64,000 nucleotides of DNA from Halobellus rarus. GTDB taxonomy: Archaea; Halobacteriota; Halobacteria; Halobacteriales; Haloferacaceae. The stretch covers positions 1-64,000 of the forward strand of contig NZ_JANHDI010000004.1 in assembly GCF_024494595.1 (NCBI RefSeq). Reading direction: 5' to 3'. The notes below the pieces were generated by a model. It was not told where the DNA came from, searched no databases, and saw only the letters and a program-made list of their open reading frames with translations. Position 1 is the first letter of the stretch. The number at the start of each line of letters is the position of its first letter. This document shows, piece after piece, positions 1 through 64,000 of this stretch. The position numbers and the translations under genes were made by a program.

Positions 1-507
1 GCGGACGAGCTCCGCGAGGAGCGCTCGGAGTTGGTCGAGGAACTCACCGACCAGCGGACGAAGATCGACCAGATCGAAGCGGAGGCCGTCGACTCGTTCA
101 ACGAGCACATGGAGTCGATCCTGGAACTGCTGGGCTACGAGAACATCGAGCGGATCTGGATCGAGCGGATCGAGGGGGCTGGAACGAGCGAGGGGCAGAC
201 GCGCTTCGAGTTGCACATCGTGCGGACGACCGAAAACGGGGCGGCCTACGAGGACACGATCGACCACCTCTCGGAGAGCGAACGGGAGGTGACGGGACTG
301 ATCTTCGCGCTGGCGGGGTATCTGGTCCACGACCTCCACGAGACGGTGCCGTTCATGCTGTTGGACTCTTTGGAAGCGATCGATTCGGACCGGATCGCCG
401 ACTTGGTGGAGTACTTCGCGGACTACGCGGACTTCCTAGTGGTGGCGCTGCTGCCCGAGGACGCCCAAGCGCTCGACGACGAGTTCACCCGCGTCACCTC
501 CATCTAG
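1..507 (+). CDS. sph3: SMC-related protein, C-terminal part (Sph3-like)
   Basis: The reading frame is open from base 1, so only the last 168 residues are present. It starts in a charged coiled-coil-like helix and continues into a C-terminal ATPase lobe. A Walker-B-like segment (FMLLDSLEAID, followed by SDRIADLVEYF) is the main landmark, as in the C-terminal half of SMC/Rad50-type ATPases. The protein resembles the haloarchaeal 'archaea-specific SMC-related protein' family. The rdfA-type gene starts 65 bases downstream on the same strand; in Haloferax volcanii, as I recall, sph3 and rdfA are likewise neighbours and both bear on cell shape. The family is fairly secure from the motif and the neighbour; the Sph3 name rests on context. 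Confidence 0.8.
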   Translation, partial: ADELREERSELVEELTDQRTKIDQIEAEAVDSFNEHMESILELLGYENIERIWIERIEGAGTSEGQTRFELHIVRTTENGAAYEDTIDHLSESEREVTGLIFALAGYLVHDLHETVPFMLLDSLEAIDSDRIADLVEYFADYADFLVVALLPEDAQALDDEFTRVTSI

Positions 508-571
508 GGACTACCCGGTTCGCCGGAGAGAGCCCAGTACACTTTTGAGGCTCTTCGGCGAAGGGACGCCA

Positions 572-1198
572 ATGCCAGACACGACCGATAACCGGCCGTC
601 GAGCAAGGTGGCGCGGCTGATCGCCGAGTACGACCTCGACGGGCTGGGCGACGAACTGGAGGCCCGCTGGACTGGAGACGGCGTCGAGCGGACGAGCCTC
701 CGTGATCTCGCGGACTACTTCAACGAGCGGCTTCTGGAACAGACGCTCATCGACGCCGGTATGAACGCGCTGGAGAGCGACGTCTCGACGATGTATCAGA
801 ACCTGACTGACGACGAGGTGAGCACCGGTGTGCGAACCGACACGCGCAGCCGTCTGGAACAGAATCAAATAGACGTCGACGCGCTCGAGTCGGACTTCGT
901 CAGTTATCAGGCGATCCGCTCGTATCTCACCGAGTATCGCGATGCCGAGTATCGACGGCTCTCCGACGAGGAGAAAGTCGAGAAGGACCTCCAGAGCATT
1001 CAGCGGTTGATGACGCGGACGCTTTCGGTGACGGAAGAACGGATCGAGAAGCTGCGCGAGACCGAACGCATCGACGTCGACGCGTTCGAGGTGCTGCTGG
1101 ACGTGCAGGTGCTCTGCCAGGAGTGTGGGGAACAGTACTCCGTCTCGGAATTCCTCGAGAACCGCGGTTGCGCCTGTCAGAAGGACTCAGAACAGTGA
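572..1198 (+). CDS. rdfA: Rod-determining factor RdfA-like protein
   Basis: A 208-residue acidic protein. The N-terminus (SKVARLIAEYDLDGLGDELE, then a SLRDLADYFN segment) is typical of the haloarchaeal RdfA family. The middle is helical and charged. The C-terminus carries four cysteines in a CxxC...CxC arrangement (CQECGEQY and GCACQ), suggesting a small zinc-binding knuckle. RdfA is needed for rod-shaped cells in Haloferax volcanii. I chose the ATG at 572; nine more codons are open upstream from a TTG at 545 but look unrelated. It follows the SMC-related gene closely and probably shares its transcript. Confidence 0.85.
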   Translation: MPDTTDNRPSSKVARLIAEYDLDGLGDELEARWTGDGVERTSLRDLADYFNERLLEQTLIDAGMNALESDVSTMYQNLTDDEVSTGVRTDTRSRLEQNQIDVDALESDFVSYQAIRSYLTEYRDAEYRRLSDEEKVEKDLQSIQRLMTRTLSVTEERIEKLRETERIDVDAFEVLLDVQVLCQECGEQYSVSEFLENRGCACQKDSEQ

Positions 1199-1304
1199 CC
1201 GATGCGACGCTCGTGCTGTCGTAGCGTTCCCGCGAGTCGCGAGTGAGGATCGAAGCGATGGCACGCTCGCGTGAGGGTGGGTAGAACTCGAAACGCTGCG
1301 ATAG

Positions 1305-2069
1305 TCACGCCTGACCGAGTTTCAGCTCCAGTTCGTTGGCAGCACCGCGGATCTGATCGACGATACCGTCGGCGAGCTGCTGATCGGTCATTCGGTTCGC
1401 CGGGCCCACGATGCTTATCGCCCCGACGACATCGCCGCCGACGATGATTGCTTTTCCGATCGCGCGTGCCCCTTCGACGGCTTCTTGATCGTTGACCGCG
1501 TACCCGCGCTCCCGCGTGGCTTCCAGTTCGGCGAAGAGCGCCTCACGGGAGTCGATGGTGTGGGGCGTCCGCTGCTCGAGACCGTGCCTCTCGATGATCT
1601 CTTCGACGCGCTCTTCGGAGAGATACGCCAGGATACTCTTTCCCGACGCCAACTGGTGGAGGTACGAGCGAGTTCCGATTCGGGCGTGCGTCTGGACCGC
1701 GTGCTCTCCGAGCGCGTAGTCGAGGTACACCGCGCGGCCGTGCTCCTCGGTGACGAGCCACGTGGCCTCGCCGGTCTCGTTCGCCAGTTGGGAGATCGTC
1801 TGCTTGCCGATCTCGGCGATGGCGTGGCGGTCTCGGGCCGCGATGCCGTGATCAAGGAGCCGGAGTCCTAGATCGTACTTTCCCTCCGTCTTCACCAAGT
1901 ATTCGAGGTCGTATAGCGAAGACAGGTAGTCGTGAGCAGTACTCGTCGGCACGTCGAGCGTCTCTGTGATCTCGGTCGCACCGAGCGGACCCTCGTCCTG
2001 AAGTAATTCGATAATCTCGGATACACGCTGGATCGATTGTAGTTTAACGGCGTCGTCTGTCATTGTCAT
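1305..2069 (-). CDS. IclR-family transcriptional regulator (left edge)
   Basis: A 254-residue IclR-type regulator. Residues 8-70 form a winged helix-turn-helix (VKLQSIQRVSEIIELLQ, then GATEITETLDVPTSTAHDYL). The rest is an IclR effector domain, with a VYLDYALGEHAVQTHARIG segment and the conserved run ending in GAISIVGPANRM. In bacteria and haloarchaea such proteins commonly control aromatic or sugar catabolism, often binding a pathway substrate. A second IclR gene lies at the other end of the catabolic island. The ATG at 2069 is preferred because a TATA-like box lies 26 bases upstream, suggesting a leaderless transcript; an ATG at 2063 is also possible. Confidence 0.9.
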   Translation of the reverse strand: MTMTDDAVKLQSIQRVSEIIELLQDEGPLGATEITETLDVPTSTAHDYLSSLYDLEYLVKTEGKYDLGLRLLDHGIAARDRHAIAEIGKQTISQLANETGEATWLVTEEHGRAVYLDYALGEHAVQTHARIGTRSYLHQLASGKSILAYLSEERVEEIIERHGLEQRTPHTIDSREALFAELEATRERGYAVNDQEAVEGARAIGKAIIVGGDVVGAISIVGPANRMTDQQLADGIVDQIRGAANELELKLGQA

Positions 2070-2690
2070 ACAGTGCTTCAAGAGAGCACATAAATTTATC
2101 TTTGTGGTCTCTCGTCCGTCACACGTCGACCGATACTATCGGATTCGTGTGGAGAGACCGATTACTTTCCCCGGCGTGTCCGTTTTCGGTACCGTCGGAG
2201 CGTATCAGACGAATTCGAACTACGCCCGCGGTCAGGGTAGTCGACAGAGCGACGGGGTTCGGTGGCGAGTTCGGGGAGTGGATAGTGAATCCGCCTATCC
2301 GGTCATCTCGAATGGCTCGACGCCGCACTCCGAGCGGATATTTCTATTTATAACAGTCGTACTTCTGTTATTCTCGGTGGAGACCCGCACAATCTTCATA
2401 ATAATTAATTTTATATCATCCGACAGTATCGGATCTCTGGTTAGTACTAGTTCATCGAGACCGGCGCAGACGTGCGATTCATCCCTCGAAACGAGTCCGA
2501 TCGGCCAGGGCCGATCGATCGGGAGACGGAGATCCGAGACTCTGGAGTCGAGACGTGACCGCTTCGTGCTCACAGAACACGCCGGGCGACCGGTTAGAAC
2601 ACTGATCCGGAGGCGAAACAGCGGTCGTCATACCGTCGATTACGGGAAGCGATACTGGAAGAACGGAGTCTCCTACGTTCGGGCTCGAAG
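2070..2690. other. Gene-free spacer with AT-rich core
   Basis: About 620 bases between the IclR gene and the 3' end of the LigM-like gene. The part near 2340-2440 is much richer in A/T than the flanks. A 201-codon open frame crosses it on the plus strand, but its product is basic, serine/arginine-rich and unlike the acidic neighbours, so I do not call it. No RNA gene or mobile element is recognisable. Confidence 0.5.
2091..2098 (-). promoter_or_regulatory. TATA-like box for the left IclR gene
   Basis: AT-rich octamer (plus strand taaattta) centred about 26 bases upstream of the ATG at 2069. This is the usual spacing for haloarchaeal leaderless genes and helps decide that start. Confidence 0.6.
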
Positions 2691-4034
2691 CTACTCGCTT
2701 TTCCGCTGATCCGCCGAATACGGCACTTCGCCGACCGTGGCAGTGATCTCACACTGGGCGTGGTCTTCGACCTTCGGATTCGGTGAGTCTTCCTCGCCCC
2801 ATATCAGCGTCACTTCGGTCCCGGGGTCGCTGTGTTCGACGTCGATACTGCACAGAGAGATGATCGTTCCCGCGTCGTACTCGTAGGAGCGCGAGTGCGA
2901 GAGTCCCACCAGTTCGTCGCTTTTCAGCACCTCGTCGTAGTTCGCCCGACCCCAGGCGATCCGCGGCAGGTCCATGAACTTGTTCGTCGCGCCCTCGCGG
3001 AACAGCGACGCGTAGACGTCGATGACGTCCTCCGCGTCCCACGCCAGCGAGACGAGGGTCCGATCCGGATTCTCGACCTTCGCTTCGAGCGCCTCGCGGC
3101 CGACGTAGTCGTGATCGAAGCTGATGAGCTTCTCGTACCCGAGTTCGATCGGATCCATGTAGTACTCGGAGATATCGTCGGAGACGAAACTCCCGTCGAT
3201 GGAGTACGTCGCCTCCCGGCTGTCGGCGTCGAGCCACTCGCGATAGTCGCTCATCTCCTCGACGTTGTAGATCGGCGGCACGCCCGGCGGCACCCACCCG
3301 AGCTTCACCGAAAGCGTGTGGTACGCCTTCGATCCGAGCTGTTCGAGCCCGTACTCATCGCCCGCCTCGACGATCGCTTCTTTCACCTGGTCGGCGTGCT
3401 CGAAGGGACCGATGAACTCGAAGCCGAACTCCGTCGACATCCCGTGACCGACCGCCAGCGTGTCGACGCCGGCGAGGTCGATCTCCTCGAAGTGGTAGAA
3501 CGGGATCGAATCCAGGTCCGCATCGGTGACTTGTTCGAGCACCTCACGCGCGTTGGGGCCCTGTACCTGGAAGACGAAGTTCTCGGGATCGCCCTCGTGT
3601 GCGGAGGTCCTGGGCTCGGTTTCGACGGTCGCGTCGTAGTCGCCGGTCTCCAGGTTGAAGCGAACCCAGTTCGCCGACAGCATACCGGCGCTGTAGTACT
3701 CGTCTTCGCCCAGTCGGAGCATCGGTCCGTCACCGATGATGTGGCCGTTTGGGTTACACATCACGAGCTGTTTCGCCCGCCCGACGTCGAAGTTCTCGAA
3801 GCTGTTGACGCTGAGATCGCGCAGCAGATCACGCGCGTCGGGGCCAGTGACGCGAAGCGACGTCATATGATGCGAGAGGTCGGCGAGCGATACGGATTCC
3901 GTGACGGCGCGCTGCTCGTCGAGCCAGTTCGTCTGCTCGTTCGGGACGACCGGAAAGTTGTCCGTGTAGTTGCCGCCCTTCCGTCGCAGTACTTCGACGG
4001 GGTTACCAGACGCCTGAATCTCTTCGGGGTCCAT
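2691..4034 (-). CDS. LigM/GcvT-like tetrahydrofolate-dependent O-demethylase
   Basis: A 447-residue member of the aminomethyltransferase (GcvT) fold. The N-terminal part (NEQTNWLDEQRAVTESVSLA, then SHHMTSLRVTGPDARDLL, SVNSFENFDVGRAKQLV and GHIIGD) follows the pattern I recall for LigM/DesA-type enzymes. Those transfer a methyl group from methoxy-aromatics such as vanillate to tetrahydrofolate. Length is close to LigM (about 470) and longer than typical GcvT (about 370). The rest of a glycine-cleavage system is absent here, and the neighbours are aromatic-type catabolic genes, which favours demethylation. Start at the ATG 4034, 31 bases from a TATA-like box; a GTG at 4055 would sit too near that box. 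A dimethylglycine-type demethylase is the main alternative. Confidence 0.75.
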   Translation of the reverse strand: MDPEEIQASGNPVEVLRRKGGNYTDNFPVVPNEQTNWLDEQRAVTESVSLADLSHHMTSLRVTGPDARDLLRDLSVNSFENFDVGRAKQLVMCNPNGHIIGDGPMLRLGEDEYYSAGMLSANWVRFNLETGDYDATVETEPRTSAHEGDPENFVFQVQGPNAREVLEQVTDADLDSIPFYHFEEIDLAGVDTLAVGHGMSTEFGFEFIGPFEHADQVKEAIVEAGDEYGLEQLGSKAYHTLSVKLGWVPPGVPPIYNVEEMSDYREWLDADSREATYSIDGSFVSDDISEYYMDPIELGYEKLISFDHDYVGREALEAKVENPDRTLVSLAWDAEDVIDVYASLFREGATNKFMDLPRIAWGRANYDEVLKSDELVGLSHSRSYEYDAGTIISLCSIDVEHSDPGTEVTLIWGEEDSPNPKVEDHAQCEITATVGEVPYSADQRKSE

Positions 4035-4060
4035 ACCTTGAGGGGATTCCCCCACACACT

Positions 4061-4068
4061 TAAATATA
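4061..4068 (-). promoter_or_regulatory. TATA-like box for the LigM-like gene
   Basis: Sequence taaatata on the plus strand, centred about 31 bases upstream of the ATG at 4034; it supports that start over the upstream GTG at 4055. Confidence 0.55.
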
Positions 4069-4156
4069 TCCTACTCGGAACCTCTGAAAAACCCGAAGAG
4101 ATTATCGGGAAATAATATAAGAGACGAATCCCTGGCTCCGGAGCCCGCCGACCTCT

Positions 4157-5146
4157 CTACAGGTCGAGCAGTCGCTTGATGTTGCCGGAGAAAATCTTCT
4201 CTCTGTCCGCCTGCGGAATGTCGAGATTCTCGATGAGCGGGATGATCTCGGTGGCCCAGTACTGTCCCTTGTCGGGACCGAACGGGTAGTCGGCGCTGTA
4301 GACGACGTTGTCCGCGCCGAAGAACTCCAACCCACACTCAAGCGGGTACGATTCGCCCTGGCTGCTGACGGCGGTGTCGCCGTAGATCCGGTCGAAGTAG
4401 GCGTCGAGCGGTTCAGAGAGGTCGGCGATCGCGGGATTCTGGTACAGTTCGGGCTCTTCGGTCCGAGTCTGATACCACGAGCGGATCCGACCGATCTGAT
4501 ACGGGAACGACCCCCCGAGGTGATGAGAGATGATCTTCAGGTTCTCGTGGCGGTCGAGCACGCCCGAGAAGATGAGTCGGGCCAGGGCGATGTTCGTGTC
4601 GAACGGCCACGCCAGCATCTTGTAGATCCACGTGTGAGACTGGTCGTAATCGTGCCAGTCGGCGAGTTGCGGGTGGATCCAGATGGGCGTGTCGAGGTCG
4701 TCGACGGTCGCGTAGAACTCCTCGAAGTCCTCGTCGTCGAGCATCCGACCGTCGATGTTCGAGAAGATCTGGACACCGTGCATCCCGAGGTCGTCGATGC
4801 ACCGGCGAACCTCGTCGACGTACTCGTCGGTGAGGAACGGCACCGTCGCCGACGGGATGAATCGATCGGGGTGTTCGTCGGCGATCTGTCGGATCTCGTT
4901 GTTCGCGATTCGGGTCGCCTCCAGGGCGTCGTCCGGGTCGATGCCCTGCCAGAGCATCGGCGCGGCGAGGTTGATCACCTGCCTGTCGATCCCGTTCTTG
5001 TCGAGATACTCGATCCGTCCCTCGACGTCGAACATCCGCGGCGCGTTGCGGAGGCTGTCCAGTTCGGAGGAGGGGTGGACCTTCTCCAGTTCGTCGAGCG
5101 CCTCGCTCGACATAATGTGCGAAGTGGCGTCTATGATCTCGGGCAT
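4157..5146 (-). CDS. Amidohydrolase-2 family enzyme, likely (de)carboxylase
   Basis: A 329-residue TIM-barrel amidohydrolase of the ACMSD / 5-carboxyvanillate decarboxylase / gamma-resorcylate decarboxylase group. Visible metal and active-site positions are His158 (IWIHPQ), His208-His209 (ISHHLGG) and Asp286 (SADYPFG). The N-terminal motif reads D6-A-T8-S-H10, so the first histidine of the usual HxH pair is replaced by Thr. Members of this group usually perform metal-dependent, non-oxidative decarboxylation of aromatic acids or ring-cleavage products. It lies 122 bases upstream of the LigM-like gene on the same strand, and each has its own TATA-like box. Substrate unknown; a hydrolase role is possible. 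It is clearly paralogous to the gene at 30301-31278. Confidence 0.8.
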   Translation of the reverse strand: MPEIIDATSHIMSSEALDELEKVHPSSELDSLRNAPRMFDVEGRIEYLDKNGIDRQVINLAAPMLWQGIDPDDALEATRIANNEIRQIADEHPDRFIPSATVPFLTDEYVDEVRRCIDDLGMHGVQIFSNIDGRMLDDEDFEEFYATVDDLDTPIWIHPQLADWHDYDQSHTWIYKMLAWPFDTNIALARLIFSGVLDRHENLKIISHHLGGSFPYQIGRIRSWYQTRTEEPELYQNPAIADLSEPLDAYFDRIYGDTAVSSQGESYPLECGLEFFGADNVVYSADYPFGPDKGQYWATEIIPLIENLDIPQADREKIFSGNIKRLLDL

Positions 5147-5170
5147 CGTGGAGTGGTTGGTGTGAAATTA

Positions 5171-5178
5171 CTTAAATC
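5171..5178 (-). promoter_or_regulatory. TATA-like box for amidohydrolase 1
   Basis: Plus-strand cttaaatc centred about 28 bases upstream of the ATG at 5146, consistent with a leaderless transcript. The divergent aldehyde dehydrogenase gene starts at 5304, so 5147-5303 is a two-way control region. Confidence 0.55.
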
Positions 5179-5303
5179 ATTGTGTGCCTCGGGTGAGTGA
5201 CCGCACGCGCGTCGCAACAGAGGCGGTTGTGAATCGAGTCGATCAGCCGTTTCGAACCGATCTGGTCGCAAAGCCTAATACCGTTACCCGGGTAGGACTG
5301 CGT

Positions 5304-6749
5304 ATGTCTCAGGAGCGCGTCGAGCACCGTGGAATGTTCGTCAGCGGGAAGTATCAAAATTCAGATAATACGTTCTCGGTCGAGGACCCTTCGACCGGGG
5401 AACAGATCGCGTCGGTGACCGACGCCGGCGAGTCCGGCGTGGACGCCGCACTCGACTCCGCCGAGCGCGCACAGGCCGAGTGGGCGTCGATGGACCCCGT
5501 CGAGCGCGGTCGCGTGCTGCGCGACGTCGCCCGCGCGCTGGAAGATCACGTCGAGGAACTGGCCGACGTCTCGACGCAGGAGATCGGGCGTCCGATCGGC
5601 CAGTCGAGAGGACTGGTGGCCAACGCGGTCGACTACGTCGATTACTACGCGGGGATGACCGACAAAATCGAGGGTCAGACCTTCCCGTTGAAACAGTCCA
5701 ACCAGGCGTTCAGCCGGAAAGAGCCGATCGGGATCAGCGCGCAGATCGTCCCGTGGAACGCGCCGGTACTGCTGTGTTTCCGCGGCGTCGCGCCCGCGCT
5801 CGCCGCCGGCAACGCGGTCGTCGTCAAGCCGTCTCCCTTCGCGCCCGGCGTCATCCTGAAGCTCGCCGAGATCGCGAGCGAGGCGGGCCTCCCGGACGGT
5901 CTGTTCAACGTGGTACCCGGACTGGTCGAGACCAGCAAATCGCTGACAACGGATCCCCGCGTCGGGCAGATCACCTTCACCGGGTCGGTGTCGACCGGGC
6001 AGATCGTCGGCAAGACGGCGATCGATCAGGTCGTTCCGACCGTGCTGGAACTGGGCGGGAAGAGCCCGGCCGTCGTCTTCGACGACGCCGACCTCGACGA
6101 CGCGCTCGACGGGGCGATGAAGGCGATCACGCTCGTCAACGGCCAGGTGTGCTTCGCGACGACCCGGATCTTCGTCCACGAGGACGTCTACGACGAGTTC
6201 AAGGAGCGGTACGTCGACGCCGTCGAGTCGATCACTCTCGGCCCCGGCTCGGAGAACCCCGACCTGGGCCCGGTGATCTCCGCCGACGCCGTCGAGGAAA
6301 TCGATAGCTACGTTCAGAGCGCTGTCGACGACGGAGCGACCGTTCTCACGGGCGGCCAGCCGGCAGACCGAGACGGTCACTTCTACGAACCGACGGTCAT
6401 CGAGGGAGCCGACGACGACGCCGCGATCTCCTGTGAGGAAGTGTTCGGACCGGTCATCAACCTCTACTCGTTCTCCGACGAGGAAGAGGCGATCCGTCGG
6501 GCGAACGACACCGAGTACGGCCTCTACGCGACCGTCTGGACGAACACGTTGGACCGCGCCCACCGCGTGGCTAACGGGATCGAGGCGGGCAGCGTGATGG
6601 TCAACCAATACGCCGGCTCACGGCCGCAGACGCCGTTCGGCGGCTACAAGAAGAGCGGTCTCGGCCGCGAAAAGGGGATGCAGGCCGTCGATCACTACAC
6701 GCAGTTGAAGACGGTCAACGTCGACATCGGCTCCGTCGCCGACGAGTGA
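5304..6749 (+). CDS. NAD(P)-dependent aldehyde dehydrogenase
   Basis: A 481-residue aldehyde dehydrogenase of normal family length. Catalytic Glu249 lies in LELGGKSP and the nucleophile Cys283 in NGQVCFATTR; the cofactor-binding segment IVPWNAP is at residues 148-154. It oxidises an aldehyde to the acid; the exact aldehyde cannot be read from sequence. Its gene converges with the ThDP-enzyme gene (30 bases between ends). A mandelate-type pairing, in which a 2-oxo acid is decarboxylated to an aldehyde that this enzyme oxidises, is attractive but inferred. The ATG at 5304 is preferred over upstream in-frame starts because the family N-terminus begins there and a weak AT-rich box lies about 27 bases before it. 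Confidence 0.88.
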   Translation: MSQERVEHRGMFVSGKYQNSDNTFSVEDPSTGEQIASVTDAGESGVDAALDSAERAQAEWASMDPVERGRVLRDVARALEDHVEELADVSTQEIGRPIGQSRGLVANAVDYVDYYAGMTDKIEGQTFPLKQSNQAFSRKEPIGISAQIVPWNAPVLLCFRGVAPALAAGNAVVVKPSPFAPGVILKLAEIASEAGLPDGLFNVVPGLVETSKSLTTDPRVGQITFTGSVSTGQIVGKTAIDQVVPTVLELGGKSPAVVFDDADLDDALDGAMKAITLVNGQVCFATTRIFVHEDVYDEFKERYVDAVESITLGPGSENPDLGPVISADAVEEIDSYVQSAVDDGATVLTGGQPADRDGHFYEPTVIEGADDDAAISCEEVFGPVINLYSFSDEEEAIRRANDTEYGLYATVWTNTLDRAHRVANGIEAGSVMVNQYAGSRPQTPFGGYKKSGLGREKGMQAVDHYTQLKTVNVDIGSVADE

Positions 6750-6778
6750 GGGAGCCGTCGTCGGTGCGATTCTGGTTT

Positions 6779-8497
6779 TTACGGCCGCTCGACCTTGGCG
6801 TCGAGCACCGCGGGCGTCCCGCTGTCGACGGCCTCGACGGCGTCCTCCAGCGCCCGCGGCAGTTCGTCGGGGTCCTCGACGACGCGCGTGTGGGCGTCGA
6901 CCAGTGTCGCCGGAGCCGAGAGGTCCATCGTCGTCTCGATACGGCTCTCCGGAACGGCGTCTGCGGCGGCCGCCCCGTCGGGGTACTGCGCCGTCGTCGC
7001 GCCCTCGACGGCGTTCCACCCCTGGTTGTCGTACACCACGGTGAGCGTCGGCGCGTCGTACTCGGCGGCGAGTAACGCGCACGCCGAGGGGTTGGCGAAC
7101 AGGTAGGAACCGTCGCCGACCAGCGAGATCACGCGACTGTCGGGACTGGCGAGTTTCGCGCCGACGCCCGCTCCGCCCGCCCACCCGAGGCCGGCCCCGC
7201 CCTTCCAGAAGTAACTCCCCGGCTCCGCGAGTTGGATCTGCGACATAATCGCGGGACGGCTCGTGACCGCGTCCTCGACGACGATCGTCTCCTCGTCGAC
7301 GACTGAATCGACCGCGTCCGAGAGCACCGTCGGCGTGAGGCGACCCGCCTCGACATCCGCCGAAAGTCGGTCTTCGGTGTCCGCCCGACGTTCGGCGGCG
7401 ACGTCACGCCAGAAGGACCGCCCCGCGTCGCCCGTCGAATCGAGTCGGTCGGCGACGGCTGAAAGCGTCGCCGCGGCGTCGGCCTGGATCGACTCGTCGA
7501 TCGCGAAGGGCCACCGCGGGAACGCGGGCTTGGTCGGATCGGGATCGACCTGGACGACCGTGGCGTCGGTCGCGACCGCGTCCCCGTCGGGGATCCAGGG
7601 GACGTCGGTATCGGCCAGGACCACCAGATCGGCCTGTTCGAGGGCCACCGTGGGGTCGTAGCCGACGTGCTGTTCGTGATCCCGCGGGAAACAGAGCGTC
7701 GTCGGCGTCTGTTCGACGACGCCGGCACCGCTCGTTTCGGCGAATCTCACGAGCGCCTCGACGCGCTCTTGGGCCGGCACTCGGCCGACGTCGCTCGTGA
7801 TCACGGCCGGCCGCTCCGCGTCCCGGACGAGGTCGAGGAGCCGTTGAACTTCGTCGCCGTCGGCACCGCCGGGTCCGACCTGACGGCGGGTGGCGGTCGT
7901 CGGCGTCGGATCGACGGTCTCGCTGAGCGCCTCGCGCGTCGCCGTGACGTAGACGGGGCCCGCCGGCTCCGACGCCGCGCGTTCGAGCCCGCGCCGAACC
8001 GTCTCGGCGGGATCGGCGGGCGGTCGGTACTGATCGACCCACCGACAGTACTCTCGGACGATTCCCGGTTGGTCGAAGACGTCCTGGAAGTAGTGAACGG
8101 GGTGATCGCGCGATCCGGAGTGGCCCGCGTCGGTCACGGGGGCGAGTCCGGCGAGGACGTACACCGGCGCACCGGCGCGGTGAGCGTTGTGCATCGCCGC
8201 GCCGAGGTTCTGGGTGCCGACGTCGACGTGGACCAAGACGACCTGTGGCTCTCCCGTCACGGCGGCGTAGCCGTGCGCGGCGCTCATCGCCGCGAACTCG
8301 TGGGGACAGGAGACGATCTGGGGGATCTCGTCTCCGTCTCCATCGCGTCTGATCGCGGCGGCGGCCTCCAGGAGCGGCGTGTGGTCGGTTCCGAGGTTCG
8401 CGAAGACGTGCGTCACACCGTGGCGGTGGAACGAACGGAGGAATCTCTCTGCGGCGGTACGGTCGACGTTCGTGGGGTCCGGTTCGGATGGTGACAC
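6779..8497 (-). CDS. ThDP-dependent enzyme, benzoylformate decarboxylase/ALS-like
   Basis: A 572-residue protein with the three-domain layout of the acetolactate synthase / benzoylformate decarboxylase superfamily. Glu67 (PHEFAA) is the conserved residue that activates the thiamine ring. The ThDP-binding motif runs from GDG at 461-463 to NQ at 491-492. Acetolactate synthase proper is unlikely: no small subunit lies nearby and the island is catabolic. A 2-oxo-acid decarboxylase or aldehyde lyase role fits best, with the convergent aldehyde dehydrogenase as possible partner. The start is a GTG at 8497 with a purine-rich GGAGAG about 13 bases upstream; I see no ATG before the conserved core. Confidence 0.75.
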   Translation of the reverse strand: MSPSEPDPTNVDRTAAERFLRSFHRHGVTHVFANLGTDHTPLLEAAAAIRRDGDGDEIPQIVSCPHEFAAMSAAHGYAAVTGEPQVVLVHVDVGTQNLGAAMHNAHRAGAPVYVLAGLAPVTDAGHSGSRDHPVHYFQDVFDQPGIVREYCRWVDQYRPPADPAETVRRGLERAASEPAGPVYVTATREALSETVDPTPTTATRRQVGPGGADGDEVQRLLDLVRDAERPAVITSDVGRVPAQERVEALVRFAETSGAGVVEQTPTTLCFPRDHEQHVGYDPTVALEQADLVVLADTDVPWIPDGDAVATDATVVQVDPDPTKPAFPRWPFAIDESIQADAAATLSAVADRLDSTGDAGRSFWRDVAAERRADTEDRLSADVEAGRLTPTVLSDAVDSVVDEETIVVEDAVTSRPAIMSQIQLAEPGSYFWKGGAGLGWAGGAGVGAKLASPDSRVISLVGDGSYLFANPSACALLAAEYDAPTLTVVYDNQGWNAVEGATTAQYPDGAAAADAVPESRIETTMDLSAPATLVDAHTRVVEDPDELPRALEDAVEAVDSGTPAVLDAKVERP

Positions 8498-8668
8498 GGG
8501 AGTGGTCTCTCCTACGTGAGATACTCACTGTCGATCCGGATATAACTATGCCGACGGGTGCTCGCGAGTGTCGGGAGCGCCCTCGGTAGCCGGCGGAACC
8601 GTCTGGAGACAGAGGATCGAAAGCGCCGTCGAGAAGCCCGGAAGAGAGGGGTGCCGTGACAGACCGTC

Positions 8669-9490
8669 TCAGCGGGGCCCGGTGCCCATCGAGGACTTGA
8701 TGTCCTCGCGCCAGGAGAAGAGGTACGATTCGGCCTTGCTGAAGACGCCGTATTCGATGATCATCATCACGATCACGAACAGGACGACGTACTGGAGCAC
8801 GCCGACCATCGAGAACCGGCTCATGTTGTCGCGGATGAGGAAGCCGATCCCGATGTTCGAGATGACGACCTCCGCGAGGATGGTCACCTTCCAGGCGACC
8901 GAGAAGGTGAACCGGATGCTCGAGAACACCTCGGGGAGGATCGACGAGAACAGGACTCGCCTGTACACCCGAGTTCGCGACACGCCGAACGCGCTCGACA
9001 TATTGAGCAGGTCCGAGTCGACGTTCTCGACGCCGCTCTGAATCATGTCCACGACGAACGGGGCCGTGATGACCGCCGTCGCGAGCATCGGCGTCGTGTC
9101 GCTGATCCCGAACGCCATCGCGGTGAAGATGACGACGAACAACCCCGGGACTGCCATCCCGACCAGGACGTAGTAGCGGAGCACCCGTCCCCAGAAACTG
9201 CTCACGCCGAGGACGATGCCGCCGATGACGCCGACGACGAGGGCGGCGACGAACCCGTAGACGATCCGTTTCATCGACGCGACGAAGTGCATCACCCACT
9301 CGCCGGTCTGGAGCATCTCGTACATCGCCGCGCCCACCAGAAGCGGGGAGGCGATGAGGTCGGTGATGCCGAAGACGCGGGCGCTCACCTCCCAGACGAG
9401 GACGAGCAGGAGGACCGATTCGACGAAGACGACTCTGCGGTTGCCGACGAGAGCGCGTTCGATCGTCCCGCGAAGCTGTGAGGTACTCAT
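8669..9490 (-). CDS. ABC importer 1, permease A (SsuC/TauC type)
   Basis: A 273-residue membrane protein with about six hydrophobic segments. The EAA-like cytoplasmic loop (SSAFGVSRTRVYRRVLFSSI) contacts the ATPase. Of the nitrate/sulfonate/taurine permease family. It begins 6 bases after the binding-protein gene on the same strand, so the two form an operon. The ATPase and a second permease (12038-12847) are transcribed in the opposite direction, so the transporter is probably a heteromer of two different permeases. The substrate is unknown; organic acids and aromatic carboxylates are known for this broad family. Confidence 0.88.
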   Translation of the reverse strand: MSTSQLRGTIERALVGNRRVVFVESVLLLVLVWEVSARVFGITDLIASPLLVGAAMYEMLQTGEWVMHFVASMKRIVYGFVAALVVGVIGGIVLGVSSFWGRVLRYYVLVGMAVPGLFVVIFTAMAFGISDTTPMLATAVITAPFVVDMIQSGVENVDSDLLNMSSAFGVSRTRVYRRVLFSSILPEVFSSIRFTFSVAWKVTILAEVVISNIGIGFLIRDNMSRFSMVGVLQYVVLFVIVMMIIEYGVFSKAESYLFSWREDIKSSMGTGPR

Positions 9491-9496
9491 TTGACC

Positions 9497-10741
9497 TCAG
9501 ACCATCTCTTCGAGGTCGGAAACCGTCATAAACGTGAGGTGGTCTTGCCACCCCGAGGGGACCTGTCCGAGGTCCTCCATCACGTTCATGACGCTCCGGG
9601 CGTCCTCGACGGACTGTTCGTCGAGACCGACTTCGGAGTACAGCGCCGAGCGCGAGAGGCTCTGGATCTGCTCGACCTCGTTGCCGGAGAACAGATCCAT
9701 CAGGAACCGCGCTTCTTCCTGACTCTCGGCTTCCAGCGTCTCCTGTCCCGCCGGGTCTTCGGCGATCTCCGGAATGTTGTCCTGGACGTAGTTGAGGCCC
9801 TCGCTCCACATATTGATCATATTCAGGAGCACCTCCGGATTCTCCTCGGCGAAGTCGAGTCGCGTCGAGAGGCTGACGAGGGGCGGTCGGCCCCACCCTT
9901 CTTCGAGGTAGTCGTTCCAGATCCACAGTAGGGGTTTGAGCTCCCCGTTGACGATCTCCGTGAGCCCCGCCGAGGAGGCCGAGTGAACGGCCGTGGCGAG
10001 GTCGCCGCGGAGCGTGAGTTGCGGCATCGTTCCGCGGTCGGTCGTCTGGACGTTGAAGTCGCCGCCGTCCTGCGCCAGGTTGTAGCCGTACTTCTCCTGG
10101 ATGATGTTCTGGAGGTGCGGCACCGCGCCGGCGGCCCAGCCGGGAATCCCGAATCGCGCGCCCTCGTCGACGATCTTGTCGAGCGACGCCTGGACGCTGC
10201 CGGTCTCGTCGGGGTCGTACGGGCCGCCGACCTCGACCCACGGAGTCGAGACGACCCCCTCGATGTTGCCGAAGGTGACCAACTGCTGGTCCTGTTCGAC
10301 GCCGAGACGCGCGTCCTCCACCCAACTCACGGTCCCCATATCGATCTGCCCCGAGGCGAAGAGCGTCGCGTCCTCGAACGTGAGCTCGTAGTCGAGCTGG
10401 TATCCGTCTTCCTCGAAGCGCGGCTGGATGAGGTCGTTCTCGGCGAGGTAGTACTCCATCACGATGTTCACCGGCATCCCGACCGGCGGCGTCGCGAACG
10501 ACACCGTCGTCAGGTCATCGCTGCCGCCGGAATCGCCACCGCTGTCTCCGTCGGAATCGCCGCCGCTGTCCCCGCTGGAGTCGCCACCCCCGTCGCTGTC
10601 CCCGCCACTATCCCCACCGCCGTCTCCCCCGCTCGTACAGCCGGCGAGAGTTGCTGCGACCGCACTTGCACCGGTCGCCTTGATGAACTTCCGTCTGTTT
10701 ATACGACTGACTGACCGAATTGGCCGCTCTTCCCGTGGCAT
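9497..10741 (-). CDS. ABC importer 1, substrate-binding lipoprotein (SsuA/NMT1 type)
   Basis: A 414-residue solute-binding protein. The N-terminus has a Tat signal (NRRKFIKATGAS) and a lipobox (LAGC). A low-complexity Gly/Ser/Asp linker follows, common on haloarchaeal lipoproteins and probably tethering the domain outside the membrane. The mature part (VSFATPPVGMPVNIVMEYYL onward) resembles nitrate/sulfonate/pyrimidine-precursor binding proteins. First gene of the minus-strand operon with permease A. Starts at ATG 10741, with an AT-rich box (cattaaaaa) about 27 bases upstream. The ligand cannot be deduced. Confidence 0.88.
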   Translation of the reverse strand: MPREERPIRSVSRINRRKFIKATGASAVAATLAGCTSGGDGGGDSGGDSDGGGDSSGDSGGDSDGDSGGDSGGSDDLTTVSFATPPVGMPVNIVMEYYLAENDLIQPRFEEDGYQLDYELTFEDATLFASGQIDMGTVSWVEDARLGVEQDQQLVTFGNIEGVVSTPWVEVGGPYDPDETGSVQASLDKIVDEGARFGIPGWAAGAVPHLQNIIQEKYGYNLAQDGGDFNVQTTDRGTMPQLTLRGDLATAVHSASSAGLTEIVNGELKPLLWIWNDYLEEGWGRPPLVSLSTRLDFAEENPEVLLNMINMWSEGLNYVQDNIPEIAEDPAGQETLEAESQEEARFLMDLFSGNEVEQIQSLSRSALYSEVGLDEQSVEDARSVMNVMEDLGQVPSGWQDHLTFMTVSDLEEMV

Positions 10742-10840
10742 ACGGTATCAAATCAGCATCGATCATTAAAAACCCATCGGTCACACTCCCCGGACGGCGG
10801 GACCACGCAGGATTCCGAACCGCGACGCGCACGGAGACGT

Positions 10841-10890
10841 AACGACACACGAAACGGGGAGAAGAAACGACACACGAAACGGGGAGAAGA
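10841..10890. repeat. Perfect 25-bp tandem duplication
   Basis: Two identical adjacent 25-bp units at 10841-10865 and 10866-10890, each starting aacgacacacgaaacgggga. They lie in the 331-base spacer between the divergent halves of ABC importer 1. This may be a recent slippage duplication or a doubled regulator site. I see no copy in the equivalent spacer of importer 2. Confidence 0.9.
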
Positions 10891-11072
10891 GCCACGTCCC
10901 GACGAACACTAGCGCGCGGTGAGACGACTCGGAACCATCGTGGGTTGATTTCCCGTAGCAAACCTAAAGTACACCGAATATCTATACAGGATCACAGCTA
11001 TGAACCGAAACGAGTCTCTCACAGTCCGTACCCGATCGTATTCGGCGGTCGCGACCGACGGAGGTGGCCCGA

Positions 11073-11870
11073 ATGGCATCTGAGGTGCGACAGTCGGAGC
11101 AGACAGACGACACGGCGGGGGTCACACACGGGACGTCAGCGGCCGGCGCGATCCACGTCAGGAACCTCACGAAGGTGTTCGACACCGACGAGGGGACGGA
11201 GACGGTCTTCGAGGACGTGAGCTTCGACATCGAACCGGGTTCGTTCGTGACACTCATCGGTCGTTCCGGGAGCGGAAAATCGACGATGCTGAACATCATC
11301 AGCGGCGTCCTCGAACCGACGGAGGGACGCGTCGAGTTCGAGGCGACGCAGGACGGCGACGTCACGCTCGGGCACGTGTTCCAGTCTCCTCGGTTGCTAC
11401 CCTGGAACACGTGCGTCGAGAACATCGAGTACGTTCACGAAGCGAACCCCGACTACACCAGGGAACTGGCCGAGGAGTACCTCGACCTCGTCGGCCTCTC
11501 GAATCACTACGACAAGTACCCCTCGCAGCTCTCCGGTGGGCAGCGCCAGCGCGTGGGCATCACGCGGGCGTTGAGCATCGACCCCGAGATCCTCGTGATG
11601 GACGAACCGTTCAGCAACCTCGACGAGATCACCGCCGAATCGCTCCGCGAGGAGCTCATCGAGATCTGGCAGAAACTCGGGAAGACGGTGTTCTTCGTCA
11701 CGCACGACATCACCGAGGCCATCGAACTCTCCGATCGGATCCTGATGCTCGGCAACGGGGAGATCTTCGACGATATGTCGATCGATCTCGATCGACCTCG
11801 CGACGTCGACTCCGAGGAGTTCCTGAAGGTGAGACAAGACGCGATCAACCGGTTCCACGCCATCAAGTGA
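11073..11870 (+). CDS. ABC importer 1, ATPase (SsuB/TauB type)
   Basis: A 265-residue ABC ATPase. Walker A is GRSGSGKST (63-71), followed by the Q-loop FQSPRLLPW, signature LSGGQRQRV, Walker B ILVMDEPF and the switch histidine in FVTHD. The LLPW segment and overall pattern place it with nitrate/sulfonate/taurine importers. I chose the ATG at 11073 because a strong Shine-Dalgarno (GGAGGT, 11060-11065) precedes it at proper spacing; a GTG at 11064 is in frame but overlaps that site. It is divergent from the binding-protein operon and followed by permease B. Confidence 0.92.
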   Translation: MASEVRQSEQTDDTAGVTHGTSAAGAIHVRNLTKVFDTDEGTETVFEDVSFDIEPGSFVTLIGRSGSGKSTMLNIISGVLEPTEGRVEFEATQDGDVTLGHVFQSPRLLPWNTCVENIEYVHEANPDYTRELAEEYLDLVGLSNHYDKYPSQLSGGQRQRVGITRALSIDPEILVMDEPFSNLDEITAESLREELIEIWQKLGKTVFFVTHDITEAIELSDRILMLGNGEIFDDMSIDLDRPRDVDSEEFLKVRQDAINRFHAIK

Positions 11871-12037
11871 GTGTCCCGATGGGAAGAAGCAATCCACACT
11901 CTCCTACGCAAAGAATTAAGTCTATAAGCGTAATCCGGGAGGGTATGCGAGTCAGTGACCCACGAGAGTCTCGGGACCGAGTACTCATTACCGGCGGCCG
12001 CGGATCGCCGACGGCCGGGTCGGTGGAGTGAGCGTCG

Positions 12038-12847
12038 ATGTCGACACGCACGCGGTCGCTTCCGACGCCGCTCCGCTCGACGCTCGGTGACAAGTGGGCA
12101 GCCGCGCTCATCAGCGTCGTGCTCGGACTCGCCGCCTGGTGGCTCGTCACGGTGATCTTCCCCCGCGGGCTCTTCCCCGGGCCGATAGAGACGGTGAACG
12201 CCTCGGTGGAACTGCTCGCTTCCGGCATCGTCTGGACACATATGGAGGCGACGTTCTTCCGGACGTTCCTCGGCTTCATCGGCGCCTTCTTCGTGGGCGG
12301 GGCGCTCGGCGTCGCGATGGGGATCAACAACTTCGGCGAGCACTTCTCGACGCCGATCATCATCATCGCGCTGTCGGTCCCCGGGATCGCGTGGGCGGCG
12401 ATCACGACGATTATCTTCGGGTTCGGCGTGGTCGCTCCCGTCGTCGCGACCGCCGTCACCGTGTTCCCGTACATTTCGCTCCGGATCTGGAAGGGTGTCG
12501 AGGACATCGATCCGACCCTCATCCGGATGAGCCGCTCCTTCGGCATCTCGAAGACCCGCCTGCTCCGGCGGATGATCCTCCCCAGCATCGCGCCGGCGCT
12601 CTTCACCGCCGTCCGGTTCGGCCTCGCGATCTCCTGGAAGATCGAGACGCAGGCGGAGATCTTCGCCTCGAACTCCGGCGTCGGCTACCGAGCGATAGAG
12701 GCGTTCTCGCGCTACCAGTACGACACCGCGATGGCGTGGGCCGCCGTGTTCGTCGTCATCGTCTTCCTCCTCGAGATGGCGGTGCTCCGCCCCCTCGAAC
12801 GGAAGGTGTTCGCCTACCGCAAGGAGGCGGACTTCGGCGTACTCTGA
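12038..12847 (+). CDS. ABC importer 1, permease B
   Basis: A 269-residue permease with about six membrane spans and the EAA-like loop (SRSFGISKTRLLRRMILPSI). Same family as permease A but clearly a different sequence, suggesting a heterodimeric membrane pore. A GGAG-type ribosome site lies shortly before the ATG at 12038, so it is probably read from the same transcript as the ATPase 168 bases upstream. The 167-base spacer holds an AT-rich patch near 11910-11930 that could be an internal promoter. Confidence 0.88.
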   Translation: MSTRTRSLPTPLRSTLGDKWAAALISVVLGLAAWWLVTVIFPRGLFPGPIETVNASVELLASGIVWTHMEATFFRTFLGFIGAFFVGGALGVAMGINNFGEHFSTPIIIIALSVPGIAWAAITTIIFGFGVVAPVVATAVTVFPYISLRIWKGVEDIDPTLIRMSRSFGISKTRLLRRMILPSIAPALFTAVRFGLAISWKIETQAEIFASNSGVGYRAIEAFSRYQYDTAMAWAAVFVVIVFLLEMAVLRPLERKVFAYRKEADFGVL

Positions 12848-12934
12848 GCCGAACAGCGCCCGCGCGGTCTCCGCGCTGACCGCCTGCTCAGATCGGAGGG
12901 AGTATTATATACGTGGGCGGCGAACCCTGAGCGT

Positions 12935-13459
12935 ATGTCCGTTCTCGCAGCTACCGACGGTACGAGCGTTCCCGACCGCGCCGTCGAGGTGGCGGCCGAC
13001 CTCGCATCGCAGTACGGAGAAGAGCTTCTGGTCCTGCACGTGATCCCCGAGGACGTCTTCGAGGAGCAGCGGAAGTCGTCGGTCGAGAGCACCTCGGACC
13101 TCGCGCTCACCTTCGCTCCGGAGATCACCTACCGCGAACTCGGTGACCAGACGGGGACACCGGGGGGCAGCGACTCCCGGTACTCGCTCGAGCAGGCCCA
13201 GCACGACGCGGCGGGCGTCGCGGAGGACGTAACGGAGCGAACGGTCGACGATATCGACGACATCGAAGCCTCGTACCGGGGACGCGTGGGCGACGTCACC
13301 GAGGAGATCCTGCACGTGGCGAGCGAGGAGGACCCGCGGTACCTCGTCGTCGGCGGGCGGAAGCGGACGCCGGTCGGCAAGGCCATCTTCGGAAGCGTCA
13401 CGCAGTCGCTACTGCTCGAAGCCGACCGGCCGGTGGTGACGGTGATGAGCGAGAAGTGA
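12935..13459 (+). CDS. UspA-type universal stress protein
   Basis: A 174-residue UspA-fold protein. It begins VLAATDGTSVPDRAVEVA and carries the ATP-binding pattern GGRKRTPVGKAIFGSVTQS near the C-terminus, so it probably binds ATP. A 30-residue acidic insertion in the middle makes it longer than the 147-residue UspA at 52701. A TATA-like stretch (tattatata, 12903-12911) lies about 27 bases before the ATG. UspA genes often sit beside haloarchaeal transporter genes; its role here is unknown. Confidence 0.88.
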   Translation: MSVLAATDGTSVPDRAVEVAADLASQYGEELLVLHVIPEDVFEEQRKSSVESTSDLALTFAPEITYRELGDQTGTPGGSDSRYSLEQAQHDAAGVAEDVTERTVDDIDDIEASYRGRVGDVTEEILHVASEEDPRYLVVGGRKRTPVGKAIFGSVTQSLLLEADRPVVTVMSEK

Positions 13460-13582
13460 CCTGGACTGGGGACCGGTGTCGGAACCGACACGAGGTCACG
13501 CTCGTGAGTGAGCGATCACCGGCGATCACAAGATCGGTGACAGAACGATTATGTCCTCCGGCGAGAAAACGGCGCGTGTCAA

Positions 13583-14311
13583 ATGAACCCTGAGAACACA
13601 GCCGTCGTGACGGGTGCGGCGACCGGGATCGGAGCGGCGATCGCAGAACGGCTCGCGGCCGACGGTGCCCACGTCGTCGTCTCGGACATCGCCGACGGGA
13701 GCGAGACGGTCGCTCGCATCGAAGCGGCCGGCGGCAGCGCCGAGTTCCGCGAGGCCGACGTCACCGACGAGGGCGAGATGCGATCGCTGTTCGAGGGTCT
13801 GGACCTGGATATCCTCGTCAACAACGCGGCGTACTACGCGCCGCTCGTCACGGACAAGAAGCGGTTCGACGAGATCCCTGCTGAGGAGTGGGACACGGTG
13901 CTCGCGGTGAACGCGAAGGGAACGTTCCTCGCCTCGAAACACGCGCTCGACGCGTTCGACGGTCGCGGGAGCATCGTGAACATCTCGTCGTCAGTCGTGA
14001 CGATGGGCGTACCAGGATTTCTCCACTACGTCGCATCCAAGGGCGCGGTGCTCGCGATGACGCGGGCGATGGCGGCCGAGGTCGGCGACATCGGCGTCCG
14101 CGTCAACGCCGTAATGCCGGGGTTCACCTGGTCGGAGGCGTCTCAGCAGGCGGGTGACGAGTACCTGGACGACTACGTCGACAAACAGGACCTCGACCGA
14201 GTCGTCGAACCCGAAGACATCGCGGGCGTCGTCGCCTTCCTCGCCGGCCCCGACAGCGGCATAATGACCGGGCAGGCGATCAACGCCGACCCCGGGCTCT
14301 CGTACTACTGA
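13583..14311 (+). CDS. Short-chain dehydrogenase/reductase (SDR)
   Basis: A 242-residue classical SDR. The cofactor motif TGAATGIG is at residues 10-17, NNA at 80-82, and catalytic Tyr149 and Lys153 are in YVASK; an upstream serine (about 136) completes the triad. An acidic residue after the second strand (VVSDIAD) favours NAD over NADP. In this island it could oxidise an alcohol or a dihydrodiol-type intermediate, but the substrate is not readable. Ends 28 bases from the convergent EamA gene. Confidence 0.9.
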   Translation: MNPENTAVVTGAATGIGAAIAERLAADGAHVVVSDIADGSETVARIEAAGGSAEFREADVTDEGEMRSLFEGLDLDILVNNAAYYAPLVTDKKRFDEIPAEEWDTVLAVNAKGTFLASKHALDAFDGRGSIVNISSSVVTMGVPGFLHYVASKGAVLAMTRAMAAEVGDIGVRVNAVMPGFTWSEASQQAGDEYLDDYVDKQDLDRVVEPEDIAGVVAFLAGPDSGIMTGQAINADPGLSYY

Positions 14312-14339
14312 CGTCGCGGAGAACCTCAACCACCGACGT

Positions 14340-15248
14340 TCAACTCAGAAGGGTCACGCCGATCGCGCCGGCGACCGCGACGAGCGCGCCGACCACTAGC
14401 CGCGGCGTGATCCGTTCGAGGTTGTCGCTCACGAAGAGGATCGACAGGAAGATCACGACGAGCGGGCTCGACTGGACCAGCGGCACGACGAGCGACACCG
14501 GCTCCAACTCCAGCGCGCCGTAGTAGCCGAGCAGAAAGAGCGTGTTGGCGAGCCCCGCGCCGACCAGCCACGGGAGCTCGCGACGCTCTACATCCCGGAG
14601 ATCAGGGAGCCCCTCCGTCCACCAGAGATAGACGAGGAACCCGAGACCGGCGCTGACCGTCTTGACCGTCAGCCCGGTGAGGACCGCCGCGCCCTCCGCG
14701 AATCCGAGTTTGGCGAACGTCGGTTCGATGCCGTAGAAGAACGCCGCTGCGAAGGGGAACGCGAGGCCGGCGTAGCCCGCGCCGCCGTCGCCGCTGTCCG
14801 AACGCCCGTGCTCGTAGGTGATGATCGCGATGCCGAGGACGATGGCGATCATCGAGACGAGGTGGCCGCCGGTGACGACCTCGCCGAGGACGACGACGGC
14901 GATGAGCGAGGCGTGCAGCGGTTGTGAGGCCTTGATGGGTTCGGCGCGGCTGGACCCGATCCGCTTGATTCCCTCGAAGTGCATCGCCCGCCCGACCATC
15001 GTGCCGAGCAGCCCCGCGGCAGTGAACGCACCGAGAGAGCGGATCGTCAGGTCCTGTATCGGTGAGCCAAGCAGGAATGCAGCTGGGACCAAGGCGAGGA
15101 CGTTCACCGCGAGAACCACGACCAGGGCGTCCGACGAGTCGCTGGTGATCGTTCCATAGCGGATCGACAGCGACTGCACCGCCAGTGCGAACGCACCGAA
15201 CGCGGCCAGGAGGACACCGAGCGAGAGGACCTCTCCGCCGGGGATCAT
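14340..15248 (-). CDS. EamA/DMT-family transporter
   Basis: A 302-residue membrane protein with about ten hydrophobic segments in two repeated halves, as in the drug/metabolite transporter (EamA) family. Examples are VLLAAFGAFALAVQSLSIRY in the first half and the glycine-rich AGLANTLFLLGYYGALE in the second. It probably exports or exchanges a small metabolite. It separates the two ABC importer clusters and may remove a toxic pathway intermediate; that role is inferred. Confidence 0.85.
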   Translation of the reverse strand: MIPGGEVLSLGVLLAAFGAFALAVQSLSIRYGTITSDSSDALVVVLAVNVLALVPAAFLLGSPIQDLTIRSLGAFTAAGLLGTMVGRAMHFEGIKRIGSSRAEPIKASQPLHASLIAVVVLGEVVTGGHLVSMIAIVLGIAIITYEHGRSDSGDGGAGYAGLAFPFAAAFFYGIEPTFAKLGFAEGAAVLTGLTVKTVSAGLGFLVYLWWTEGLPDLRDVERRELPWLVGAGLANTLFLLGYYGALELEPVSLVVPLVQSSPLVVIFLSILFVSDNLERITPRLVVGALVAVAGAIGVTLLS

Positions 15249-15423
15249 CGCGTCGCTCCCGTTCCGGTGTCGGTACGAGCGGCTTTCAGGGCGTTGGGAC
15301 TCTCGATAGAGCTGCGTTTCATCGATACCGACGTGGACGTGTCACGACATAACAGTTGTCATTCACCGGACGGCATCGGATCGGGAAGTCGACAGGGGCG
15401 TGGCGGAAGCGAGCCCGGTCGGA

Positions 15424-16185
15424 CTATCGCCACCGCATAATGCGGTGTTCGGCGGCACGTAGCCCTTCCTGTCCGACGATAATCAGGATCACGGGAACGA
15501 CCACCCACCCGAGGAGGAGGTCGACCCGCTGCTGCTGGAACCAGTAATTGACCATATAGCCGACCCCGGAGCCGGAGCCGAACACCTCGGCGATGAAGAG
15601 GACCTTCCAGGAGACGACGAGCCCCCAGTACATCGAGGGGAAGAGGTACTGGAGGACCTGCGGGAGGAGGATATCGCGGTACCGCTGGAGGCGCCCCGCG
15701 CCGAAGAAATCAGCCATCTCCGTGATCTCGGGATCGAGTTCCTGCGTGCCCTCCCACATGTTCAGAATCACGAACGGGACGCCGACGATCACGACCGTCA
15801 GGACGGGCACCCACTCCGAGATGCCCAACGCGATGATGAGCGCGAACGCGACCGCGATAGACGGCACCGAGAGCCCGAGGACGATCCACGCACGTAGAAA
15901 TGCCTCCGCCTCCTTGCGAAGACCCATCGCCGTTCCGACGACGGTGCCGACGACGACCGAGATGGCGAACCCGGCCAGCAGTCGCCGGAACGTATCGAGG
16001 ATGTTGCTCCGGTAGGTGCCGAACTGGGGGTCAGTGATCACCGTTTGAGTGGCCACGACCAGTTCGACCAGGCCGGGGAGGACGTACGACGGGAAGAACT
16101 GCGAGCCCACCTGCCAGGCAGCCAGAAGCACTACCGCCACGGCCGCCTTCTTTTCGATATTTCGTTCTTGGATGTAAGAATACAT
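15424..16185 (-). CDS. ABC importer 2, permease A
   Basis: A 253-residue permease of the nitrate/sulfonate/taurine family with about six hydrophobic segments and an EAA-like loop (MADFFGAGRLQRYRDILLPQ). It begins 25 bases after the binding-protein gene and shares its transcript. The FFGAG loop is also found in permease B of this system (18333-19121) but not in importer 1, so the two permeases of importer 2 are closer to each other than to importer 1. Substrate unknown. Confidence 0.87.
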   Translation of the reverse strand: MYSYIQERNIEKKAAVAVVLLAAWQVGSQFFPSYVLPGLVELVVATQTVITDPQFGTYRSNILDTFRRLLAGFAISVVVGTVVGTAMGLRKEAEAFLRAWIVLGLSVPSIAVAFALIIALGISEWVPVLTVVIVGVPFVILNMWEGTQELDPEITEMADFFGAGRLQRYRDILLPQVLQYLFPSMYWGLVVSWKVLFIAEVFGSGSGVGYMVNYWFQQQRVDLLLGWVVVPVILIIVGQEGLRAAEHRIMRWR

Positions 16186-16210
16186 AGGTAATATCGAGAC
16201 GTTGAAGCCG

Positions 16211-17296
16211 TTACTGCGGGTTCCGGAGGACGTCGTCCTGCGATGGCATCTCTTCGAGGAACTCGTAGCTGCTCATCAGTTCGACGAACTCCCAAGTGGC
16301 GTCGCGGTAGTCGTCTGTGGTGGTGTCACGGAAGATCTGCCCGTCGTTGGCCCACTCGTCGACGACGTCGACCTTCGCCTGGTTGTCGATGGAGGCCGTC
16401 TCGCCGTACTCGTCGAGGATGGAGACGGTGTTCTCCCGCCAGTGTTCCGTGGCGCTCTGCCCGCCACGGAGGAGCGCCGCGGCGGTTTCGGTGTTGTTCT
16501 CGTACCAATCCGAGTAGCTCCACCACGAGGTGAGTGGCAGGGTGTAGCCAGTCCGCTCCCGCCACATCTCGTTCAGTTGCGTCAGCCGGCGGTACGTGTC
16601 GGGGTCGGATTCCATCGTGATCGTGAGCCCGCTCACGTTGATCACGCCGTCGATCTCCTCGTCCTGCAGGAGGCCGAGGAGGGCGGGCGGCGCGGCGGTC
16701 GTCGTTCCGAAGTCCTGCCGCAGTCGGAGGCCGGACTCCTCGGCGACGACGGCTTGGAACGCCTGGACCGTCGAGGATCCCCACGACCAGACACCGATTC
16801 GCTGGCCCTCCAGTTCCCCGATCGATTCGTAATCGCTGCTGGCTCGGGTGTACAGCGCGTTGATGCTCTGAAGGCAGCCGTCCCAGCCGAACGTGACGAG
16901 GTCTTCCCCCTGGATGTAGTTGCCCATATAGGGGATCATCGAGACCATATTGACGTCCACTTCTCCGCTGGTCAGCGACTGTACTTGTGCGCTGAACGGC
17001 GCGTAATCGACCGTGAGGTCGATCCCTTCCGCCTCGAAGACGCCCGCGTCCGTCGCGGCCTCGTACATCGGATAGTGGATCGTACCCTCGGGGAGCTGGA
17101 TCCGGACGGACGTCAGATCGTCCCCCCCGGAGCCGGCAGTAGTTCCCTCTGACCCACCATCGCCGCTATCACCGTCTCCGCTACCACCGCCGTCACCGCT
17201 GTCGCCGCCGTTCCCACCGCTGCTACAACCGGCCAGTCCGGCGATCCCAACAGCACCCGATCCAGCGATGAACCGCCTTCTGCTAACACGATGCAT
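16211..17296 (-). CDS. ABC importer 2, substrate-binding lipoprotein
   Basis: A 361-residue binding protein with a Tat signal (SRRRFIAGSGAVG), a lipobox (LAGC) and a short Gly/Ser/Asp linker. The mature domain (VRIQLPEGTIHYPMYEAATD onward) has the features of SsuA/TauA/NMT1-like proteins. Start at ATG 17296. It is similar in layout to the importer 1 binding protein but diverged in sequence, so the ligands probably differ. Confidence 0.88.
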   Translation of the reverse strand: MHRVSRRRFIAGSGAVGIAGLAGCSSGGNGGDSGDGGGSGDGDSGDGGSEGTTAGSGGDDLTSVRIQLPEGTIHYPMYEAATDAGVFEAEGIDLTVDYAPFSAQVQSLTSGEVDVNMVSMIPYMGNYIQGEDLVTFGWDGCLQSINALYTRASSDYESIGELEGQRIGVWSWGSSTVQAFQAVVAEESGLRLRQDFGTTTAAPPALLGLLQDEEIDGVINVSGLTITMESDPDTYRRLTQLNEMWRERTGYTLPLTSWWSYSDWYENNTETAAALLRGGQSATEHWRENTVSILDEYGETASIDNQAKVDVVDEWANDGQIFRDTTTDDYRDATWEFVELMSSYEFLEEMPSQDDVLRNPQ

Positions 17297-17524
17297 AGTA
17301 CTCCGAAATTTATCGAAGGTAATAAAATCACCGGGAAGATCGTGAACGACCGAATGGGAGAGTCTTCCGGCGTTCCTCGCACCGCGATCCGTTCCTTCAC
17401 GATCGGAAAGAGCATAGAAAGATTATTATGTACTCACAATCTTGTGCCAGGTGTTCACACGATCTATGTACCGATACGATCTCTGTGCCGATATTCTATC
17501 GAGAAGCGCTTCAGGAGGCGGGCG

Positions 17525-18331
17525 ATGACCGCCGCTGAGGAGGCGACAGTCGCCTCAGAAAACGGAGACGAATCGGGAGAGACCCTCGAACTCCGGAACA
17601 TCGTTAAGACCTTCCAGAAGCCGGGGCAGGGGCAGATTCTCGTCCTCGACGAAGTCGATCTCGACGTCGAGGCCGGCGCGTTCATCTCACTACTCGGTCC
17701 CTCGGGCTGCGGCAAGACGACGCTGATGAACGTCGTTTCCGGACTCATCGAACCGGACGGGGGAACGATGCGGCGGGGCGGACGCGACGTCTCTCCGGAC
17801 GATCTCTCGCTCGGGTACATCTTCCAGGAGCCCCGTCTGCTCAACTGGAAGACCGTCGCCGGCAACATCGAGTTCGCGCTCGAGGCCAGAGACGTCCCGG
17901 AGGCCGAGTGGGACGAGCGGATCGAGCGCTATCTGGAGATGGTCAACCTGGCGGACGAGGGAGACAACTACCCGACGCGGCTCTCCGGCGGAATGAAACA
18001 GCGCGTCGCGATCGCCAGGGCGCTCGCGACCGAACCGGAGATCATGCTGATGGACGAACCGTTCAGCAGCCTCGACGAGATCACCGCTCGCGACCTCCGC
18101 CAAGAGCTCCTGGACATCTGGAACCGCGAGGAGAAGACGATCCTGTTCGTCACCCACGACATCAACGAGGCGGTGTTCCTCTCCGATTACATCTACATGA
18201 TGAACACCGACGGCGAGATGTTCGCCCGGCGGGACATCGACATCGACAGACCGAGGCAGTACGACGATCCGGACATCGCACAGCGCGAGGCGGAACTGTA
18301 CAAGGAGTTCCACGAGCAAGTGGTGGACTGA
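17525..18331 (+). CDS. ABC importer 2, ATPase
   Basis: A 268-residue ABC ATPase. Walker A is GPSGCGKTT (58-66), with Q-loop FQEPRLLNW, signature LSGGMKQRV, Walker B IMLMDEPF and switch His in FVTHD. The ATG at 17525 is fixed by a good Shine-Dalgarno (AGGAGG, 17512-17517); the frame is open further upstream but through spacer sequence. The stop codon is one base from the start of permease B, so the two are translationally coupled. Confidence 0.93.
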   Translation: MTAAEEATVASENGDESGETLELRNIVKTFQKPGQGQILVLDEVDLDVEAGAFISLLGPSGCGKTTLMNVVSGLIEPDGGTMRRGGRDVSPDDLSLGYIFQEPRLLNWKTVAGNIEFALEARDVPEAEWDERIERYLEMVNLADEGDNYPTRLSGGMKQRVAIARALATEPEIMLMDEPFSSLDEITARDLRQELLDIWNREEKTILFVTHDINEAVFLSDYIYMMNTDGEMFARRDIDIDRPRQYDDPDIAQREAELYKEFHEQVVD

Positions 18332-18332
18332 G

Positions 18333-19121
18333 ATGGACCGGCTGACACGGTACCTCTACACCGTCGCGTCGATCGTCACGCTCCTGGCGCTGTGGTACGC
18401 CGGCGGCGTCACGCTCCCCGAGGTCGTCCCCGGATTGCCGGAGACCTACACTGCACTTGTCGTCGTGCTGACGACGCCGGGACCGTACGACCATATGTTC
18501 TACTTCCACGTCTGGAAGACGATCCAGATGCTCTTCGCGTCACTCATCGTCTCGATGATCGCGGGAACCCTCCTGGGCGTCGCACTCGGCCGCAGCGAGA
18601 CGCTCGAAAGCACGCTCGCCACGTGGGTATACGCCTGGCTGGCGATTCCCTCGCTGGTGATCGTGTTCGTCTCGGCCATCTGGATCGGGTTCGACGCCAG
18701 CAGCGGCTACTTCGCCATCCCGCTCGTGATCACGCCGTTCGTGGGCCTGAACATGTGGGAGGGCGCTCGAAACCTCGACGACGACCTCGCGGAGATGGCG
18801 GAGTTCTTCGGTGCGGGGCGCGTCCAGACGTTCACGGACATCATCATCCCACAGCTCGCGCCGTTCCTGTTCGCCAGTTTCCGCTCGGCGCTCTCGATCG
18901 GGTGGAAGATCACGCTGCTCGTGGAGGCGTTCCTGCTCACTCGGGGAGTCGGGTTCATGTTCCGGCGGTACTTCGATCAGTACGACCTCCCGACGATGAT
19001 GAGTTGGCTCATCATCTTCGTGGTCTTCCTCATCGTCGTCGAGTACGGCGTCCTCGCCCCGCTGCACGAACGCGTGATGGAGTGGCGACCCGACGCCGAG
19101 GGGGTGAGGGTGACGGAATAA
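18333..19121 (+). CDS. ABC importer 2, permease B
   Basis: A 262-residue permease with about six hydrophobic spans and the loop MAEFFGAGRVQTFTDIIIPQ. It starts one base after the ATPase stop. Together with permease A on the other strand it probably makes a heteromeric channel. It is the last gene of the left half of the island; a 620-base AT-rich spacer follows. Confidence 0.88.
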   Translation: MDRLTRYLYTVASIVTLLALWYAGGVTLPEVVPGLPETYTALVVVLTTPGPYDHMFYFHVWKTIQMLFASLIVSMIAGTLLGVALGRSETLESTLATWVYAWLAIPSLVIVFVSAIWIGFDASSGYFAIPLVITPFVGLNMWEGARNLDDDLAEMAEFFGAGRVQTFTDIIIPQLAPFLFASFRSALSIGWKITLLVEAFLLTRGVGFMFRRYFDQYDLPTMMSWLIIFVVFLIVVEYGVLAPLHERVMEWRPDAEGVRVTE

Positions 19122-19744
19122 GTCCACTCATCGGCCTCTCGGCATCGACTTCGGGGAGCGTGGCTTCCGTTCGATAGACCAACCAGCGGCATCATTTGGC
19201 CTCACTCAACGCTGTCATCGGTCAGATACGCGGATGCCCGAACCGATCGGAGGAACCGTCCCTCAACCGGTAATCAGCTCTCGAAAACTCGCACGACGTT
19301 AGTTTTCAAAATGAAAATATCCGCTGCGGAGTGTCTCCATATATTCAGTGCAGAGCGACCTACAAGTATCGGTATATTTGCTATTTATTTTTGTCGATAA
19401 TAGACGATAAGCCCCGATCGGTCGGTGGTTCGGTGTCACAAACCGCCAAGAAATCCACGAATAGACGATCAATTTTCCCCAAGGAACATACAACCGAGCT
19501 ACCAATTCGTTTTGACATTCAGAATTTTCTCGTTCGTAATAGTCTCTGGATCGGGGACGAAGTGAGACCATCCACACGGCCGCGTGGTGGGCGATGATGA
19601 AAGGGTGGCGATCGTCGACAGACGACCGTCTCGTCACAGTACCCCTCCCGAGGAGGACGACCGAACCCGTACCTATATGTCGTCGATAATCGAGAACCGA
19701 GTTATGTGCGTACCGAGACACGAAAGGGGACACAATGTCGTGAT
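19122..19744. other. AT-rich gene-free spacer dividing the island
   Basis: About 620 bases between importer 2 and the SLC13-type carrier. The segment 19300-19560 is far richer in A/T than the genes around it. A 144-codon open frame on the minus strand (19299-19733) codes a product with no acidic bias and no recognisable motif, so it is not called. No RNA gene, transposon end or origin-like repeat is recognisable. Confidence 0.5.
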
Positions 19745-21142
19745 ATGACGCGATTTTCGAACGGAGGGATCCCGGACCTCGCGGCGCTCTCGGTTCCGAT
19801 GGCGATACTGGCGGCGATAGCCGTGCGGATCGGCGCGCCGTTCGCTCCCGCGGGCGCGACGATGCTCGCGATCACGACGTTCTGCATCGTGCTCTGGGTC
19901 GGAAACCTGATTCCTCCAGCCTATACTGGCGTGCTCTGTCTGGGGCTCGTCGGCCTGGCGTTCTCGCTCGACCTCGCGCTCGCCGGGTTCAGTTCGCCGG
20001 CGACGTGGCTGATCGCGTTCGGGCTGGTGATGGGCGAGGCGACGCGTCGGAGCGGGCTCGCAGAGTGGGCCGGTCGGTGGGTCATTCACCGCGTTACGCT
20101 GGAGTCGCCGGCCTCGAATCCGAAGCGATCGTACCGGAGGCTGCTGTTCGGGCTCTCCGCTGCGGGGCTGTGCCTCGTGTTGGTGATCCCCGTCGGCATC
20201 GTTCGCGTGCTCGTGCTCGCTCCGATCGTCCTCGAAGTCGGCGAGCGCTTCGACTCTCGACGGGTCAAACTCGGCCTGTTCTTCGGACCGATCCTGACCA
20301 CGTATCTCGGGACGTTCGCCGTGCTGACCGGCGGTTCCCCGAACATCATCGTGCTCGGCGTCCTCGAATCGGTCGCGGGGACGTCGATCCCCTGGACCGA
20401 GTGGTTCCTCCTGATGTTCCCCGTGATGGGGATCGGCCGCCTGCTCCTCATCGGCGGTGTCGTATATGCGATGTACCGGCCGCCAGCGACGTTGAAAATG
20501 GAGGAGACCGCGGGAAGATTGCCGCCGATGACTGCCTCGGAGCGTCGGATGCTCGGGTTCCTCGCCGCCGGCGTCGCCGTGTGGGTGACGGACGCCTTCC
20601 ACGGCTTCCACCCGGTGTACGGCGCGCTGTTGGTGGTCGTGCTCGTGTTTCTCCCGCGCGTCGGCATCGCGGACTTCGAGGAGACCGTCGGCGAGGTCGA
20701 TTTCTCGATCCTGTTCTTCGTCGCCGCCGTCCTCGCCATCGGTGAGGGCCTGACGCGCACGAACGTCGCCGGCGCGCTCGCTGAGAGGATGTTGACCGTC
20801 GTCCCGACGGACGCCTCGCTGTTCGCCGTTCTCGCGATCGTATTCCTCGCGACTATCGGGTTGATGGTCGTGATGGGCGGACTCGCGGCCGTGAGCGTCG
20901 CGACGCCGATCGTCATCGCGCTCGCGTCGGACGCGGGGGTCCCGCTCGTTCCGGTCATATTGGCGTCTACGGCCGCCCTCGGCGTCCCGTTCGTCCCGTA
21001 CCAGTCGGCGGTGCTCGTCGTCATCCTGGCGTTCGACATCGTCGACGCCCGGGAACTGATCCGCGTCGCATCTGCCGTCGCCCTCGCCACGGTTCTGGTG
21101 TTGATGCCGATCCAACTCGGTATTCTCTCGGTAGCGTTCTGA
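19745..21142 (+). CDS. SLC13/DASS-type anion transporter
   Basis: A 465-residue membrane protein with about eleven to twelve hydrophobic segments. The loop GGSPNIIVLG resembles the SNT-type sodium/substrate motif of divalent-anion:sodium symporters; a partial second repeat (ALGVPFVPYQSAVLVV) lies near the C-terminus. It probably imports or exchanges a carboxylate, sulfate or similar anion. Placed at the head of the right half of the island on the same strand as the AOR-family gene. ATG 19745 preferred over a GTG at 19706. An ArsB/NhaD-like antiporter is the main alternative. Confidence 0.8.
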   Translation: MTRFSNGGIPDLAALSVPMAILAAIAVRIGAPFAPAGATMLAITTFCIVLWVGNLIPPAYTGVLCLGLVGLAFSLDLALAGFSSPATWLIAFGLVMGEATRRSGLAEWAGRWVIHRVTLESPASNPKRSYRRLLFGLSAAGLCLVLVIPVGIVRVLVLAPIVLEVGERFDSRRVKLGLFFGPILTTYLGTFAVLTGGSPNIIVLGVLESVAGTSIPWTEWFLLMFPVMGIGRLLLIGGVVYAMYRPPATLKMEETAGRLPPMTASERRMLGFLAAGVAVWVTDAFHGFHPVYGALLVVVLVFLPRVGIADFEETVGEVDFSILFFVAAVLAIGEGLTRTNVAGALAERMLTVVPTDASLFAVLAIVFLATIGLMVVMGGLAAVSVATPIVIALASDAGVPLVPVILASTAALGVPFVPYQSAVLVVILAFDIVDARELIRVASAVALATVLVLMPIQLGILSVAF

Positions 21143-21200
21143 TCGTTCCCCCGAATTCGATCCACTATCGGCCTCGAACGAGAGGGCGCGACTGCGACGG

Positions 21201-21209
21201 ATTTTTGTA
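21201..21209 (+). promoter_or_regulatory. TATA-like box for the AOR-family gene
   Basis: Sequence atttttgta centred about 27 bases before the ATG at 21232; it supports a leaderless transcript and that start. Confidence 0.5.
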
Positions 21210-21231
21210 CTCGCTTGCGTATCTATGTACG

Positions 21232-22908
21232 ATGCTACACGCCAACGGTTCGCTGCTGACGGTCGACGTGGGCGACCGCACAGCGGAGACGACGAACATC
21301 GACGACGAACTCGAGGAGTTCGTCGGCGGACGAGGCGTCTCGACGAAACTCGCGCACGACCGGATCCCCTTCGACGCCGACCCGCTCGGCCCGGAGAACC
21401 GCGTCTACCTCGCCTCGGGGCCCCTCCAGCAGTCATCGATGAGTTTCACCGGCCGGATGAACATGACCGGCCTCTCACCGCTGACCGACGGACTGCTCTC
21501 CTCGAACGCCGGCGGGTATCTCTCGCGGAACTTCGTCGGAACCGGCCACTCGGTCGTCGAAGTCGCCGGCGAGAGCGACGAACTCCTCGCAGTCCACGTC
21601 ACCGACGAGGGCGTCGAGTTCGAGGAGGTCCCGGAGCTGGCGGGCGCGACCGTCCCCGAGGTGACCGAGGAGATGAACGAGCGGTACGGACTCGAGGCGG
21701 AGAACCTCGTCACGATCGGCCCCGCGGGCGAGAACGAGGTTCGGTTCGCCGCCGCGATGACCTACGACGAACGGGCGTTCGGTCGCGGCGGCCTCGGGGC
21801 GATTCTCGGCTCGAAGAACGTCAAGTGTCTCACCTTCGAGGGGGACTCCGCCCCCGACGTCGACCTGCCGAACGAGGACGTCCACATGGACGTCCATCGG
21901 CAGGCGGCCACGAGCGACGACATCTTCCGCCGACAGGGGACGACCCACCTCGTGCAGGTCCTCAACGACAACTTCTCGCTGCCGACGCGGTACTTCTCGG
22001 AGATGTCGTTCGAGCACGCCGAGAAGATCAACGGCGACCGCGTCGAGGAGAAGAAGTACAAGAAGGCGGCCTGTTCGGTCTGCGCGTTCGCCTGTAAGCT
22101 CCCGACCCGCGACGAGGAGCGAGGCGTGGAGACGGAGGGACCCGAGTTCGAGACGGTCATGGCCTTCGGCAGTAACTCCGGCGTCGGCGACATCGTCGAC
22201 GTTATGAAGTCTAACGGCCTCTGTGACGATCTCGGGATGGACACCATCTCCTGTGGAAACACCATCGCCGCCTACCTCGCCAGCGAGGACGAGTTCGGCA
22301 ACGTCGAGTTGATCCACGAACTCATCGAGAAGATCGCCCGCCGCGAGGGCGTCGGCGACAAACTCGCCGAGGGCATCGACCGCATCCACGAGGACCTCGA
22401 CGTCGAGAACTGGTCGGTGAAGGGGATGGACTTCGCCGCCCACGACGGCCGCGTCGTCCACGGGCAGGGGCTCTCCTACGCGGTGGCTAACCGCGGTGCC
22501 GACCACATGTACTCGACGCTGATGATTCCGGAGTACAACGACGTCATCCCCGCGGAAGGGACGGCCGGGAAGGCCGACTTCCTGATCGATCACGAGAACC
22601 GCAACGCTGTCCGCGACTGTGCAGTGCTCTGTCAGTTCGGGCTCGGCCGCGTCATCGAAGAGGATGTCTTCGAGGCCCTCTTCGAGGAGGACTACGAGGA
22701 CATCCTCGCGATCGGCGATCGAATCGTGAACCTCGAACGGCACTTCAGCAACCAGCGCGGCCGCGACGCCGACGACGACCGCCTCCCCTACGACCTACCG
22801 GACCTCGAGTCCTCGATTCAGGAGTACTACGAGGCCCGCGGGTGGACCGACGACGGAATCGTCCCCGGCGACCTCGTCGCGGACTTCGCCCAGGCCGCCG
22901 ACGACTGA
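21232..22908 (+). CDS. Aldehyde:ferredoxin oxidoreductase family protein
   Basis: A 559-residue AOR-family protein; these use a tungsten- or molybdenum-bispyranopterin cofactor and one [4Fe-4S] cluster to oxidise aldehydes to acids with ferredoxin. Cluster cysteines are visible at 281, 284 and 288 (CSVCAFAC) with the fourth at 467 in DCAVLC, the DxxxLC pattern of the family. The N-terminal domain has GGRGVSTKLAHD and the SFTGRMN pocket segment. Haloarchaea carry several AOR paralogs of unknown substrate. Position next to the ring-cleavage dioxygenase suggests an aromatic or unsaturated aldehyde, or ring reduction by analogy with benzoyl-CoA-type BamB; that is inference only. Confidence 0.9.
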   Translation: MLHANGSLLTVDVGDRTAETTNIDDELEEFVGGRGVSTKLAHDRIPFDADPLGPENRVYLASGPLQQSSMSFTGRMNMTGLSPLTDGLLSSNAGGYLSRNFVGTGHSVVEVAGESDELLAVHVTDEGVEFEEVPELAGATVPEVTEEMNERYGLEAENLVTIGPAGENEVRFAAAMTYDERAFGRGGLGAILGSKNVKCLTFEGDSAPDVDLPNEDVHMDVHRQAATSDDIFRRQGTTHLVQVLNDNFSLPTRYFSEMSFEHAEKINGDRVEEKKYKKAACSVCAFACKLPTRDEERGVETEGPEFETVMAFGSNSGVGDIVDVMKSNGLCDDLGMDTISCGNTIAAYLASEDEFGNVELIHELIEKIARREGVGDKLAEGIDRIHEDLDVENWSVKGMDFAAHDGRVVHGQGLSYAVANRGADHMYSTLMIPEYNDVIPAEGTAGKADFLIDHENRNAVRDCAVLCQFGLGRVIEEDVFEALFEEDYEDILAIGDRIVNLERHFSNQRGRDADDDRLPYDLPDLESSIQEYYEARGWTDDGIVPGDLVADFAQAADD

Positions 22909-23062
22909 ACGGCCTCGGCGCTCGAATCTTCGTTTTCTGCGAGCCGTTTCGACTCGGTGGCTCACCCCCCCGACGGGTACCGACGTCGGGCTCGTGACGC
23001 GTTGCGAAAGAACTCATATATTTACCTGATCAGCGGTCTCGGAGCTACGCATCTTAGAAAAA

Positions 23063-23072
23063 TGTATATAAG
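23063..23072 (+). promoter_or_regulatory. Strong TATA box of the dioxygenase gene
   Basis: Sequence tgtatataag lies 27 bases before the ATG at 23094. It is one of the best TATA matches in the window and indicates a leaderless, potentially strong transcript for the ring-cleavage enzyme. Confidence 0.7.
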
Positions 23073-23093
23073 AGAACTACCAACCTATTTTGT

Positions 23094-24038
23094 ATGGCAG
23101 AACTTGCCAAACTCGGACACATAGCCTTCGAGACGCCCGATCTCGAGGAGTCGCTGTGGTTCTTCCGGGATCTGATGGGAATGAAGGTCGTCGAACGCGA
23201 CGACGACACCGCATATCTCTGTGCGCTCCGGGATTACGAGCATCACACGATGAGCCTCACGGAGGGTGAGAAAGGCGCGGTCGACCACATCGGGTTCCGT
23301 GCGAAAAACCCCGAGTCCGTCGAGGAGTACGCGGACCGGTTCGAGGAACTCGGTCGAGACGTCTGGTGGACTGAGGACGGCCACGAGGCCGGCATCGGCG
23401 ACTCGATAATGTTCGAATCGGAGTCGGGCCACCGCTTCGAGATCTACTACGAGATGGAGAAGCCGGACATCGACGGCGAGCAGCGCTCGAACATCCCGAT
23501 GCGCCGGTACAGCCCCGAGTACGCGAACCGGGTGTACCCCCAGCGAATCGACCACACGCACGTGCAGGACGGCAATCCCGAGGCGACCTCCCGGCTCTTC
23601 GAGGAGGAGTTCGGGATGGGGCTCAACGAGGTCTTCAAATCCGAGGACGGCACGACGTGGGGCTGGTGGCACGCGACGACGCCGCTGCCGCACGACATCG
23701 CCGTCCACCGACTTGAGGAGGACGAGACGGAGTTCCACCACATCGCCTACCACCTCGATCACCTCCAGGACCTGTGGGACGCCGCCGACATCCTCTCGGA
23801 GAACAACGTCGAGATCGACGGCGGACCGGGCAAGCACGCCATCACGAACGCGAACTACCTCTACGTGAACGACCCCGCTAGCGGCATCAGGCTCGAACTG
23901 TTCGCCGGACCCGGTTATCTCAACTTCGAACCCGACTGGGAGACGGTCGTCTGGCAGGAGGACATCGGCTCGGAATCGGACCACCAGTGGTTCGGGACAC
24001 AGTACAGCCTCGGCGGCATCCCGTACACGGATCGCTAG
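23094..24038 (+). CDS. Extradiol ring-cleavage dioxygenase (catechol 2,3-dioxygenase type)
   Basis: A 314-residue two-domain vicinal-oxygen-chelate extradiol dioxygenase. The iron ligands are His154 (RIDHTH), His215/216 (EFHHIAYH) and Glu268 (RLELF). Second-sphere residues His200, His248 and Tyr257 fall at nearly the same positions as His199, His246 and Tyr255 of P. putida catechol 2,3-dioxygenase (His153, His214, Glu265), which supports activity. It inserts O2 next to the two hydroxyls of a catechol to give a 2-hydroxymuconic semialdehyde. The exact catechol (plain, alkylated or carboxylated) is not readable. The lower-pathway genes follow within 6 kb. Confidence 0.9.
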   Translation: MAELAKLGHIAFETPDLEESLWFFRDLMGMKVVERDDDTAYLCALRDYEHHTMSLTEGEKGAVDHIGFRAKNPESVEEYADRFEELGRDVWWTEDGHEAGIGDSIMFESESGHRFEIYYEMEKPDIDGEQRSNIPMRRYSPEYANRVYPQRIDHTHVQDGNPEATSRLFEEEFGMGLNEVFKSEDGTTWGWWHATTPLPHDIAVHRLEEDETEFHHIAYHLDHLQDLWDAADILSENNVEIDGGPGKHAITNANYLYVNDPASGIRLELFAGPGYLNFEPDWETVVWQEDIGSESDHQWFGTQYSLGGIPYTDR

Positions 24039-24071
24039 GTAGTCTGCACCGCGAATCTCCGCTGTTCTGTA

Positions 24072-24854
24072 CTACTCGTCGGCGAGTCGGGCGTTGACGG
24101 TCCCGATCGAAGTGAACTCGACGGAGACGACGTCGCCGGGTTCCAGATCGACCGCGGGCGTCAGCGAACCGCTCAGGACGACGTGCCCCGATTCGATCCG
24201 CTCATCGAGGTCCGACAGCGTGTTCGCGAGCCAGGCCACCGACCGAGCCGGGTGGTCCAGGACGGCCGCGCCGACGCCGGAGGACTCGAGCGTGCCGTTC
24301 TTGTAGAGTTTGACGCCCTCCAGAGAGAGGTCCGTGTCGGCGAGGCTCGTCTGCTCGCCCGCGACGTACAGCGCCGAGGAGGCGTTGTCGGCGATGGTGT
24401 CTTGAATTCGAATGTCCCAGTCGCGGACGCGGCTATCGATGACTTCGACGACGGGGAGGACAGATCCCGTCGCGTCGAGGACGTCGAGATACGTCACCGG
24501 CGGTTCGAGCGGTTCGTCCATGATAAAGCCGATCTCGGGTTCGATCCGCGGCTGGATCAGGTCCTCTCCGGGGATCTCTCTCCCTTCGACGAACATCGTG
24601 TCCAGCAGTCGGCCGTAGTCGGGTTCGTCGACGCCGAGTTGCTCCTGGATGCCGTCGCTCGTGAGGCCGATCTTGTGGCCGGCGATCTCCGCGCCGTCGT
24701 CGAGGCGACGGTCGATAAACCTCGTTTGGACGTCGTAGGCGTCCGACATCGTCAGGTCGTGCTCGGCGGTGAGCCGATCGACCGGTTCCTGCGTCCGCAG
24801 CGCGTCGTAGAGCGCCTCCGCCAGCTCTTCGCGTGTCTCGTCTGAAACTGCCAT
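24072..24854 (-). CDS. 2-oxopent-4-enoate (2-hydroxypentadienoate) hydratase
   Basis: A 260-residue enzyme of the FAH-like MhpD/XylJ family. It matches the hydratase branch: HKIGLTSDGIQEQLGVDEP, then QPRIEPEIGFIM with metal-binding glutamates, VVEVIDSRVRDWDIRIQDT and ADNASSALYV. It adds water to 2-oxopent-4-enoate giving 4-hydroxy-2-oxovalerate, the substrate of the aldolase at 25467-26519. It converges with the dioxygenase gene (33 bases between ends). The paralog at 29306-30091 carries decarboxylase-type signatures instead. Confidence 0.88.
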   Translation of the reverse strand: MAVSDETREELAEALYDALRTQEPVDRLTAEHDLTMSDAYDVQTRFIDRRLDDGAEIAGHKIGLTSDGIQEQLGVDEPDYGRLLDTMFVEGREIPGEDLIQPRIEPEIGFIMDEPLEPPVTYLDVLDATGSVLPVVEVIDSRVRDWDIRIQDTIADNASSALYVAGEQTSLADTDLSLEGVKLYKNGTLESSGVGAAVLDHPARSVAWLANTLSDLDERIESGHVVLSGSLTPAVDLEPGDVVSVEFTSIGTVNARLADE

Positions 24855-24959
24855 AGGATCGCTACCGCCGGAGGCGTCAAATAGGTTGGTGATCCGGCCG
24901 ATGCCACCAAGACGACGGCGCGATGTCGGCGATTTCCGCCGGAGACGTGGATCCCGGAC

Positions 24960-24967
24960 ATTTATGC
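24960..24967 (+). promoter_or_regulatory. TATA-like box for the VOC gene
   Basis: Sequence atttatgc centred about 27 bases before the ATG at 24991; it decides that start over longer upstream frames. Confidence 0.5.
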
Positions 24968-24990
24968 GATATTACCCCCGATTCACCGGT

Positions 24991-25377
24991 ATGGACGTAA
25001 TCCACAGCGCGATTTGGGTCTCGGACATCGACCAGACGCTCGACTTCTACGTCGGTGAGTTGGGACTGGAGAAGACCAACGACTTCGTCGGCGGCGACGA
25101 CGCCCGGAACGTCTACGTGCGCGGCGAGAGCGAGACGGAGATTCAGTTCAAACACAAGGCCGACCACGACCTCGGCGAGCCTTCTACCCAACGGTTCGAT
25201 CACTTAGCTCTCGAAGTCGACGACACAGACGCCCTAGCCGAGCGACTCACCGAAGAGACCGAGAGCGAACTCCTCCGCGGCCCCCTCGACTCGACCGGCG
25301 CGAGCGCGCGGATCGCCTTCGTCACCGACCCCGACGGCCACGTGATCGAACTGATCGAGCCGCGCGAGGACCTCTGA
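24991..25377 (+). CDS. Small VOC/glyoxalase-I-like metalloprotein
   Basis: A 128-residue single-module vicinal-oxygen-chelate protein. Putative metal ligands His5, Glu50, His71 and Glu120 fall almost exactly where glyoxalase I of E. coli has His5, Glu56, His74 and Glu122. It could isomerise an alpha-keto-aldehyde adduct, epimerise a thioester, or help with ring-cleavage products. Too short to be a two-domain extradiol dioxygenase. It sits between hydratase and aldolase genes, on the opposite strand, with its own promoter. Function within the pathway is unknown. Confidence 0.8.
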   Translation: MDVIHSAIWVSDIDQTLDFYVGELGLEKTNDFVGGDDARNVYVRGESETEIQFKHKADHDLGEPSTQRFDHLALEVDDTDALAERLTEETESELLRGPLDSTGASARIAFVTDPDGHVIELIEPREDL

Positions 25378-25466
25378 ATCGTAGCAGGCGGCCGGTAATC
25401 GAGTCGGAAAATCGGGGCGAAAACCGCGAACGGCGCGAACCGAATTCTGCGATCGGAACCGACCGA

Positions 25467-26519
25467 TCAGTCGTCGTCGGAAGCGGCTTCCGCGGCCGGA
25501 CCAGCGTCCCGTTCCTCTGCGAGGCGGGACGCGACGTCGGTGATCAGGTCCTCCTGGCCGCCGACGACCTCCATCTCGCCGAGTTCCACCAGGATCTCCC
25601 GGGGGTCGATACCGTACTTCTTCCCCGCGCGACGGGTGTGTCGGAGGAACGACGAGTAGACGCCAGCGTAGCCCAGCATCAGCGAGTCGTTGTCGAGTTT
25701 CGGCATCTCGTCCTCGTCGATCATCGGAACCAGGACGTCCTCGGCGGCGTCCATCACGCCGAAGAAGTCGGGGTTGATGTCGTAGCCGGCCTTCTCTAAG
25801 ACGCCGACCAGGACCTCGATCTGTGCGTTGCCCGACCCGGCACCGAGGCCGCGGAGGCAGCCGTCGGTGGTCACCGCGCCCTCTTCGAGCGCCGCGAGCG
25901 TGTTGCCGATGCCGAGCCCGAGGTTGTTGTGTGCGTGGAAGCCGACGTCGATGGAGAGTTCGTCGACGAGCAGGCTGATGCGGTCGCGAACGTCGTTGGG
26001 TAGGAGCGCGCCCGCGGAATCCATCAGGTAGACGGCGTCCGCGCCGTACTCCTCCATCAGTTTCGCTTCCTTGAGGATCCGCTCCGGTTCGGCCATATGC
26101 GAGAGCATCAGCAGGCCGTTGGCCTCCAGTCCCCGGTCTTTGACGTACTCGAAGTGGTCCTCGGAGACGTCGGCCTCGGTGACGTGCGTCGCGATCCGAC
26201 AGATGTCCGCCCCGTGGTCGACGGCCGTGTCCAGTTCTTCGACCGTGCCGATGCCCGGGAGCAGGAGCACCGAGAGCTCGGTGTCGGTGAGTTCGGGCAC
26301 GACCGCGTCGAGGTACTCCTCGGTGTCGGCCGCGGCGAAGCCGTAGTTGATCGAGGAGCCGCCCATCCCGTCGCCGTGGGAGACCTCGACGACGTCCATC
26401 TCCGCGGCGTCGAGCGCGGCCGCGACCTCGGCCATCTCCTCGGGCGTGAACTGGTGGTCGACGGCGTGCATCCCGTCTCGGAGCGTCATATCGACCAGCC
26501 GGACGTCCGCGTCAGTCAT
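25467..26519 (-). CDS. dmpG: 4-hydroxy-2-oxovalerate aldolase
   Basis: A 350-residue DmpG/BphI/MhpE-type class II pyruvate aldolase. Key features match the family: TLRDGMH with Arg14, Asp15 and His18 (Arg17, Asp18, His21 in DmpG), metal ligands in FHAHNN (His195, His197), and the C-terminal GYAGVYSSFLRH segment. It splits 4-hydroxy-2-oxovalerate to pyruvate and acetaldehyde and normally forms a channelled complex with the acylating acetaldehyde dehydrogenase. That gene lies immediately upstream, and the ATG at 26519 overlaps its stop by 8 bases, so the two are translationally coupled. A GTG at 26528 is a less likely start. An Ala/Glu/Asp tail of about 15 residues is added. Confidence 0.95.
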   Translation of the reverse strand: MTDADVRLVDMTLRDGMHAVDHQFTPEEMAEVAAALDAAEMDVVEVSHGDGMGGSSINYGFAAADTEEYLDAVVPELTDTELSVLLLPGIGTVEELDTAVDHGADICRIATHVTEADVSEDHFEYVKDRGLEANGLLMLSHMAEPERILKEAKLMEEYGADAVYLMDSAGALLPNDVRDRISLLVDELSIDVGFHAHNNLGLGIGNTLAALEEGAVTTDGCLRGLGAGSGNAQIEVLVGVLEKAGYDINPDFFGVMDAAEDVLVPMIDEDEMPKLDNDSLMLGYAGVYSSFLRHTRRAGKKYGIDPREILVELGEMEVVGGQEDLITDVASRLAEERDAGPAAEAASDDD

Positions 26520-27456
26520 CGCTGACACCCCCGATGGCGTCGGCGTCGACTGCGTGCTGTGCCACCCGTTCGGCCGCTCCGAGTGCTGCGCTTGTCATGA
26601 TGTCTAGGTTGCCCGCGTAGGGGGGAAGGTGCTGGCCCTCGCCCTCGACTTCGAGCATCGTGGTGAGGATGATCTTGTCTTCGAGGTCGAAGGCGACGTC
26701 GTCCTGATCCTTCACCGTCGGTTCCAGCGTGACGTCGTAGCCGGGGACGTACTCCCGGACCGCCGATTCGATCCGGGAGACGGAGTCTTTGACCTCGTCG
26801 ACGTCCGTGTCCTCGTGGACCATCGTGTAGACGGTGTTCCGCATCATAATCGGCGGCTCCGCCGGGTTCAGCGTGATGATCGCTTTCCCCTCGTCGGCGC
26901 CGCCGACCTCTTCGAGGCCGGCCGCGGTCGTCTGCGTGAACTTATCGATGTTCTGTCTGGTTCCCGGGCCGGCGCTCTTCGAGGCGATGTGCGAGAGCAT
27001 CTCCGCGTATTCGACGTCCGAAACGCGGTCGACCGCGTGGACGAGCGGGATCGTCGCCTGCCCGCCGCAGGTGACTATGTTGATGTTCTCGTGACCGCTC
27101 GCGACGACGTCGTCGACGTTGACGACCGGGACGGTGTAGGGGCCGATCGCCGCCGGCGTGAGGTCGACGGCGAACAGACCGAGTTCCTCGTAGACCGGCG
27201 CGTGCTGCTCGTGGATACCCGCGCTGGTGGCCTCGAAGACCACGTCGAACTCGTCGGCGTACTCTTTGACGCTGTCGATGCCGTCGGTGCCGACGCCGAC
27301 GCCCTCGTCGACGGCCGCCTGGAGCCCCTCGCTCTCCTCGACCGGGAAGATGCCGATCATCCGCTGGAGATCGATCTCCTCTCCGCGGTCGAGTATCTTG
27401 TACATCAGGTCGGTTCCGATGTTACCCGGACCGACGATCGCCGCATCTAACGACAT
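26512..27456 (-). CDS. dmpF: Acetaldehyde dehydrogenase (CoA-acylating)
   Basis: A 314-residue DmpF/BphJ/MhpF-type enzyme. The NAD-binding start is AIVGPGNIGTDLMYK, the catalytic cysteine is Cys130 in TCGGQATIP, and GPGTRQNIDKFT plus NPAEPPIMMRNTVY are family signatures. It converts the acetaldehyde released by the coupled aldolase to acetyl-CoA, using NAD and CoA. First gene of a two-gene operon with dmpG. Start at ATG 27456 with a TATA-like box about 27 bases upstream. Confidence 0.95.
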   Translation of the reverse strand: MSLDAAIVGPGNIGTDLMYKILDRGEEIDLQRMIGIFPVEESEGLQAAVDEGVGVGTDGIDSVKEYADEFDVVFEATSAGIHEQHAPVYEELGLFAVDLTPAAIGPYTVPVVNVDDVVASGHENINIVTCGGQATIPLVHAVDRVSDVEYAEMLSHIASKSAGPGTRQNIDKFTQTTAAGLEEVGGADEGKAIITLNPAEPPIMMRNTVYTMVHEDTDVDEVKDSVSRIESAVREYVPGYDVTLEPTVKDQDDVAFDLEDKIILTTMLEVEGEGQHLPPYAGNLDIMTSAALGAAERVAQHAVDADAIGGVSDD

Positions 27457-27478
27457 ACGCTCAGGTACGAATCTATCG

Positions 27479-27488
27479 TACTAATAAC
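27479..27488 (-). promoter_or_regulatory. TATA-like box of the dmpF-dmpG operon
   Basis: Plus-strand tactaataac, centred about 27 bases upstream of the ATG at 27456; leaderless-type spacing. Confidence 0.55.
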
Positions 27489-27647
27489 TTCGCTTGGCAC
27501 CGAGCGGCACTGGAGAGCGTTTCACCGACAGATAGTGCCGAAAGGCTCGAAAACGGCGTCCAACCGAAGTGCCGACAGATCGGGGTAGTCCCGGGGGATG
27601 CTGACAGATCCGGGTAGTCGATCCGGGAAGCCTGTCAGCGCCCGCGC

Positions 27648-29132
27648 TTAGAACGGGTACTCACGCGGCTCCCGCTGGACCGACGTCCACTTGGTCTCGG
27701 TGAACTCGTCGATGATCCACTTACCGTTGTAGCGGCCGAGTCCGGAATCCTTGACGCCCCCGAACGGGACGTGCGGTTCGACGTTGACCGGCTGGTCGTT
27801 GACGTGGATCATTCCGACGTGGATCCGGTCGGCGACGTCGCGTGCGCGTCCGCGGTCGACCGAGTGAACGGAACCCGCGAGGCCGTACTCGGTCGCGTTC
27901 GCGAGTTCGACCGCCTCGTCGTCGTCGCCGAACGGGATGATCGGCGCGACGGGGCCGAAGTGCTCGTTGCACGCGGCGGCCATATCGTTCGTGACGTCTC
28001 TGATGACGGTCGGCTCGACGAACAGGCCGTCGGCGTCGCCGCCGGTGAGGAGCGTACCGCCCTCCTCGACCGTCCGGTCGATGTAATCCAGCATCTCGTC
28101 GCGCTGGGACTCGTTGATGATCGGTCCGATCACGACGTCGTCGTCGGTGGGATCGCCGATCTTCAGCTCCGAGGCGCGCTCGGCCAGCCGCTCGGCGTAC
28201 TCGTCGTAGAGGGACTCGTGAACGAGGTGACGGTTGATCGAGATGCAGACCTGTCCCTGGTTCCAGAAGGAACCGAAGACCCCGGCGTCGACGGCCTGAT
28301 CCAGATCGGCGTCTTCGAGGACGACGTGGGGGTTGTTGCCGCCGAGTTCCAGAGCCGGGAACGCGAAGTGTTGGATGGCGTTCTCGCCGACGAGCCGGCC
28401 CGCGCCGGTCGATCCCGTGAACGCGACGACGTCGCAGTCGGGGTGCGCCGCCGTGCGGTCGCCCGCGACGGAGCCGCGTCCGGGAACGACGTTGAGCACG
28501 CCGTCGGGGAGCCCGGCCTTCTCGAAGAGGCGCGCGAGCAGCAGGCCGCCGGAGATTGTCGACTCCTGGGCGGGCTTGAGCACGACGCTGTTACCCAGCG
28601 CGATGGCGGGCGCGACCGCGCGGATCGAGAGCTTCATCGGGACGTTCCACGGCGAGATCACGCCGACGACGCCGACGGGGTCGCGCTGGATGATGTTCTC
28701 CTTGCCGGGGATCTTCGACTGGTTGTGGCCGCCCGAGGAGCGGAACGCGAAGGACGCGGCGTCGTGAACGAAGGTGACCGTTCCGCCGTGTTCGATGTCC
28801 TGTCGCGGCTTTGCGGCCCCCGTCTCGACGGCGAGGATCTCCCGAATCTCGTCCTCGTACTCGTCGATCAGATCGGCCGTCCGACGGACGACTGCGGCGC
28901 GCTCGTCGGGGGTCGTCTCCTCCCACTCCGTCTGTGCGCGGGTCGCTGCCTCGAACGCGCGATCGACGTCCTCGACGGTCGCCGCCGGCACCTCCGTGAT
29001 CGATTCCTGGGTCGTCGGGTTCCGGATGTCGATCCGATCTCGGCCGTCGGGCGCCTCCCACTCGCCGTCGATGTAGAGTCCGCCCCAGGGCGCATCGATC
29101 GATATCCGTTGGTCGCGTTCGGCTTCTTGCAT
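27648..29132 (-). CDS. Aldehyde dehydrogenase, aryl-aldehyde or muconic-semialdehyde type
   Basis: A 494-residue aldehyde dehydrogenase. Catalytic Glu262 is in LELGGNNP and the nucleophile Cys296 in FWNQGQVCISINR. The WNQGQ context is typical of the benzaldehyde/vanillin/salicylaldehyde dehydrogenase subgroup. Its divergent neighbour is the 4-oxalocrotonate-decarboxylase-type gene, whose route needs a 2-hydroxymuconic semialdehyde dehydrogenase; this enzyme is the best candidate by position, while its sequence leans to aryl aldehydes. Start at ATG 29132, with an AT-rich box about 28 bases upstream; a longer frame upstream runs into the control region. Confidence 0.87.
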   Translation of the reverse strand: MQEAERDQRISIDAPWGGLYIDGEWEAPDGRDRIDIRNPTTQESITEVPAATVEDVDRAFEAATRAQTEWEETTPDERAAVVRRTADLIDEYEDEIREILAVETGAAKPRQDIEHGGTVTFVHDAASFAFRSSGGHNQSKIPGKENIIQRDPVGVVGVISPWNVPMKLSIRAVAPAIALGNSVVLKPAQESTISGGLLLARLFEKAGLPDGVLNVVPGRGSVAGDRTAAHPDCDVVAFTGSTGAGRLVGENAIQHFAFPALELGGNNPHVVLEDADLDQAVDAGVFGSFWNQGQVCISINRHLVHESLYDEYAERLAERASELKIGDPTDDDVVIGPIINESQRDEMLDYIDRTVEEGGTLLTGGDADGLFVEPTVIRDVTNDMAAACNEHFGPVAPIIPFGDDDEAVELANATEYGLAGSVHSVDRGRARDVADRIHVGMIHVNDQPVNVEPHVPFGGVKDSGLGRYNGKWIIDEFTETKWTSVQREPREYPF

Positions 29133-29305
29133 ACGCTCGATGCAACGAGCGCCACGAGTAAAATGATGTCGACCCCGGAACCCAGCTCTCATTATATTCT
29201 GAACGATGTCGAGTAACTAAATACAGTTACCTAACGGTATCCTCTCGTGATCAGAAATCTGCCTGTCGAAAGTATAATGAGTGCACCGGCGAAGGGGTAG
29301 AGTGT
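29133..29305. promoter_or_regulatory. Divergent control region
   Basis: 173 bases between the aldehyde dehydrogenase (minus) and the decarboxylase gene (plus). It contains a TATA-like cattttac (minus strand, around 29158-29165) and tataat (plus strand, 29273-29278), each 27-30 bases from its ATG. A shared operator for one of the IclR proteins could lie between them; I see no clear palindrome. Confidence 0.5.
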
Positions 29306-30091
29306 ATGCCACTCAGCCAGGACGAGGTCGACCGCCTCGCGACGAAACTCTACGAGGCCTACGACGAGAAGGAGCCGATCGAACCGCTGACCGACGACGT
29401 CGAATTCTCCACGGAGGACGCCTATCGTATCCAGTTCGAGGTGTTCGACCGCCTCAGCGAGGGTGGGCGCGAGGACGTCGTCGGCCACAAACTCGGCCTC
29501 GTGAGTGAGGCGAAACAGGAGCAACTCGGCATTCCGGAACCCATCTTCGGCTACGTCGCCCACGAGACGGTACTGGAGAACGAGCCGATTCCGACCGACG
29601 AGATGATCGCTCCCCGGATCGAGGCCGAAATAGGCTTTATCCTCGACGAGGACCTCACGGCACCGGTCTCGACGATGGACGTCCTCACGGCGACGCGAGC
29701 GGTGGTCCCGGTCGTCGAGATCCTCGAGAGCCGCTATCAGGGCTGGGCGATCCCCTCCGCACAGGACGTCATCGCAGACCTGACTTCCGCCGGCAAGGTC
29801 ATCGTCGGCGAGCAGTACCGCGACGTGACGGACGTCGACCTGAAGATGGAGAGCGTCGCCGTCTCGGTGAACGGCGAGGTCGAAGCCACCGGCATCGGCG
29901 GCGACATCATGGGCAACCCCGCGCGCCCCGTCGCGTGGCTCGCGGACCGACTGGCCGACGTCGACGACGGTCTCCGCGAGGGCGAACTCGTGATGAGCGG
30001 CGGCATCTCCGCCGCCATCGACATCGAACCCGGCGACGTCTACACCGTCGAGTTCGCGAACCTCGGCTCGATGGAGATCCGCGCCGAGTAA
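29306..30091 (+). CDS. 4-oxalocrotonate decarboxylase-like protein
   Basis: A 261-residue protein of the same fold as the hydratase at 24072, but with XylI-type features: GHKLGLVSEAKQEQLGIPEP with IFGYV, then RIEAEIGFIL, VVEILESRYQGW, and MSGGISAAI near the C-terminus, close to the decarboxylase pattern MTGGITAA. XylI removes CO2 from 2-oxohex-3-enedioate (4-oxalocrotonate) giving 2-oxopent-4-enoate, and acts in complex with the hydratase. Assigning hydratase and decarboxylase roles by these motifs is my inference. It has its own leaderless-type promoter. Confidence 0.82.
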   Translation: MPLSQDEVDRLATKLYEAYDEKEPIEPLTDDVEFSTEDAYRIQFEVFDRLSEGGREDVVGHKLGLVSEAKQEQLGIPEPIFGYVAHETVLENEPIPTDEMIAPRIEAEIGFILDEDLTAPVSTMDVLTATRAVVPVVEILESRYQGWAIPSAQDVIADLTSAGKVIVGEQYRDVTDVDLKMESVAVSVNGEVEATGIGGDIMGNPARPVAWLADRLADVDDGLREGELVMSGGISAAIDIEPGDVYTVEFANLGSMEIRAE

Positions 30092-30300
30092 CGAAGCGGA
30101 CCGGAGTTCTGTATCTGAAAATATCTGCTCTGCCGAACCAACTCGACGCGAGGAGGTCTAACTCGCCCAAACCGCTCTCGGTCCGCCGAAACAGATAACA
30201 TATGTACGCCTGTTTTCTGTAGGAGCGCGACGTCTACAGGTGGCGCCAGACTGACGACGGCGTTTTGCCCGTGAAAACGGAATTCGTGAAACTGGGGGGT

Positions 30301-31278
30301 CTACGAGATGAGGTCGTAGAGATTGTCTGCGAAGATGCTCTCACGGGTGCCGTCGTCGACGTCCATCCGGTCGACGGCGTCGATGGTGTACTCGACCGTT
30401 TGACGACCCCGCTCGGGGCTGAACGGGTAGTCGGTCCCGAAGACCACGTTCCCGGCGTCGAAGAAGGACTCGGCGCATTCGAGCGCCGGCGTCGACCCCG
30501 AGACGGCCGTGTCCGCGTTGAACTTCTTGAAGTACTCCTCGGCGGGTTTCGAGAGTTCGGCGGCGTGCTCGTGGTATCCCTGGTAGTTCTCTGGGTAGGC
30601 CATCCGCTGCTGGTAGAACATCTCGATCCGGCGGCCGTAGAACGGGACCATCCCGCCGCCGTGGTGTGAGACGATCTGGAGGTCGGGGTACTCCTCCATC
30701 ACGCCGCCGAAGACCAGCCGCGACAGGGCGAGTGTCGTGTCGAACGGCCACCCGAAGAGCCGGTGTTCCATGTACTCGGAGGCCCAGTCGTACCACTCCC
30801 AGAGCTGGGGATGCATCCACAGCGGCGTGCCGGTCGCCTCCGCGCGCTCGAAGAGCGGCCAGAAGCGATCGTCGTCGAGGGGTCTCCCGTCGACGTTCGA
30901 GAAGATCTGGACGCCGGCCATATCGAGGTCGTCGACGCAGCGGTCGAACTCCGCGAGGAACTCCTCGCTCACCTTCGGAATCGTTCCGACGGGAATGAAA
31001 TCGTCCGGGTGTTCGTCGGCGAGCCGTCGGATCTCGTCGTTGGCCAACCGGGTGATGTCCAGCGCGAGGTCGTGGTCCATCCCCTGGAACATCGTCGGCA
31101 GCGCGAGCGTGATGACCTGCTTGTCGACCCCGTAATCGGCCATGTCCTGCTTCCGCTGGTCGTGATCCCAGAGGAACTCCGGACGTCCCGAGAGGCCCTG
31201 GAAGCCGAACTTGTCCGTGAGGTCCTCGAAGAACCGTTCCGTCAGTACGTGCGTGTAGCCGTCGACGATTTCCGGCAT
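30301..31278 (-). CDS. Amidohydrolase-2 family enzyme, likely (de)carboxylase (paralog 2)
   Basis: A 325-residue TIM-barrel amidohydrolase paralogous to 4157-5146. Active-site landmarks are His156 (LWMHPQ), His205-His206 (VSHHGGGM) and Asp283 (GTDYPF). The N-terminal metal motif is D6-G-Y8-T-H10: Tyr replaces the first histidine of HxH. The nearest functional groups are ACMSD, 5-carboxyvanillate and gamma-resorcylate/o-pyrocatechuate decarboxylases. With an extradiol dioxygenase nearby, an aromatic-acid decarboxylase producing a catechol is a natural guess. Start at ATG 31278. The neighbouring IclR gene ends 75 bases upstream on the same strand. Confidence 0.8.
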   Translation of the reverse strand: MPEIVDGYTHVLTERFFEDLTDKFGFQGLSGRPEFLWDHDQRKQDMADYGVDKQVITLALPTMFQGMDHDLALDITRLANDEIRRLADEHPDDFIPVGTIPKVSEEFLAEFDRCVDDLDMAGVQIFSNVDGRPLDDDRFWPLFERAEATGTPLWMHPQLWEWYDWASEYMEHRLFGWPFDTTLALSRLVFGGVMEEYPDLQIVSHHGGGMVPFYGRRIEMFYQQRMAYPENYQGYHEHAAELSKPAEEYFKKFNADTAVSGSTPALECAESFFDAGNVVFGTDYPFSPERGRQTVEYTIDAVDRMDVDDGTRESIFADNLYDLIS

Positions 31279-31353
31279 ATATGAGTTGTACGCGCGAACG
31301 AGGTGATAATTGTTCTCACTGCGTTTCGTCCTCACCGACTTCGCGGTCGCGCT

Positions 31354-32121
31354 TCACTGCCTGGCGTACTTGATATCCAAGGCGAGTTCGTGGGCGGTGC
31401 TTTCCACTTCCGCGGTGATGTCGTCGTCGAAGCCGGCGTTGCCGAGTCGCTTCGTGGGCGCGGAGATACTGATAGCTCCGAGGACGTCCCCGCCGAGTTT
31501 GACCGGCGCGCCGATACAGGTGAGTCCCTCGGTTCGTTCCTCGTTATCGGTCGCGTACCCCCGTTCGCGGATCGTCTCTAACTCCTCGAACAGTTCCTCG
31601 CGGTCGGTGATCGTGTTCTCGGTCGCCTCCGGTAATCCCCACTCCTCGACGATGGACTCGACTCGGTCGCGGGAGAGCGAAGCGAGGATGGCTTTTCCGA
31701 TGCCGATATTGTGCAGTCTGAGTCGGTATCCCACGTGCGTGTCGAGGTGAACGGCGTAGTTCCCGCGGGACTGGTACAGATAGACCGCCCGCCCGCCCTC
31801 CTCGGTCGCGAGGTTCGCGAGCATTCCCGTGTCGCTCGCCAACTGGTCGATCTTCGAGCGACCGTACTGGTACAGCGGCGATCGACTTCGAACGTGTCCC
31901 CCGAGCGAGAGGAACTTCAGGCTGAGGGCGTACTCGTCGCCATCTTTCTTGACGTACCCGTGTTCCCGAAGGGTGCTGAGATGGTTGTGGATCCCGCTTT
32001 TGCTCATATCCAGGCGATCTTCGAGTTCGCTGAGTCGAAACCCGTCGTCGGTGTCGAGCGTCTCGATCAGCCTCAGTGTTTTTTCGCTCGTGCGGACGGG
32101 ATGGTTCGCCTTTTTCCCCAT
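31354..32121 (-). CDS. IclR-family transcriptional regulator (right edge)
   Basis: A 256-residue IclR regulator: an N-terminal winged helix (SEKTLRLIETL, then LSELEDRLDMSKSGIHNHLS), then the effector domain with GRAVYLYQSRG, LHNIGIGKAIL and GAISISAPTKRL. It lies upstream of amidohydrolase 2 on the same strand and marks the right boundary of the catabolic genes. The start ATG 32121 is chosen over an upstream alternative at 32172 because the family N-terminus begins here. Confidence 0.9.
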   Translation of the reverse strand: MGKKANHPVRTSEKTLRLIETLDTDDGFRLSELEDRLDMSKSGIHNHLSTLREHGYVKKDGDEYALSLKFLSLGGHVRSRSPLYQYGRSKIDQLASDTGMLANLATEEGGRAVYLYQSRGNYAVHLDTHVGYRLRLHNIGIGKAILASLSRDRVESIVEEWGLPEATENTITDREELFEELETIRERGYATDNEERTEGLTCIGAPVKLGGDVLGAISISAPTKRLGNAGFDDDITAEVESTAHELALDIKYARQ

Positions 32122-32198
32122 ATCTACTCGATACGCGCGGGGGACACATACATTTTCGGTGTGAAAACACATCTCTCGCGGGAGAGGGTGAAATTAAC

Positions 32199-32323
32199 AA
32201 CCACAATCATAGTAAAATTCATTTTTAACTGAATAGAACCATAGGTGGCGCAAGAACACCATAATTCGGCGCTCATAAACTGTTTTCAGAACCACAATAT
32301 TTTATTACAATTATAGTGAAGTT
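32199..32323. repeat. Direct repeats in the IclR upstream region
   Basis: Within the AT-rich spacer 32122-32439, the exact 9-mer aaccacaat occurs at 32199-32207 and 32290-32298. A 17-base segment acaatcatagtaaaatt (32203-32219) recurs with three changes at 32307-32323. The pattern suggests repeated binding sites upstream of the IclR gene and/or glutamate dehydrogenase. The rest of the 318-base spacer shows only the dehydrogenase TATA box and no gene. Confidence 0.55.
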
Positions 32324-32410
32324 GTTATTCCTCGCCGTGTCGCTAGCTACATCGGGATCGCTATCGAATCACCAACCGCCCGAACGACGTTGGCCGCAAT
32401 ACAGTAGTTC

Positions 32411-32417
32411 TTAAATT
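32411..32417 (+). promoter_or_regulatory. TATA-like box of glutamate dehydrogenase
   Basis: Sequence ttaaatt centred about 26 bases before the ATG at 32440, consistent with a leaderless transcript. Confidence 0.55.
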
Positions 32418-32439
32418 CCCCCCGACTGAATGCCTCGCT

Positions 32440-33690
32440 ATGTCCGACCCCAACCCATTTGAGAGCCTTCAAGAGCAGATCGACGACGCTGCGGCCTATC
32501 TCGATATCGACGAGGACGTTCTCACTCGGCTGAAACACCCGGAGCGCGTTCTCGAAGTGAATCTCACGGTCGAACTCGACGATGGATCGCTCCGTCGATT
32601 CAAGGGGTTCCGTTCACAGTTCAACGGCGATAGAGGGCCGTATAAGGGCGGGATCCGGTATCATCCGGACGTCTCTCGGGACGAGGTCAAAGCGCTTTCA
32701 GGATGGATGGCGTACAAGTGTGGGATCGTCGGGATCCCGTTCGGGGGTGGCAAGGGCGGTATCGTCGTCGACCCCGACGACTACTCGGATTCGGAAATCG
32801 AACGGCTGACGCGGGCGTTCGCGACGGAACTTCGCCCGCTGGTCGGCCCAGATCGTGACATTCCCGCCCCCGACGTGAACACGGGCCAGCGGGAGATGAA
32901 CTGGTTCAAAGACACCTACGAGACGCTCGAGCGGACGACAGCGCCGGGCGTGATCACCGGCAAGGCGATCAGTTCCGGCGGGAGCGCGGGTCGCGTCGAG
33001 GCCACCGGTCGTTCGACGATGCTCGCTGCCCGTGAGGCGTTCGAATACCTCGATAGAGACGTCTCGGACGCCACCGTCGCAGTCCAGGGATACGGAAACG
33101 CGGGATCGATCGCCGCGAGGTTGATCGAGGATCTCGGCGCGACCGTCGTCGCCGTCTCCGATTCGTCCGGGGGAATATACGACTCTGACGGACTGGACGC
33201 ACGCGCGGTGAAGTCGTTCAAGAACGAGACCGGGACGGTCACCGGCTACGACGACGCCGAGGAGCTGACGAACGACGAGCTGCTCGCGCTCGACGTCGAC
33301 CTCCTCGTCCCGGCGGCGCTGGAGAACGCCATCGACGGCGATCTGGCCGAGGACGTCTCCGCGGACGTGATCGTCGAGGCGGCCAACGGGCCGCTGACCC
33401 CCCGCGCCGACGACGTCCTCACCGAGCGCGACGTCCACGTCGTGCCGGACATCCTCGCGAATGCCGGCGGCGTCACCGTTTCGTACTTCGAGTGGGTCCA
33501 GAACCGCCAGCGCTTCTCCTGGACCGAGGCGCGCGTGAACGACGAACTCGAAGCGGTGATCACTGACGCCTTCGACGACCTCGTCGCCGCGTACGAGACT
33601 AACGACCTCCCGAACTTCCGGACGGCGGCGTACGTCGTCGCGACTCGCCGGGTCGTCGACTCCTACCTCGAAGGCGGCAACTGGCCGTAG
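32440..33690 (+). CDS. gdhA: Glu/Leu/Phe/Val-type dehydrogenase (glutamate dehydrogenase)
   Basis: A 416-residue hexameric-type glutamate dehydrogenase. N-terminal landmarks are [11 protein letters not shown] and the catalytic region PFGGGKGG, followed by the dinucleotide-binding [11 protein letters not shown] and the conserved [15 protein letters not shown]. It interconverts glutamate with 2-oxoglutarate and ammonia. Length is normal for the family. It lies just outside the catabolic island, and haloarchaea usually carry several paralogs. The symbol is generic. Confidence 0.93.
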
Positions 33691-33783
33691 TTTCCGGCGC
33701 GGTCCGGGATCTGCCGACCGTGGCGGAGCACACTCGCCTCCGACCCGAGCGATTCAAGTCGGTTCCGGGCGGGATTGCATACA

Positions 33784-34704
33784 ATGCGTCAGGACCACCT
33801 CATCTCCGCGACACAACTGTCGCGACCCGACATCGAGGCGGTGCTCGACCGCGCGGCGGAGATCGACGCCGACCCGAGCGCCTTACAGGGGCGACACGAC
33901 GGCGCGATCCTCGGCCTCTGCTTCTTCGAGCCGAGCACCCGGACGCGGATGAGTTTCGACACCGCGATGAAACGACTGGGCGGCCGCACGATCGATATGG
34001 GATCGGTCGAGTCGTCGTCGGTGAAGAAGGGCGAAACGCTGGCCGACACGATGCGCGTCCTGGAGGGGTACGCGGACGCGCTCGTCCTCAGACACCCCTC
34101 CGAGGGCTCGGCGAAGATGGCCACGGAGTTCGTCGACGTCCCGCTAGTCAACGCGGGCGACGGCGCGGGCCAACACCCCACGCAGACCCTGCTCGACCTC
34201 TACACGATGCGACAGAACGCCGGGCTCGACGACGTCACCGTCGGGATCATGGGCGATCTCAAGTACGGCCGGACGGTGCACTCGCTCGCCGCCGCGTTGA
34301 CGAACTTCGATACCCGCCAACACTTCATCAGCCCGGAGAGTCTCCGCCTCCCACGGGGCGTCCGCTACGACCTCCACGAATCGGGGGCACAGGTGCGAGA
34401 GCACACCGCACTGGAGGAGGTGCTCTCGGAACTGGACATCCTGTACGTCACCCGTATCCAGCGGGAACGCTTCCCCGACGAGAACGAGTACCTGAAAGTC
34501 GCGGGGGAGTACCAAATCAGCGCCGAAGACCTCGAGGCGGCCAAGGATTCGCTGACCGTCATGCACCCGCTTCCCCGGGTCGACGAGATCGCACCGGACG
34601 TCGATCAGACCGAACACGCGACGTACTTCGAGCAGGCCCACAACGGCGTCCCCGTCCGGATGGCGCTTCTCGATATGCTGCTGTCGACGGAGGGAGATCG
34701 ATGA
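33784..34704 (+). CDS. pyrB: Aspartate carbamoyltransferase catalytic subunit
   Basis: A 306-residue PyrB. The carbamoyl-phosphate loop is [21 protein letters not shown] and [14 protein letters not shown] are aspartate/carbamoyl-phosphate site segments, and [10 protein letters not shown] is near the C-terminus. It makes carbamoyl-aspartate in pyrimidine synthesis. The ATG at 33784 follows a short spacer. Its TGA overlaps the pyrI ATG (ATGA), so catalytic and regulatory chains are coupled. Confidence 0.97.
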
Positions 34705-35171
34705 GCGACACCGATCGCGAACTCCGCGTCTCGAAGATCCGAAACGGCACCGTCATCGATCACCTCGCCGCCGGACAGGCGCTGAACGTCCTCGCGCTCC
34801 TCGGAATCGACGGGTCCGGGGGCGAGAGCGTCTCCGTCGGGATGAACGTCCCCTCGGACAAACTCGCGAAGAAGGACATCGTGAAGGTCGAGGACAGGGA
34901 GTTGAGCCAGTCGGAGGTCGACGTGCTCGCGGTGATCGCCCCGGAGGCGACGATCAACATCGTCCGGGAGTACGACGTCGTCGAGAAGAAGCGGATCGAC
35001 CGTCCCGAGTCGGTCGACGGCGTCCTCTCGTGTCCGAACCGGAACTGCATCACCAACGACGACGAACCGATTCGGACGCGCTTTGCCGTCCTCGACGACG
35101 CGCTCCGCTGCGATTACTGCGGCGAGATCGTCCGCGAGGAAGAGGTCGCAACGCACCTGGACGTCGCCTGA
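34701..35171 (+). CDS. pyrI: Aspartate carbamoyltransferase regulatory subunit
   Basis: A 156-residue PyrI. The N-terminal nucleotide-binding domain starts [20 protein letters not shown]. The C-terminal zinc site has CPNRNC and CDYCG cysteines. It binds CTP/ATP and bridges PyrB trimers. Starts within the last codon of pyrB. Confidence 0.97.
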
Positions 35172-35321
35172 GCCGCTGCGACGGACCTTTTTATCGCAGG
35201 TTCGGACGGCGGGAGAGCCGGTGACGGCGACACTCTCCGGGCGTCGATCGGTTTCCGCCCCGCCGTGGCGCGGTCTCTCGGGAGGGAAACCACTTTGTAC
35301 CGAGGGGGTATAGACACTGGT

Positions 35322-35429
35322 ATGTCCGGAAAATCGAAGTTCATCCTGGTACTGGCCCTCATCGCACTCGTCTACTTCGTCGTCTCCGGCGGCGAGGACC
35401 CCGTCGAGGTCGAAGTCGACGACGAGTAA
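35322..35429 (+). CDS. Small single-span membrane protein (35 aa)
   Basis: A short open frame: a basic N-terminus (MSGKSK), one hydrophobic helix (FILVLALIALVYFVVSG) and an acidic tail (EVEVDDE). An AT-rich box lies about 27 bases before the ATG, matching leaderless genes here. The length, charge layout (positive inside) and acidic tail look like a real haloarchaeal small membrane protein; function unknown. Confidence 0.6.
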   Translation: MSGKSKFILVLALIALVYFVVSGGEDPVEVEVDDE

Positions 35430-35711
35430 CGCCCGATCGACTGCGTTATCGAGGCCTCGCTATCTGAGGCCTTTCCCTTCCAACACACACGACGGCGAGC
35501 AGTGGCCACGCCGTGCGGCGTTGACGTCCGGATACGCCGCGAACCACGCTCGACGGACCGTACGCTCGTGGCCCTCGAACTCCGACATACGCTCGGACCT
35601 TGCTATTCGAGCGTGGAGAACGCTTCAGTCGCCACCCTGCGTTTAGCAGGTTCGCCCGGTCGCTTCGAACCGTGCCGACGGACTCATACCGCTCGGCCCG
35701 AAACGGCGTCT

Positions 35712-36560
35712 ATGTACGGTGTCGTCACGCGGAACGCCGAAGAGGTCGAATGGAGCGAGTTCGACGTCGGCTTCTACGAGGTCAAGGACGTGACAGGGCG
35801 GGCCGCACAGCCGCTTCCGAACGCGGTGAATATGATCTCGTGTTTCGGCGACAACGCGGCGGTCGACGCCGACCGAGACCTCGTCGCGGTCGACGGCGAC
35901 GGCACGCCGGCGACCCGCGAGCAGCCCTACTTCGACTGGTCGCACGTTTGTCCGACCAACGAACAGTATCGCGCGGGGCTCCTCGAAATCGTCGCAGACT
36001 GCGCGGCCGAAAACGGCGACGTCAGACTGGACGACGTCGGGTTTCCACGGGAGGGATACTGTCGGTGTGATCGCTGTGAACGGCGTTTCGCGGGGAGCGA
36101 CCACGAAGACCGTCTCGACTGGCGCGCCAGCGAGATCACCGGCTTCGTCGCCGACGCGGCCGAGCGGATTCCGGGACGGACCTACCTGACGCTGTATCCG
36201 GATCCGTACCCGGGACACCTCTTCGGCCGCGAGGGGATCGACGTCGAGGCGCTCGCCGAATACGTGGACGAGTTCGTCGTCCCGCTGTACGACACCGCCT
36301 ACGCGACGACCTACTGGCTCGAGACGATCGCCAAGGGGTTCGAGAGCCTGCTCGACCCGTACGGGATACCCTTCTCGATCGAACTGTACGCCGTCGACGT
36401 CGATCTCGATGCGCTCGTCGGAGCGACGGAGGTCGTGGAGACGTACGCGGAGGACGTGTACTTCGGGTACGACGCCTCCAACGCGGCCGCGGCGATCCGC
36501 CGCAAGGGGGCGGACGAGCGATCGGGCGTCACCCACCGACCGGACAGCGGATCCGAGTGA
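35712..36560 (+). CDS. Putative TIM-barrel glycoside-hydrolase-like protein
   Basis: A 282-residue protein I do not firmly recognise. The segment CPTNEQYRAGLLEIV, then VRLDDVGFPREGYCRCDRCE, resembles the barrel strand and CxCxxC motif of bacterial putative glycoside-hydrolase families (GHL10-like), where the acidic pair may be catalytic. The later parts (RTYLTLYPDPYPGHLFGREG, then EYVDEFVVPLYD) also fit a TIM barrel. No signal peptide, so cytoplasmic. ATG at 35712 is chosen because the 70 open codons upstream look non-coding. Confidence 0.65.
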   Translation: MYGVVTRNAEEVEWSEFDVGFYEVKDVTGRAAQPLPNAVNMISCFGDNAAVDADRDLVAVDGDGTPATREQPYFDWSHVCPTNEQYRAGLLEIVADCAAENGDVRLDDVGFPREGYCRCDRCERRFAGSDHEDRLDWRASEITGFVADAAERIPGRTYLTLYPDPYPGHLFGREGIDVEALAEYVDEFVVPLYDTAYATTYWLETIAKGFESLLDPYGIPFSIELYAVDVDLDALVGATEVVETYAEDVYFGYDASNAAAAIRRKGADERSGVTHRPDSGSE

Positions 36561-36592
36561 GAGAGCGGAACGAGAGCACCGAGTAGCGCCCG

Positions 36593-36706
36593 TCAGATTG
36601 CACCGGCGAGGAAGGCGACGACCACGATTCCGACGACGAATACGAGCACCGCAAACACGAACAACCCGGCGAGGAGTCGGCGTTGCTCCGGGGTCGGCTC
36701 GGCCAT
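36593..36706 (-). CDS. Small single-span membrane protein (37 aa)
   Basis: A 37-residue frame: MAEPTPEQRRLLAG, then one long hydrophobic helix to the end (LFVFAVLVFVVGIVVVAFLA). The preceding residues are charged and hydrophilic, as for a tail-anchored microprotein. It ends 32 bases past the convergent gene at 35712 and lies downstream of menC on the same strand (80 bases). Function unknown. Confidence 0.55.
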   Translation of the reverse strand: MAEPTPEQRRLLAGLFVFAVLVFVVGIVVVAFLAGAI

Positions 36707-36786
36707 ATCCGGGCGTATGGACCAGTCTCGTAAATACTCGCCGGCAGGGCGTCCGGTCGGTCCTCGGGGGGACCGAAACGTCGTCG

Positions 36787-37827
36787 CTACGACCGCTCAC
36801 GCAGAGCGGAGAATGTGTCGCCCGCGAGTCCCGGACCCGCCGGAACGCGTACGCGACCACCCTCCACCGGGGCCGGATCGAGCGCGAGGTCGTCAGCGAG
36901 CATCGACCCAGTCGCGAGGCCGCAGGAGAGTCGCTCCGGGAGCGCAGCGGCGACGTGTACCGCACCGACGCGTGCGACGACGGCGTCGATCGTGGTCGTG
37001 ACGACGGCGTCGACGCCACGCTCCGAGGCCTGATACGCCACGTCGAGCGTCCGGATCGGACCACCGAGCGCCATCGGTTTGCAGACGAGGACGTCGGCGG
37101 CGTCGGACGCGAGGATCCGCGCGGGACCGACCGTCGCAAGCGACTCGTCGAGCGCGACGCCGACGCCGCGACCTCGGAGCTCCGCGTGGCCCTCGACATC
37201 GTCGGCGTCGAGCGGCTGTTCCACGTACGAGAAGTCGAGCTCGGCGGCGACATCGAGCATTCGCGTCGCAGTCTCTACGTCCCACGCACCGTTGGCGTCC
37301 GCGCGGAGTTCGACGCCGTCGCCGGCGGCCTCGCGGACCGCTCGGAGTCGGGCCGCGTCGACGTCCGGATCGCGCGCGCCGACCTTCACTTTCAGCGCAC
37401 TGAACCCCCCGTCGACGGCCTCGCACGTCGCCTCGACGGTCGCATCCACGGATCCGTCGCCGACGGTGGCGTTGACCGGGACTGTCTCGGCGATCGCCCC
37501 GTCCGAGAGAAATGCCGCTAGCGATTTCCCGGCGACACGCGCCTCCGCGTCCGCGACGGCGAGTTCGACGCCGTGCCGGGCGGCCGGACGACGGGATCTG
37601 CCGGTCTCGTCGGTCTCGGCGAGCATCGATTCGGGATCCTGCGTCGCCGCGAGCGTCGCCTCACATTCCTCGTGGGACTCGGTCCAGCCGGGGAGGGGCG
37701 TCGACTCGCCGAGGCCGATCACGCCGTCGCGGTCGACCCGAACGAGAAAGCCATCTCGTCGTCTGATGGACCCGGCGGCAGTCGACAGCGGCGACCGGAG
37801 GGCGAGAGAGAACGATTCGGAGTCCAT
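36787..37827 (-). CDS. menC: o-succinylbenzoate synthase
   Basis: A 346-residue enolase-superfamily protein in the men cluster. It has ALKVKVGARDPDVD (catalytic Lys of the KxK-type motif), then ELRADANGAWD, YVEQPLD and LDESLATV with metal-binding acids. It dehydrates SHCHC to o-succinylbenzoate in menaquinone synthesis. The ATG overlaps the menA stop by one base (TAATG), so they are coupled. A long upstream in-frame extension lies inside menA and is not used. Confidence 0.9.
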   Translation of the reverse strand: MDSESFSLALRSPLSTAAGSIRRRDGFLVRVDRDGVIGLGESTPLPGWTESHEECEATLAATQDPESMLAETDETGRSRRPAARHGVELAVADAEARVAGKSLAAFLSDGAIAETVPVNATVGDGSVDATVEATCEAVDGGFSALKVKVGARDPDVDAARLRAVREAAGDGVELRADANGAWDVETATRMLDVAAELDFSYVEQPLDADDVEGHAELRGRGVGVALDESLATVGPARILASDAADVLVCKPMALGGPIRTLDVAYQASERGVDAVVTTTIDAVVARVGAVHVAAALPERLSCGLATGSMLADDLALDPAPVEGGRVRVPAGPGLAGDTFSALRERS

Positions 37828-38777
37828 TACAGCGGGAGCGTCGCGAACGAGAGGCCGACGGCGAACAGGACGGCGTAGCCTGCGAGGAGCCGCCCGGTCC
37901 GTTCCAGCGTCGGGTTGAGGATCCGACCGTCGGTCTCTCCGAGGATCGTCCGCGTGATGCTGGCGGCGTAGGGGAGGGTGAGGTACGGGAGCGCGACGGC
38001 GACCGTGAACCCCGGCTGTCTCAGGAACCACAGCGGCACGGCGTAGGCCACGAGCAGCATCGCGAGGAACTCCGCGCGGGCGAACCCGTAGCCGAACCGG
38101 ACCGCGAGCGTCCGCTTGCCGGTGGTGGCGTCTTCCTCCTTGTCGCGGACGTTGTTGACGACGAGGATGTCAGTCGACAGCGCCGCGATGGGGAGCGCCG
38201 CGACGACGACCGCGAGCGGGAGCGTCTCGGGTGGAACCCCGAGCGGGAACGGGTCCGCGAGGACCGCAGCGGCCTGGACGTAGTACGTTCCGGTGACGGC
38301 GACGAGACCGAAGAACACGAAGACGAACAGGTCCCCCAGGCCGTGGTAGCCGAGCGGGTACGGGCCGCCGGTGTAGGCGATCCCGGAGGCGACAGAGAGG
38401 AGCCCGATCACGAGGATCGGCGCGCCGCCGACGTAGACTAGGTACGTTCCGAGGAGAATCGACGCGGCGAAGGTGAGATACATCGCGCGCCTGACCGTCT
38501 CGGGGTCTATGAGACCGCCCGCCGTGACGCGGGTGAAGCCTTCGCGTGCCTCCGTGTCGGCTCCCTTCACGTGATCGTAGTAGTCGTTGGCGAAGTTGGT
38601 GCCGATCTGGATGAGCCCGGCACCGACGAGGGCCGCCAGGGCCGGAAAAACGGCGAAGACGCCGTCGTGGACGGCGATTCCGGTTCCGACGACCACCGGC
38701 GAAGCGGCCGCCGGCAGCGTCTGGGGGCGGGCGGCCATCACCCACGCCTCGCGTTTCGTGACGTCCTGCGTGCTCAT
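37827..38777 (-). CDS. menA: 1,4-dihydroxy-2-naphthoate polyprenyltransferase
   Basis: A 316-residue UbiA-family membrane prenyltransferase with about eight to nine spans. The first aspartate-rich motif is NFANDYYDHVKGAD and the second NNVRDKEEDATTGKRTLAV. RPQTLPAAASPV at the start is typical of MenA. It attaches the prenyl chain to dihydroxynaphthoate at the membrane. Ends overlapping menC. Confidence 0.95.
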   Translation of the reverse strand: MSTQDVTKREAWVMAARPQTLPAAASPVVVGTGIAVHDGVFAVFPALAALVGAGLIQIGTNFANDYYDHVKGADTEAREGFTRVTAGGLIDPETVRRAMYLTFAASILLGTYLVYVGGAPILVIGLLSVASGIAYTGGPYPLGYHGLGDLFVFVFFGLVAVTGTYYVQAAAVLADPFPLGVPPETLPLAVVVAALPIAALSTDILVVNNVRDKEEDATTGKRTLAVRFGYGFARAEFLAMLLVAYAVPLWFLRQPGFTVAVALPYLTLPYAASITRTILGETDGRILNPTLERTGRLLAGYAVLFAVGLSFATLPL

Positions 38778-38887
38778 TGGTGCTACCTCAGAACGGCGAC
38801 GGCGTCAAAGTTCGGTTTGGTGGTTCAATCGGAGATCGATGCCCTCGGCGGCATCTCGTTTTTGTGGATCGGACGAGACAGCACGGT

Positions 38888-39331
38888 ATGGCGAACATCA
38901 GCGAGACGTACATCGAGAACAGAGAACGCATTCAACCCAACGACACCAACAACTACGGCAGTGCTCACGGCGGCAACATTATGCGGTGGATGGACGAGAT
39001 CGGCGCGATGAGTGCGATGCGCCACGCCGGGGAGACGTGTGTGACGGCGTACGTCAACAACCTCGATTTCAAACGTCCGATTCCCCGGGGAGACACCTGC
39101 GTCATCAGCGGCTACGTGTACGAAACGGGCCGGACGAGCCTCCGAGTCCGATTGCAGGCGTTTCACGAGGCCCCGCGAACGGGCGAGCGCGAGCAGACGA
39201 CCGACTCCTACTTCGTCTTCGTCGCCGTCGACGAGGCGGGAACGCCCGCGCCGGTTCCGGAACTCACGGTCGAGTCCGAGCGCTGTGAGAACTTGCGGGA
39301 CGCGGCGCTCGCCGGTGAAGGCGGCGATTGA
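38888..39331 (+). CDS. Hot-dog acyl-CoA thioesterase
   Basis: A 147-residue hot-dog protein of the acyl-CoA thioesterase (YciA/BACH) type: PNDTNNYGSAHGGNIMRWMD contains the helix and catalytic acid. It hydrolyses acyl-CoA. It lies between menB and menA but on the opposite strand, with its own TATA-like box about 27 bases upstream. Menaquinone synthesis needs a dihydroxynaphthoyl-CoA thioesterase, a hot-dog enzyme in bacteria; this gene is a positional candidate, though its subfamily is not the usual MenI one. Confidence 0.85.
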   Translation: MANISETYIENRERIQPNDTNNYGSAHGGNIMRWMDEIGAMSAMRHAGETCVTAYVNNLDFKRPIPRGDTCVISGYVYETGRTSLRVRLQAFHEAPRTGEREQTTDSYFVFVAVDEAGTPAPVPELTVESERCENLRDAALAGEGGD

Positions 39332-39429
39332 GAGCAATTATGCACAGGTTTCAGCAAATCGACGGCGACCGAAGGGCCTGCTGGATCCTGGCGTGAAGTT
39401 GGGGGAAAACCCGTCTCGAAAATCGGACC

Positions 39430-40347
39430 CTAGTAGTGCCAAGGGTACCCCGAGAAATCGGGGTCGCGTCCCTCGAGGAACGCGTCCCGTCCCTCTTGGG
39501 CCTCCTCGGTCATATACGCCAGGCGCGTCGCTTCTCCCGAGAACACCTGCTGGCCGACGAGGCCGTCGTCGGTCAGGTTGAACGCGTACTTGAGCATTCG
39601 TATCGCGGTGGGTGATTTATCGGTGATCTCGTCGGCCCAATCGAGGGCGACAGCTTCCAGTTCCCCGTGCGGGATCGCTTCGTTCGCCATCCCCATCTCG
39701 ACGGCCTCCTCGGCCGAGTAGGTTTTCCCCCGGAAAAACACCTCTCGGGCTTTCTTCTGTCCGATCTGCTTCGCGAGATACGCCGACCCGAACCCGCCGT
39801 CGAACGAAGCGACGTCGGGATCGGTCTGGAGGAACTTGGCGTGCTCCGCCGAGGCGAGCGTCAGATCACAGACGACGTGCAGGGAGTGGCCGCCGCCCAC
39901 CGCCCAGCCGGGGACGACGGCGATGACTGGTTTCGGCATAAATCGGATGAGGCGCTGTACCTCCAGGATGTGGAGCCGACCGGCCTTCGCCTCGCGGACG
40001 AGCGGGTCGTCGGCCTCGTCGGCCTCGTCGTCGTCGCGATACTCGTAGCCCGACTCGCCGCGGACCGACTGGTCTCCACCGGCGCAGAAGGCCCAGCCGC
40101 CGTCCTTCGAGGACGGTCCGTTCCCCGTCAGGAGGACGCAGCCGACGTCGGCTCGTTTGCGGGCGTCGTCGAGCGCGGCGTAGAGTTCGTCGACCGTGCC
40201 CGGACGGAACGCGTTGCGCTTCTCCGGGCGGTCGAAGGCGATCCGGACCGCCGGAACGTCGACTGCACGGTGGTACGTGACGTCGTCGAAGGCGTCGGCG
40301 CCGTCGACCTGCTCCCAGCGCGCGTCGTCGAAGATCTCCGAGACCAT
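39430..40347 (-). CDS. menB: 1,4-dihydroxy-2-naphthoyl-CoA synthase
   Basis: A 305-residue crotonase-fold enzyme. RIAFDRPEKRNAFRP, AFCAGGDQSVRG and PGWAVGGGHSLHVVCDLTLA match MenB, and the C-terminus ends EGRDPDFSGYPWHY, the MenB hallmark (about FxxFPWxP/Y). It closes the second ring from o-succinylbenzoyl-CoA. Follows menD by 73 bases. An acidic insertion (RDDDEADEADD) is a halophilic addition. Confidence 0.95.
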   Translation of the reverse strand: MVSEIFDDARWEQVDGADAFDDVTYHRAVDVPAVRIAFDRPEKRNAFRPGTVDELYAALDDARKRADVGCVLLTGNGPSSKDGGWAFCAGGDQSVRGESGYEYRDDDEADEADDPLVREAKAGRLHILEVQRLIRFMPKPVIAVVPGWAVGGGHSLHVVCDLTLASAEHAKFLQTDPDVASFDGGFGSAYLAKQIGQKKAREVFFRGKTYSAEEAVEMGMANEAIPHGELEAVALDWADEITDKSPTAIRMLKYAFNLTDDGLVGQQVFSGEATRLAYMTEEAQEGRDAFLEGRDPDFSGYPWHY

Positions 40348-40420
40348 ACCCGGAGAGGGCCGGGAATCCGCAAAAAGATTGGTTTCGTCCGTTCGGCAGC
40401 GGTCCCGTCGTCGCAGGCGG

Positions 40421-42217
40421 CTACGTCGTCTCTTCGAGAACCCGTTCGATGGCTCGCTCTCGAAGATCCGCTCGGACCTCGTGGCTCGATTCGGCGTCGG
40501 TCACGACTTCCACGACGTGCGATCCGTCGCTTTCCGTCGCCTCGGCGTACGCCTCGCGGAACCCCTCTCGATCCTCGCCCGCGACACGCGCGAACGAGAG
40601 GTCGTACAGATCCCCCGTGGGTGCGAAGTCCAGACCGTGCGGCGTCACGAACTGCGACGTGAACGGCGGATCGTACGCCTCGATCGGGAGCATATGGAAG
40701 ATGCCGCCCCCGTCGTTGTTGAGGAGGACGATCGTCGCCTCGACGTCGCAGCGACCGAGCGCCAGCAGCCCGTTCATATCGTGGTAGTACGCCAGATCAC
40801 CAGTAACGAGCGTGAGGTCGTCCGTCGTCGCCGAACCGGCACCGAGCGCCGTCGAGACGATCCCGTCGATCCCGGACGCGCCGCGATTGCCGAGGACCGT
40901 CCGCGTCGCGGTCGTGGCTCCGCCGAACCGATCCAGATCACGGACCGGCATCGAGTTCGAGACGAACACTGTGGCGGGGTCGGGCGCGAGGTCGACGACG
41001 TCAGACAGAACCCGCCCCTCCCAGAACGCGTCGGTTTCGTCGATCACGGTCGAGTGGGCCGCCTCGGCGTCCGTCCAACGATCGCGCCACGCGGTGCTTC
41101 CCGGGCCCGCGAGCAGCCGGGAGAGCCGGCCGAGCAGCCGTGAGGGGTCCGCGACGATCAGGTCGGTCGCGGTGAACTCCGCCTCGCGCCACCCCGCCGC
41201 CGGGTCGACGACGTACTGACGGGCGTCCGCGGCGGCGAGGTACTCTCGGAGCGGCTTGGACGTCGGCGACGCGCCGACGCGGACGACGACGTCCGGATCC
41301 GGCCACGCCTCCCGGACGCGCTCGCCCAGGAAGCCGTCGTACCCGCCGATCACCGGCGTCGTGCGGACCGGCCCGCCGTAGCGGATCCCCGAGAGCGGGT
41401 CGGCCAGAACGGGGAAACCGCTCGCGTGGGCGAACGCGGCGACCGCCTCTGGATCGATTCCGGGAGCGTCCGCGGGCCCGACAACGAGCAGTCCGCGCGG
41501 CTCCGAGAGGTCTGCGGTCAGGTCTCGCAGCGCATCGTCGCCGAGTTCAGCTACGCCCGCGGTCGTGTCGACGAACGGGCCGTCGCGGCCGTCGGTGGCG
41601 GTGTCTGGTAGGTCCGAGGGCACGTCGCCTTCCACGGGCGTCGGTTCCAGCGGTTTGCGGAACGGGAAGTTCAGGTGGACCGGCCCCGCGGGCGTCCCCG
41701 TCGCCTTGGTGACCGCCCGGGCGGCCGTCGTCCGGAGCGACCGGAGCTTTCGCGGCGTCGCCTCCGGTTCCGCGACGTCTCGGTACCACCGCACGGCGTC
41801 GCCGTAGAGCTTCTCCTGGTCGATGGTCTGGTTCGCTCCCGAGTCGCGAATCTCGGGTGGGCGATCAGCCGTCAGCAACAGCAGCGGCACGCGGGACTGA
41901 GAGGCCTCGATCACCGCCGGATGGTAGTTCGCGGCCGCCGTCCCCGACGTGCACACCAGCGGCGTCACCTCGCCCGTTCGGCGGGCGCGGCCGAGCGCGA
42001 AGTACGCCGAGGAGCGCTCGTCGAGGTGCGAGTAGACGTGGACGTCCTCGTGTCTGTCGAACGCGACCGTCAACGGCGTCGACCGGCTCCCGGGGGAGAT
42101 ACAGACGGCGTCGACGCCGGCGGCGACGAGTTCGTCGACGAGCACGCGGGCCCAGAGCGTGTTGCGGTTGGGGTCGCGGTTCCGCGGAGGCTCACCGGTT
42201 CGTTCTCGCTCGGTCAT
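40421..42217 (-). CDS. menD: SEPHCHC synthase
   Basis: A 598-residue ThDP enzyme. N-terminal VCISPGSRSTPLTVAF and HLDERSSAYFALG are MenD signatures, and the cofactor motif is GDLAYYHDMNGLLAL to LLNNDGGGIF. It joins isochorismate with 2-oxoglutarate-derived succinic semialdehyde. The start is the third of three similar ATGs generated by a 29-bp tandem repeat; only this one (42217) is in frame with the enzyme. Confidence 0.95.
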   Translation of the reverse strand: MTERERTGEPPRNRDPNRNTLWARVLVDELVAAGVDAVCISPGSRSTPLTVAFDRHEDVHVYSHLDERSSAYFALGRARRTGEVTPLVCTSGTAAANYHPAVIEASQSRVPLLLLTADRPPEIRDSGANQTIDQEKLYGDAVRWYRDVAEPEATPRKLRSLRTTAARAVTKATGTPAGPVHLNFPFRKPLEPTPVEGDVPSDLPDTATDGRDGPFVDTTAGVAELGDDALRDLTADLSEPRGLLVVGPADAPGIDPEAVAAFAHASGFPVLADPLSGIRYGGPVRTTPVIGGYDGFLGERVREAWPDPDVVVRVGASPTSKPLREYLAAADARQYVVDPAAGWREAEFTATDLIVADPSRLLGRLSRLLAGPGSTAWRDRWTDAEAAHSTVIDETDAFWEGRVLSDVVDLAPDPATVFVSNSMPVRDLDRFGGATTATRTVLGNRGASGIDGIVSTALGAGSATTDDLTLVTGDLAYYHDMNGLLALGRCDVEATIVLLNNDGGGIFHMLPIEAYDPPFTSQFVTPHGLDFAPTGDLYDLSFARVAGEDREGFREAYAEATESDGSHVVEVVTDAESSHEVRADLRERAIERVLEETT

Positions 42218-42246
42218 CGTCGGCCTGTTCGCTCTCGCTCGGTCAT
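42214..42246 (-). CDS. Minigene 2 before menD (10 aa)
   Basis: An ATG at 42246 opens ten codons (MTERERTGRR) and stops at a TGA overlapping the menD ATG as ATGA. This is the arrangement used for translational coupling. Produced by the 29-bp duplication; translation is not proven. Confidence 0.4.
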   Translation of the reverse strand: MTERERTGRR

Positions 42247-42275
42247 CGTCGTCCTGTTCGTTCTCGCTCGGTCAT
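42243..42275 (-). CDS. Minigene 1 before menD (10 aa)
   Basis: An ATG at 42275, 20 bases after the menF stop, opens ten codons with the same product (MTERERTGRR). It stops at a TGA overlapping the ATG of minigene 2 (ATGA). It may be a by-product of the repeat or a coupling device between menF and menD. Confidence 0.4.
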   Translation of the reverse strand: MTERERTGRR

Positions 42276-42295
42276 AGCTGCCCCGTCGGTGTCGT

Positions 42296-43654
42296 TCAAT
42301 CATCGCCTTCCCGTTCCAGTTCGTCCAGGATCGGCCGGTACTTCAGCTGCACCTCGTCCCACTCCCGGTCGGGATCGGAGTCGGCGACGATGCCGACGCC
42401 AGCGAACAGCGTCGCAGTGTCGCCGCGGGCGACCGCAGAGCGGAGCGCGACGGCGAAGGTGCCGTATCCCGCGGCGTCGATCCAGCCGACCGGCGCGGCG
42501 TACCAGCCGCGGTCGAACGGTTCCGTCTCTCGGATCGTCGCCAGCGCCCGCTCGGGCGGAAGTCCACCGACCGCCGGTGTCGGGTGCAGGGCCTCCACCA
42601 GCGAGAGGACGTGCTCGTCGCGATCCAGCGTCGCCGTGATCGGCGTCCAGAGGTGCTGGACCGTCGCCAGACGTTTAACCCGGCGCGAGCCGGTGCTGAC
42701 GGTCCCCGCGAACGGCGAGAGCTGCTCGGCTATGGTCTCCGCAACGAGGTCGTGCTCGTGGGCGTTCTTCTCGTCCCGAGCGAGTTCCTGCGCCAGCCAC
42801 TCGTCTTCGGCGGGCGTCTCGCCGCGACCCGTCGTCCCGGCGAGCGCGTCGGTCTCGACCGTCCGACCGCGCAGCGAGACGAGTCGCTCGGGCGTCGCCC
42901 CGAAGAAGGAGGGCTGCGGACGCGATTCGGACGGTTCGGGCTCGACGAGGAAGCGGTAACACTCCGGATACGCTCGCCCGAGCCGGGTGAGGACGTCCGG
43001 GAGCGAAAGTGTCCCCGCGAGGTCGACGTCGAGCGCCTGCGCGAGGACGACCTTCCGGAGGTCGCCGGACTTGATGCGAGAGACGGCGGCCTCGACGCCC
43101 GTCCGCCAGTCCGCCCGCGCCGTAGTGCGTCGTCGGTCGGTGACGCCCGGGGGACCGGCCGTCGAACCCGGGCCCCTGAGCGAGTCGATGCGTTCACGTT
43201 CTCGGTCGAGTCGCGACTCGACGGTATCCGGGTCGACGTCCCGTCCCACGGCGTTGACTGTCACCCACGCGTCGCCGTCGGTCCACGTGACCTGCACGCG
43301 CGGAAAGACGAATCTCGCCCCGGGAAAGTCCTCCCACGGCGGTCCCGAGGTGCTGTCAGCGTGGAAGGCGAACCCTCCGAACAGTCTGGGACGGGCGGCT
43401 TCCGTCCCGGCGTGGACGTCCCCGGAGGCGAAGAGCGACTCAGCCGCTTCGCGAATCGACGAAAAGCGGCTCGAACCGTCGGCGATGAGCGTCGCCGCCG
43501 CGCCGCTGCCGACGACGGTGGCCTCCTCGGGAGCGCTCCAGACCGTTCGCGGCGCGTCGGCGTCGCGCAGAACGGCCCGAAACGACGGCGTCGAGAGGGG
43601 GACCGACCGGCTGACGAGGTCAGTTTCCGCGGCGTCGGTCCGCAACGATTCCAT
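42296..43654 (-). CDS. menF: Isochorismate synthase
   Basis: A 452-residue chorismate-binding enzyme. The conserved C-terminal half has IKSGDLRKVVLAQALDVD, SFFGATPERLVSLRG, ALAGTTGRGETPAEDE, HPTPAVGGLPPE and the end VGIVADSDPDREWDEVQLK. It converts chorismate to isochorismate, the first committed step to menaquinone. First gene of the men operon on this strand; ATG 43654 has a TATA-like box about 30 bases upstream. Confidence 0.95.
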   Translation of the reverse strand: MESLRTDAAETDLVSRSVPLSTPSFRAVLRDADAPRTVWSAPEEATVVGSGAAATLIADGSSRFSSIREAAESLFASGDVHAGTEAARPRLFGGFAFHADSTSGPPWEDFPGARFVFPRVQVTWTDGDAWVTVNAVGRDVDPDTVESRLDRERERIDSLRGPGSTAGPPGVTDRRRTTARADWRTGVEAAVSRIKSGDLRKVVLAQALDVDLAGTLSLPDVLTRLGRAYPECYRFLVEPEPSESRPQPSFFGATPERLVSLRGRTVETDALAGTTGRGETPAEDEWLAQELARDEKNAHEHDLVAETIAEQLSPFAGTVSTGSRRVKRLATVQHLWTPITATLDRDEHVLSLVEALHPTPAVGGLPPERALATIRETEPFDRGWYAAPVGWIDAAGYGTFAVALRSAVARGDTATLFAGVGIVADSDPDREWDEVQLKYRPILDELEREGDD

Positions 43655-43680
43655 TACCCGTCCTGAGGACGCCACGCTCT

Positions 43681-43687
43681 TTTATTT
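43681..43687 (-). promoter_or_regulatory. TATA-like box of the men operon
   Basis: Plus-strand tttattt, about 30 bases upstream of the menF ATG at 43654. Confidence 0.5.
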
Positions 43688-43735
43688 GACTATACCGGGG
43701 GCGAAGATCGGACCACGGATCCAGTTCGCGCCCGG

Positions 43736-44329
43736 TCAACCGTACCGCTCTTCCTCCCAGGGGTTCGCCGACGCGGAGTAGCCGCGCTGCTCCCAGTAGC
43801 CCCGCTCGGTCTCGGTGAGGAACTCCACGCCGTCGACCCACTTTGCCCCCTTGTACGCGTACTTGTGCGGCGTCACGACACGGAGCGGCCCGCCGTGGGG
43901 TTCCGGCAGCGCGTCGCCGTCCAGACGGTACGCGAACAGGACGTCCTCACGCAGACACTCCGAAAGTGGGAGGTCGGTGGTGTACCCGTCGAGCGCGTGA
44001 AAGAGCACGTGCGTCGCCTCGTCTCGAATCCCGGCCTCCGCGGCGAGCGTCGGGAACGGGACGCCGGTGAACTCGCAGTCGAACGTGCTCCATCCCGTGA
44101 CGCAGTGGAAGTCCTGGCGTTGCGTGGTGGCTGGGAGGCCCCGGAACTCCTCGAGATCGTAGCTGCGCTCGTCGTCGACGGCACCCCAAACGTCGAACGA
44201 CCACGTCTCGGGCGTCCAGGATGGCGTCCCGCTCTTCGAGAGCACGGGGAAGTCGTCGGTTTCACGCTGTCCGGGCGGGAGTCGTGAATCCCCAAACTCC
44301 CGATAGAGGTCTGTCACGTCTTCGTCCAT
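43736..44329 (-). CDS. Sulfite-oxidase-fold molybdopterin protein
   Basis: A 197-residue protein of the sulfite oxidase/YedY-like molybdopterin fold. The Mo-binding cysteine is Cys76 in FHCVTGWS, and GGPLRVVTPHKYAYKGAKWV is the family's C-terminal signature. No Tat or Sec signal and no dimerisation domain, so it is a compact cytoplasmic form. Substrate unknown; methionine-sulfoxide or sulfite chemistry is possible. ATG 44329 chosen; an upstream start at 44353 adds eight residues. Confidence 0.88.
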   Translation of the reverse strand: MDEDVTDLYREFGDSRLPPGQRETDDFPVLSKSGTPSWTPETWSFDVWGAVDDERSYDLEEFRGLPATTQRQDFHCVTGWSTFDCEFTGVPFPTLAAEAGIRDEATHVLFHALDGYTTDLPLSECLREDVLFAYRLDGDALPEPHGGPLRVVTPHKYAYKGAKWVDGVEFLTETERGYWEQRGYSASANPWEEERYG

Positions 44330-44563
44330 ACGTACTCCTATGAGTCGACACACCTTACGGTGCCGTTCCTGTATGGTTGGAGGTTGACTACGGATGACTA
44401 GCTCCTCCGTGCTGGATCAGCCCCCGCGCCGAGTACCACGAAACCTAATAATTATGCGCTTATTAACAAATTAAGATACTCATTTTGTAAACTATACTTC
44501 TCTTATCCGGGAAACTTCGCCGTAGGGTTTAAATAACCCGGCTCCAAACCCCCTCACGTTCAG

Positions 44564-44773
44564 ATGCCCAAGGTGAACATCAACGTCCCCGAACACCTCG
44601 AGATGCAGATCGCACAACTCGTCGACCAGGGCGAGTTCGTCAACAGGGAGGAAGCCATCGAAGAACTGCTCTCCACAGGTCTGCGGGCGTTCAAGACGAG
44701 TGGCCCGATGGACGAAGACGATCGCTTCGAAGACGACGGGATGATGGGCCACGAGGACGAGTACGTCTTCTGA
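44564..44773 (+). CDS. Ribbon-helix-helix (CopG-like) DNA-binding protein
   Basis: A 69-residue protein: a short strand (PKVNINVP), two helices (HLEMQIAQLVDQ, REEAIEELLSTGLRAF) and an acidic tail ending DEYVF. This is the small RHH regulator layout, probably dimeric. A TATA-like tttaaataa (44528-44536) lies about 32 bases upstream. Targets unknown. Confidence 0.85.
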   Translation: MPKVNINVPEHLEMQIAQLVDQGEFVNREEAIEELLSTGLRAFKTSGPMDEDDRFEDDGMMGHEDEYVF

Positions 44774-44827
44774 CCGTGTCAGTTCCCACCAATAATCCTT
44801 AAATCGGGCTCTCACGTATCCACGTCT

Positions 44828-45106
44828 ATGCACAAAGACGAGCTTCTGGAACTGCACGAGCAGATGGTGATCATCAAGGACAACTTCGCGGCGCGCGAGG
44901 ACGTCGACGGCAGCATCTTCGACAAGTACGAGAACCTCGAAGTCGACCCGTCTCACGTGCACAAATCCAAGAGCGAGCACAAACACGCCGTCTTCGTGCT
45001 CGGCAACGCGCTCGCGACGGCGATGAGCGAAGACGAGTTCTCGAACGCCGGACGCGTGGGCAAGCGGATGGAGGAACTCGCGAAGGACGCCGAAGGGAAG
45101 ATCTGA
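44828..45106 (+). CDS. UPF0058 family protein
   Basis: A 92-residue archaeal protein of the UPF0058 family: MHKDELLELHEQMV, then DPSHVHKSKSEHKHAVFVLG, with clustered histidines. Mostly helical. Function unknown, but it is conserved in archaea. TATA-like cttaaatc (44798-44805) lies about 26 bases before the ATG. Confidence 0.9.
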   Translation: MHKDELLELHEQMVIIKDNFAAREDVDGSIFDKYENLEVDPSHVHKSKSEHKHAVFVLGNALATAMSEDEFSNAGRVGKRMEELAKDAEGKI

Positions 45107-45240
45107 GTTCGGGGCTCGTATCCGGACGAACACCGCCCGCAAGTCACTCGTGTGCACTCCTCGGAAGCTCTCCGTAGGTTGATCGATCGCCCGGTCGAAA
45201 CGACGTAGTTTCTTAACCGCCCAGTCACTTCTGGGAGACG

Positions 45241-46938
45241 ATGGAGCCCCTCCCGGTCGAGTTGCTGCAGCGTATCGGCGTCGTGATCGCGCTGCTGTTC
45301 TCCCTCGGGGTCGTGTTCTTCCTGGATCGGCCGTCGACGCTCGGTGCGCGACTCCGCCGACGGTTCGTCCTCGGCGTCCCGTGGGGGACGCTCGTCACCG
45401 TCGTCTTCGTGCTCGCGGTGTATCTCTTCCTCCAGGGCGGGTACGAGCACTGGTACTCGCCGGTCACGATCCCGTTCCGGGCGTGGTCGTACTTCTACCC
45501 GCTCGGAATCGCCAGCGCCGCGTTCTCACACGGCGGGGCGGGGCACCTCGTCGGCAACCTCGTCGGGACGCTGACGCTCGCGCCCCTCGCGGAGTACGCC
45601 TGGGGACACTTCCCGCGCGAACGCGGGTCGCACTCGTTCGGGTCGCTGCGGACCAACCCCTACGTCCGCGCCTTTCTCGTCTTTCCGGTCGCCGTCGTCG
45701 TCGTGGGACTGCTCACGTCCGTTTTCGCGATCGGTCCGATCATCGGGTTCTCCGGCGTCGTCTTCGCGTTCGCGGGCGTCGCCCTCGTCAACTATCCTCT
45801 CGGAACGGTCGTCGCACTCGCCGGCGGTAGCGCGCTTCGACTGGTGTACAACACGCTCCAGACGCCGGTGCTCACCGCCAGCGGCCGCCCGGGATACATC
45901 ACGCCGTGGTGGGCGGACATCGCCATCCAGGGGCACGCCCTGGGCCTGCTCATCGGCGTGCTCGTCGGCCTCGCCGTCGTCCGGAGCCGTTCCCGCGGCG
46001 ATCGACCGAGCGCGCGGCGTCTCTGGCTCGGCACAGTGCTGTTCGCCGTCGAACAGTCGCTGTGGGCGGTGTACTGGTTCCGGGGCGGCGAGACCTTCGT
46101 GCTCTACCGGGCCGCGGGCGTGATCCTCGTCGCGGCGCTCGCACTCGTCGTCGTCTTCGCCGTCGTCGCTCGCGACGACCCGCTCTTCACTTGGGAACTC
46201 GCCGGCGACAGCGAGGCCCAAAGCGCCTCTGACAGCCGGACGAAGTCCCGCGACAGCGTGGTCGTGCGAAACTGGCAGGTCGCCGCCGTCGTTCTCCTGC
46301 TCTCGACGGCTGCGATCGCGGGTCCCGCGGTACCTGCGAACCTGTTCACCGCGGAGTCCGGCGAGCTTCCGGGTGACGAACTGACCGTCCGCGACTACGA
46401 GGTGACGTACGCCGAGGACGTCGAGAACGGTCTCGTCGCGGTCGTCGACGTGGAGGCGTTCGGGGAGACGACCGCCGTCAACACCTCCGGCGTCATCGTT
46501 CGCAGCGAGCAGCGCGGCATCTGGACGACGACGGTCACGAAGGGGCGACTCGCCTTCGACGGGCAGGTCGCCGTCCGCCTCGGGGGCGTCGGGTGGCGAG
46601 AAACCGTGTACGCACAGCGCGACGGGTGGAACGTGCTCGGCAACGGCACGGCCTACCGCGTCGCGCTCGGCGACAACGAGTCCGGACGGGTCGTGTACAC
46701 GTCCGATCCGGTTACCGCCGCGCCGACGCTCGCCGAGCGGAACGTGACCGTCGTTCCGACGGAAAACCGGTATCTCCTGCGCGTCGACCGCGGAAACGAG
46801 TCTCTCAGCACTCAGATCCCGGCGAAAAACGAGTCGGTGACGCTCGACGGACTGACGTTCACGCGCAACGGCTCCCGCGTGTCCGTCTCCTACGACGGGA
46901 CCCGGTTACAACTGCTCGCGAAGGAAACCTACGAGTGA
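45241..46938 (+). CDS. Rhomboid-family protease with extracellular C-terminal domain
   Basis: A 565-residue protein. The N-terminal half is a multi-span rhomboid domain: HGGAGHLVGNLVGTL (L1-TM2 region), catalytic serine in IGFSGVVFAFAG (GxSG) and the catalytic histidine in IQGHALGLLIG. A further membrane segment (VAAVVLLLSTAAIAGPAVP) then leads to a ~200-residue beta-rich, Thr/Val-rich domain likely outside the cell. The protease cleaves within or near membranes. Rhomboids with such a large exported domain are less usual. Confidence 0.87.
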   Translation: MEPLPVELLQRIGVVIALLFSLGVVFFLDRPSTLGARLRRRFVLGVPWGTLVTVVFVLAVYLFLQGGYEHWYSPVTIPFRAWSYFYPLGIASAAFSHGGAGHLVGNLVGTLTLAPLAEYAWGHFPRERGSHSFGSLRTNPYVRAFLVFPVAVVVVGLLTSVFAIGPIIGFSGVVFAFAGVALVNYPLGTVVALAGGSALRLVYNTLQTPVLTASGRPGYITPWWADIAIQGHALGLLIGVLVGLAVVRSRSRGDRPSARRLWLGTVLFAVEQSLWAVYWFRGGETFVLYRAAGVILVAALALVVVFAVVARDDPLFTWELAGDSEAQSASDSRTKSRDSVVVRNWQVAAVVLLLSTAAIAGPAVPANLFTAESGELPGDELTVRDYEVTYAEDVENGLVAVVDVEAFGETTAVNTSGVIVRSEQRGIWTTTVTKGRLAFDGQVAVRLGGVGWRETVYAQRDGWNVLGNGTAYRVALGDNESGRVVYTSDPVTAAPTLAERNVTVVPTENRYLLRVDRGNESLSTQIPAKNESVTLDGLTFTRNGSRVSVSYDGTRLQLLAKETYE

Positions 46939-46987
46939 GTCGGGCGGGGCGCTCACACACGAATCCGCCGTTTGCCATCCCCGGCCA

Positions 46988-47635
46988 CTACTCGCGGTTG
47001 TCGCCGTCACCGCCGGACCACTCGATCCGGTAGACCTCGGCGTCGATCTCCTCGGCGTCGGCCTCGTGGAAGTCGAACTGCCGCTCCAAAGCGAGCGTCG
47101 CCTGGAACGCGTGCGTCACCGAGCCTCCCCTGTCGGCCGCGAAGGACTCGACGAACTCCCGCGATCCCGCGTTGTGGACCGAGTAGGAGACGTCGGCGAT
47201 CGACGCGGCGGTTTCGAGGAACGCCCGGTCGGCGTGTTCGTTCCCGCGCTGCGCGCCGAAGGGGGGATTCATCAGGACGGTCGTCGGGCCGTCCGGACAC
47301 AGCGGTGCACGCGTCGCGTCCGCGTGGACCCAGTCGATCGGCGCCCGCGTCCCGACCCGTCGTCGGTTCTTCACGGCCGTCGAAAGCGCCGTGCGATCGA
47401 CGTCGATGCCGACGACGCGGGACGGACCCCTGAGCGCGGCCCCGAGCGCCAACATCCCCGTGCCGGTACCGAGGTCGACGACGAGCCGGTCCTCGACGTC
47501 GCCGTTCAGATCCGCGACGTGGACGACGTGGGCGGCCAGTTCCGGGGGCGTCGGATACTGTTCGAGGTCCGCCTGCGGATCCTCGAACCCCGCGACGACG
47601 GCCAGTTGCGTCTCCAGCGCCGACTTCGTTCCCAT
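46988..47635 (-). CDS. METTL5-like N6-adenine RNA methyltransferase
   Basis: A 215-residue SAM-dependent methylase. EQYPTPPELAAHV, the SAM motif VVDLGTGTGMLALG, an acidic strand (VVGIDVD) and the catalytic NPPFG match the METTL5 family, which makes m6A in rRNA. Start at ATG 47635; a GTG at 47644 is less likely. A short ORF (47635-47721) ends exactly on this start (TGATG). Confidence 0.85.
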   Translation of the reverse strand: MGTKSALETQLAVVAGFEDPQADLEQYPTPPELAAHVVHVADLNGDVEDRLVVDLGTGTGMLALGAALRGPSRVVGIDVDRTALSTAVKNRRRVGTRAPIDWVHADATRAPLCPDGPTTVLMNPPFGAQRGNEHADRAFLETAASIADVSYSVHNAGSREFVESFAADRGGSVTHAFQATLALERQFDFHEADAEEIDAEVYRIEWSGGDGDNRE

Positions 47636-47721
47636 CAGTGACACCCCCCGGTCACCCCGACGGCGACCCCGTCCGCGGCGGCTCCCTCGGCGTAACGGGG
47701 CGGCGCGAAGATCGGTCTCAT
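47635..47721 (-). CDS. 28-codon leader ORF upstream of the METTL5-like gene
   Basis: Starts at ATG 47721, 27 bases after a good TATA box, so it would be the first codon of a leaderless transcript. It encodes 28 residues (MRPIFAPPRYAEGAAADGV...) and its TGA overlaps the methylase ATG by one base (TGATG). It is out of frame with the methylase. It may be a coupling device or leader peptide; protein function not evident. Confidence 0.5.
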   Translation of the reverse strand: MRPIFAPPRYAEGAAADGVAVGVTGGCH

Positions 47722-47743
47722 CGCCGTAGCGTATCCCCCGAGA

Positions 47744-47752
47744 GTATAAAAA
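47744..47752 (-). promoter_or_regulatory. TATA box of the leader ORF/METTL5-like operon
   Basis: Plus-strand gtataaaaa, about 27 bases upstream of the ATG at 47721 and about 113 bases from the methylase ATG, so the transcript probably begins at the leader ORF. Confidence 0.65.
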
Positions 47753-47806
47753 CCCGGCTCCGTTCGATGCCCTTCACGGCGCACTCACACGATCGCTCTC
47801 CCGTCG

Positions 47807-48127
47807 TCAGCCACCGGAAACTGCGTGTAACCCCGTGATGCCGACGACGATCAGGCCGATGAACGCCACCCGAAGCGGGGAGGCCGGTTCGTCGAAGAGA
47901 ACGACGCCCAGAGAAGCCGTTCCGACCGCCCCGATACCGGTCCAGACGGCGTACGCCGTTCCGATCGGGAGGTCCTCGACGGCCCGAGCCAACAGCACCA
48001 TACTGGCGACGATGGCGACCGCCGTGCCGAGCGTCGGCACCGGTTTCGAGAACCCCTCGGAGTATTCGAGTCCGATCGCCCAGCCGATCTCGAACAGGCC
48101 CGCGAGGATCAGGAGATACCACGACAT
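47807..48127 (-). CDS. SMR-family small multidrug/guanidinium exporter
   Basis: A 106-residue, four-span small multidrug resistance protein. MSWYLLILAGLFEIGWAIGLEYSEGF carries the essential membrane glutamate (Glu13), and GTAYAVWTGIGAVGTA is the conserved third span. The WAIGLEYSEGF form resembles the SugE/Gdx guanidinium exporters more than EmrE. A single gene, so probably a homodimer. Confidence 0.88.
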   Translation of the reverse strand: MSWYLLILAGLFEIGWAIGLEYSEGFSKPVPTLGTAVAIVASMVLLARAVEDLPIGTAYAVWTGIGAVGTASLGVVLFDEPASPLRVAFIGLIVVGITGLHAVSGG

Positions 48128-48209
48128 AGCGTCTGCTCCGTTCCCTACCCGGCTATAGGTTCCGTGTTTCGACGAACGTGAACTCGCCGGCGTCGGTCGG
48201 ACGCCGCTG

Positions 48210-49196
48210 TCAGTAGGACTTCCGCACGACCACCGACCCGTCGGCGTCGCGGACGGTGACCACGTCGCCGTCGTTGTTCCAGACGGCGCCCCCAGCGCCC
48301 CAGTAGAGGGTCTCTTCGGTATCTGCTCCCGACCCGGTTCGCAGAGTCAAGTCCGAACCGGGATCCACGACGGTCCCCTCGGGGAACGGATAGGTGTGGT
48401 CCGCCGCGTCGGAGACGATCCATCCCGAGACGTCGAGCGGTTCCTCGCCCGAATTACGGAACACGACGTACTCGTCGTTCAGGTTCTCGTTGTCGTTGCC
48501 CGCGGCGTCGTAGTGAATCTCCGCGACGGTCAGCGACCCGTCGCCGCCGTCGGTGCGGGCCGCGGCCGCGTCGGTCGTCGATCCGGCCGTGTTCGAGACG
48601 GCTTCGGGGTCGGCGCAGGCCCACAGGCCGCGCCGGTCTTCCCGCGCGCTCGCCTCGGTCCGCTCGTACCGTTCACGTTCGGTAAAGGTGCTCTCGTACA
48701 GGCGGGCGTGGCCCTCCCGGAGGAGCGCGTGGTTGAACGACTCGCCGTCCACGAACACGTACGCGAGCAGCCGCCCGTAGTACCCTCGCCGATCCGACCG
48801 CTCGTCGAAGACGAGCGAGACCGTCTCCCCGGCCAACCGCTCGTTCGCGTACGCCGATGCCCGTTCTCCCGCGGACCGGAGACAGGCCTCGCCCGCCTCC
48901 GTCTCGGGCACGCCCTCGAACTCGTCCGGGGAGTTCGACCCGTGTACCTCCGGCGTATCGACGCCGAGCAACCGGACGGTCTCCCGCGTCCCGTTCGGAT
49001 ACGCGACCGTTACCGTGTCCCCGTCTACCACGTCCGTGACGGTGACTCGGAGGCCTTCGACGGAGGGATCGAGCGTCGGTGCCTCCGTGCCAGCAGCCGT
49101 GGTCGTCGCACCCGCCTCGCTCTCGGAGACCGGCGTTCCGGAGAGGCAACCAGTGGTAACGACGAGAAAGACGATAACGACCGTCAGGGCGCGCAT
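48210..49196 (-). CDS. Secreted thermonuclease-like lipoprotein with lamin-tail domain
   Basis: A 328-residue exported protein. The N-terminus has a hydrophobic signal and lipobox (VVTTGC). A staphylococcal-nuclease-like domain follows: [37 protein letters not shown] and GLWAC, containing the catalytic Arg/Asp/Glu set. The C-terminal domain ([21 protein letters not shown], then VSGWIVSD) is of the lamin-tail/LTD type. Likely a surface-anchored DNA/RNA-degrading enzyme. ATG 49196 gives the signal peptide; longer upstream starts would hide it. Confidence 0.87.
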
Positions 49197-49273
49197 ACAC
49201 GGCTTTGGGACGGCCGAGGCATATACCGATTGGGGGCTCCGCGGGATTTCATATTGGTATTCTGTCACAAAGG

Positions 49274-49280
49274 TTTAAAT
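49274..49280 (+). promoter_or_regulatory. TATA-like box of the tfb gene
   Basis: Sequence tttaaat, about 28 bases before the ATG at 49305; leaderless spacing. Confidence 0.55.
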
Positions 49281-49304
49281 TCACTGTTCACCACAAACCT
49301 TATA

Positions 49305-50258
49305 ATGGAACGTTCGCGTCGTCAGCGCCAGCGAGAGCAGGAGACCGAACAGACAGGCGACGAACGGGTCGTTTGCCCGGAGTGCGAGTCCGAAAACATC
49401 GTCACGGACGCCGATCAGGGGGAGCTCGTCTGTGACGACTGTGGCCTGGTGTTGGACGAACAGCAGATCGACAGAGGGCCGGAGTGGCGGGCGTTCAACC
49501 ACTCCGAGCGGCAATCGAAGTCCCGCGTGGGCGCGCCGATCACGGAGACGATGCACGATCGCGGCCTGACGACGACGATCGACTGGAAGGACAAGGACGC
49601 CTACGGGCGATCGCTCTCCTCGGAGAAGCGCTCGCAGATGCACCGCCTGCGCAAGTGGCAGGAGCGCATCCGGACGAAGGACGCGGGCGAGCGCAACCTC
49701 CAGTTCGCGCTCTCCGAAATCGATCGAATGGCGTCGGCGCTCGGCGTCCCGCGCTCCGTACGGGAGGTCGCCTCCGTGATCTATCGGCGCGCGCTCAACG
49801 AGGACCTCATCCGCGGGCGATCCATCGAGGGCGTCGCCACCTCCGCGCTCTACGCCGCCTGTCGCCAGGAAGGGATCCCCCGCTCACTCGACGAGGTCGC
49901 GGAGGTCTCGCGCGTCCCCCAGAAGGAGATCGGACGGACGTATCGCTACATCTCTCAGGAACTCGGCCTGGAACTGAAACCCGTCGATCCCAAGCAGTTC
50001 GTGCCGCGCTTCGCCTCTTCGCTCGGACTCTCCGAGGAGGTCCAGTCGAAGGCGACGGAGATCATCGACGTCTCCGCCGAGCAGGGACTGCTCTCCGGGA
50101 AGTCCCCGACGGGGTTCGCGGCCGCGGCGATCTACGCGGCCTCGCTGCTCTGCAACGAGAAGAAGACCCAGCGCGAGGTCGCCGACGTCGCGCAGGTGAC
50201 CGAGGTCACCATCCGAAATCGGTATCAGGAGCAGATCGAAGCGATGGGCTTCCGCTAG
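49305..50258 (+). CDS. tfb: Transcription initiation factor TFB
   Basis: A 317-residue archaeal TFIIB homolog. The zinc ribbon has Cys24, 27, 43 and 46 (CPEC, CDDC), followed by the B-reader/linker region ([21 protein letters not shown]) and two cyclin repeats (about 125-215 and 220-317). It recruits RNA polymerase to TBP-bound promoters. Haloarchaea have several paralogs, so the number cannot be given. The long open frame upstream of 49305 is antisense to the nuclease and is not part of it. Confidence 0.96.
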
Positions 50259-50297
50259 CGTTCTCACACCGACGGTTCTCCGCTGCTCCCACACGTC

Positions 50298-52040
50298 TCA
50301 CGTCTCGACCGCGCGCTGTTCCGCCACGCCCGTTTCCCGAACGAACACGACCACTTCGCGGTTCCACAGTCCCAGCCGGTAGGTCGTCACTTCGTAGTCC
50401 GGACCGAGACGCTCCGCGAGGGCGTCGCGGTGGGAGGGGTCGGCGACGACGATCCGCGGGAGCGACGCGTTCGCGTACGTCGAATCGAACGTCGAAACGT
50501 TCCCCGTACTCGCCGTGTCCGCGCCCGCCGCCTCGAAGTACCACGGCAGGGGAAGACGGTTCCCCCAGGCGTCGTCGACAGGTGGATAGCGGGTACTTCG
50601 ATCCGCCGGGACGTGATAGGCCGAACCGACGTAGTGCACTTCCGCCGTCGACGGGTCGTCGTCGGCAACGTCACGGGCGGTCGATTCAAGCCCTTCCAGG
50701 TCGTCGCTCGGCTGCGCGAACTGGGCCAGTTCGTTGCTCCTGTCTGACGGCCCGTAGACGTCGGCCGCGGTGACCGCGCCCGCCTGTGCGGTGACGGCGA
50801 CGACGACGAGGACGACCGCGACGATCGTTCCCGCGTCGGGTTCGACCCGTGAGACGGCGGCGAGACCGCGTCGAAGAACCGCAGCGAGGCCGACGGCCGC
50901 GGGCAGCGACAGCGGTGCGACGACGTGGACGAGCGTCCACGGCGCGGACACCTCCGAGAGCGTCGGAAACACGACGACTGCGGCGAGACCCCAGTAGCCG
51001 ACGCCCTCGACGAGCGGTCGGCGAGACGGCGCGTAGCGCGTCCAGAGCGTGGTTGCGACGCCCAGCAGGAGCACCGGGAGCGCAGCCGAAACGAGGAGTC
51101 CGACCGCGTCGCCGACGTACGGGAGGAACGCGTGCGTGCCGTCGGGGAATCGGTGGACGATGCGGACGCCGACGAGTCGCCTGAGCGCGCCGACCGTCCC
51201 CTCGTAGAACGCCAGGTGAAGCGTCGTCGGATCGTAGATTCCCACCTCGACCCCGGGACCCGACCGCGGGGCGAACAGGAACGCCGTGACGCCCACCGCG
51301 AGGAGGCCGGCGCGGGCCGCGGGCGTCGTCGTTCCCGCGAGTCGACCGCGGAGGACGCCCAGCGTCGCCCGAACGCTCGATCCCCGATCGGCGGCGACGC
51401 TCCGCTGGTCGACGAGGAGGATCCACGCCACGACCCAGCAGACGAGATAGCCGCTGACGAAGCCGGAGGACGCCGCCGCGAGCGGCAGCGAAACGGCCGC
51501 GGCGTAGGCGTCGCGTCGGCTCCGGCGATCCCACGCTCTGAGCGCGAAACCGACGGCGGCGAGGCCGAACAGCGCGAGCGGGACGTCGCCGCGAAGGAAG
51601 CGTGAGTAGTACAGAAGGAACGGCTGGACAGCGAGGATCACCGCGAAGAGCACCGTCTCCGCGTCGTCGAGGTAGTCCCGGAAGAGCAGCGCGACGAGCG
51701 GGAGTGCGGCTCCGAGAACGGCGACTGGAAGTCGTGCGATCCCCTCTGAGACGCCGAGGAGGGCGAACAGGGCGCGATCGAGCAGGTAGAGTAGCGGCCC
51801 GCCCGCGATCGGGCGATACTGGTACGCGCCGGTGTCGATGAACCTGAGCGCCCAGTACCCGACGCGGGCCTCGTCCCAGTGGAACGGCCGAGCGCCGAGG
51901 CCGACCAGCCGGAGTCCGAGACCCCCGAGCGCGACCGCGACGACGGCGAGAACGACAGAGTCCGATAGCGAAATCGGGTCCGCGAGCGGCGCGCGCCGCT
52001 TTTCGGATCCATCGGACGCGTCCTCGTCCTCGCCGGACAT
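50298..52040 (-). CDS. agl23: Agl23-type membrane glycosyltransferase-like protein
   Basis: A 580-residue multi-span protein of the archaeal TIGR03663/Agl23 (flippase-associated) family. The first luminal loop RPFHWDEARVGYWALRF and YRPIAGGPLLYLLDR are the signatures, and the fold resembles GT-C transferases (PMT-like). It is thought to help move dolichol-linked glycans for N-glycosylation. It ends with an extracellular globular domain. ATG 52040 is chosen because upstream codons are proline/arginine-rich and non-family. Confidence 0.85.
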   Translation of the reverse strand: MSGEDEDASDGSEKRRAPLADPISLSDSVVLAVVAVALGGLGLRLVGLGARPFHWDEARVGYWALRFIDTGAYQYRPIAGGPLLYLLDRALFALLGVSEGIARLPVAVLGAALPLVALLFRDYLDDAETVLFAVILAVQPFLLYYSRFLRGDVPLALFGLAAVGFALRAWDRRSRRDAYAAAVSLPLAAASSGFVSGYLVCWVVAWILLVDQRSVAADRGSSVRATLGVLRGRLAGTTTPAARAGLLAVGVTAFLFAPRSGPGVEVGIYDPTTLHLAFYEGTVGALRRLVGVRIVHRFPDGTHAFLPYVGDAVGLLVSAALPVLLLGVATTLWTRYAPSRRPLVEGVGYWGLAAVVVFPTLSEVSAPWTLVHVVAPLSLPAAVGLAAVLRRGLAAVSRVEPDAGTIVAVVLVVVAVTAQAGAVTAADVYGPSDRSNELAQFAQPSDDLEGLESTARDVADDDPSTAEVHYVGSAYHVPADRSTRYPPVDDAWGNRLPLPWYFEAAGADTASTGNVSTFDSTYANASLPRIVVADPSHRDALAERLGPDYEVTTYRLGLWNREVVVFVRETGVAEQRAVET

Positions 52041-52211
52041 ACGGTGCCGTCGCCGCTCGGGGGGTAGAAGTTTTGTGATCGGCGCCGGGGGAGCGGCGCC
52101 GGCTCGCCGAAACGGTTCGTATCGCCCCGGATCGACTCCGCCACCGACGGGCTCGCCAGGCGGACAGCCGCGATCCGCAACGCACAAGCGACCTCCCGCC
52201 CCAGTCCGCCT

Positions 52212-52556
52212 ATGAGCGTGGTCGAGTCGCTGCCGTCGCGACCGCTGGAACCGCAGGAGCTGTTGGAACTCAACGCCGCCGAGGCGCTGGAGATGGCCGT
52301 TCCGATCGAAGACGAGGGCCGAGTGACGGGAGTGCTGATCGCGACGGCGACCTGGGTGAAAGGCCTGGGTTTCGACCCGGACGCCGGGTCGTGGGCGGTC
52401 GTCGAGACCGTCTCGCTCGGCGACGGAATCGAGCGCGTCGACGCCTTGCAGGCCTGTGAGGCCGAGATCCTTCGGTTCCGCGGCGACGACCCGGCGGAAG
52501 TGACAGCCGCGAATGCACCCGGGACCTACGAACCAGCCGTCGACGGGAACGAGTGA
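52212..52556 (+). CDS. Conserved haloarchaeal protein, unknown function
   Basis: A 114-residue acidic, soluble protein, probably a mixed alpha/beta fold (VTGVLIATATWVKGLGFDPD in the middle). No catalytic motif or cysteine pair is visible. The codon and charge pattern are typical of a real gene. Function unrecognised. Confidence 0.7.
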   Translation: MSVVESLPSRPLEPQELLELNAAEALEMAVPIEDEGRVTGVLIATATWVKGLGFDPDAGSWAVVETVSLGDGIERVDALQACEAEILRFRGDDPAEVTAANAPGTYEPAVDGNE

Positions 52557-52700
52557 CGCCAGCGGAGAATCGAAACCCGCCGTCTATGCGTGATTCTACG
52601 GCTGACGAGGTACCGATCCGGCGCGTCGCGACCGGCCGTCTGGCAATCGCACCGACGGGGTAGTTTCTAAACCCTCGGCGTCGTACTCCAGTCTGAGACG

Positions 52701-53144
52701 ATGTACGACAACATCCTCGTTCCGACCGACGGTAGCGCCGCCAGCGAGGGGGCAGTGGATCACGCCATCGAACTCGCGAAACAGTACGACGCGACGTTGC
52801 ACGCGCTGTACGTGGTCGATACCGGCGCGTACTCGTCGATGGAAGTCGGCTCGGACATCGTCATCGAGGCGCTCCAGGAGGAGGGCAACCAGGCGGTCGA
52901 GCGGGTCGCGAGCGAGGCCGACGATGCCGGGATCCGGGTCGAAACGTCGGTCCGAACCGGAATCGCCCATCGAGCGATCGTCGAGTACGTCTCCGAGGAG
53001 GAGATCGACCTAGTGGTGATGGGAACTCACGGTCGGACCGGCGTCGGTCGATTCCTCCTCGGCAGCGTCGCCGAGAAGGTCGTCAGAACGGCCGACGCAC
53101 CGGTAATGACGGTTCGAGCCAACAAGGAGGAAACCGAAGAGTGA
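52701..53144 (+). CDS. UspA-type universal stress protein
   Basis: A 147-residue single-domain UspA: start MYDNILVPTDGSAASEGAVD, nucleotide loop VVMGTHGRTGVGRFLLGSVAEKVVR and end DAPVMTVR. ATP-binding type (GxxG-9-GS pattern). Related to, but shorter than, the protein at 12935. General stress or metabolite-sensing role. Confidence 0.93.
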   Translation: MYDNILVPTDGSAASEGAVDHAIELAKQYDATLHALYVVDTGAYSSMEVGSDIVIEALQEEGNQAVERVASEADDAGIRVETSVRTGIAHRAIVEYVSEEEIDLVVMGTHGRTGVGRFLLGSVAEKVVRTADAPVMTVRANKEETEE

Positions 53145-53246
53145 ACGGGGTCGGGACGCACGCCGCGAGTCAGGGTTACCGTCCGGGACGGCCACACGCC
53201 GACCGCTTCGCGAAGAGTTTTGAATCGGTCCGTCGAACGGCGAGGT

Positions 53247-53573
53247 ATGACTGACTACACCGTCGAGTTCGTCGGCACGGGCGAGACGATCGAAGTCTCC
53301 GACAAGCAGACGATTCTGAAGGCCTGTATCGAGGCGGGCATCGCCCAGGAGTACTCCTGCCGCGTCGGGATGTGTCTGGCCTGTTCCGCCGAGATCGTCG
53401 CGGGCGACGTCGCCCAGCCTGCAGCGAGAGGGCTCACCGACGAGGAGCGCGAGAACTACGCGCTCACCTGTATGGCCCGCCCGCAGAGCGATCTGAAACT
53501 CGATCGGGGCGTGTATCCGCCGAGCATCGAACAGGACGCCGCGGACGCGGCCGCAGCGGCCGACGACGACTGA
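53247..53573 (+). CDS. [2Fe-2S] plant-type ferredoxin
   Basis: A 108-residue ferredoxin. Cluster ligands are in CRVGMCLAC plus a later Cys (ALTCMARP). It starts YTVEFVGTGETIEV, has an acidic surface and an Ala/Asp tail. It could donate electrons to oxygenases or accept them from AOR-type enzymes elsewhere in the cell; no direct link to the island is shown. ATG 53247 has a TATA-like box about 27 bases upstream. Confidence 0.92.
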   Translation: MTDYTVEFVGTGETIEVSDKQTILKACIEAGIAQEYSCRVGMCLACSAEIVAGDVAQPAARGLTDEERENYALTCMARPQSDLKLDRGVYPPSIEQDAADAAAAADDD

Positions 53574-53715
53574 TAGATTCTCTCGCCGGTGGGTAGTCGT
53601 ACTAGTCCATCTCGAACCGTTTCGCAGGCACGGCCTCGAATCGGACGAAGAGTCACGCCGCAGCGTCCGGGGACGTGTGTTTCGTCGCGGTCTCGATACG
53701 TCCCAGTGCCGATCC

Positions 53716-55620
53716 TCACTGACCGACGCCGTTCGACCGCTCGTCCGGGTCCTCCGACGACACGCCGCCGCCGGTTCCGACGAAGGCGAACTCTTTGTCG
53801 GACAGTCCCTCCGCGACCGGATCGGTGGGAGGTGCCGACGCGTCCGGGGATCCGTCCCCGTCAGTCGAGCGCGTTGCATCGCCGGAGAACTCGTTCATCG
53901 GCGCCGGAGCGGGCTCGCCCGTGCCCCCGTTCGGCGGGGTCCCGCCGGCGTCCAGGTCGGCCAGTCGATCCGCGGCGCGCCGGATTCGCTCCATCTGCTG
54001 CGTCTGTTCTTTGCTCGCCTCGGCGACGTCGTCGACGCGCTCTGCCACCTCGTCGGCCCGATCGCGTGTCTTCTCGACCATCGCCGTCACCTCCTCTGCG
54101 CTGACGGCCTGTTCGTCGGTCGCGACCGCCACTTCGGTGATCCCCTCCGTCGTCCGCTCGACCGCGTCGACGATCTCGTCGAGGCTGTCCATCGCGTCCT
54201 CGCCGCGGTCGATTCCCTCGTGGAGTTTGTCGGTCGTCTCCGAGAGGCTCTCGATCGTGTCGGCGGCGTCGGCCTTCACGCGTCCGACCGTCTCCTCGAC
54301 GTCGCTGGCGCGCTCGCGGGACTCCTCGGCCAGTTGCTTCACCTCGTCGGCGACGACCGCGAACCCGTCGCCCGCCTCGCCCGCTCGCGCGGCCTCGATC
54401 GACGCGTTCAGCGCGAGGAGGTTCGTCTGCTCGGCGATGTCGTCGATCGCCTCGATGACCGCGTCGATCTCGTCGATCTGCGACTGCAGGCGCTCGAGGT
54501 CCGCCGACGCTTCCGTGGCGGCGTCGGCGACCTCCTCCATCACGTCGATGGCCTCGTCGGCCGCCTCCTCGCCCGAGCGCGCTCGTGACGCCGCCTCGTC
54601 GCTCGTTCCCTCCACCTCGTCGGCGGTCGCGGCGATCTCCTCGACCGTCGCGCTCATCTGTGAGATCTCCGCCGCGACGTCCTCCATATCACCGGCCTGT
54701 TCGTTCGCGATGTCGCGGATCGCCGCCGAGCGTTCCGCGACGACCGACGACGACGAAGAGACGTCGTCGATCGGCTCCTGAAGATCCTGTTCGACGTCCC
54801 GTGCCAACTGCTCGCGGTGTTTCGCTTCGCGGCGTGCCTCCTCGCTGTACGCGTGGATGTACGTGTCCATCGCGATCTGTTGATCGAGCGCGAGTACTTT
54901 CAACAGTGACGTCGTCTGCGCGACGACGGCGTCGACCGCCTCGTCGACGGCTGCGTCGGTTGCGTCGTCCGCTGCTGTCGTCTCGGCGTCCACGTCCTCG
55001 TCCGTCGATCCACCCAGGAGGCCGGCGAGGAGACCACGTCGTTCCGATCGGGAGTCGGCCGCATTCCCGACGCCGCCATCGGAAGATCTCCCGCCTCCGG
55101 AGGCGTGGGCCGCCCCGTCTTCACCGCTCTCGACTCCCGAACCGTCCGCACTCCCGTACTCCGCTTTCACTTTCTCACCGATAGCGTCGATCAGGCCCTC
55201 GTAGTAGACGCTGTAGGCGCCCATATAGAACTTCGGCCCCATATTCAGCATCTCGTGGACCTTGCCCACACGCGCCCGCCGTGCGAAGTAGTCCCGATCG
55301 TAGTCCCCGTCGGTCAGTGATCGCAGATACGACTGTTGGTCGGTCTTCAGTCGATCGATACCCTTGCTCGATCGGCCGAGAACGTCCGTCGCGTTGGCGT
55401 CGCTCGTGAGGTGCTCGTAGAACTCGTCGACGACCTCGTCCGCCACGTCGTCGAACGTCGACTCCAGGCCCCGCATCCGTTCTCTGTCCGCGTCCTCGAG
55501 ACGGACGAACGACTTCCGCCACTCGATCTCCGCGTCGTCGATGTCCAGCGCGTCGATCAGCTCCTCGCCGTCGACGCCCCCCCGGTTCTGCTCGTCGACG
55601 GCGACGTCCTGAGTGTTCAT
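53716..55620 (-). CDS. hemAT: Heme-globin transducer HemAT
   Basis: A 634-residue soluble methyl-accepting transducer. The N-terminal globin-coupled sensor (about 30-165) has His122 in RVGKVHEMLNMGPKFYMGAY, at the place of the proximal heme His123 of Halobacterium HemAT. An acidic, disordered linker follows, then a coiled coil, and the signalling hairpin (NLLALNASIEAARAGEAGDG with FAVVADEVKQLAEES). It probably mediates aerotaxis through CheA/CheW. No membrane span, so cytoplasmic. TATA-like box upstream of the ATG at 55620. Confidence 0.93.
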   Translation of the reverse strand: MNTQDVAVDEQNRGGVDGEELIDALDIDDAEIEWRKSFVRLEDADRERMRGLESTFDDVADEVVDEFYEHLTSDANATDVLGRSSKGIDRLKTDQQSYLRSLTDGDYDRDYFARRARVGKVHEMLNMGPKFYMGAYSVYYEGLIDAIGEKVKAEYGSADGSGVESGEDGAAHASGGGRSSDGGVGNAADSRSERRGLLAGLLGGSTDEDVDAETTAADDATDAAVDEAVDAVVAQTTSLLKVLALDQQIAMDTYIHAYSEEARREAKHREQLARDVEQDLQEPIDDVSSSSSVVAERSAAIRDIANEQAGDMEDVAAEISQMSATVEEIAATADEVEGTSDEAASRARSGEEAADEAIDVMEEVADAATEASADLERLQSQIDEIDAVIEAIDDIAEQTNLLALNASIEAARAGEAGDGFAVVADEVKQLAEESRERASDVEETVGRVKADAADTIESLSETTDKLHEGIDRGEDAMDSLDEIVDAVERTTEGITEVAVATDEQAVSAEEVTAMVEKTRDRADEVAERVDDVAEASKEQTQQMERIRRAADRLADLDAGGTPPNGGTGEPAPAPMNEFSGDATRSTDGDGSPDASAPPTDPVAEGLSDKEFAFVGTGGGVSSEDPDERSNGVGQ

Positions 55621-55769
55621 ACGTGGGATACCGACGTCTCGACTTAAGATTGTTCGCAGCGGATATCACATCTGATAGCCGCGGGGAGCGTGTGTAGAAT
55701 CACCCCGGGCTTCGGAGACGCTCTGGCGTCGGGAGCAACGATTAGGTGACGGGGACCCGCGGTATCGAT

Positions 55770-56453
55770 ATGGGCAGCGACGACGCGACCGCCACCGGGA
55801 GCGAGCGGACCCCCGAAGGCCTCCGGACGCGACTCGAATCCGAGTACTCCGCGGAACTCGCGTTGCTGGGATCGGAGCGGTTCCGCACCGCCGCAGCGGG
55901 CGGACCGCCGAAACCGGAACCGCTGCTTTCGGCCGCGGCCGAGAGCGAGCACGCGGCCCGGATCACGTTCACCGAGTGGGCGGCCGACGAGGGCGATCCG
56001 GGTGCCCGAGACGCCTTCGAGTCGGTGATCGATCAGGAGACGGAGCACCGCGAGCGGGTCGCCGCCGAACTCGACGAGTGGACGCCGGAAGCCGGCGGGG
56101 CGGGACCGATGCACGCGTACCTCCGGGGACGGGAGGCGACGGTCGAGCGGATCGCCGGCGGGATGGTCGGTCGCCCGCTCGTCTCGCTCCGAACGCACGC
56201 GCAGTTGATCGACTTCTTCGAGAACGAGCGGGAGACGAGCGACTCCGCACGGCGAGCGGCGCTGTTTCGCGACCTCAGAGCGGAGACCGCCGGCACGCTG
56301 GAAGACGGGCTAGCCCTGCTCGGAGAGCGGTGTGGAAGAGCGGAGTGGAAGACGGCGGAACTGGTCGCCGGCTACACGATCCGACTCGCCTACGACGACA
56401 CCGCCGACGCACTGCGGTCGCTCGGGATCGATCCCGACGTTGGTGACGAGTGA
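55770..56453 (+). CDS. Rubrerythrin-like (ferritin-like) protein
   Basis: A 227-residue, mostly helical protein. Repeating Glu/His positions (SAAAESEHAARITFTEW, then VIDQETEHRERVAAEL) resemble the di-iron helices of ferritin-like/rubrerythrin proteins; no rubredoxin cysteines are present. It could handle peroxide or iron, but an inactive structural variant is possible. ATG at 55770 is used; a GTG at 55746 is in frame. Confidence 0.65.
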   Translation: MGSDDATATGSERTPEGLRTRLESEYSAELALLGSERFRTAAAGGPPKPEPLLSAAAESEHAARITFTEWAADEGDPGARDAFESVIDQETEHRERVAAELDEWTPEAGGAGPMHAYLRGREATVERIAGGMVGRPLVSLRTHAQLIDFFENERETSDSARRAALFRDLRAETAGTLEDGLALLGERCGRAEWKTAELVAGYTIRLAYDDTADALRSLGIDPDVGDE

Positions 56454-56500
56454 GCCGGCTTCCTCTCTGGCGCCCACCTCGCTCCGCTCGGTCGAACGCC

Positions 56501-56600
56501 GTGAGGCTGCGCCTCACGTGCCCGACGAAACTGCGCTTCGTCGAACGCCGATAGACTCGCTTCGCTCGTCTATCGAGCCCGATTCGGCTCACGCCGAATC
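56501..56600. repeat. Run of four adjacent hairpins
   Basis: Four perfect inverted repeats in series: gtgaggc/gcctcac (56501-56517), cgacgaa/ttcgtcg (56523-56543), gatagac/gtctatc (56550-56574) and gattcggc/gccgaatc (56581-56600). They lie between the convergent rubrerythrin-like and sugar-acid dehydratase genes; the last overlaps the dehydratase 3' end. Probably a bidirectional terminator or 3'-end RNA structure. Confidence 0.75.
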
Positions 56601-57827
56601 GAACAACTCCTCACCGTCGACCATGTGTTCCTCGACGGCGTCCATATCGAGCGTCAGACCGAGCCCCGGTTCTTCGGGGATCTCGATGGAGCCGTCCTCG
56701 ATGACGGTCTCCTCGACGAGGTCGTCCCACCAGCCGAGCTCGTAGGAGTGGTACTCGACGGCGAGGGCGTTCGGGATCGCCGCGCCGACCTGCGCGGAGG
56801 CCATCGTCGCGACCGGCGAGGAGACGTTGTGCATCGCCACCGGGACGTAATACTGGTTCGCCACGTCGGCGACCTTCCGCGTCTCGCGCATCCCGCCGAC
56901 CTTCGGCAGGTCGGGCGCGATGATGTCGACCGCCTGGTTCTCGATCAGCCGGCGCTCCTCGGTCACTCGATAGCGGTTCTCCCCGACGGTGATCGGCGTC
57001 GTCGTCGACTTCGTGACCTCCTCTTGGACTTTCAGGTTCTCCGGCGGCACGGGGTCTTCGAGCCACCAGACGTCGTACTCTTCGATGGCGTCGGCGAGCC
57101 GCTTCGCCGACCCGCCCGAGAAGGTCCAGTGGCAGTCGAAGGCGACGTCCGCGCGGTCCTTCACGCGCTCTGTGACCTGCTCGACGATCTCGGCCTTGTG
57201 GCGGATTTCGCCGGGTCGGAGGTGGCGGTTCGCGCGGTCCTTCTCCAGTCCGGAGGGGACGTCGAGGTCGAACTTCAGGGCGTCGTAGCCCAGTTCCTCG
57301 ACGACGCGCTCGGCCTCGTCGGCGCAGGCCTCGGGGTCGGCCTCCGCCTCGGTGTGACAGTCGCAGTAGACGCGCATCTCGTCGCGGTACTTCCCGCCGA
57401 GGAGCTGGTAAGCGGGGAGTTCGAGTATCTTCCCGGCGAGGTCGTGCAGGGCGACCTCGATGCCGGAGATGGCCGTGACGGTGACGCCCTCGATCGAACC
57501 CTCGCCGGACATCTTCTGGATCAGGTGCTCGTAGAGCCGATCGATGTCGAGGGGGTTCTCGCCGACGATCATCGGCGTCATCCGCTCGATGAGCTCCGGA
57601 ACGCCCGCGCCCCAGTAGGCCTCGCCGGTGCCGACGATCCCGGCGTCGGTGTAGACGCGCACGAGCGTCCAGGGGAAGTTCCCGTCCACCATCGTGGTCT
57701 GGACGTCCGTGATCTCGACGTCGCGGCCGCCGCCGCGCTTGGCGCGCACCCCCATCGTCTCCGCGGACAGCTCCCGCATCGTGTACTCCGCGTTCGGGTC
57801 GTGTAACTCGGCGTAATCGACTCCCAT
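56589..57827 (-). CDS. Sugar-acid dehydratase (gluconate/xylonate type)
   Basis: A 412-residue enolase-superfamily enzyme with the haloarchaeal gluconate/galactonate or xylonate dehydratase signature: DPNAEYTMRELSAETMGV, EITDVQTTMVDGNFPWTLVR and GTGEAYWG. Metal/acid residues are in FDCHWTFSGG, WWLEDPVPPEN and PITVGEN; the catalytic His is in PVAMHNVSSPV. It removes water from a C5/C6 aldonic acid to give a 2-keto-3-deoxy acid. I cannot separate gluconate from xylonate by eye. Confidence 0.85.
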   Translation of the reverse strand: MGVDYAELHDPNAEYTMRELSAETMGVRAKRGGGRDVEITDVQTTMVDGNFPWTLVRVYTDAGIVGTGEAYWGAGVPELIERMTPMIVGENPLDIDRLYEHLIQKMSGEGSIEGVTVTAISGIEVALHDLAGKILELPAYQLLGGKYRDEMRVYCDCHTEAEADPEACADEAERVVEELGYDALKFDLDVPSGLEKDRANRHLRPGEIRHKAEIVEQVTERVKDRADVAFDCHWTFSGGSAKRLADAIEEYDVWWLEDPVPPENLKVQEEVTKSTTTPITVGENRYRVTEERRLIENQAVDIIAPDLPKVGGMRETRKVADVANQYYVPVAMHNVSSPVATMASAQVGAAIPNALAVEYHSYELGWWDDLVEETVIEDGSIEIPEEPGLGLTLDMDAVEEHMVDGEELFDSA

Positions 57828-57896
57828 AGACAGTAGTTTACTCGTTATGAGGTAAATCTTTGGAGAACGGCGGAACCGGGAGGTCCCTCGAACCGC

Positions 57897-58475
57897 TCAG
57901 CCGATCTGCGCCGCCCGGATCGCGGTTTCGACGTCGTCGAGCGGCCGCTCGGTGATGCTCGGGCCGTGGCCGACGTGGATCACGTCGAGGTCCTCCTCCA
58001 GTGATCGCCGGAGGTACTGGATGCTCTCGACGAGCGTCTCGCGGTCGCCGCCCTCCAGGTCCGTCCGGCCGAACGCACCGTTGGCGAACACGAGGTCGCC
58101 GGCGAAGCAGACGCCGGCCGACCGAGCGTAAAAACAGAGGTGATCTGGCTTGTGCCCCGGCGTGTGCAGCGCCTCGTAGTCGTCGTCGCCGATCTGGACC
58201 GTCTCACCGTCGGCGATCCGGTGGTCGACGTACTCGCTCTCGGGGTCGAATCCCCACGTCTCGACGTCGAACGCGTCGCGGACGGCGGCGACGTTCTCGA
58301 CGTGATCGGGGTGCGTATGCGTGAGATACAGGCGGTCGAGACCGTCGGCGTGCGCCTCGATCCGGGACACGACGTCGAAGTTCGCGCCCGCGTCGACGAG
58401 GGCTGTCGTCTCACCGGTGACGAGAAAGACGTTCGCGGTGAACGCCCGGACGTCGCGTGCGAGGTTGTGGATCAC
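57897..58475 (-). CDS. Metallo-beta-lactamase-fold hydrolase
   Basis: A 192-residue MBL hydrolase. The zinc motif is LTHTHPDHVEN, with later ligands in LHTPGHKPDH, CFAGDLVF and VGHGPS. Its family includes glyoxalase II-like and thioester hydrolases; substrate unknown. The start is a GTG at 58475 (MIHNLARDVRAFTANVFLV); a TTG at 58481 is also possible. Confidence 0.85.
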   Translation of the reverse strand: MIHNLARDVRAFTANVFLVTGETTALVDAGANFDVVSRIEAHADGLDRLYLTHTHPDHVENVAAVRDAFDVETWGFDPESEYVDHRIADGETVQIGDDDYEALHTPGHKPDHLCFYARSAGVCFAGDLVFANGAFGRTDLEGGDRETLVESIQYLRRSLEEDLDVIHVGHGPSITERPLDDVETAIRAAQIG

Positions 58476-58625
58476 GATCAACGATAAGAGAGCCCCGGAC
58501 TTGCGTCTTTCCGCTCGCACGCGCGGTACGCCTGCACCGGTGTGGCAAACCGCCCCGAAGCCGGGCCGGCGCGTCCGATCCGCGTCGGTCGGGGCGCTTT
58601 TGTGTGCCCGCGTCCAGCGACCGAT

Positions 58626-59141
58626 ATGTACCGGAAGGGCCACTTCGGCGTCTCGCTCATCGTCTTCGCGCCCATCGCGTTCGCTCTCCTGGCGTTCGAT
58701 CGGGCGGACCTCGCGCTCGTCACCGGCGGCACGATGCTCTGGCTCGCGATGCTTCCGGACGTCGATCACCGGATTCCGGGCGTCCCCCACCGCGGGCCGA
58801 CGCACTCGCTGGCCTTCGCGGCGCTCGTCGGGGCGGCGTTCGGGGCTGCTGGCGTCGCCGTGCAAACGATCGCCGGCGGCGAGATCGCGGTCGACGTCGC
58901 CACGATCACACAGGGCGTCTCGCTCGGTGTGGCCGGGTTCGCACTCGGCGCGCTCACCGTCGTGGCACACCTGCTCGGAGACGCGCTCACCCCCGCCGGC
59001 GTCAACTTCCTGTGGCCGCTGTCGGGACGCACGTACACGCTGGGGCTGTGGACCGCCGACAACGCGGTCGCCAACTACGGGCTCCTCGCGACCGGCGTGT
59101 TCGCGACCGGTGCTGCGGCGTATCTCGGCGTCGCGGTCTGA
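58626..59141 (+). CDS. YdjM-like membrane metal-dependent hydrolase
   Basis: A 171-residue protein with about four membrane spans and conserved metal-type residues: YRKGHFGVSL, MLPDVDHRI, HRGPTHSL and HLLGDALTPAGVNFLWPL. These define the inner-membrane metal-dependent hydrolase (YdjM/LexA-regulated) family; biochemical role poorly known. Clean ATG at 58626. Confidence 0.88.
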   Translation: MYRKGHFGVSLIVFAPIAFALLAFDRADLALVTGGTMLWLAMLPDVDHRIPGVPHRGPTHSLAFAALVGAAFGAAGVAVQTIAGGEIAVDVATITQGVSLGVAGFALGALTVVAHLLGDALTPAGVNFLWPLSGRTYTLGLWTADNAVANYGLLATGVFATGAAAYLGVAV

Positions 59142-59156
59142 GCGTGCGGCACAAGG

Positions 59157-59164
59157 CTTATTTA
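59157..59164 (+). promoter_or_regulatory. TATA-like box of cspA
   Basis: Sequence cttattta, about 29 bases before the ATG at 59190. Confidence 0.55.
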
Positions 59165-59189
59165 TCGCCTTTGCGTGCCTTCGAACGCA

Positions 59190-59384
59190 ATGGCGAAAGG
59201 TAAGGTTGCGTTCTTTAACGACACGGGCGGTTACGGTTTCATCGAAAGCGACGATTCTGAAGAAGACGTCTTCTTCCACATGGAGGACGTCGGCGGCCCC
59301 GACCTCGAAGAGGGCCAGGAAGTCGAGTTCGACATCGAGCAGGCCGACAAGGGCCCGCGAGCGACGAACCTCCAACGCCTGTAA
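59190..59384 (+). CDS. cspA: Cold-shock domain protein
   Basis: A 64-residue cold-shock domain: GKVAFFNDTGGYGFIESDD with RNP1, DVFFHMEDV with RNP2, and a C-terminal strand (GPRATNLQRL). It is a single-strand nucleic-acid chaperone; haloarchaea have several copies. It is very acidic compared with bacterial CspA. Confidence 0.96.
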   Translation: MAKGKVAFFNDTGGYGFIESDDSEEDVFFHMEDVGGPDLEEGQEVEFDIEQADKGPRATNLQRL

Positions 59385-59742
59385 GAACGCACCACGAGAG
59401 CGGTACTGCGGTCGGCGATCCCGTCGAGTCTCACCACGATTCTGCATTTCTCACCCGGCGAGCGACGCGTCTGTCGAGTCCGTCACCGACGGTGATCGGG
59501 TTTCCAGTTGAGTCTCCGCCGCTTTCCGACGCGGGCGTTCGCCTCGTTCCGATAGGGCAGGTCGCCGAGAAAGCAGACGTCGTGCGCGGTGCGTCGAACG
59601 GAACCCGGGCCGCCACGTACCCGTCTCTGCCCTTCAGCAGCGCTCCGTCGGCACGCTCGTGGAACGAATCGTATTCTCCGGTCATCTTTATCCGGAGGGC
59701 AAGAATTTAGACGACGGCCAGAGTGGTGGGAGATAGATTGCA
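59385..59742. other. Spacer with one uncertain short ORF
   Basis: 358 bases between cspA and the HalX regulator. Apart from the doubtful 84-codon frame on the minus strand (59431-59685) and an AT-rich patch at 59690-59710, I see nothing clear. Confidence 0.4.
59431..59685 (-). CDS. Hypothetical protein, uncertain (84 aa)
   Basis: An ATG frame of 84 residues starting MTGEYDSFHERADGALLKGR. The first 30 residues look plausible, but the rest is Ser/Thr/Arg-rich without the acidic bias of other genes here. The 3' part may run past the true gene or the frame may be spurious. No motif recognised. Confidence 0.3.
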   Translation of the reverse strand: MTGEYDSFHERADGALLKGRDGYVAARVPFDAPRTTSAFSATCPIGTRRTPASESGGDSTGNPITVGDGLDRRVARRVRNAESW

Positions 59743-60360
59743 ATGGACGGCGCTACTCCCCGGGTCCTCGTCGTCGAAGACGAACCCGACTTGGCCGAAC
59801 TCTACGCTATTTATCTCTCGGACCTCTACGACGTGCAGACAGCCACCGACGGTGAGACGGCGCTCGAGCTGGTCGACGGGGAGACGGACGTCGTCCTCTT
59901 AGACCGGCGGATGCCCGACCTGACGGGCGACGAGGTACTCGAAGAGATCCGAGCGCGCGGGCTGGAGACCCAGGTCGCGATGATAACCGCGGTCGAACCG
60001 GACGTGGACATCGTCGAGATGCCCTTCGACGACTATCTGGTCAAACCCGTCACGAAGGAGGACCTCCACGGCCTCGTCGAGGTGTTGCTGCGACGGGCGA
60101 ACTACGACGAGCGCTCCCAGGAGTTCTTCAGGCTCGCCTCGAAGAAGGCCGCCCTGGAGTCGTCACCGGACGTCTCCGTGGAGAACGAGGAGGAGTACCG
60201 GGAACTGACCGAGCAGATGGAGTCGATCCGCGCCGAACTCGACGAGACTCTCGCGGAACTGAGCGAGGACGACTTCCGCGAGGCGTTCGCGTCGTTCCCG
60301 GACATCGAGATCGACGAGCCGGAAACCGACGACGGATTCGGTTCGCCCCCGCAGTCCTGA
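59743..60360 (+). CDS. HalX-type response regulator
   Basis: A 205-residue protein: a receiver domain (about 8-118) with acids EDE, phosphorylatable Asp in VVLLDRRMPD, Thr in MITAVEP and Lys in YLVKPV, followed by the haloarchaeal HalX domain (ANYDERSQEFFRLASKKAAL). There is no DNA-binding output domain, typical of HalX proteins. No histidine kinase gene is adjacent. Confidence 0.95.
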   Translation: MDGATPRVLVVEDEPDLAELYAIYLSDLYDVQTATDGETALELVDGETDVVLLDRRMPDLTGDEVLEEIRARGLETQVAMITAVEPDVDIVEMPFDDYLVKPVTKEDLHGLVEVLLRRANYDERSQEFFRLASKKAALESSPDVSVENEEEYRELTEQMESIRAELDETLAELSEDDFREAFASFPDIEIDEPETDDGFGSPPQS

Positions 60361-60428
60361 CCGGCCGCCCCGATCCGTCGGTCGGGTCGCTCGACCGGGC
60401 GGCCGCCGAACCGTTCGGTCTTGCGGCG

Positions 60429-61229
60429 CTACTCTCTCCGACTCCCCGGTTGCGGGTCGACGTGCGCCGGGGCGAGGAGGTCGTCCAGACGTCGGTCGTC
60501 GAGCCACTCGAGTAGCTCGACCAACTGTTCCGCCGCGGCCTCGAAGAGGCGTTCGCCGACCTCGGCGGTCGCGTCCGTCTGATCGCCGAAGACCCCGTTC
60601 TCGGAGTTTTCGACGGCGTCGTAGAAGATCCGCGCGCCGTGTTTCTGCAGGTGTTCTGCGGCCTCGACGTCGCGGACGCCGCCGTCGCGGGCGGATTCGA
60701 GTTCCCCTTCGCGGACCAGTTCCGGCGCGAGATGCTGGATCATCGCCGTCTCCTTCGGTCCGCCGTGCGGGCCGTTGTGCTCGAAGACCTCCTCGACGAG
60801 GTCGGGGATCGACTCGTCCCACATCCACTCGATCGCGTAGAGCGTCCCGTCGTCGCGGAGGCGACGACCGACCTCCCGGAGGTGCTGGACGTTGCCGCCG
60901 TGGGCGTTGACGTAGACGACGCGGTCGACGCCGTGGTACGCGAGGTTCCGCGTCAGCGACTCGACGTAGTCGCGGAACTGCGGCGCGTCGACCCACATCG
61001 TCCCGTGGAACTGCCGGTGGTGCGGACTCACGCCGACGTTGACCGTGGGAGTGCAGAGAAACCCCGTCCGCTCGGCGGCCTCGCGGGCCAGTCCCTCGGC
61101 GATGAGGTGATCTGTCGCGAGCGGGAGGTGCGGGCCGTGCTGTTCGGTCGATCCCAGCGGGACGACGGCGACCGACTCCTCGGCGACGTAGTCTCCGAGT
61201 TCGGGCCACGTCTGGTCTGCGACGTACAT
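60429..61229 (-). CDS. Creatininase-family amidohydrolase (ArfB-like)
   Basis: A 266-residue creatininase-fold enzyme: VVPLGSTEQHGPHLPLATDH contains metal ligands, and YVNAHGGNVQHL and GPHGGPKETAMI follow. This family includes ArfB, the deformylase of archaeal riboflavin/F420 synthesis, as well as creatininases; ArfB is a natural guess in an archaeon, but similarity alone does not settle it. ATG 61229; long upstream codons are non-family. Confidence 0.85.
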   Translation of the reverse strand: MYVADQTWPELGDYVAEESVAVVPLGSTEQHGPHLPLATDHLIAEGLAREAAERTGFLCTPTVNVGVSPHHRQFHGTMWVDAPQFRDYVESLTRNLAYHGVDRVVYVNAHGGNVQHLREVGRRLRDDGTLYAIEWMWDESIPDLVEEVFEHNGPHGGPKETAMIQHLAPELVREGELESARDGGVRDVEAAEHLQKHGARIFYDAVENSENGVFGDQTDATAEVGERLFEAAAEQLVELLEWLDDRRLDDLLAPAHVDPQPGSRRE

Positions 61230-61302
61230 ACCGGCCGAAGGCGGTGCGGCGTCAAGAAGGTACGGCACGGGGCGGCGGGGTGCGGTCGTCGTCGGTTGAC
61301 GG

Positions 61303-62442
61303 CTACACCGCTGCTTCCGTCTCGCCAGATACCACTCCGCCCTCGGCCTCGTCGTCGCCACCGTCGGTCCGCTCGCGGATCACGAGGACGAACGCCCCGA
61401 GACCCACCAGGAGGACGATGAACGAGACGAGGCCGCCGACGAACGGGACGAAGTCGGCGAGCGCGACCACGGCGACGCCCACGACGAGCGCGGCCCATCG
61501 GTTCTCGGAGTCGATCAGCGAGAGCAACCACGTCCCGACGACGAGGGCCCCGTAAACCGACGTCACCCACAGGAGGAGAGCGAAGACGAGGAACCCGGCG
61601 ATCGAGAGCGGGATCCCGACGATTGTCAGCAGGAGGAGGAGCAGTACGATCGGCGTGCCGACGAGGGCGAGGAGCCCGGTCCCGCCGCTTCGGAGCGCTC
61701 GCGACGTCCCGGTCGCGACGACGTCCCGGGCGAAGCGAGGCGCGGCGAGGAGCAGCACCGCGCCGAGGAGGAGGCTCACGAGCGCGCCGTAGATCACACC
61801 CACCCAGGAGGGGATCGGCGGCAGGGCGAGTCCCCCGTCGGATCCGAACACGTCGGGACCGGCGACCGACAGCGACTCGTCGCGGGTGACCGACCCCGAG
61901 ACCGACGCCTCGTCCGAGAGGGTGAAGTCCTCGGCGTCGTACCTCAGCGATCCGCCGATCGTCGCCGTGGGCCCGACGGCGAACGTGTCGGCACCGACGG
62001 TCGCGTCGCCGTCGACCGCGCCGTCGAGGCGGACGTCCGCCGCGCCGGCTTCGAGGCCGCCGACGCGCGATCCCTCGCGGAGTTCGAGCGACGCGCCGCC
62101 GACGGTGAGCGCGCCCTCGACGACGCCTTCGATCACGACGCTGCCCGCCGCGGCGTCGAGCGAGCCGGTCACCCGTCCGGAGTCGGTGACGATGACCGAC
62201 CCGGCCGCCGCGGAGACGTCGCCCTCGACGGTGCCGGCGATGACGACGCTTCCCGCGGCGGCGTCTAAGTTACCCTGATACGTTTCTCCGGCGTCGACGC
62301 GGACGGTGCCGCCGACCGCTCCGTCGGAGCCCGATCCGCTCGGGCCGAACTGCTGTGCGCCCGCGATCGTCGGCACCCCGCCGAAAACGACGAGAGCGGT
62401 GACGAGGAGGACTGCGAGTCGTCTGCGCGTGTGTCGTGACAT
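61303..62442 (-). CDS. Bactofilin-like polymer-forming membrane protein
   Basis: A 379-residue protein: signal peptide (LLVTALVVFGGVPTIAGA), then ~180 residues of short glycine/valine/alanine-rich beta-repeats (AAGSVVIAGTVEGDV, AAGSVIVTDSGRVTGSL, AAGSVVIEGVVEGAL, and so on), like the right-handed beta-helix of bactofilins. Four to five membrane spans follow in the C-terminal half. The external beta-helix anchored by a membrane domain suggests a surface scaffold. ATG 62442 chosen over a GTG at 62451. Confidence 0.8.
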   Translation of the reverse strand: MSRHTRRRLAVLLVTALVVFGGVPTIAGAQQFGPSGSGSDGAVGGTVRVDAGETYQGNLDAAAGSVVIAGTVEGDVSAAAGSVIVTDSGRVTGSLDAAAGSVVIEGVVEGALTVGGASLELREGSRVGGLEAGAADVRLDGAVDGDATVGADTFAVGPTATIGGSLRYDAEDFTLSDEASVSGSVTRDESLSVAGPDVFGSDGGLALPPIPSWVGVIYGALVSLLLGAVLLLAAPRFARDVVATGTSRALRSGGTGLLALVGTPIVLLLLLLTIVGIPLSIAGFLVFALLLWVTSVYGALVVGTWLLSLIDSENRWAALVVGVAVVALADFVPFVGGLVSFIVLLVGLGAFVLVIRERTDGGDDEAEGGVVSGETEAAV

Positions 62443-62571
62443 CGTTTTCACGAGAGGAGGGACCTCTCAACTCAACGATACGATGGCATCGGACTTAATT
62501 GCTCCTGAGTGACAGGCCGCCTGAACGCCCTGCTCGTGTGGCTTTTTGACCCTCCGATGCGTGCGTTCGCT

Positions 62572-63549
62572 ATGGAGTATACGACCCTCGGCGGGACGGG
62601 AACGACCGTCTCGAAGATCTGTCTGGGCTGTATGAGCTTCGGAGACACCGACTGGCGCGAGTGGGTGCTCGACGCGGAGGAGGGAAAGGAACTCGTCGAG
62701 CGGGCCATCGAACTGGGCGTGAACTTCTTCGACACGGCCAATATGTACTCCCGCGGTGGCTCCGAGCGCGTCCTGGGCGACGCCCTCTCGGAGTACGACC
62801 CCGACGAGTTCGTCGTCGCCTCGAAGGTGTACTTTCAGATGGACGACGACGATCCCAACTCGGGCGGGCTCTCGCGGAAGGCGATCGAACAGGAACTCGA
62901 CGCCTCGCTGGACCGCCTCGGAATGGACACGCTGGATCTGCTACAGATCCACCGCTGGGACTACGACACGCCGATCGAACGGACGATGCGAACCCTCGAC
63001 GACGCCGTGGATCGAGGGAAAGCGAGATACCTCGGGGCGTCGTCGATGTGGGCTCACCAGTTCGCCGAGGCGCAACACGTCGCCGACCGCGAGGGACTGA
63101 CGCCGTTTTCGACGATGCAGAACCACTACAACCTGCTCTATCGGGAGGAAGAGCGCGAGATGCTACCGCTGTGTGAGAAACAGGGCGTCGGGGTCATCCC
63201 GTGGTCGCCGCTCGCTCGCGGGTGGCTCGCGCGCCCCCACGAGGAGTCGCGGTCGACGACCCGGGGCGAGACCGACGATCACGCCCACCAGCACCCGTAT
63301 CTGGAGGGCGGCGGCCGCGAGGTCAACGAGCGCGTGCAGGAACTCGCCGACGAGAAGGGCGTGAAGATGGCGCAGATCGGCCTCGCGTGGCTGTTCGAAG
63401 ACGACCGTGTCGACGCGCCGATCGTCGGCACGACGAGCGTCGAGCACCTCGAAGACGCCGTCGAAGCGCTATCGATCGATCTCTCGGAGTCCGATATCGA
63501 GTACCTCGAGGCGCCCTACGAACCGGTCCGCGTCTCCGGCCACGAGTAG
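62572..63549 (+). CDS. Aldo/keto reductase
   Basis: A 325-residue AKR. The active-site pattern is FFDTANMYSRGGSE (Asp/Tyr), VVASKVYF (Lys) and IHRWD (His); the cofactor end IGLAWLFE and PIVGTTSVEHLED is typical. It reduces carbonyl compounds with NADPH. Similar to the YajO/YghZ-type group. An AT-rich box lies about 27 bases before ATG 62572. Its 3' end overlaps the convergent MFS gene by 34 bases. Confidence 0.92.
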   Translation: MEYTTLGGTGTTVSKICLGCMSFGDTDWREWVLDAEEGKELVERAIELGVNFFDTANMYSRGGSERVLGDALSEYDPDEFVVASKVYFQMDDDDPNSGGLSRKAIEQELDASLDRLGMDTLDLLQIHRWDYDTPIERTMRTLDDAVDRGKARYLGASSMWAHQFAEAQHVADREGLTPFSTMQNHYNLLYREEEREMLPLCEKQGVGVIPWSPLARGWLARPHEESRSTTRGETDDHAHQHPYLEGGGREVNERVQELADEKGVKMAQIGLAWLFEDDRVDAPIVGTTSVEHLEDAVEALSIDLSESDIEYLEAPYEPVRVSGHE

Positions 63550-64000
63550 TCGGAGTCAGAATCGGGGCCCGATCCCGAAATCCGCCAGACCGCCCGGGCG
63601 GCGACTATCGCGATCGCCACCTCCGAGAGGCCAACGACGAGGAACGCGGCGAGATAACCCGCCGTCGACGTCGTCGTTCCGCCGAGCAGGAAGCCCGCGA
63701 GGAAGCCGAGGCTGCCGAAGACGTTGAACCCGCCGAGCGCTGCGCCGCGGGTCTCGACCGAGGCGACGTCGGTCACGAGCGCCATCGTCGCGGGCGCGAC
63801 GAGGGCCCCGAGGGCGCCGACGGCGGCCATCGCCGCGATCGCGACCCAGAGAACCGGGGCGACGCCGACGGCGATGATACCGAGCCCGTAACAGACCGAG
63901 CCGACGATCACCGGGATGGCCCGCCCGATCCGGTCGGAGAGAACCCCCGCAGGATACTGCAGCAGCGCGAACGGGACGAAGAAGGCGGCGAGCGCCAGCC
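63516..64000 (-). CDS. MFS transporter, C-terminal part (incomplete)
   Basis: The frame is open to the right edge of the window, so the N-terminus is missing. The visible part begins LALAAFFVPFALLQYPAGV and contains the MFS loop motif LSDRIGR, then five to six membrane spans and a GDSDSDYSW-like hydrophilic tail. It is a major-facilitator permease; substrate unknown. The 34-base antisense overlap with the aldo/keto reductase 3' end is unusual but both reading frames look real. Confidence 0.85.
   Translation of the reverse strand, partial: LALAAFFVPFALLQYPAGVLSDRIGRAIPVIVGSVCYGLGIIAVGVAPVLWVAIAAMAAVGALGALVAPATMALVTDVASVETRGAALGGFNVFGSLGFLAGFLLGGTTTSTAGYLAAFLVVGLSEVAIAIVAARAVWRISGSGPDSDSDYSWPETRTGS

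Follow-up and report, generated by a model that had tools for sequence, protein, structure and literature searches.

Aromatic degradation in haloarchaea has been described mainly for gentisate and ortho-cleavage routes, which are also aerobic but employ other ring-cleavage chemistry and other genes than the locus considered here (PMC4005966, PMC6140281). Meta-cleavage is already known in an archaeon, namely Sulfolobus on phenol (PMC6140281). A genome survey reports catechol-to-TCA enzymes in 176 Halobacterota genomes and no screened archaeal genome with a complete hydrocarbon-degradation pathway (PMC9535955). No earlier description of the present cassette was found among the open-access papers searched.

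Several bacterial systems resemble this Halobellus cassette in part. The TOL pWW0/dmp pathway shares with it a type I extradiol enzyme, an aldehyde dehydrogenase, a decarboxylase, a hydratase, an aldolase and an acylating acetaldehyde dehydrogenase. Unlike pWW0/dmp, the Halobellus cassette lacks the XylH tautomerase, XylF and the XylT ferredoxin, adds an amidohydrolase (AMH), a single-domain VOC protein and an IclR regulator, and uses both strands. The pra pathway of Paenibacillus has the same lower-pathway enzymes and an adjoining amidohydrolase, but cleaves the ring with a LigB-type (type II) dioxygenase rather than a type I enzyme, and its cluster holds a tautomerase and an FAD hydroxylase, both absent from the Halobellus cassette. 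AMH is ~27% identical to the PraH-like amidohydrolases of Paenibacillus and has a different metal motif. The opa 2,3-dihydroxybenzoate meta pathway of Pseudomonas PTH10 follows a similar logic, from a carboxylated catechol through an ACMSD-like decarboxylase to the lower meta pathway (PMC6362003); the likeness is one of pathway logic, not of sequence comparison, and no ring-hydroxylating dioxygenase was found adjoining the Halobellus cassette. Geobacillus plasmid pBt40 encodes a Mn-dependent BphC, the best characterised relative found for the Halobellus dioxygenase (45%), beside hydratase, acetaldehyde dehydrogenase and aldolase homologues; biphenyl/phenylpropanoid-type upper genes are present there.

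The window analysed here is a 64,000-nucleotide stretch of Halobellus rarus (contig NZ_JANHDI010000004.1, positions 1 to 64,000), from a 3.66-Mb, 97%-complete genome. An earlier note had singled out 23094-30091 as a catechol meta-cleavage pathway. Its observation is real: the genes that it named (a dioxygenase, a hydratase, an aldolase/dehydrogenase pair, an aldehyde dehydrogenase and a decarboxylase-like protein) are all present with fitting family scores, and recurrence of the gene set in other genomes excludes chance. AMH, VOC and the IclR regulator are further members of the cassette, and AOR lies nearby. The features are given below, with start codons chosen against relatives' sequences and, for some, the supporting evidence in brackets.

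2691..4055, minus strand: LigM/DesA-like O-demethylase, a possible funnel into the cassette from ~19 kb away
4157..5146, minus strand: AMH2, a second amidohydrolase, 42% identical to AMH
21232..22908, plus strand: AOR, aldehyde:ferredoxin oxidoreductase, linked to the cassette in Halobellus, Natrarchaeobius and genome G064
23094..24038, plus strand: EDO, type I extradiol ring-cleavage dioxygenase (family scores, residue alignment, tree)
24072..24854, minus strand: HYD_E, predicted 2-hydroxypenta-2,4-dienoate (2-oxopent-4-enoate) hydratase (family scores, PDB match, trees)
24991..25377, plus strand: VOC, single-domain glyoxalase-fold metalloprotein, candidate tautomerase (fold, co-occurrence)
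25467..26528, minus strand: ALD_G, 4-hydroxy-2-oxovalerate aldolase with DmpG communication domain (family score)
26512..27456, minus strand: ADA_F, acylating acetaldehyde dehydrogenase (family score)
27648..29132, minus strand: ALDH, aldehyde dehydrogenase, probable 2-hydroxymuconate-semialdehyde dehydrogenase
29306..30091, plus strand: DEC_H, FAA-family enzyme, probable 2-oxo-3-hexenedioate (4-oxalocrotonate) decarboxylase
30301..31278, minus strand: AMH, amidohydrolase-2 (ACMSD/LigW-like), probable ring-cleavage-product decarboxylase
31354..32121, minus strand: IclR-family regulator, closest models BhcR and PcaR/PcaU/PobR

The start of ALD_G is GTG at 26528 or ATG at 26519, and the longest ALDH reading frame begins at 29192, the coordinates above using 29132. 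In 9 of 10 genes a TATA-like box, taken as a hexamer with 4 or more of its 6 positions matching, is found 24-38 nt before the start, compared with ~12% of random positions. This pattern fits leaderless transcription of most cassette genes, in line with the separate leaderless promoters proposed earlier for most of them, with the exception of the aldolase, which has no such box and overlaps its neighbour ADA_F. Given that overlap, ALD_G and ADA_F are probably co-transcribed.

ALD_G passes TIGR03217 (472 bits, cut-off 286) and contains the PF07836 domain, and ADA_F passes TIGR03215 (377 bits, cut-off 282). With both equivalogs passed, a communication domain and adjacent genes, the two have the features of a DmpG/DmpF channelling pair. 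HYD_E, DEC_H, ALDH and EDO fall under their equivalog cut-offs, so for these we infer the exact reactions. The best family of HYD_E is DmpE (TIGR03220; 254 bits, below the cut-off of 409); it is also close to the 8ih6 hydratase chain, and it is placed near hydratases in one tree and beside DEC_H in another. ALDH clearly belongs to the general aldehyde dehydrogenase family and is a generic member of it, scoring 333 bits against the cut-off of 693 for TIGR03216 (2-hydroxymuconate-semialdehyde dehydrogenase).

The profile scores of DEC_H are alike for DmpE (194 bits) and DmpH (191 bits, below the DmpH/XylI TIGR03218 cut-off of 351), and its top PDB match is the NahK decarboxylase. A tree of the FAA family makes it sister to haloarchaeal HYD with support of 91/99, which suggests that it arose by local duplication of the haloarchaeal hydratase; a grouping with XylI/bacterial decarboxylases is not rejected (p-AU 0.33). 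This tree was rebuilt without Thermus after a first version with Thermus rows showed long-branch artefacts, and DmpE of another plasmid stands in for pWW0 XylJ, which was left out. The main argument for a decarboxylase role is that DEC_H is confined to loci with oxidative-branch genes.

EDO is a type I enzyme, with two VOC-type domains, a 2-His-1-carboxylate metal site (H154, H216, E268) and a second sphere of H200, H248 and Y257. A 17-sequence alignment confirms the earlier claim that the three iron ligands and the second-sphere His/His/Tyr are all kept: five of the six are invariant (H154, H216, E268, H248, Y257) and H200 is nearly so. The best family of EDO is TIGR03211 (catechol 2,3-dioxygenase), at 245.8 bits and below the cut-off of 320, which the EDO of the hydrolytic-type locus G003 does reach (320.4 vs 320.2). 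EDO lies far from XylE in the tree. Its relatives in Bacillales, Thermus and other haloarchaea have DmpE/F/G homologues as neighbours; a grouping with non-catabolic VOC proteins, which the earlier note had named as the outcome fatal to its proposal, did not arise. A non-catabolic VOC reading of EDO is ruled out by conservation. The cassette very probably opens aromatic rings and leads the product to pyruvate and acetyl-CoA.

Among 391 Halobacteria genomes, ADA_F is found in 23, which represent 9 genera and five families (f1, f2, f3, f4 and f8), and 21 of the 23 also encode a full-length EDO; full-length, strong EDO matches occur in 27 of the 391. Eight further Halobellus genomes have the gene set, close loci including those of Halobellus rufus, inordinatus and captivus, and gene order is constant in the Halobellus loci read, save in one genome without EDO at the locus. 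Rearranged cassette genes occur in Natrarchaeobius, Halostagnicola, Halarchaeum and others. Acquisition by a single strain is ruled out by the presence of cassette genes in five families. A meta route in a haloarchaeon, as initially reported, is thus well supported, but as a cassette conserved across haloarchaeal families and not as a lone oddity. Parts may have been exchanged between lineages, since the Halarchaeum AMH is 78-79% identical to that of the window and the EDO just 50-51%. EDO and AMH occur by themselves in Halobaculum (on plasmids) and in relatives of Halobacterium bonnevillei, with no ADA_F match there, and the cassette G064b carries another EDO and no AMH. Loci G003, G012 and G215 contain EDO, HYD, ADA and ALD without DEC_H or VOC, and two of the loci lacking DEC_H, ALDH and VOC have a XylF-like hydrolase nearby. 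By gene content, G003, G012 and G215 are hydrolytic arrangements, reflecting the usual split of oxidative and hydrolytic branches. It is highly likely that a conserved lower meta pathway is real in haloarchaea.

Gene presence, family membership, conservation and the EDO catalytic residues can be read directly; from these we infer which reactions are catalysed, what the substrate is and what AMH, VOC and DEC_H do. We consider it reasonably probable that the cassette takes a catecholic, likely carboxylated, ring to pyruvate and acetyl-CoA in the following order. EDO would open the ring next to the diol, the substrate likely being protocatechuate (2,3-cleavage) or 2,3-dihydroxybenzoate (3,4-cleavage), and AMH would decarboxylate the carboxylated ring-cleavage product to 2-hydroxymuconate semialdehyde. 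ALDH, or perhaps AOR in some relatives, would convert the semialdehyde to 2-hydroxymuconate, which may tautomerise spontaneously or through VOC. Decarboxylation by DEC_H would then give 2-hydroxypenta-2,4-dienoate for hydration by HYD_E; ALD_G would cleave the hydrated product to pyruvate and acetaldehyde, and ADA_F, coupled to ALD_G, would turn the acetaldehyde into acetyl-CoA. Regulation of the cassette probably lies with the IclR protein.

The pathway is neither complete nor the classical one that the earlier note described as near-complete: the aldolase/dehydrogenase pair passes its cut-offs, but the tautomerase is missing, and in the tree DEC_H sits with the haloarchaeal hydratase and not with XylI. 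A 4-oxalocrotonate tautomerase (4-OT; PF01361) was not detected in the 97%-complete Halobellus genome by a search that, as a control, finds one in Haloferax volcanii. Across the 18 genomes with a close DEC_H, a tautomerase match exceeds the cut-off in 5, is strong in 1 and lies at the cassette in none. All 20 loci that carry DEC_H also carry VOC, and none of the 5 loci lacking both DEC_H and a neighbouring ALDH does; a single additional locus, from a draft in which genes are split, encodes VOC but no intact DEC_H. The association yields a Fisher p of 9e-5, or 0.018 at one locus per genus, values that are indicative only, since the tally was manual and covers related loci. ALDH fits the distribution of VOC as well as DEC_H does, which ties VOC to the whole oxidative branch and not to one step.

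A structural model of VOC (pLDDT 80) matches the fold of nickel glyoxalase I. In an alignment of VOC with E. coli GloA (metal ligands H5, E56, H74 and E122), H5, H71 and E120 line up, and the invariant Q52 is one column off E56. VOC enzymes such as methylmalonyl-CoA epimerase catalyse metal-assisted proton transfer, which makes a tautomerase role plausible, although VOC as the substitute tautomerase is a tentative and rather doubtful assignment. The cassette may, by analogy, dispense with a tautomerase, since loss of the PraC tautomerase in an engineered protocatechuate 2,3-cleavage pathway was tolerated and aided growth (PMC12455638).

AMH adjoins 17 of the 19 dioxygenases in the EDO clade of the window (support 99/92), and no haloarchaeal dioxygenase sampled from elsewhere in the tree has it as a neighbour. 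Its nearest sequence is the uncharacterised hydrolase 3ij6, followed by LigW and ACMSD, and it scores about 97 bits with the LigW/ACMSD decarboxylases versus about 40 with LigJ/LigY (LigY 38). In the HxH...H...H...D metal site of this amidohydrolase-2 family protein, the first His of HxH is replaced and the later His/Asp are kept; an AlphaFold model was discarded (mean pLDDT 54). PraA is a protocatechuate 2,3-dioxygenase (PMC12455638), and the ACMSD relatives PraH and OpaD are carboxy-hydroxymuconate-semialdehyde decarboxylases, OpaD having been assayed, with a spectral shift to that of 2-hydroxymuconate semialdehyde at 375 nm (PMC6362003). In the Paenibacillus clusters a LigB dioxygenase and an FAD hydroxylase accompany lower meta genes, an amidohydrolase and a tautomerase, as would be expected for the pra protocatechuate 2,3-cleavage pathway; the identity of these clusters as pra is drawn from gene content and later papers. 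On sequence comparison, AMH is a distant relative of PraH-like proteins and not a demonstrated PraH.

The Halobellus genome encodes six EDOs and six LigM/DesA-like proteins, none of the latter over the equivalog cut-off. About 100 bp separate one LigM-like gene from an EDO paralogue, and H. rufus has LigM-like genes in the neighbourhood of another EDO. No ring-hydroxylating enzyme was identified adjoining the cassette. Taken together, the AMH linkage, the Paenibacillus clusters and the LigM-like genes make methoxylated aromatic acids and carboxylated catechols the favoured inputs. The catechol originally named as substrate is not established, and, with AMH as a constant neighbour, a carboxylated catechol is the better candidate; a carboxylated substrate with AMH as decarboxylase has, in our estimate, an even chance of being correct. 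A rebuilt haloarchaeal route for carboxylated catechols, in which VOC replaces 4-OT, DEC_H derives from HYD duplication independently of XylI and an HxH-less AMH decarboxylates the ring-cleavage product, is unlikely to hold in all its parts.

Were the substrate plain catechol, AMH would act upstream as a non-oxidative aromatic acid decarboxylase (LigW/2,3-dihydroxybenzoate decarboxylase-like) and EDO would be a catechol 2,3-dioxygenase. This is compatible with AMH being equally close to LigW and ACMSD, with TIGR03211 as the best family of EDO and with the G064b cassette, where another EDO occurs without AMH. We nevertheless regard it as a minority possibility, given that EDO reaches 246 bits against the cut-off of 320, whereas the hydrolytic-type G003 enzyme attains 320.4, and that the restriction of AMH to one EDO clade suggests that it handles the product or substrate of that enzyme specifically. 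A third type of substrate, 3-substituted catechols of phenylpropanoid/biaryl type with AMH as a LigY-like C-C hydrolase of the ring-cleavage product, is improbable: AMH is far from LigY (38 bits vs about 97 for LigW/ACMSD), and a hydrolytic route needs no ALDH, DEC_H or VOC, yet these are conserved in the loci. Precedent for amidohydrolases acting on meta-cleavage products does exist in LigY, and the best characterised relative found for EDO, the BphC of pBt40, belongs to a type that favours 3-substituted, uncharged catechols (PMC8671467).

The conservation of the gene set across families, the retention of all EDO catalytic residues and the DmpF and DmpG homologues that pass curated cut-offs leave scarcely any probability that EDO is non-catabolic or that general enzymes have come together around it by chance, even though VOC proteins have varied roles and ALDHs and amidohydrolases are widespread. 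For the proposed conversion of a catecholic, likely carboxylated, ring to pyruvate and acetyl-CoA, we counted as favourable the equivalog passes, the cross-family conservation, the split of loci into oxidative and hydrolytic types, the link of AMH to one clade, its nearness to LigW/ACMSD, the pra/opa parallels, the LigM-like genes and the tolerated loss of PraC. Counted as unfavourable were the EDO score below the catechol 2,3-dioxygenase cut-off, the BphC kinship, the loci with EDO and AMH alone, the distance between AMH and PraH (~27%, HxH loss), the similar decarboxylase and hydratase scores of DEC_H and the lack of an identified ring hydroxylase adjoining the cassette.

The missing tautomerase, together with the co-occurring VOC, lends itself to a clean biochemical test of whether another enzyme family took over that step. 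Being conserved in several families, the cassette supplies named genes that can be examined in salt-saturated settings and for saline bioremediation.

Parts of the meta-cleavage gene set, or alternative versions of it, are found in other haloarchaea. On Halobaculum plasmids, SDR, the amidohydrolase AMH and the extradiol dioxygenase EDO occur without the lower pathway (L059 10775-12942; L182 7869-9954). Haloarchaeal meta loci of the hydrolytic type (L165, L166 and L167) comprise EDO, the hydratase HYD, ADA and ALD, and the G003 EDO from such loci attains the catechol 2,3-dioxygenase cut-off. Two further genomes have the aldolase ALD_G and the acylating acetaldehyde dehydrogenase ADA_F without EDO or FAA-family neighbours (L172, L173).

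Contigs C16, C18 and C20 of the window's own genome encode six EDO paralogues and six LigM/DesA-like proteins (399-446 bits), with one in-frame stop reported in three of the latter matches. In both Halobellus limi and G217, the main EDO has as its immediate neighbour a divergent second EDO (34%; L036 7188-8099, L037 7176-8087), whereas in the window's genome the two lie on different contigs.

Two gene groups lie upstream of the cassette:

1305-8497, IclR regulator, LigM/DesA-like O-demethylase, amidohydrolase and TPP enzyme
9497-17296, two substrate-binding proteins that resemble lipoproteins, plus an ABC ATPase

The amidohydrolase of the first group matches AMH at 42%. Halobellus rufus (L074) also has this O-demethylase and this amidohydrolase, there in the neighbourhood of a different EDO and an additional LigM-like gene. 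A Sagittula stellata plasmid (L060 6786-11456) resembles this upstream part of the window in its gene grouping, with ALDH, an amidohydrolase related to AMH2 (the window's second amidohydrolase) and a TPP enzyme side by side. The second group is a candidate uptake system; other Halobellus likewise carry its NMT1-like substrate-binding protein (16211-17296 in the window) close to the cassette.

The aldehyde:ferredoxin oxidoreductase AOR (window 21232-22908) is present within some cassettes (L053 of G064, L066 and L067). Because ALDH was not found in the stretch read of one G064 cassette with AOR, this oxidoreductase is a candidate that may take over the aldehyde dehydrogenase step there.
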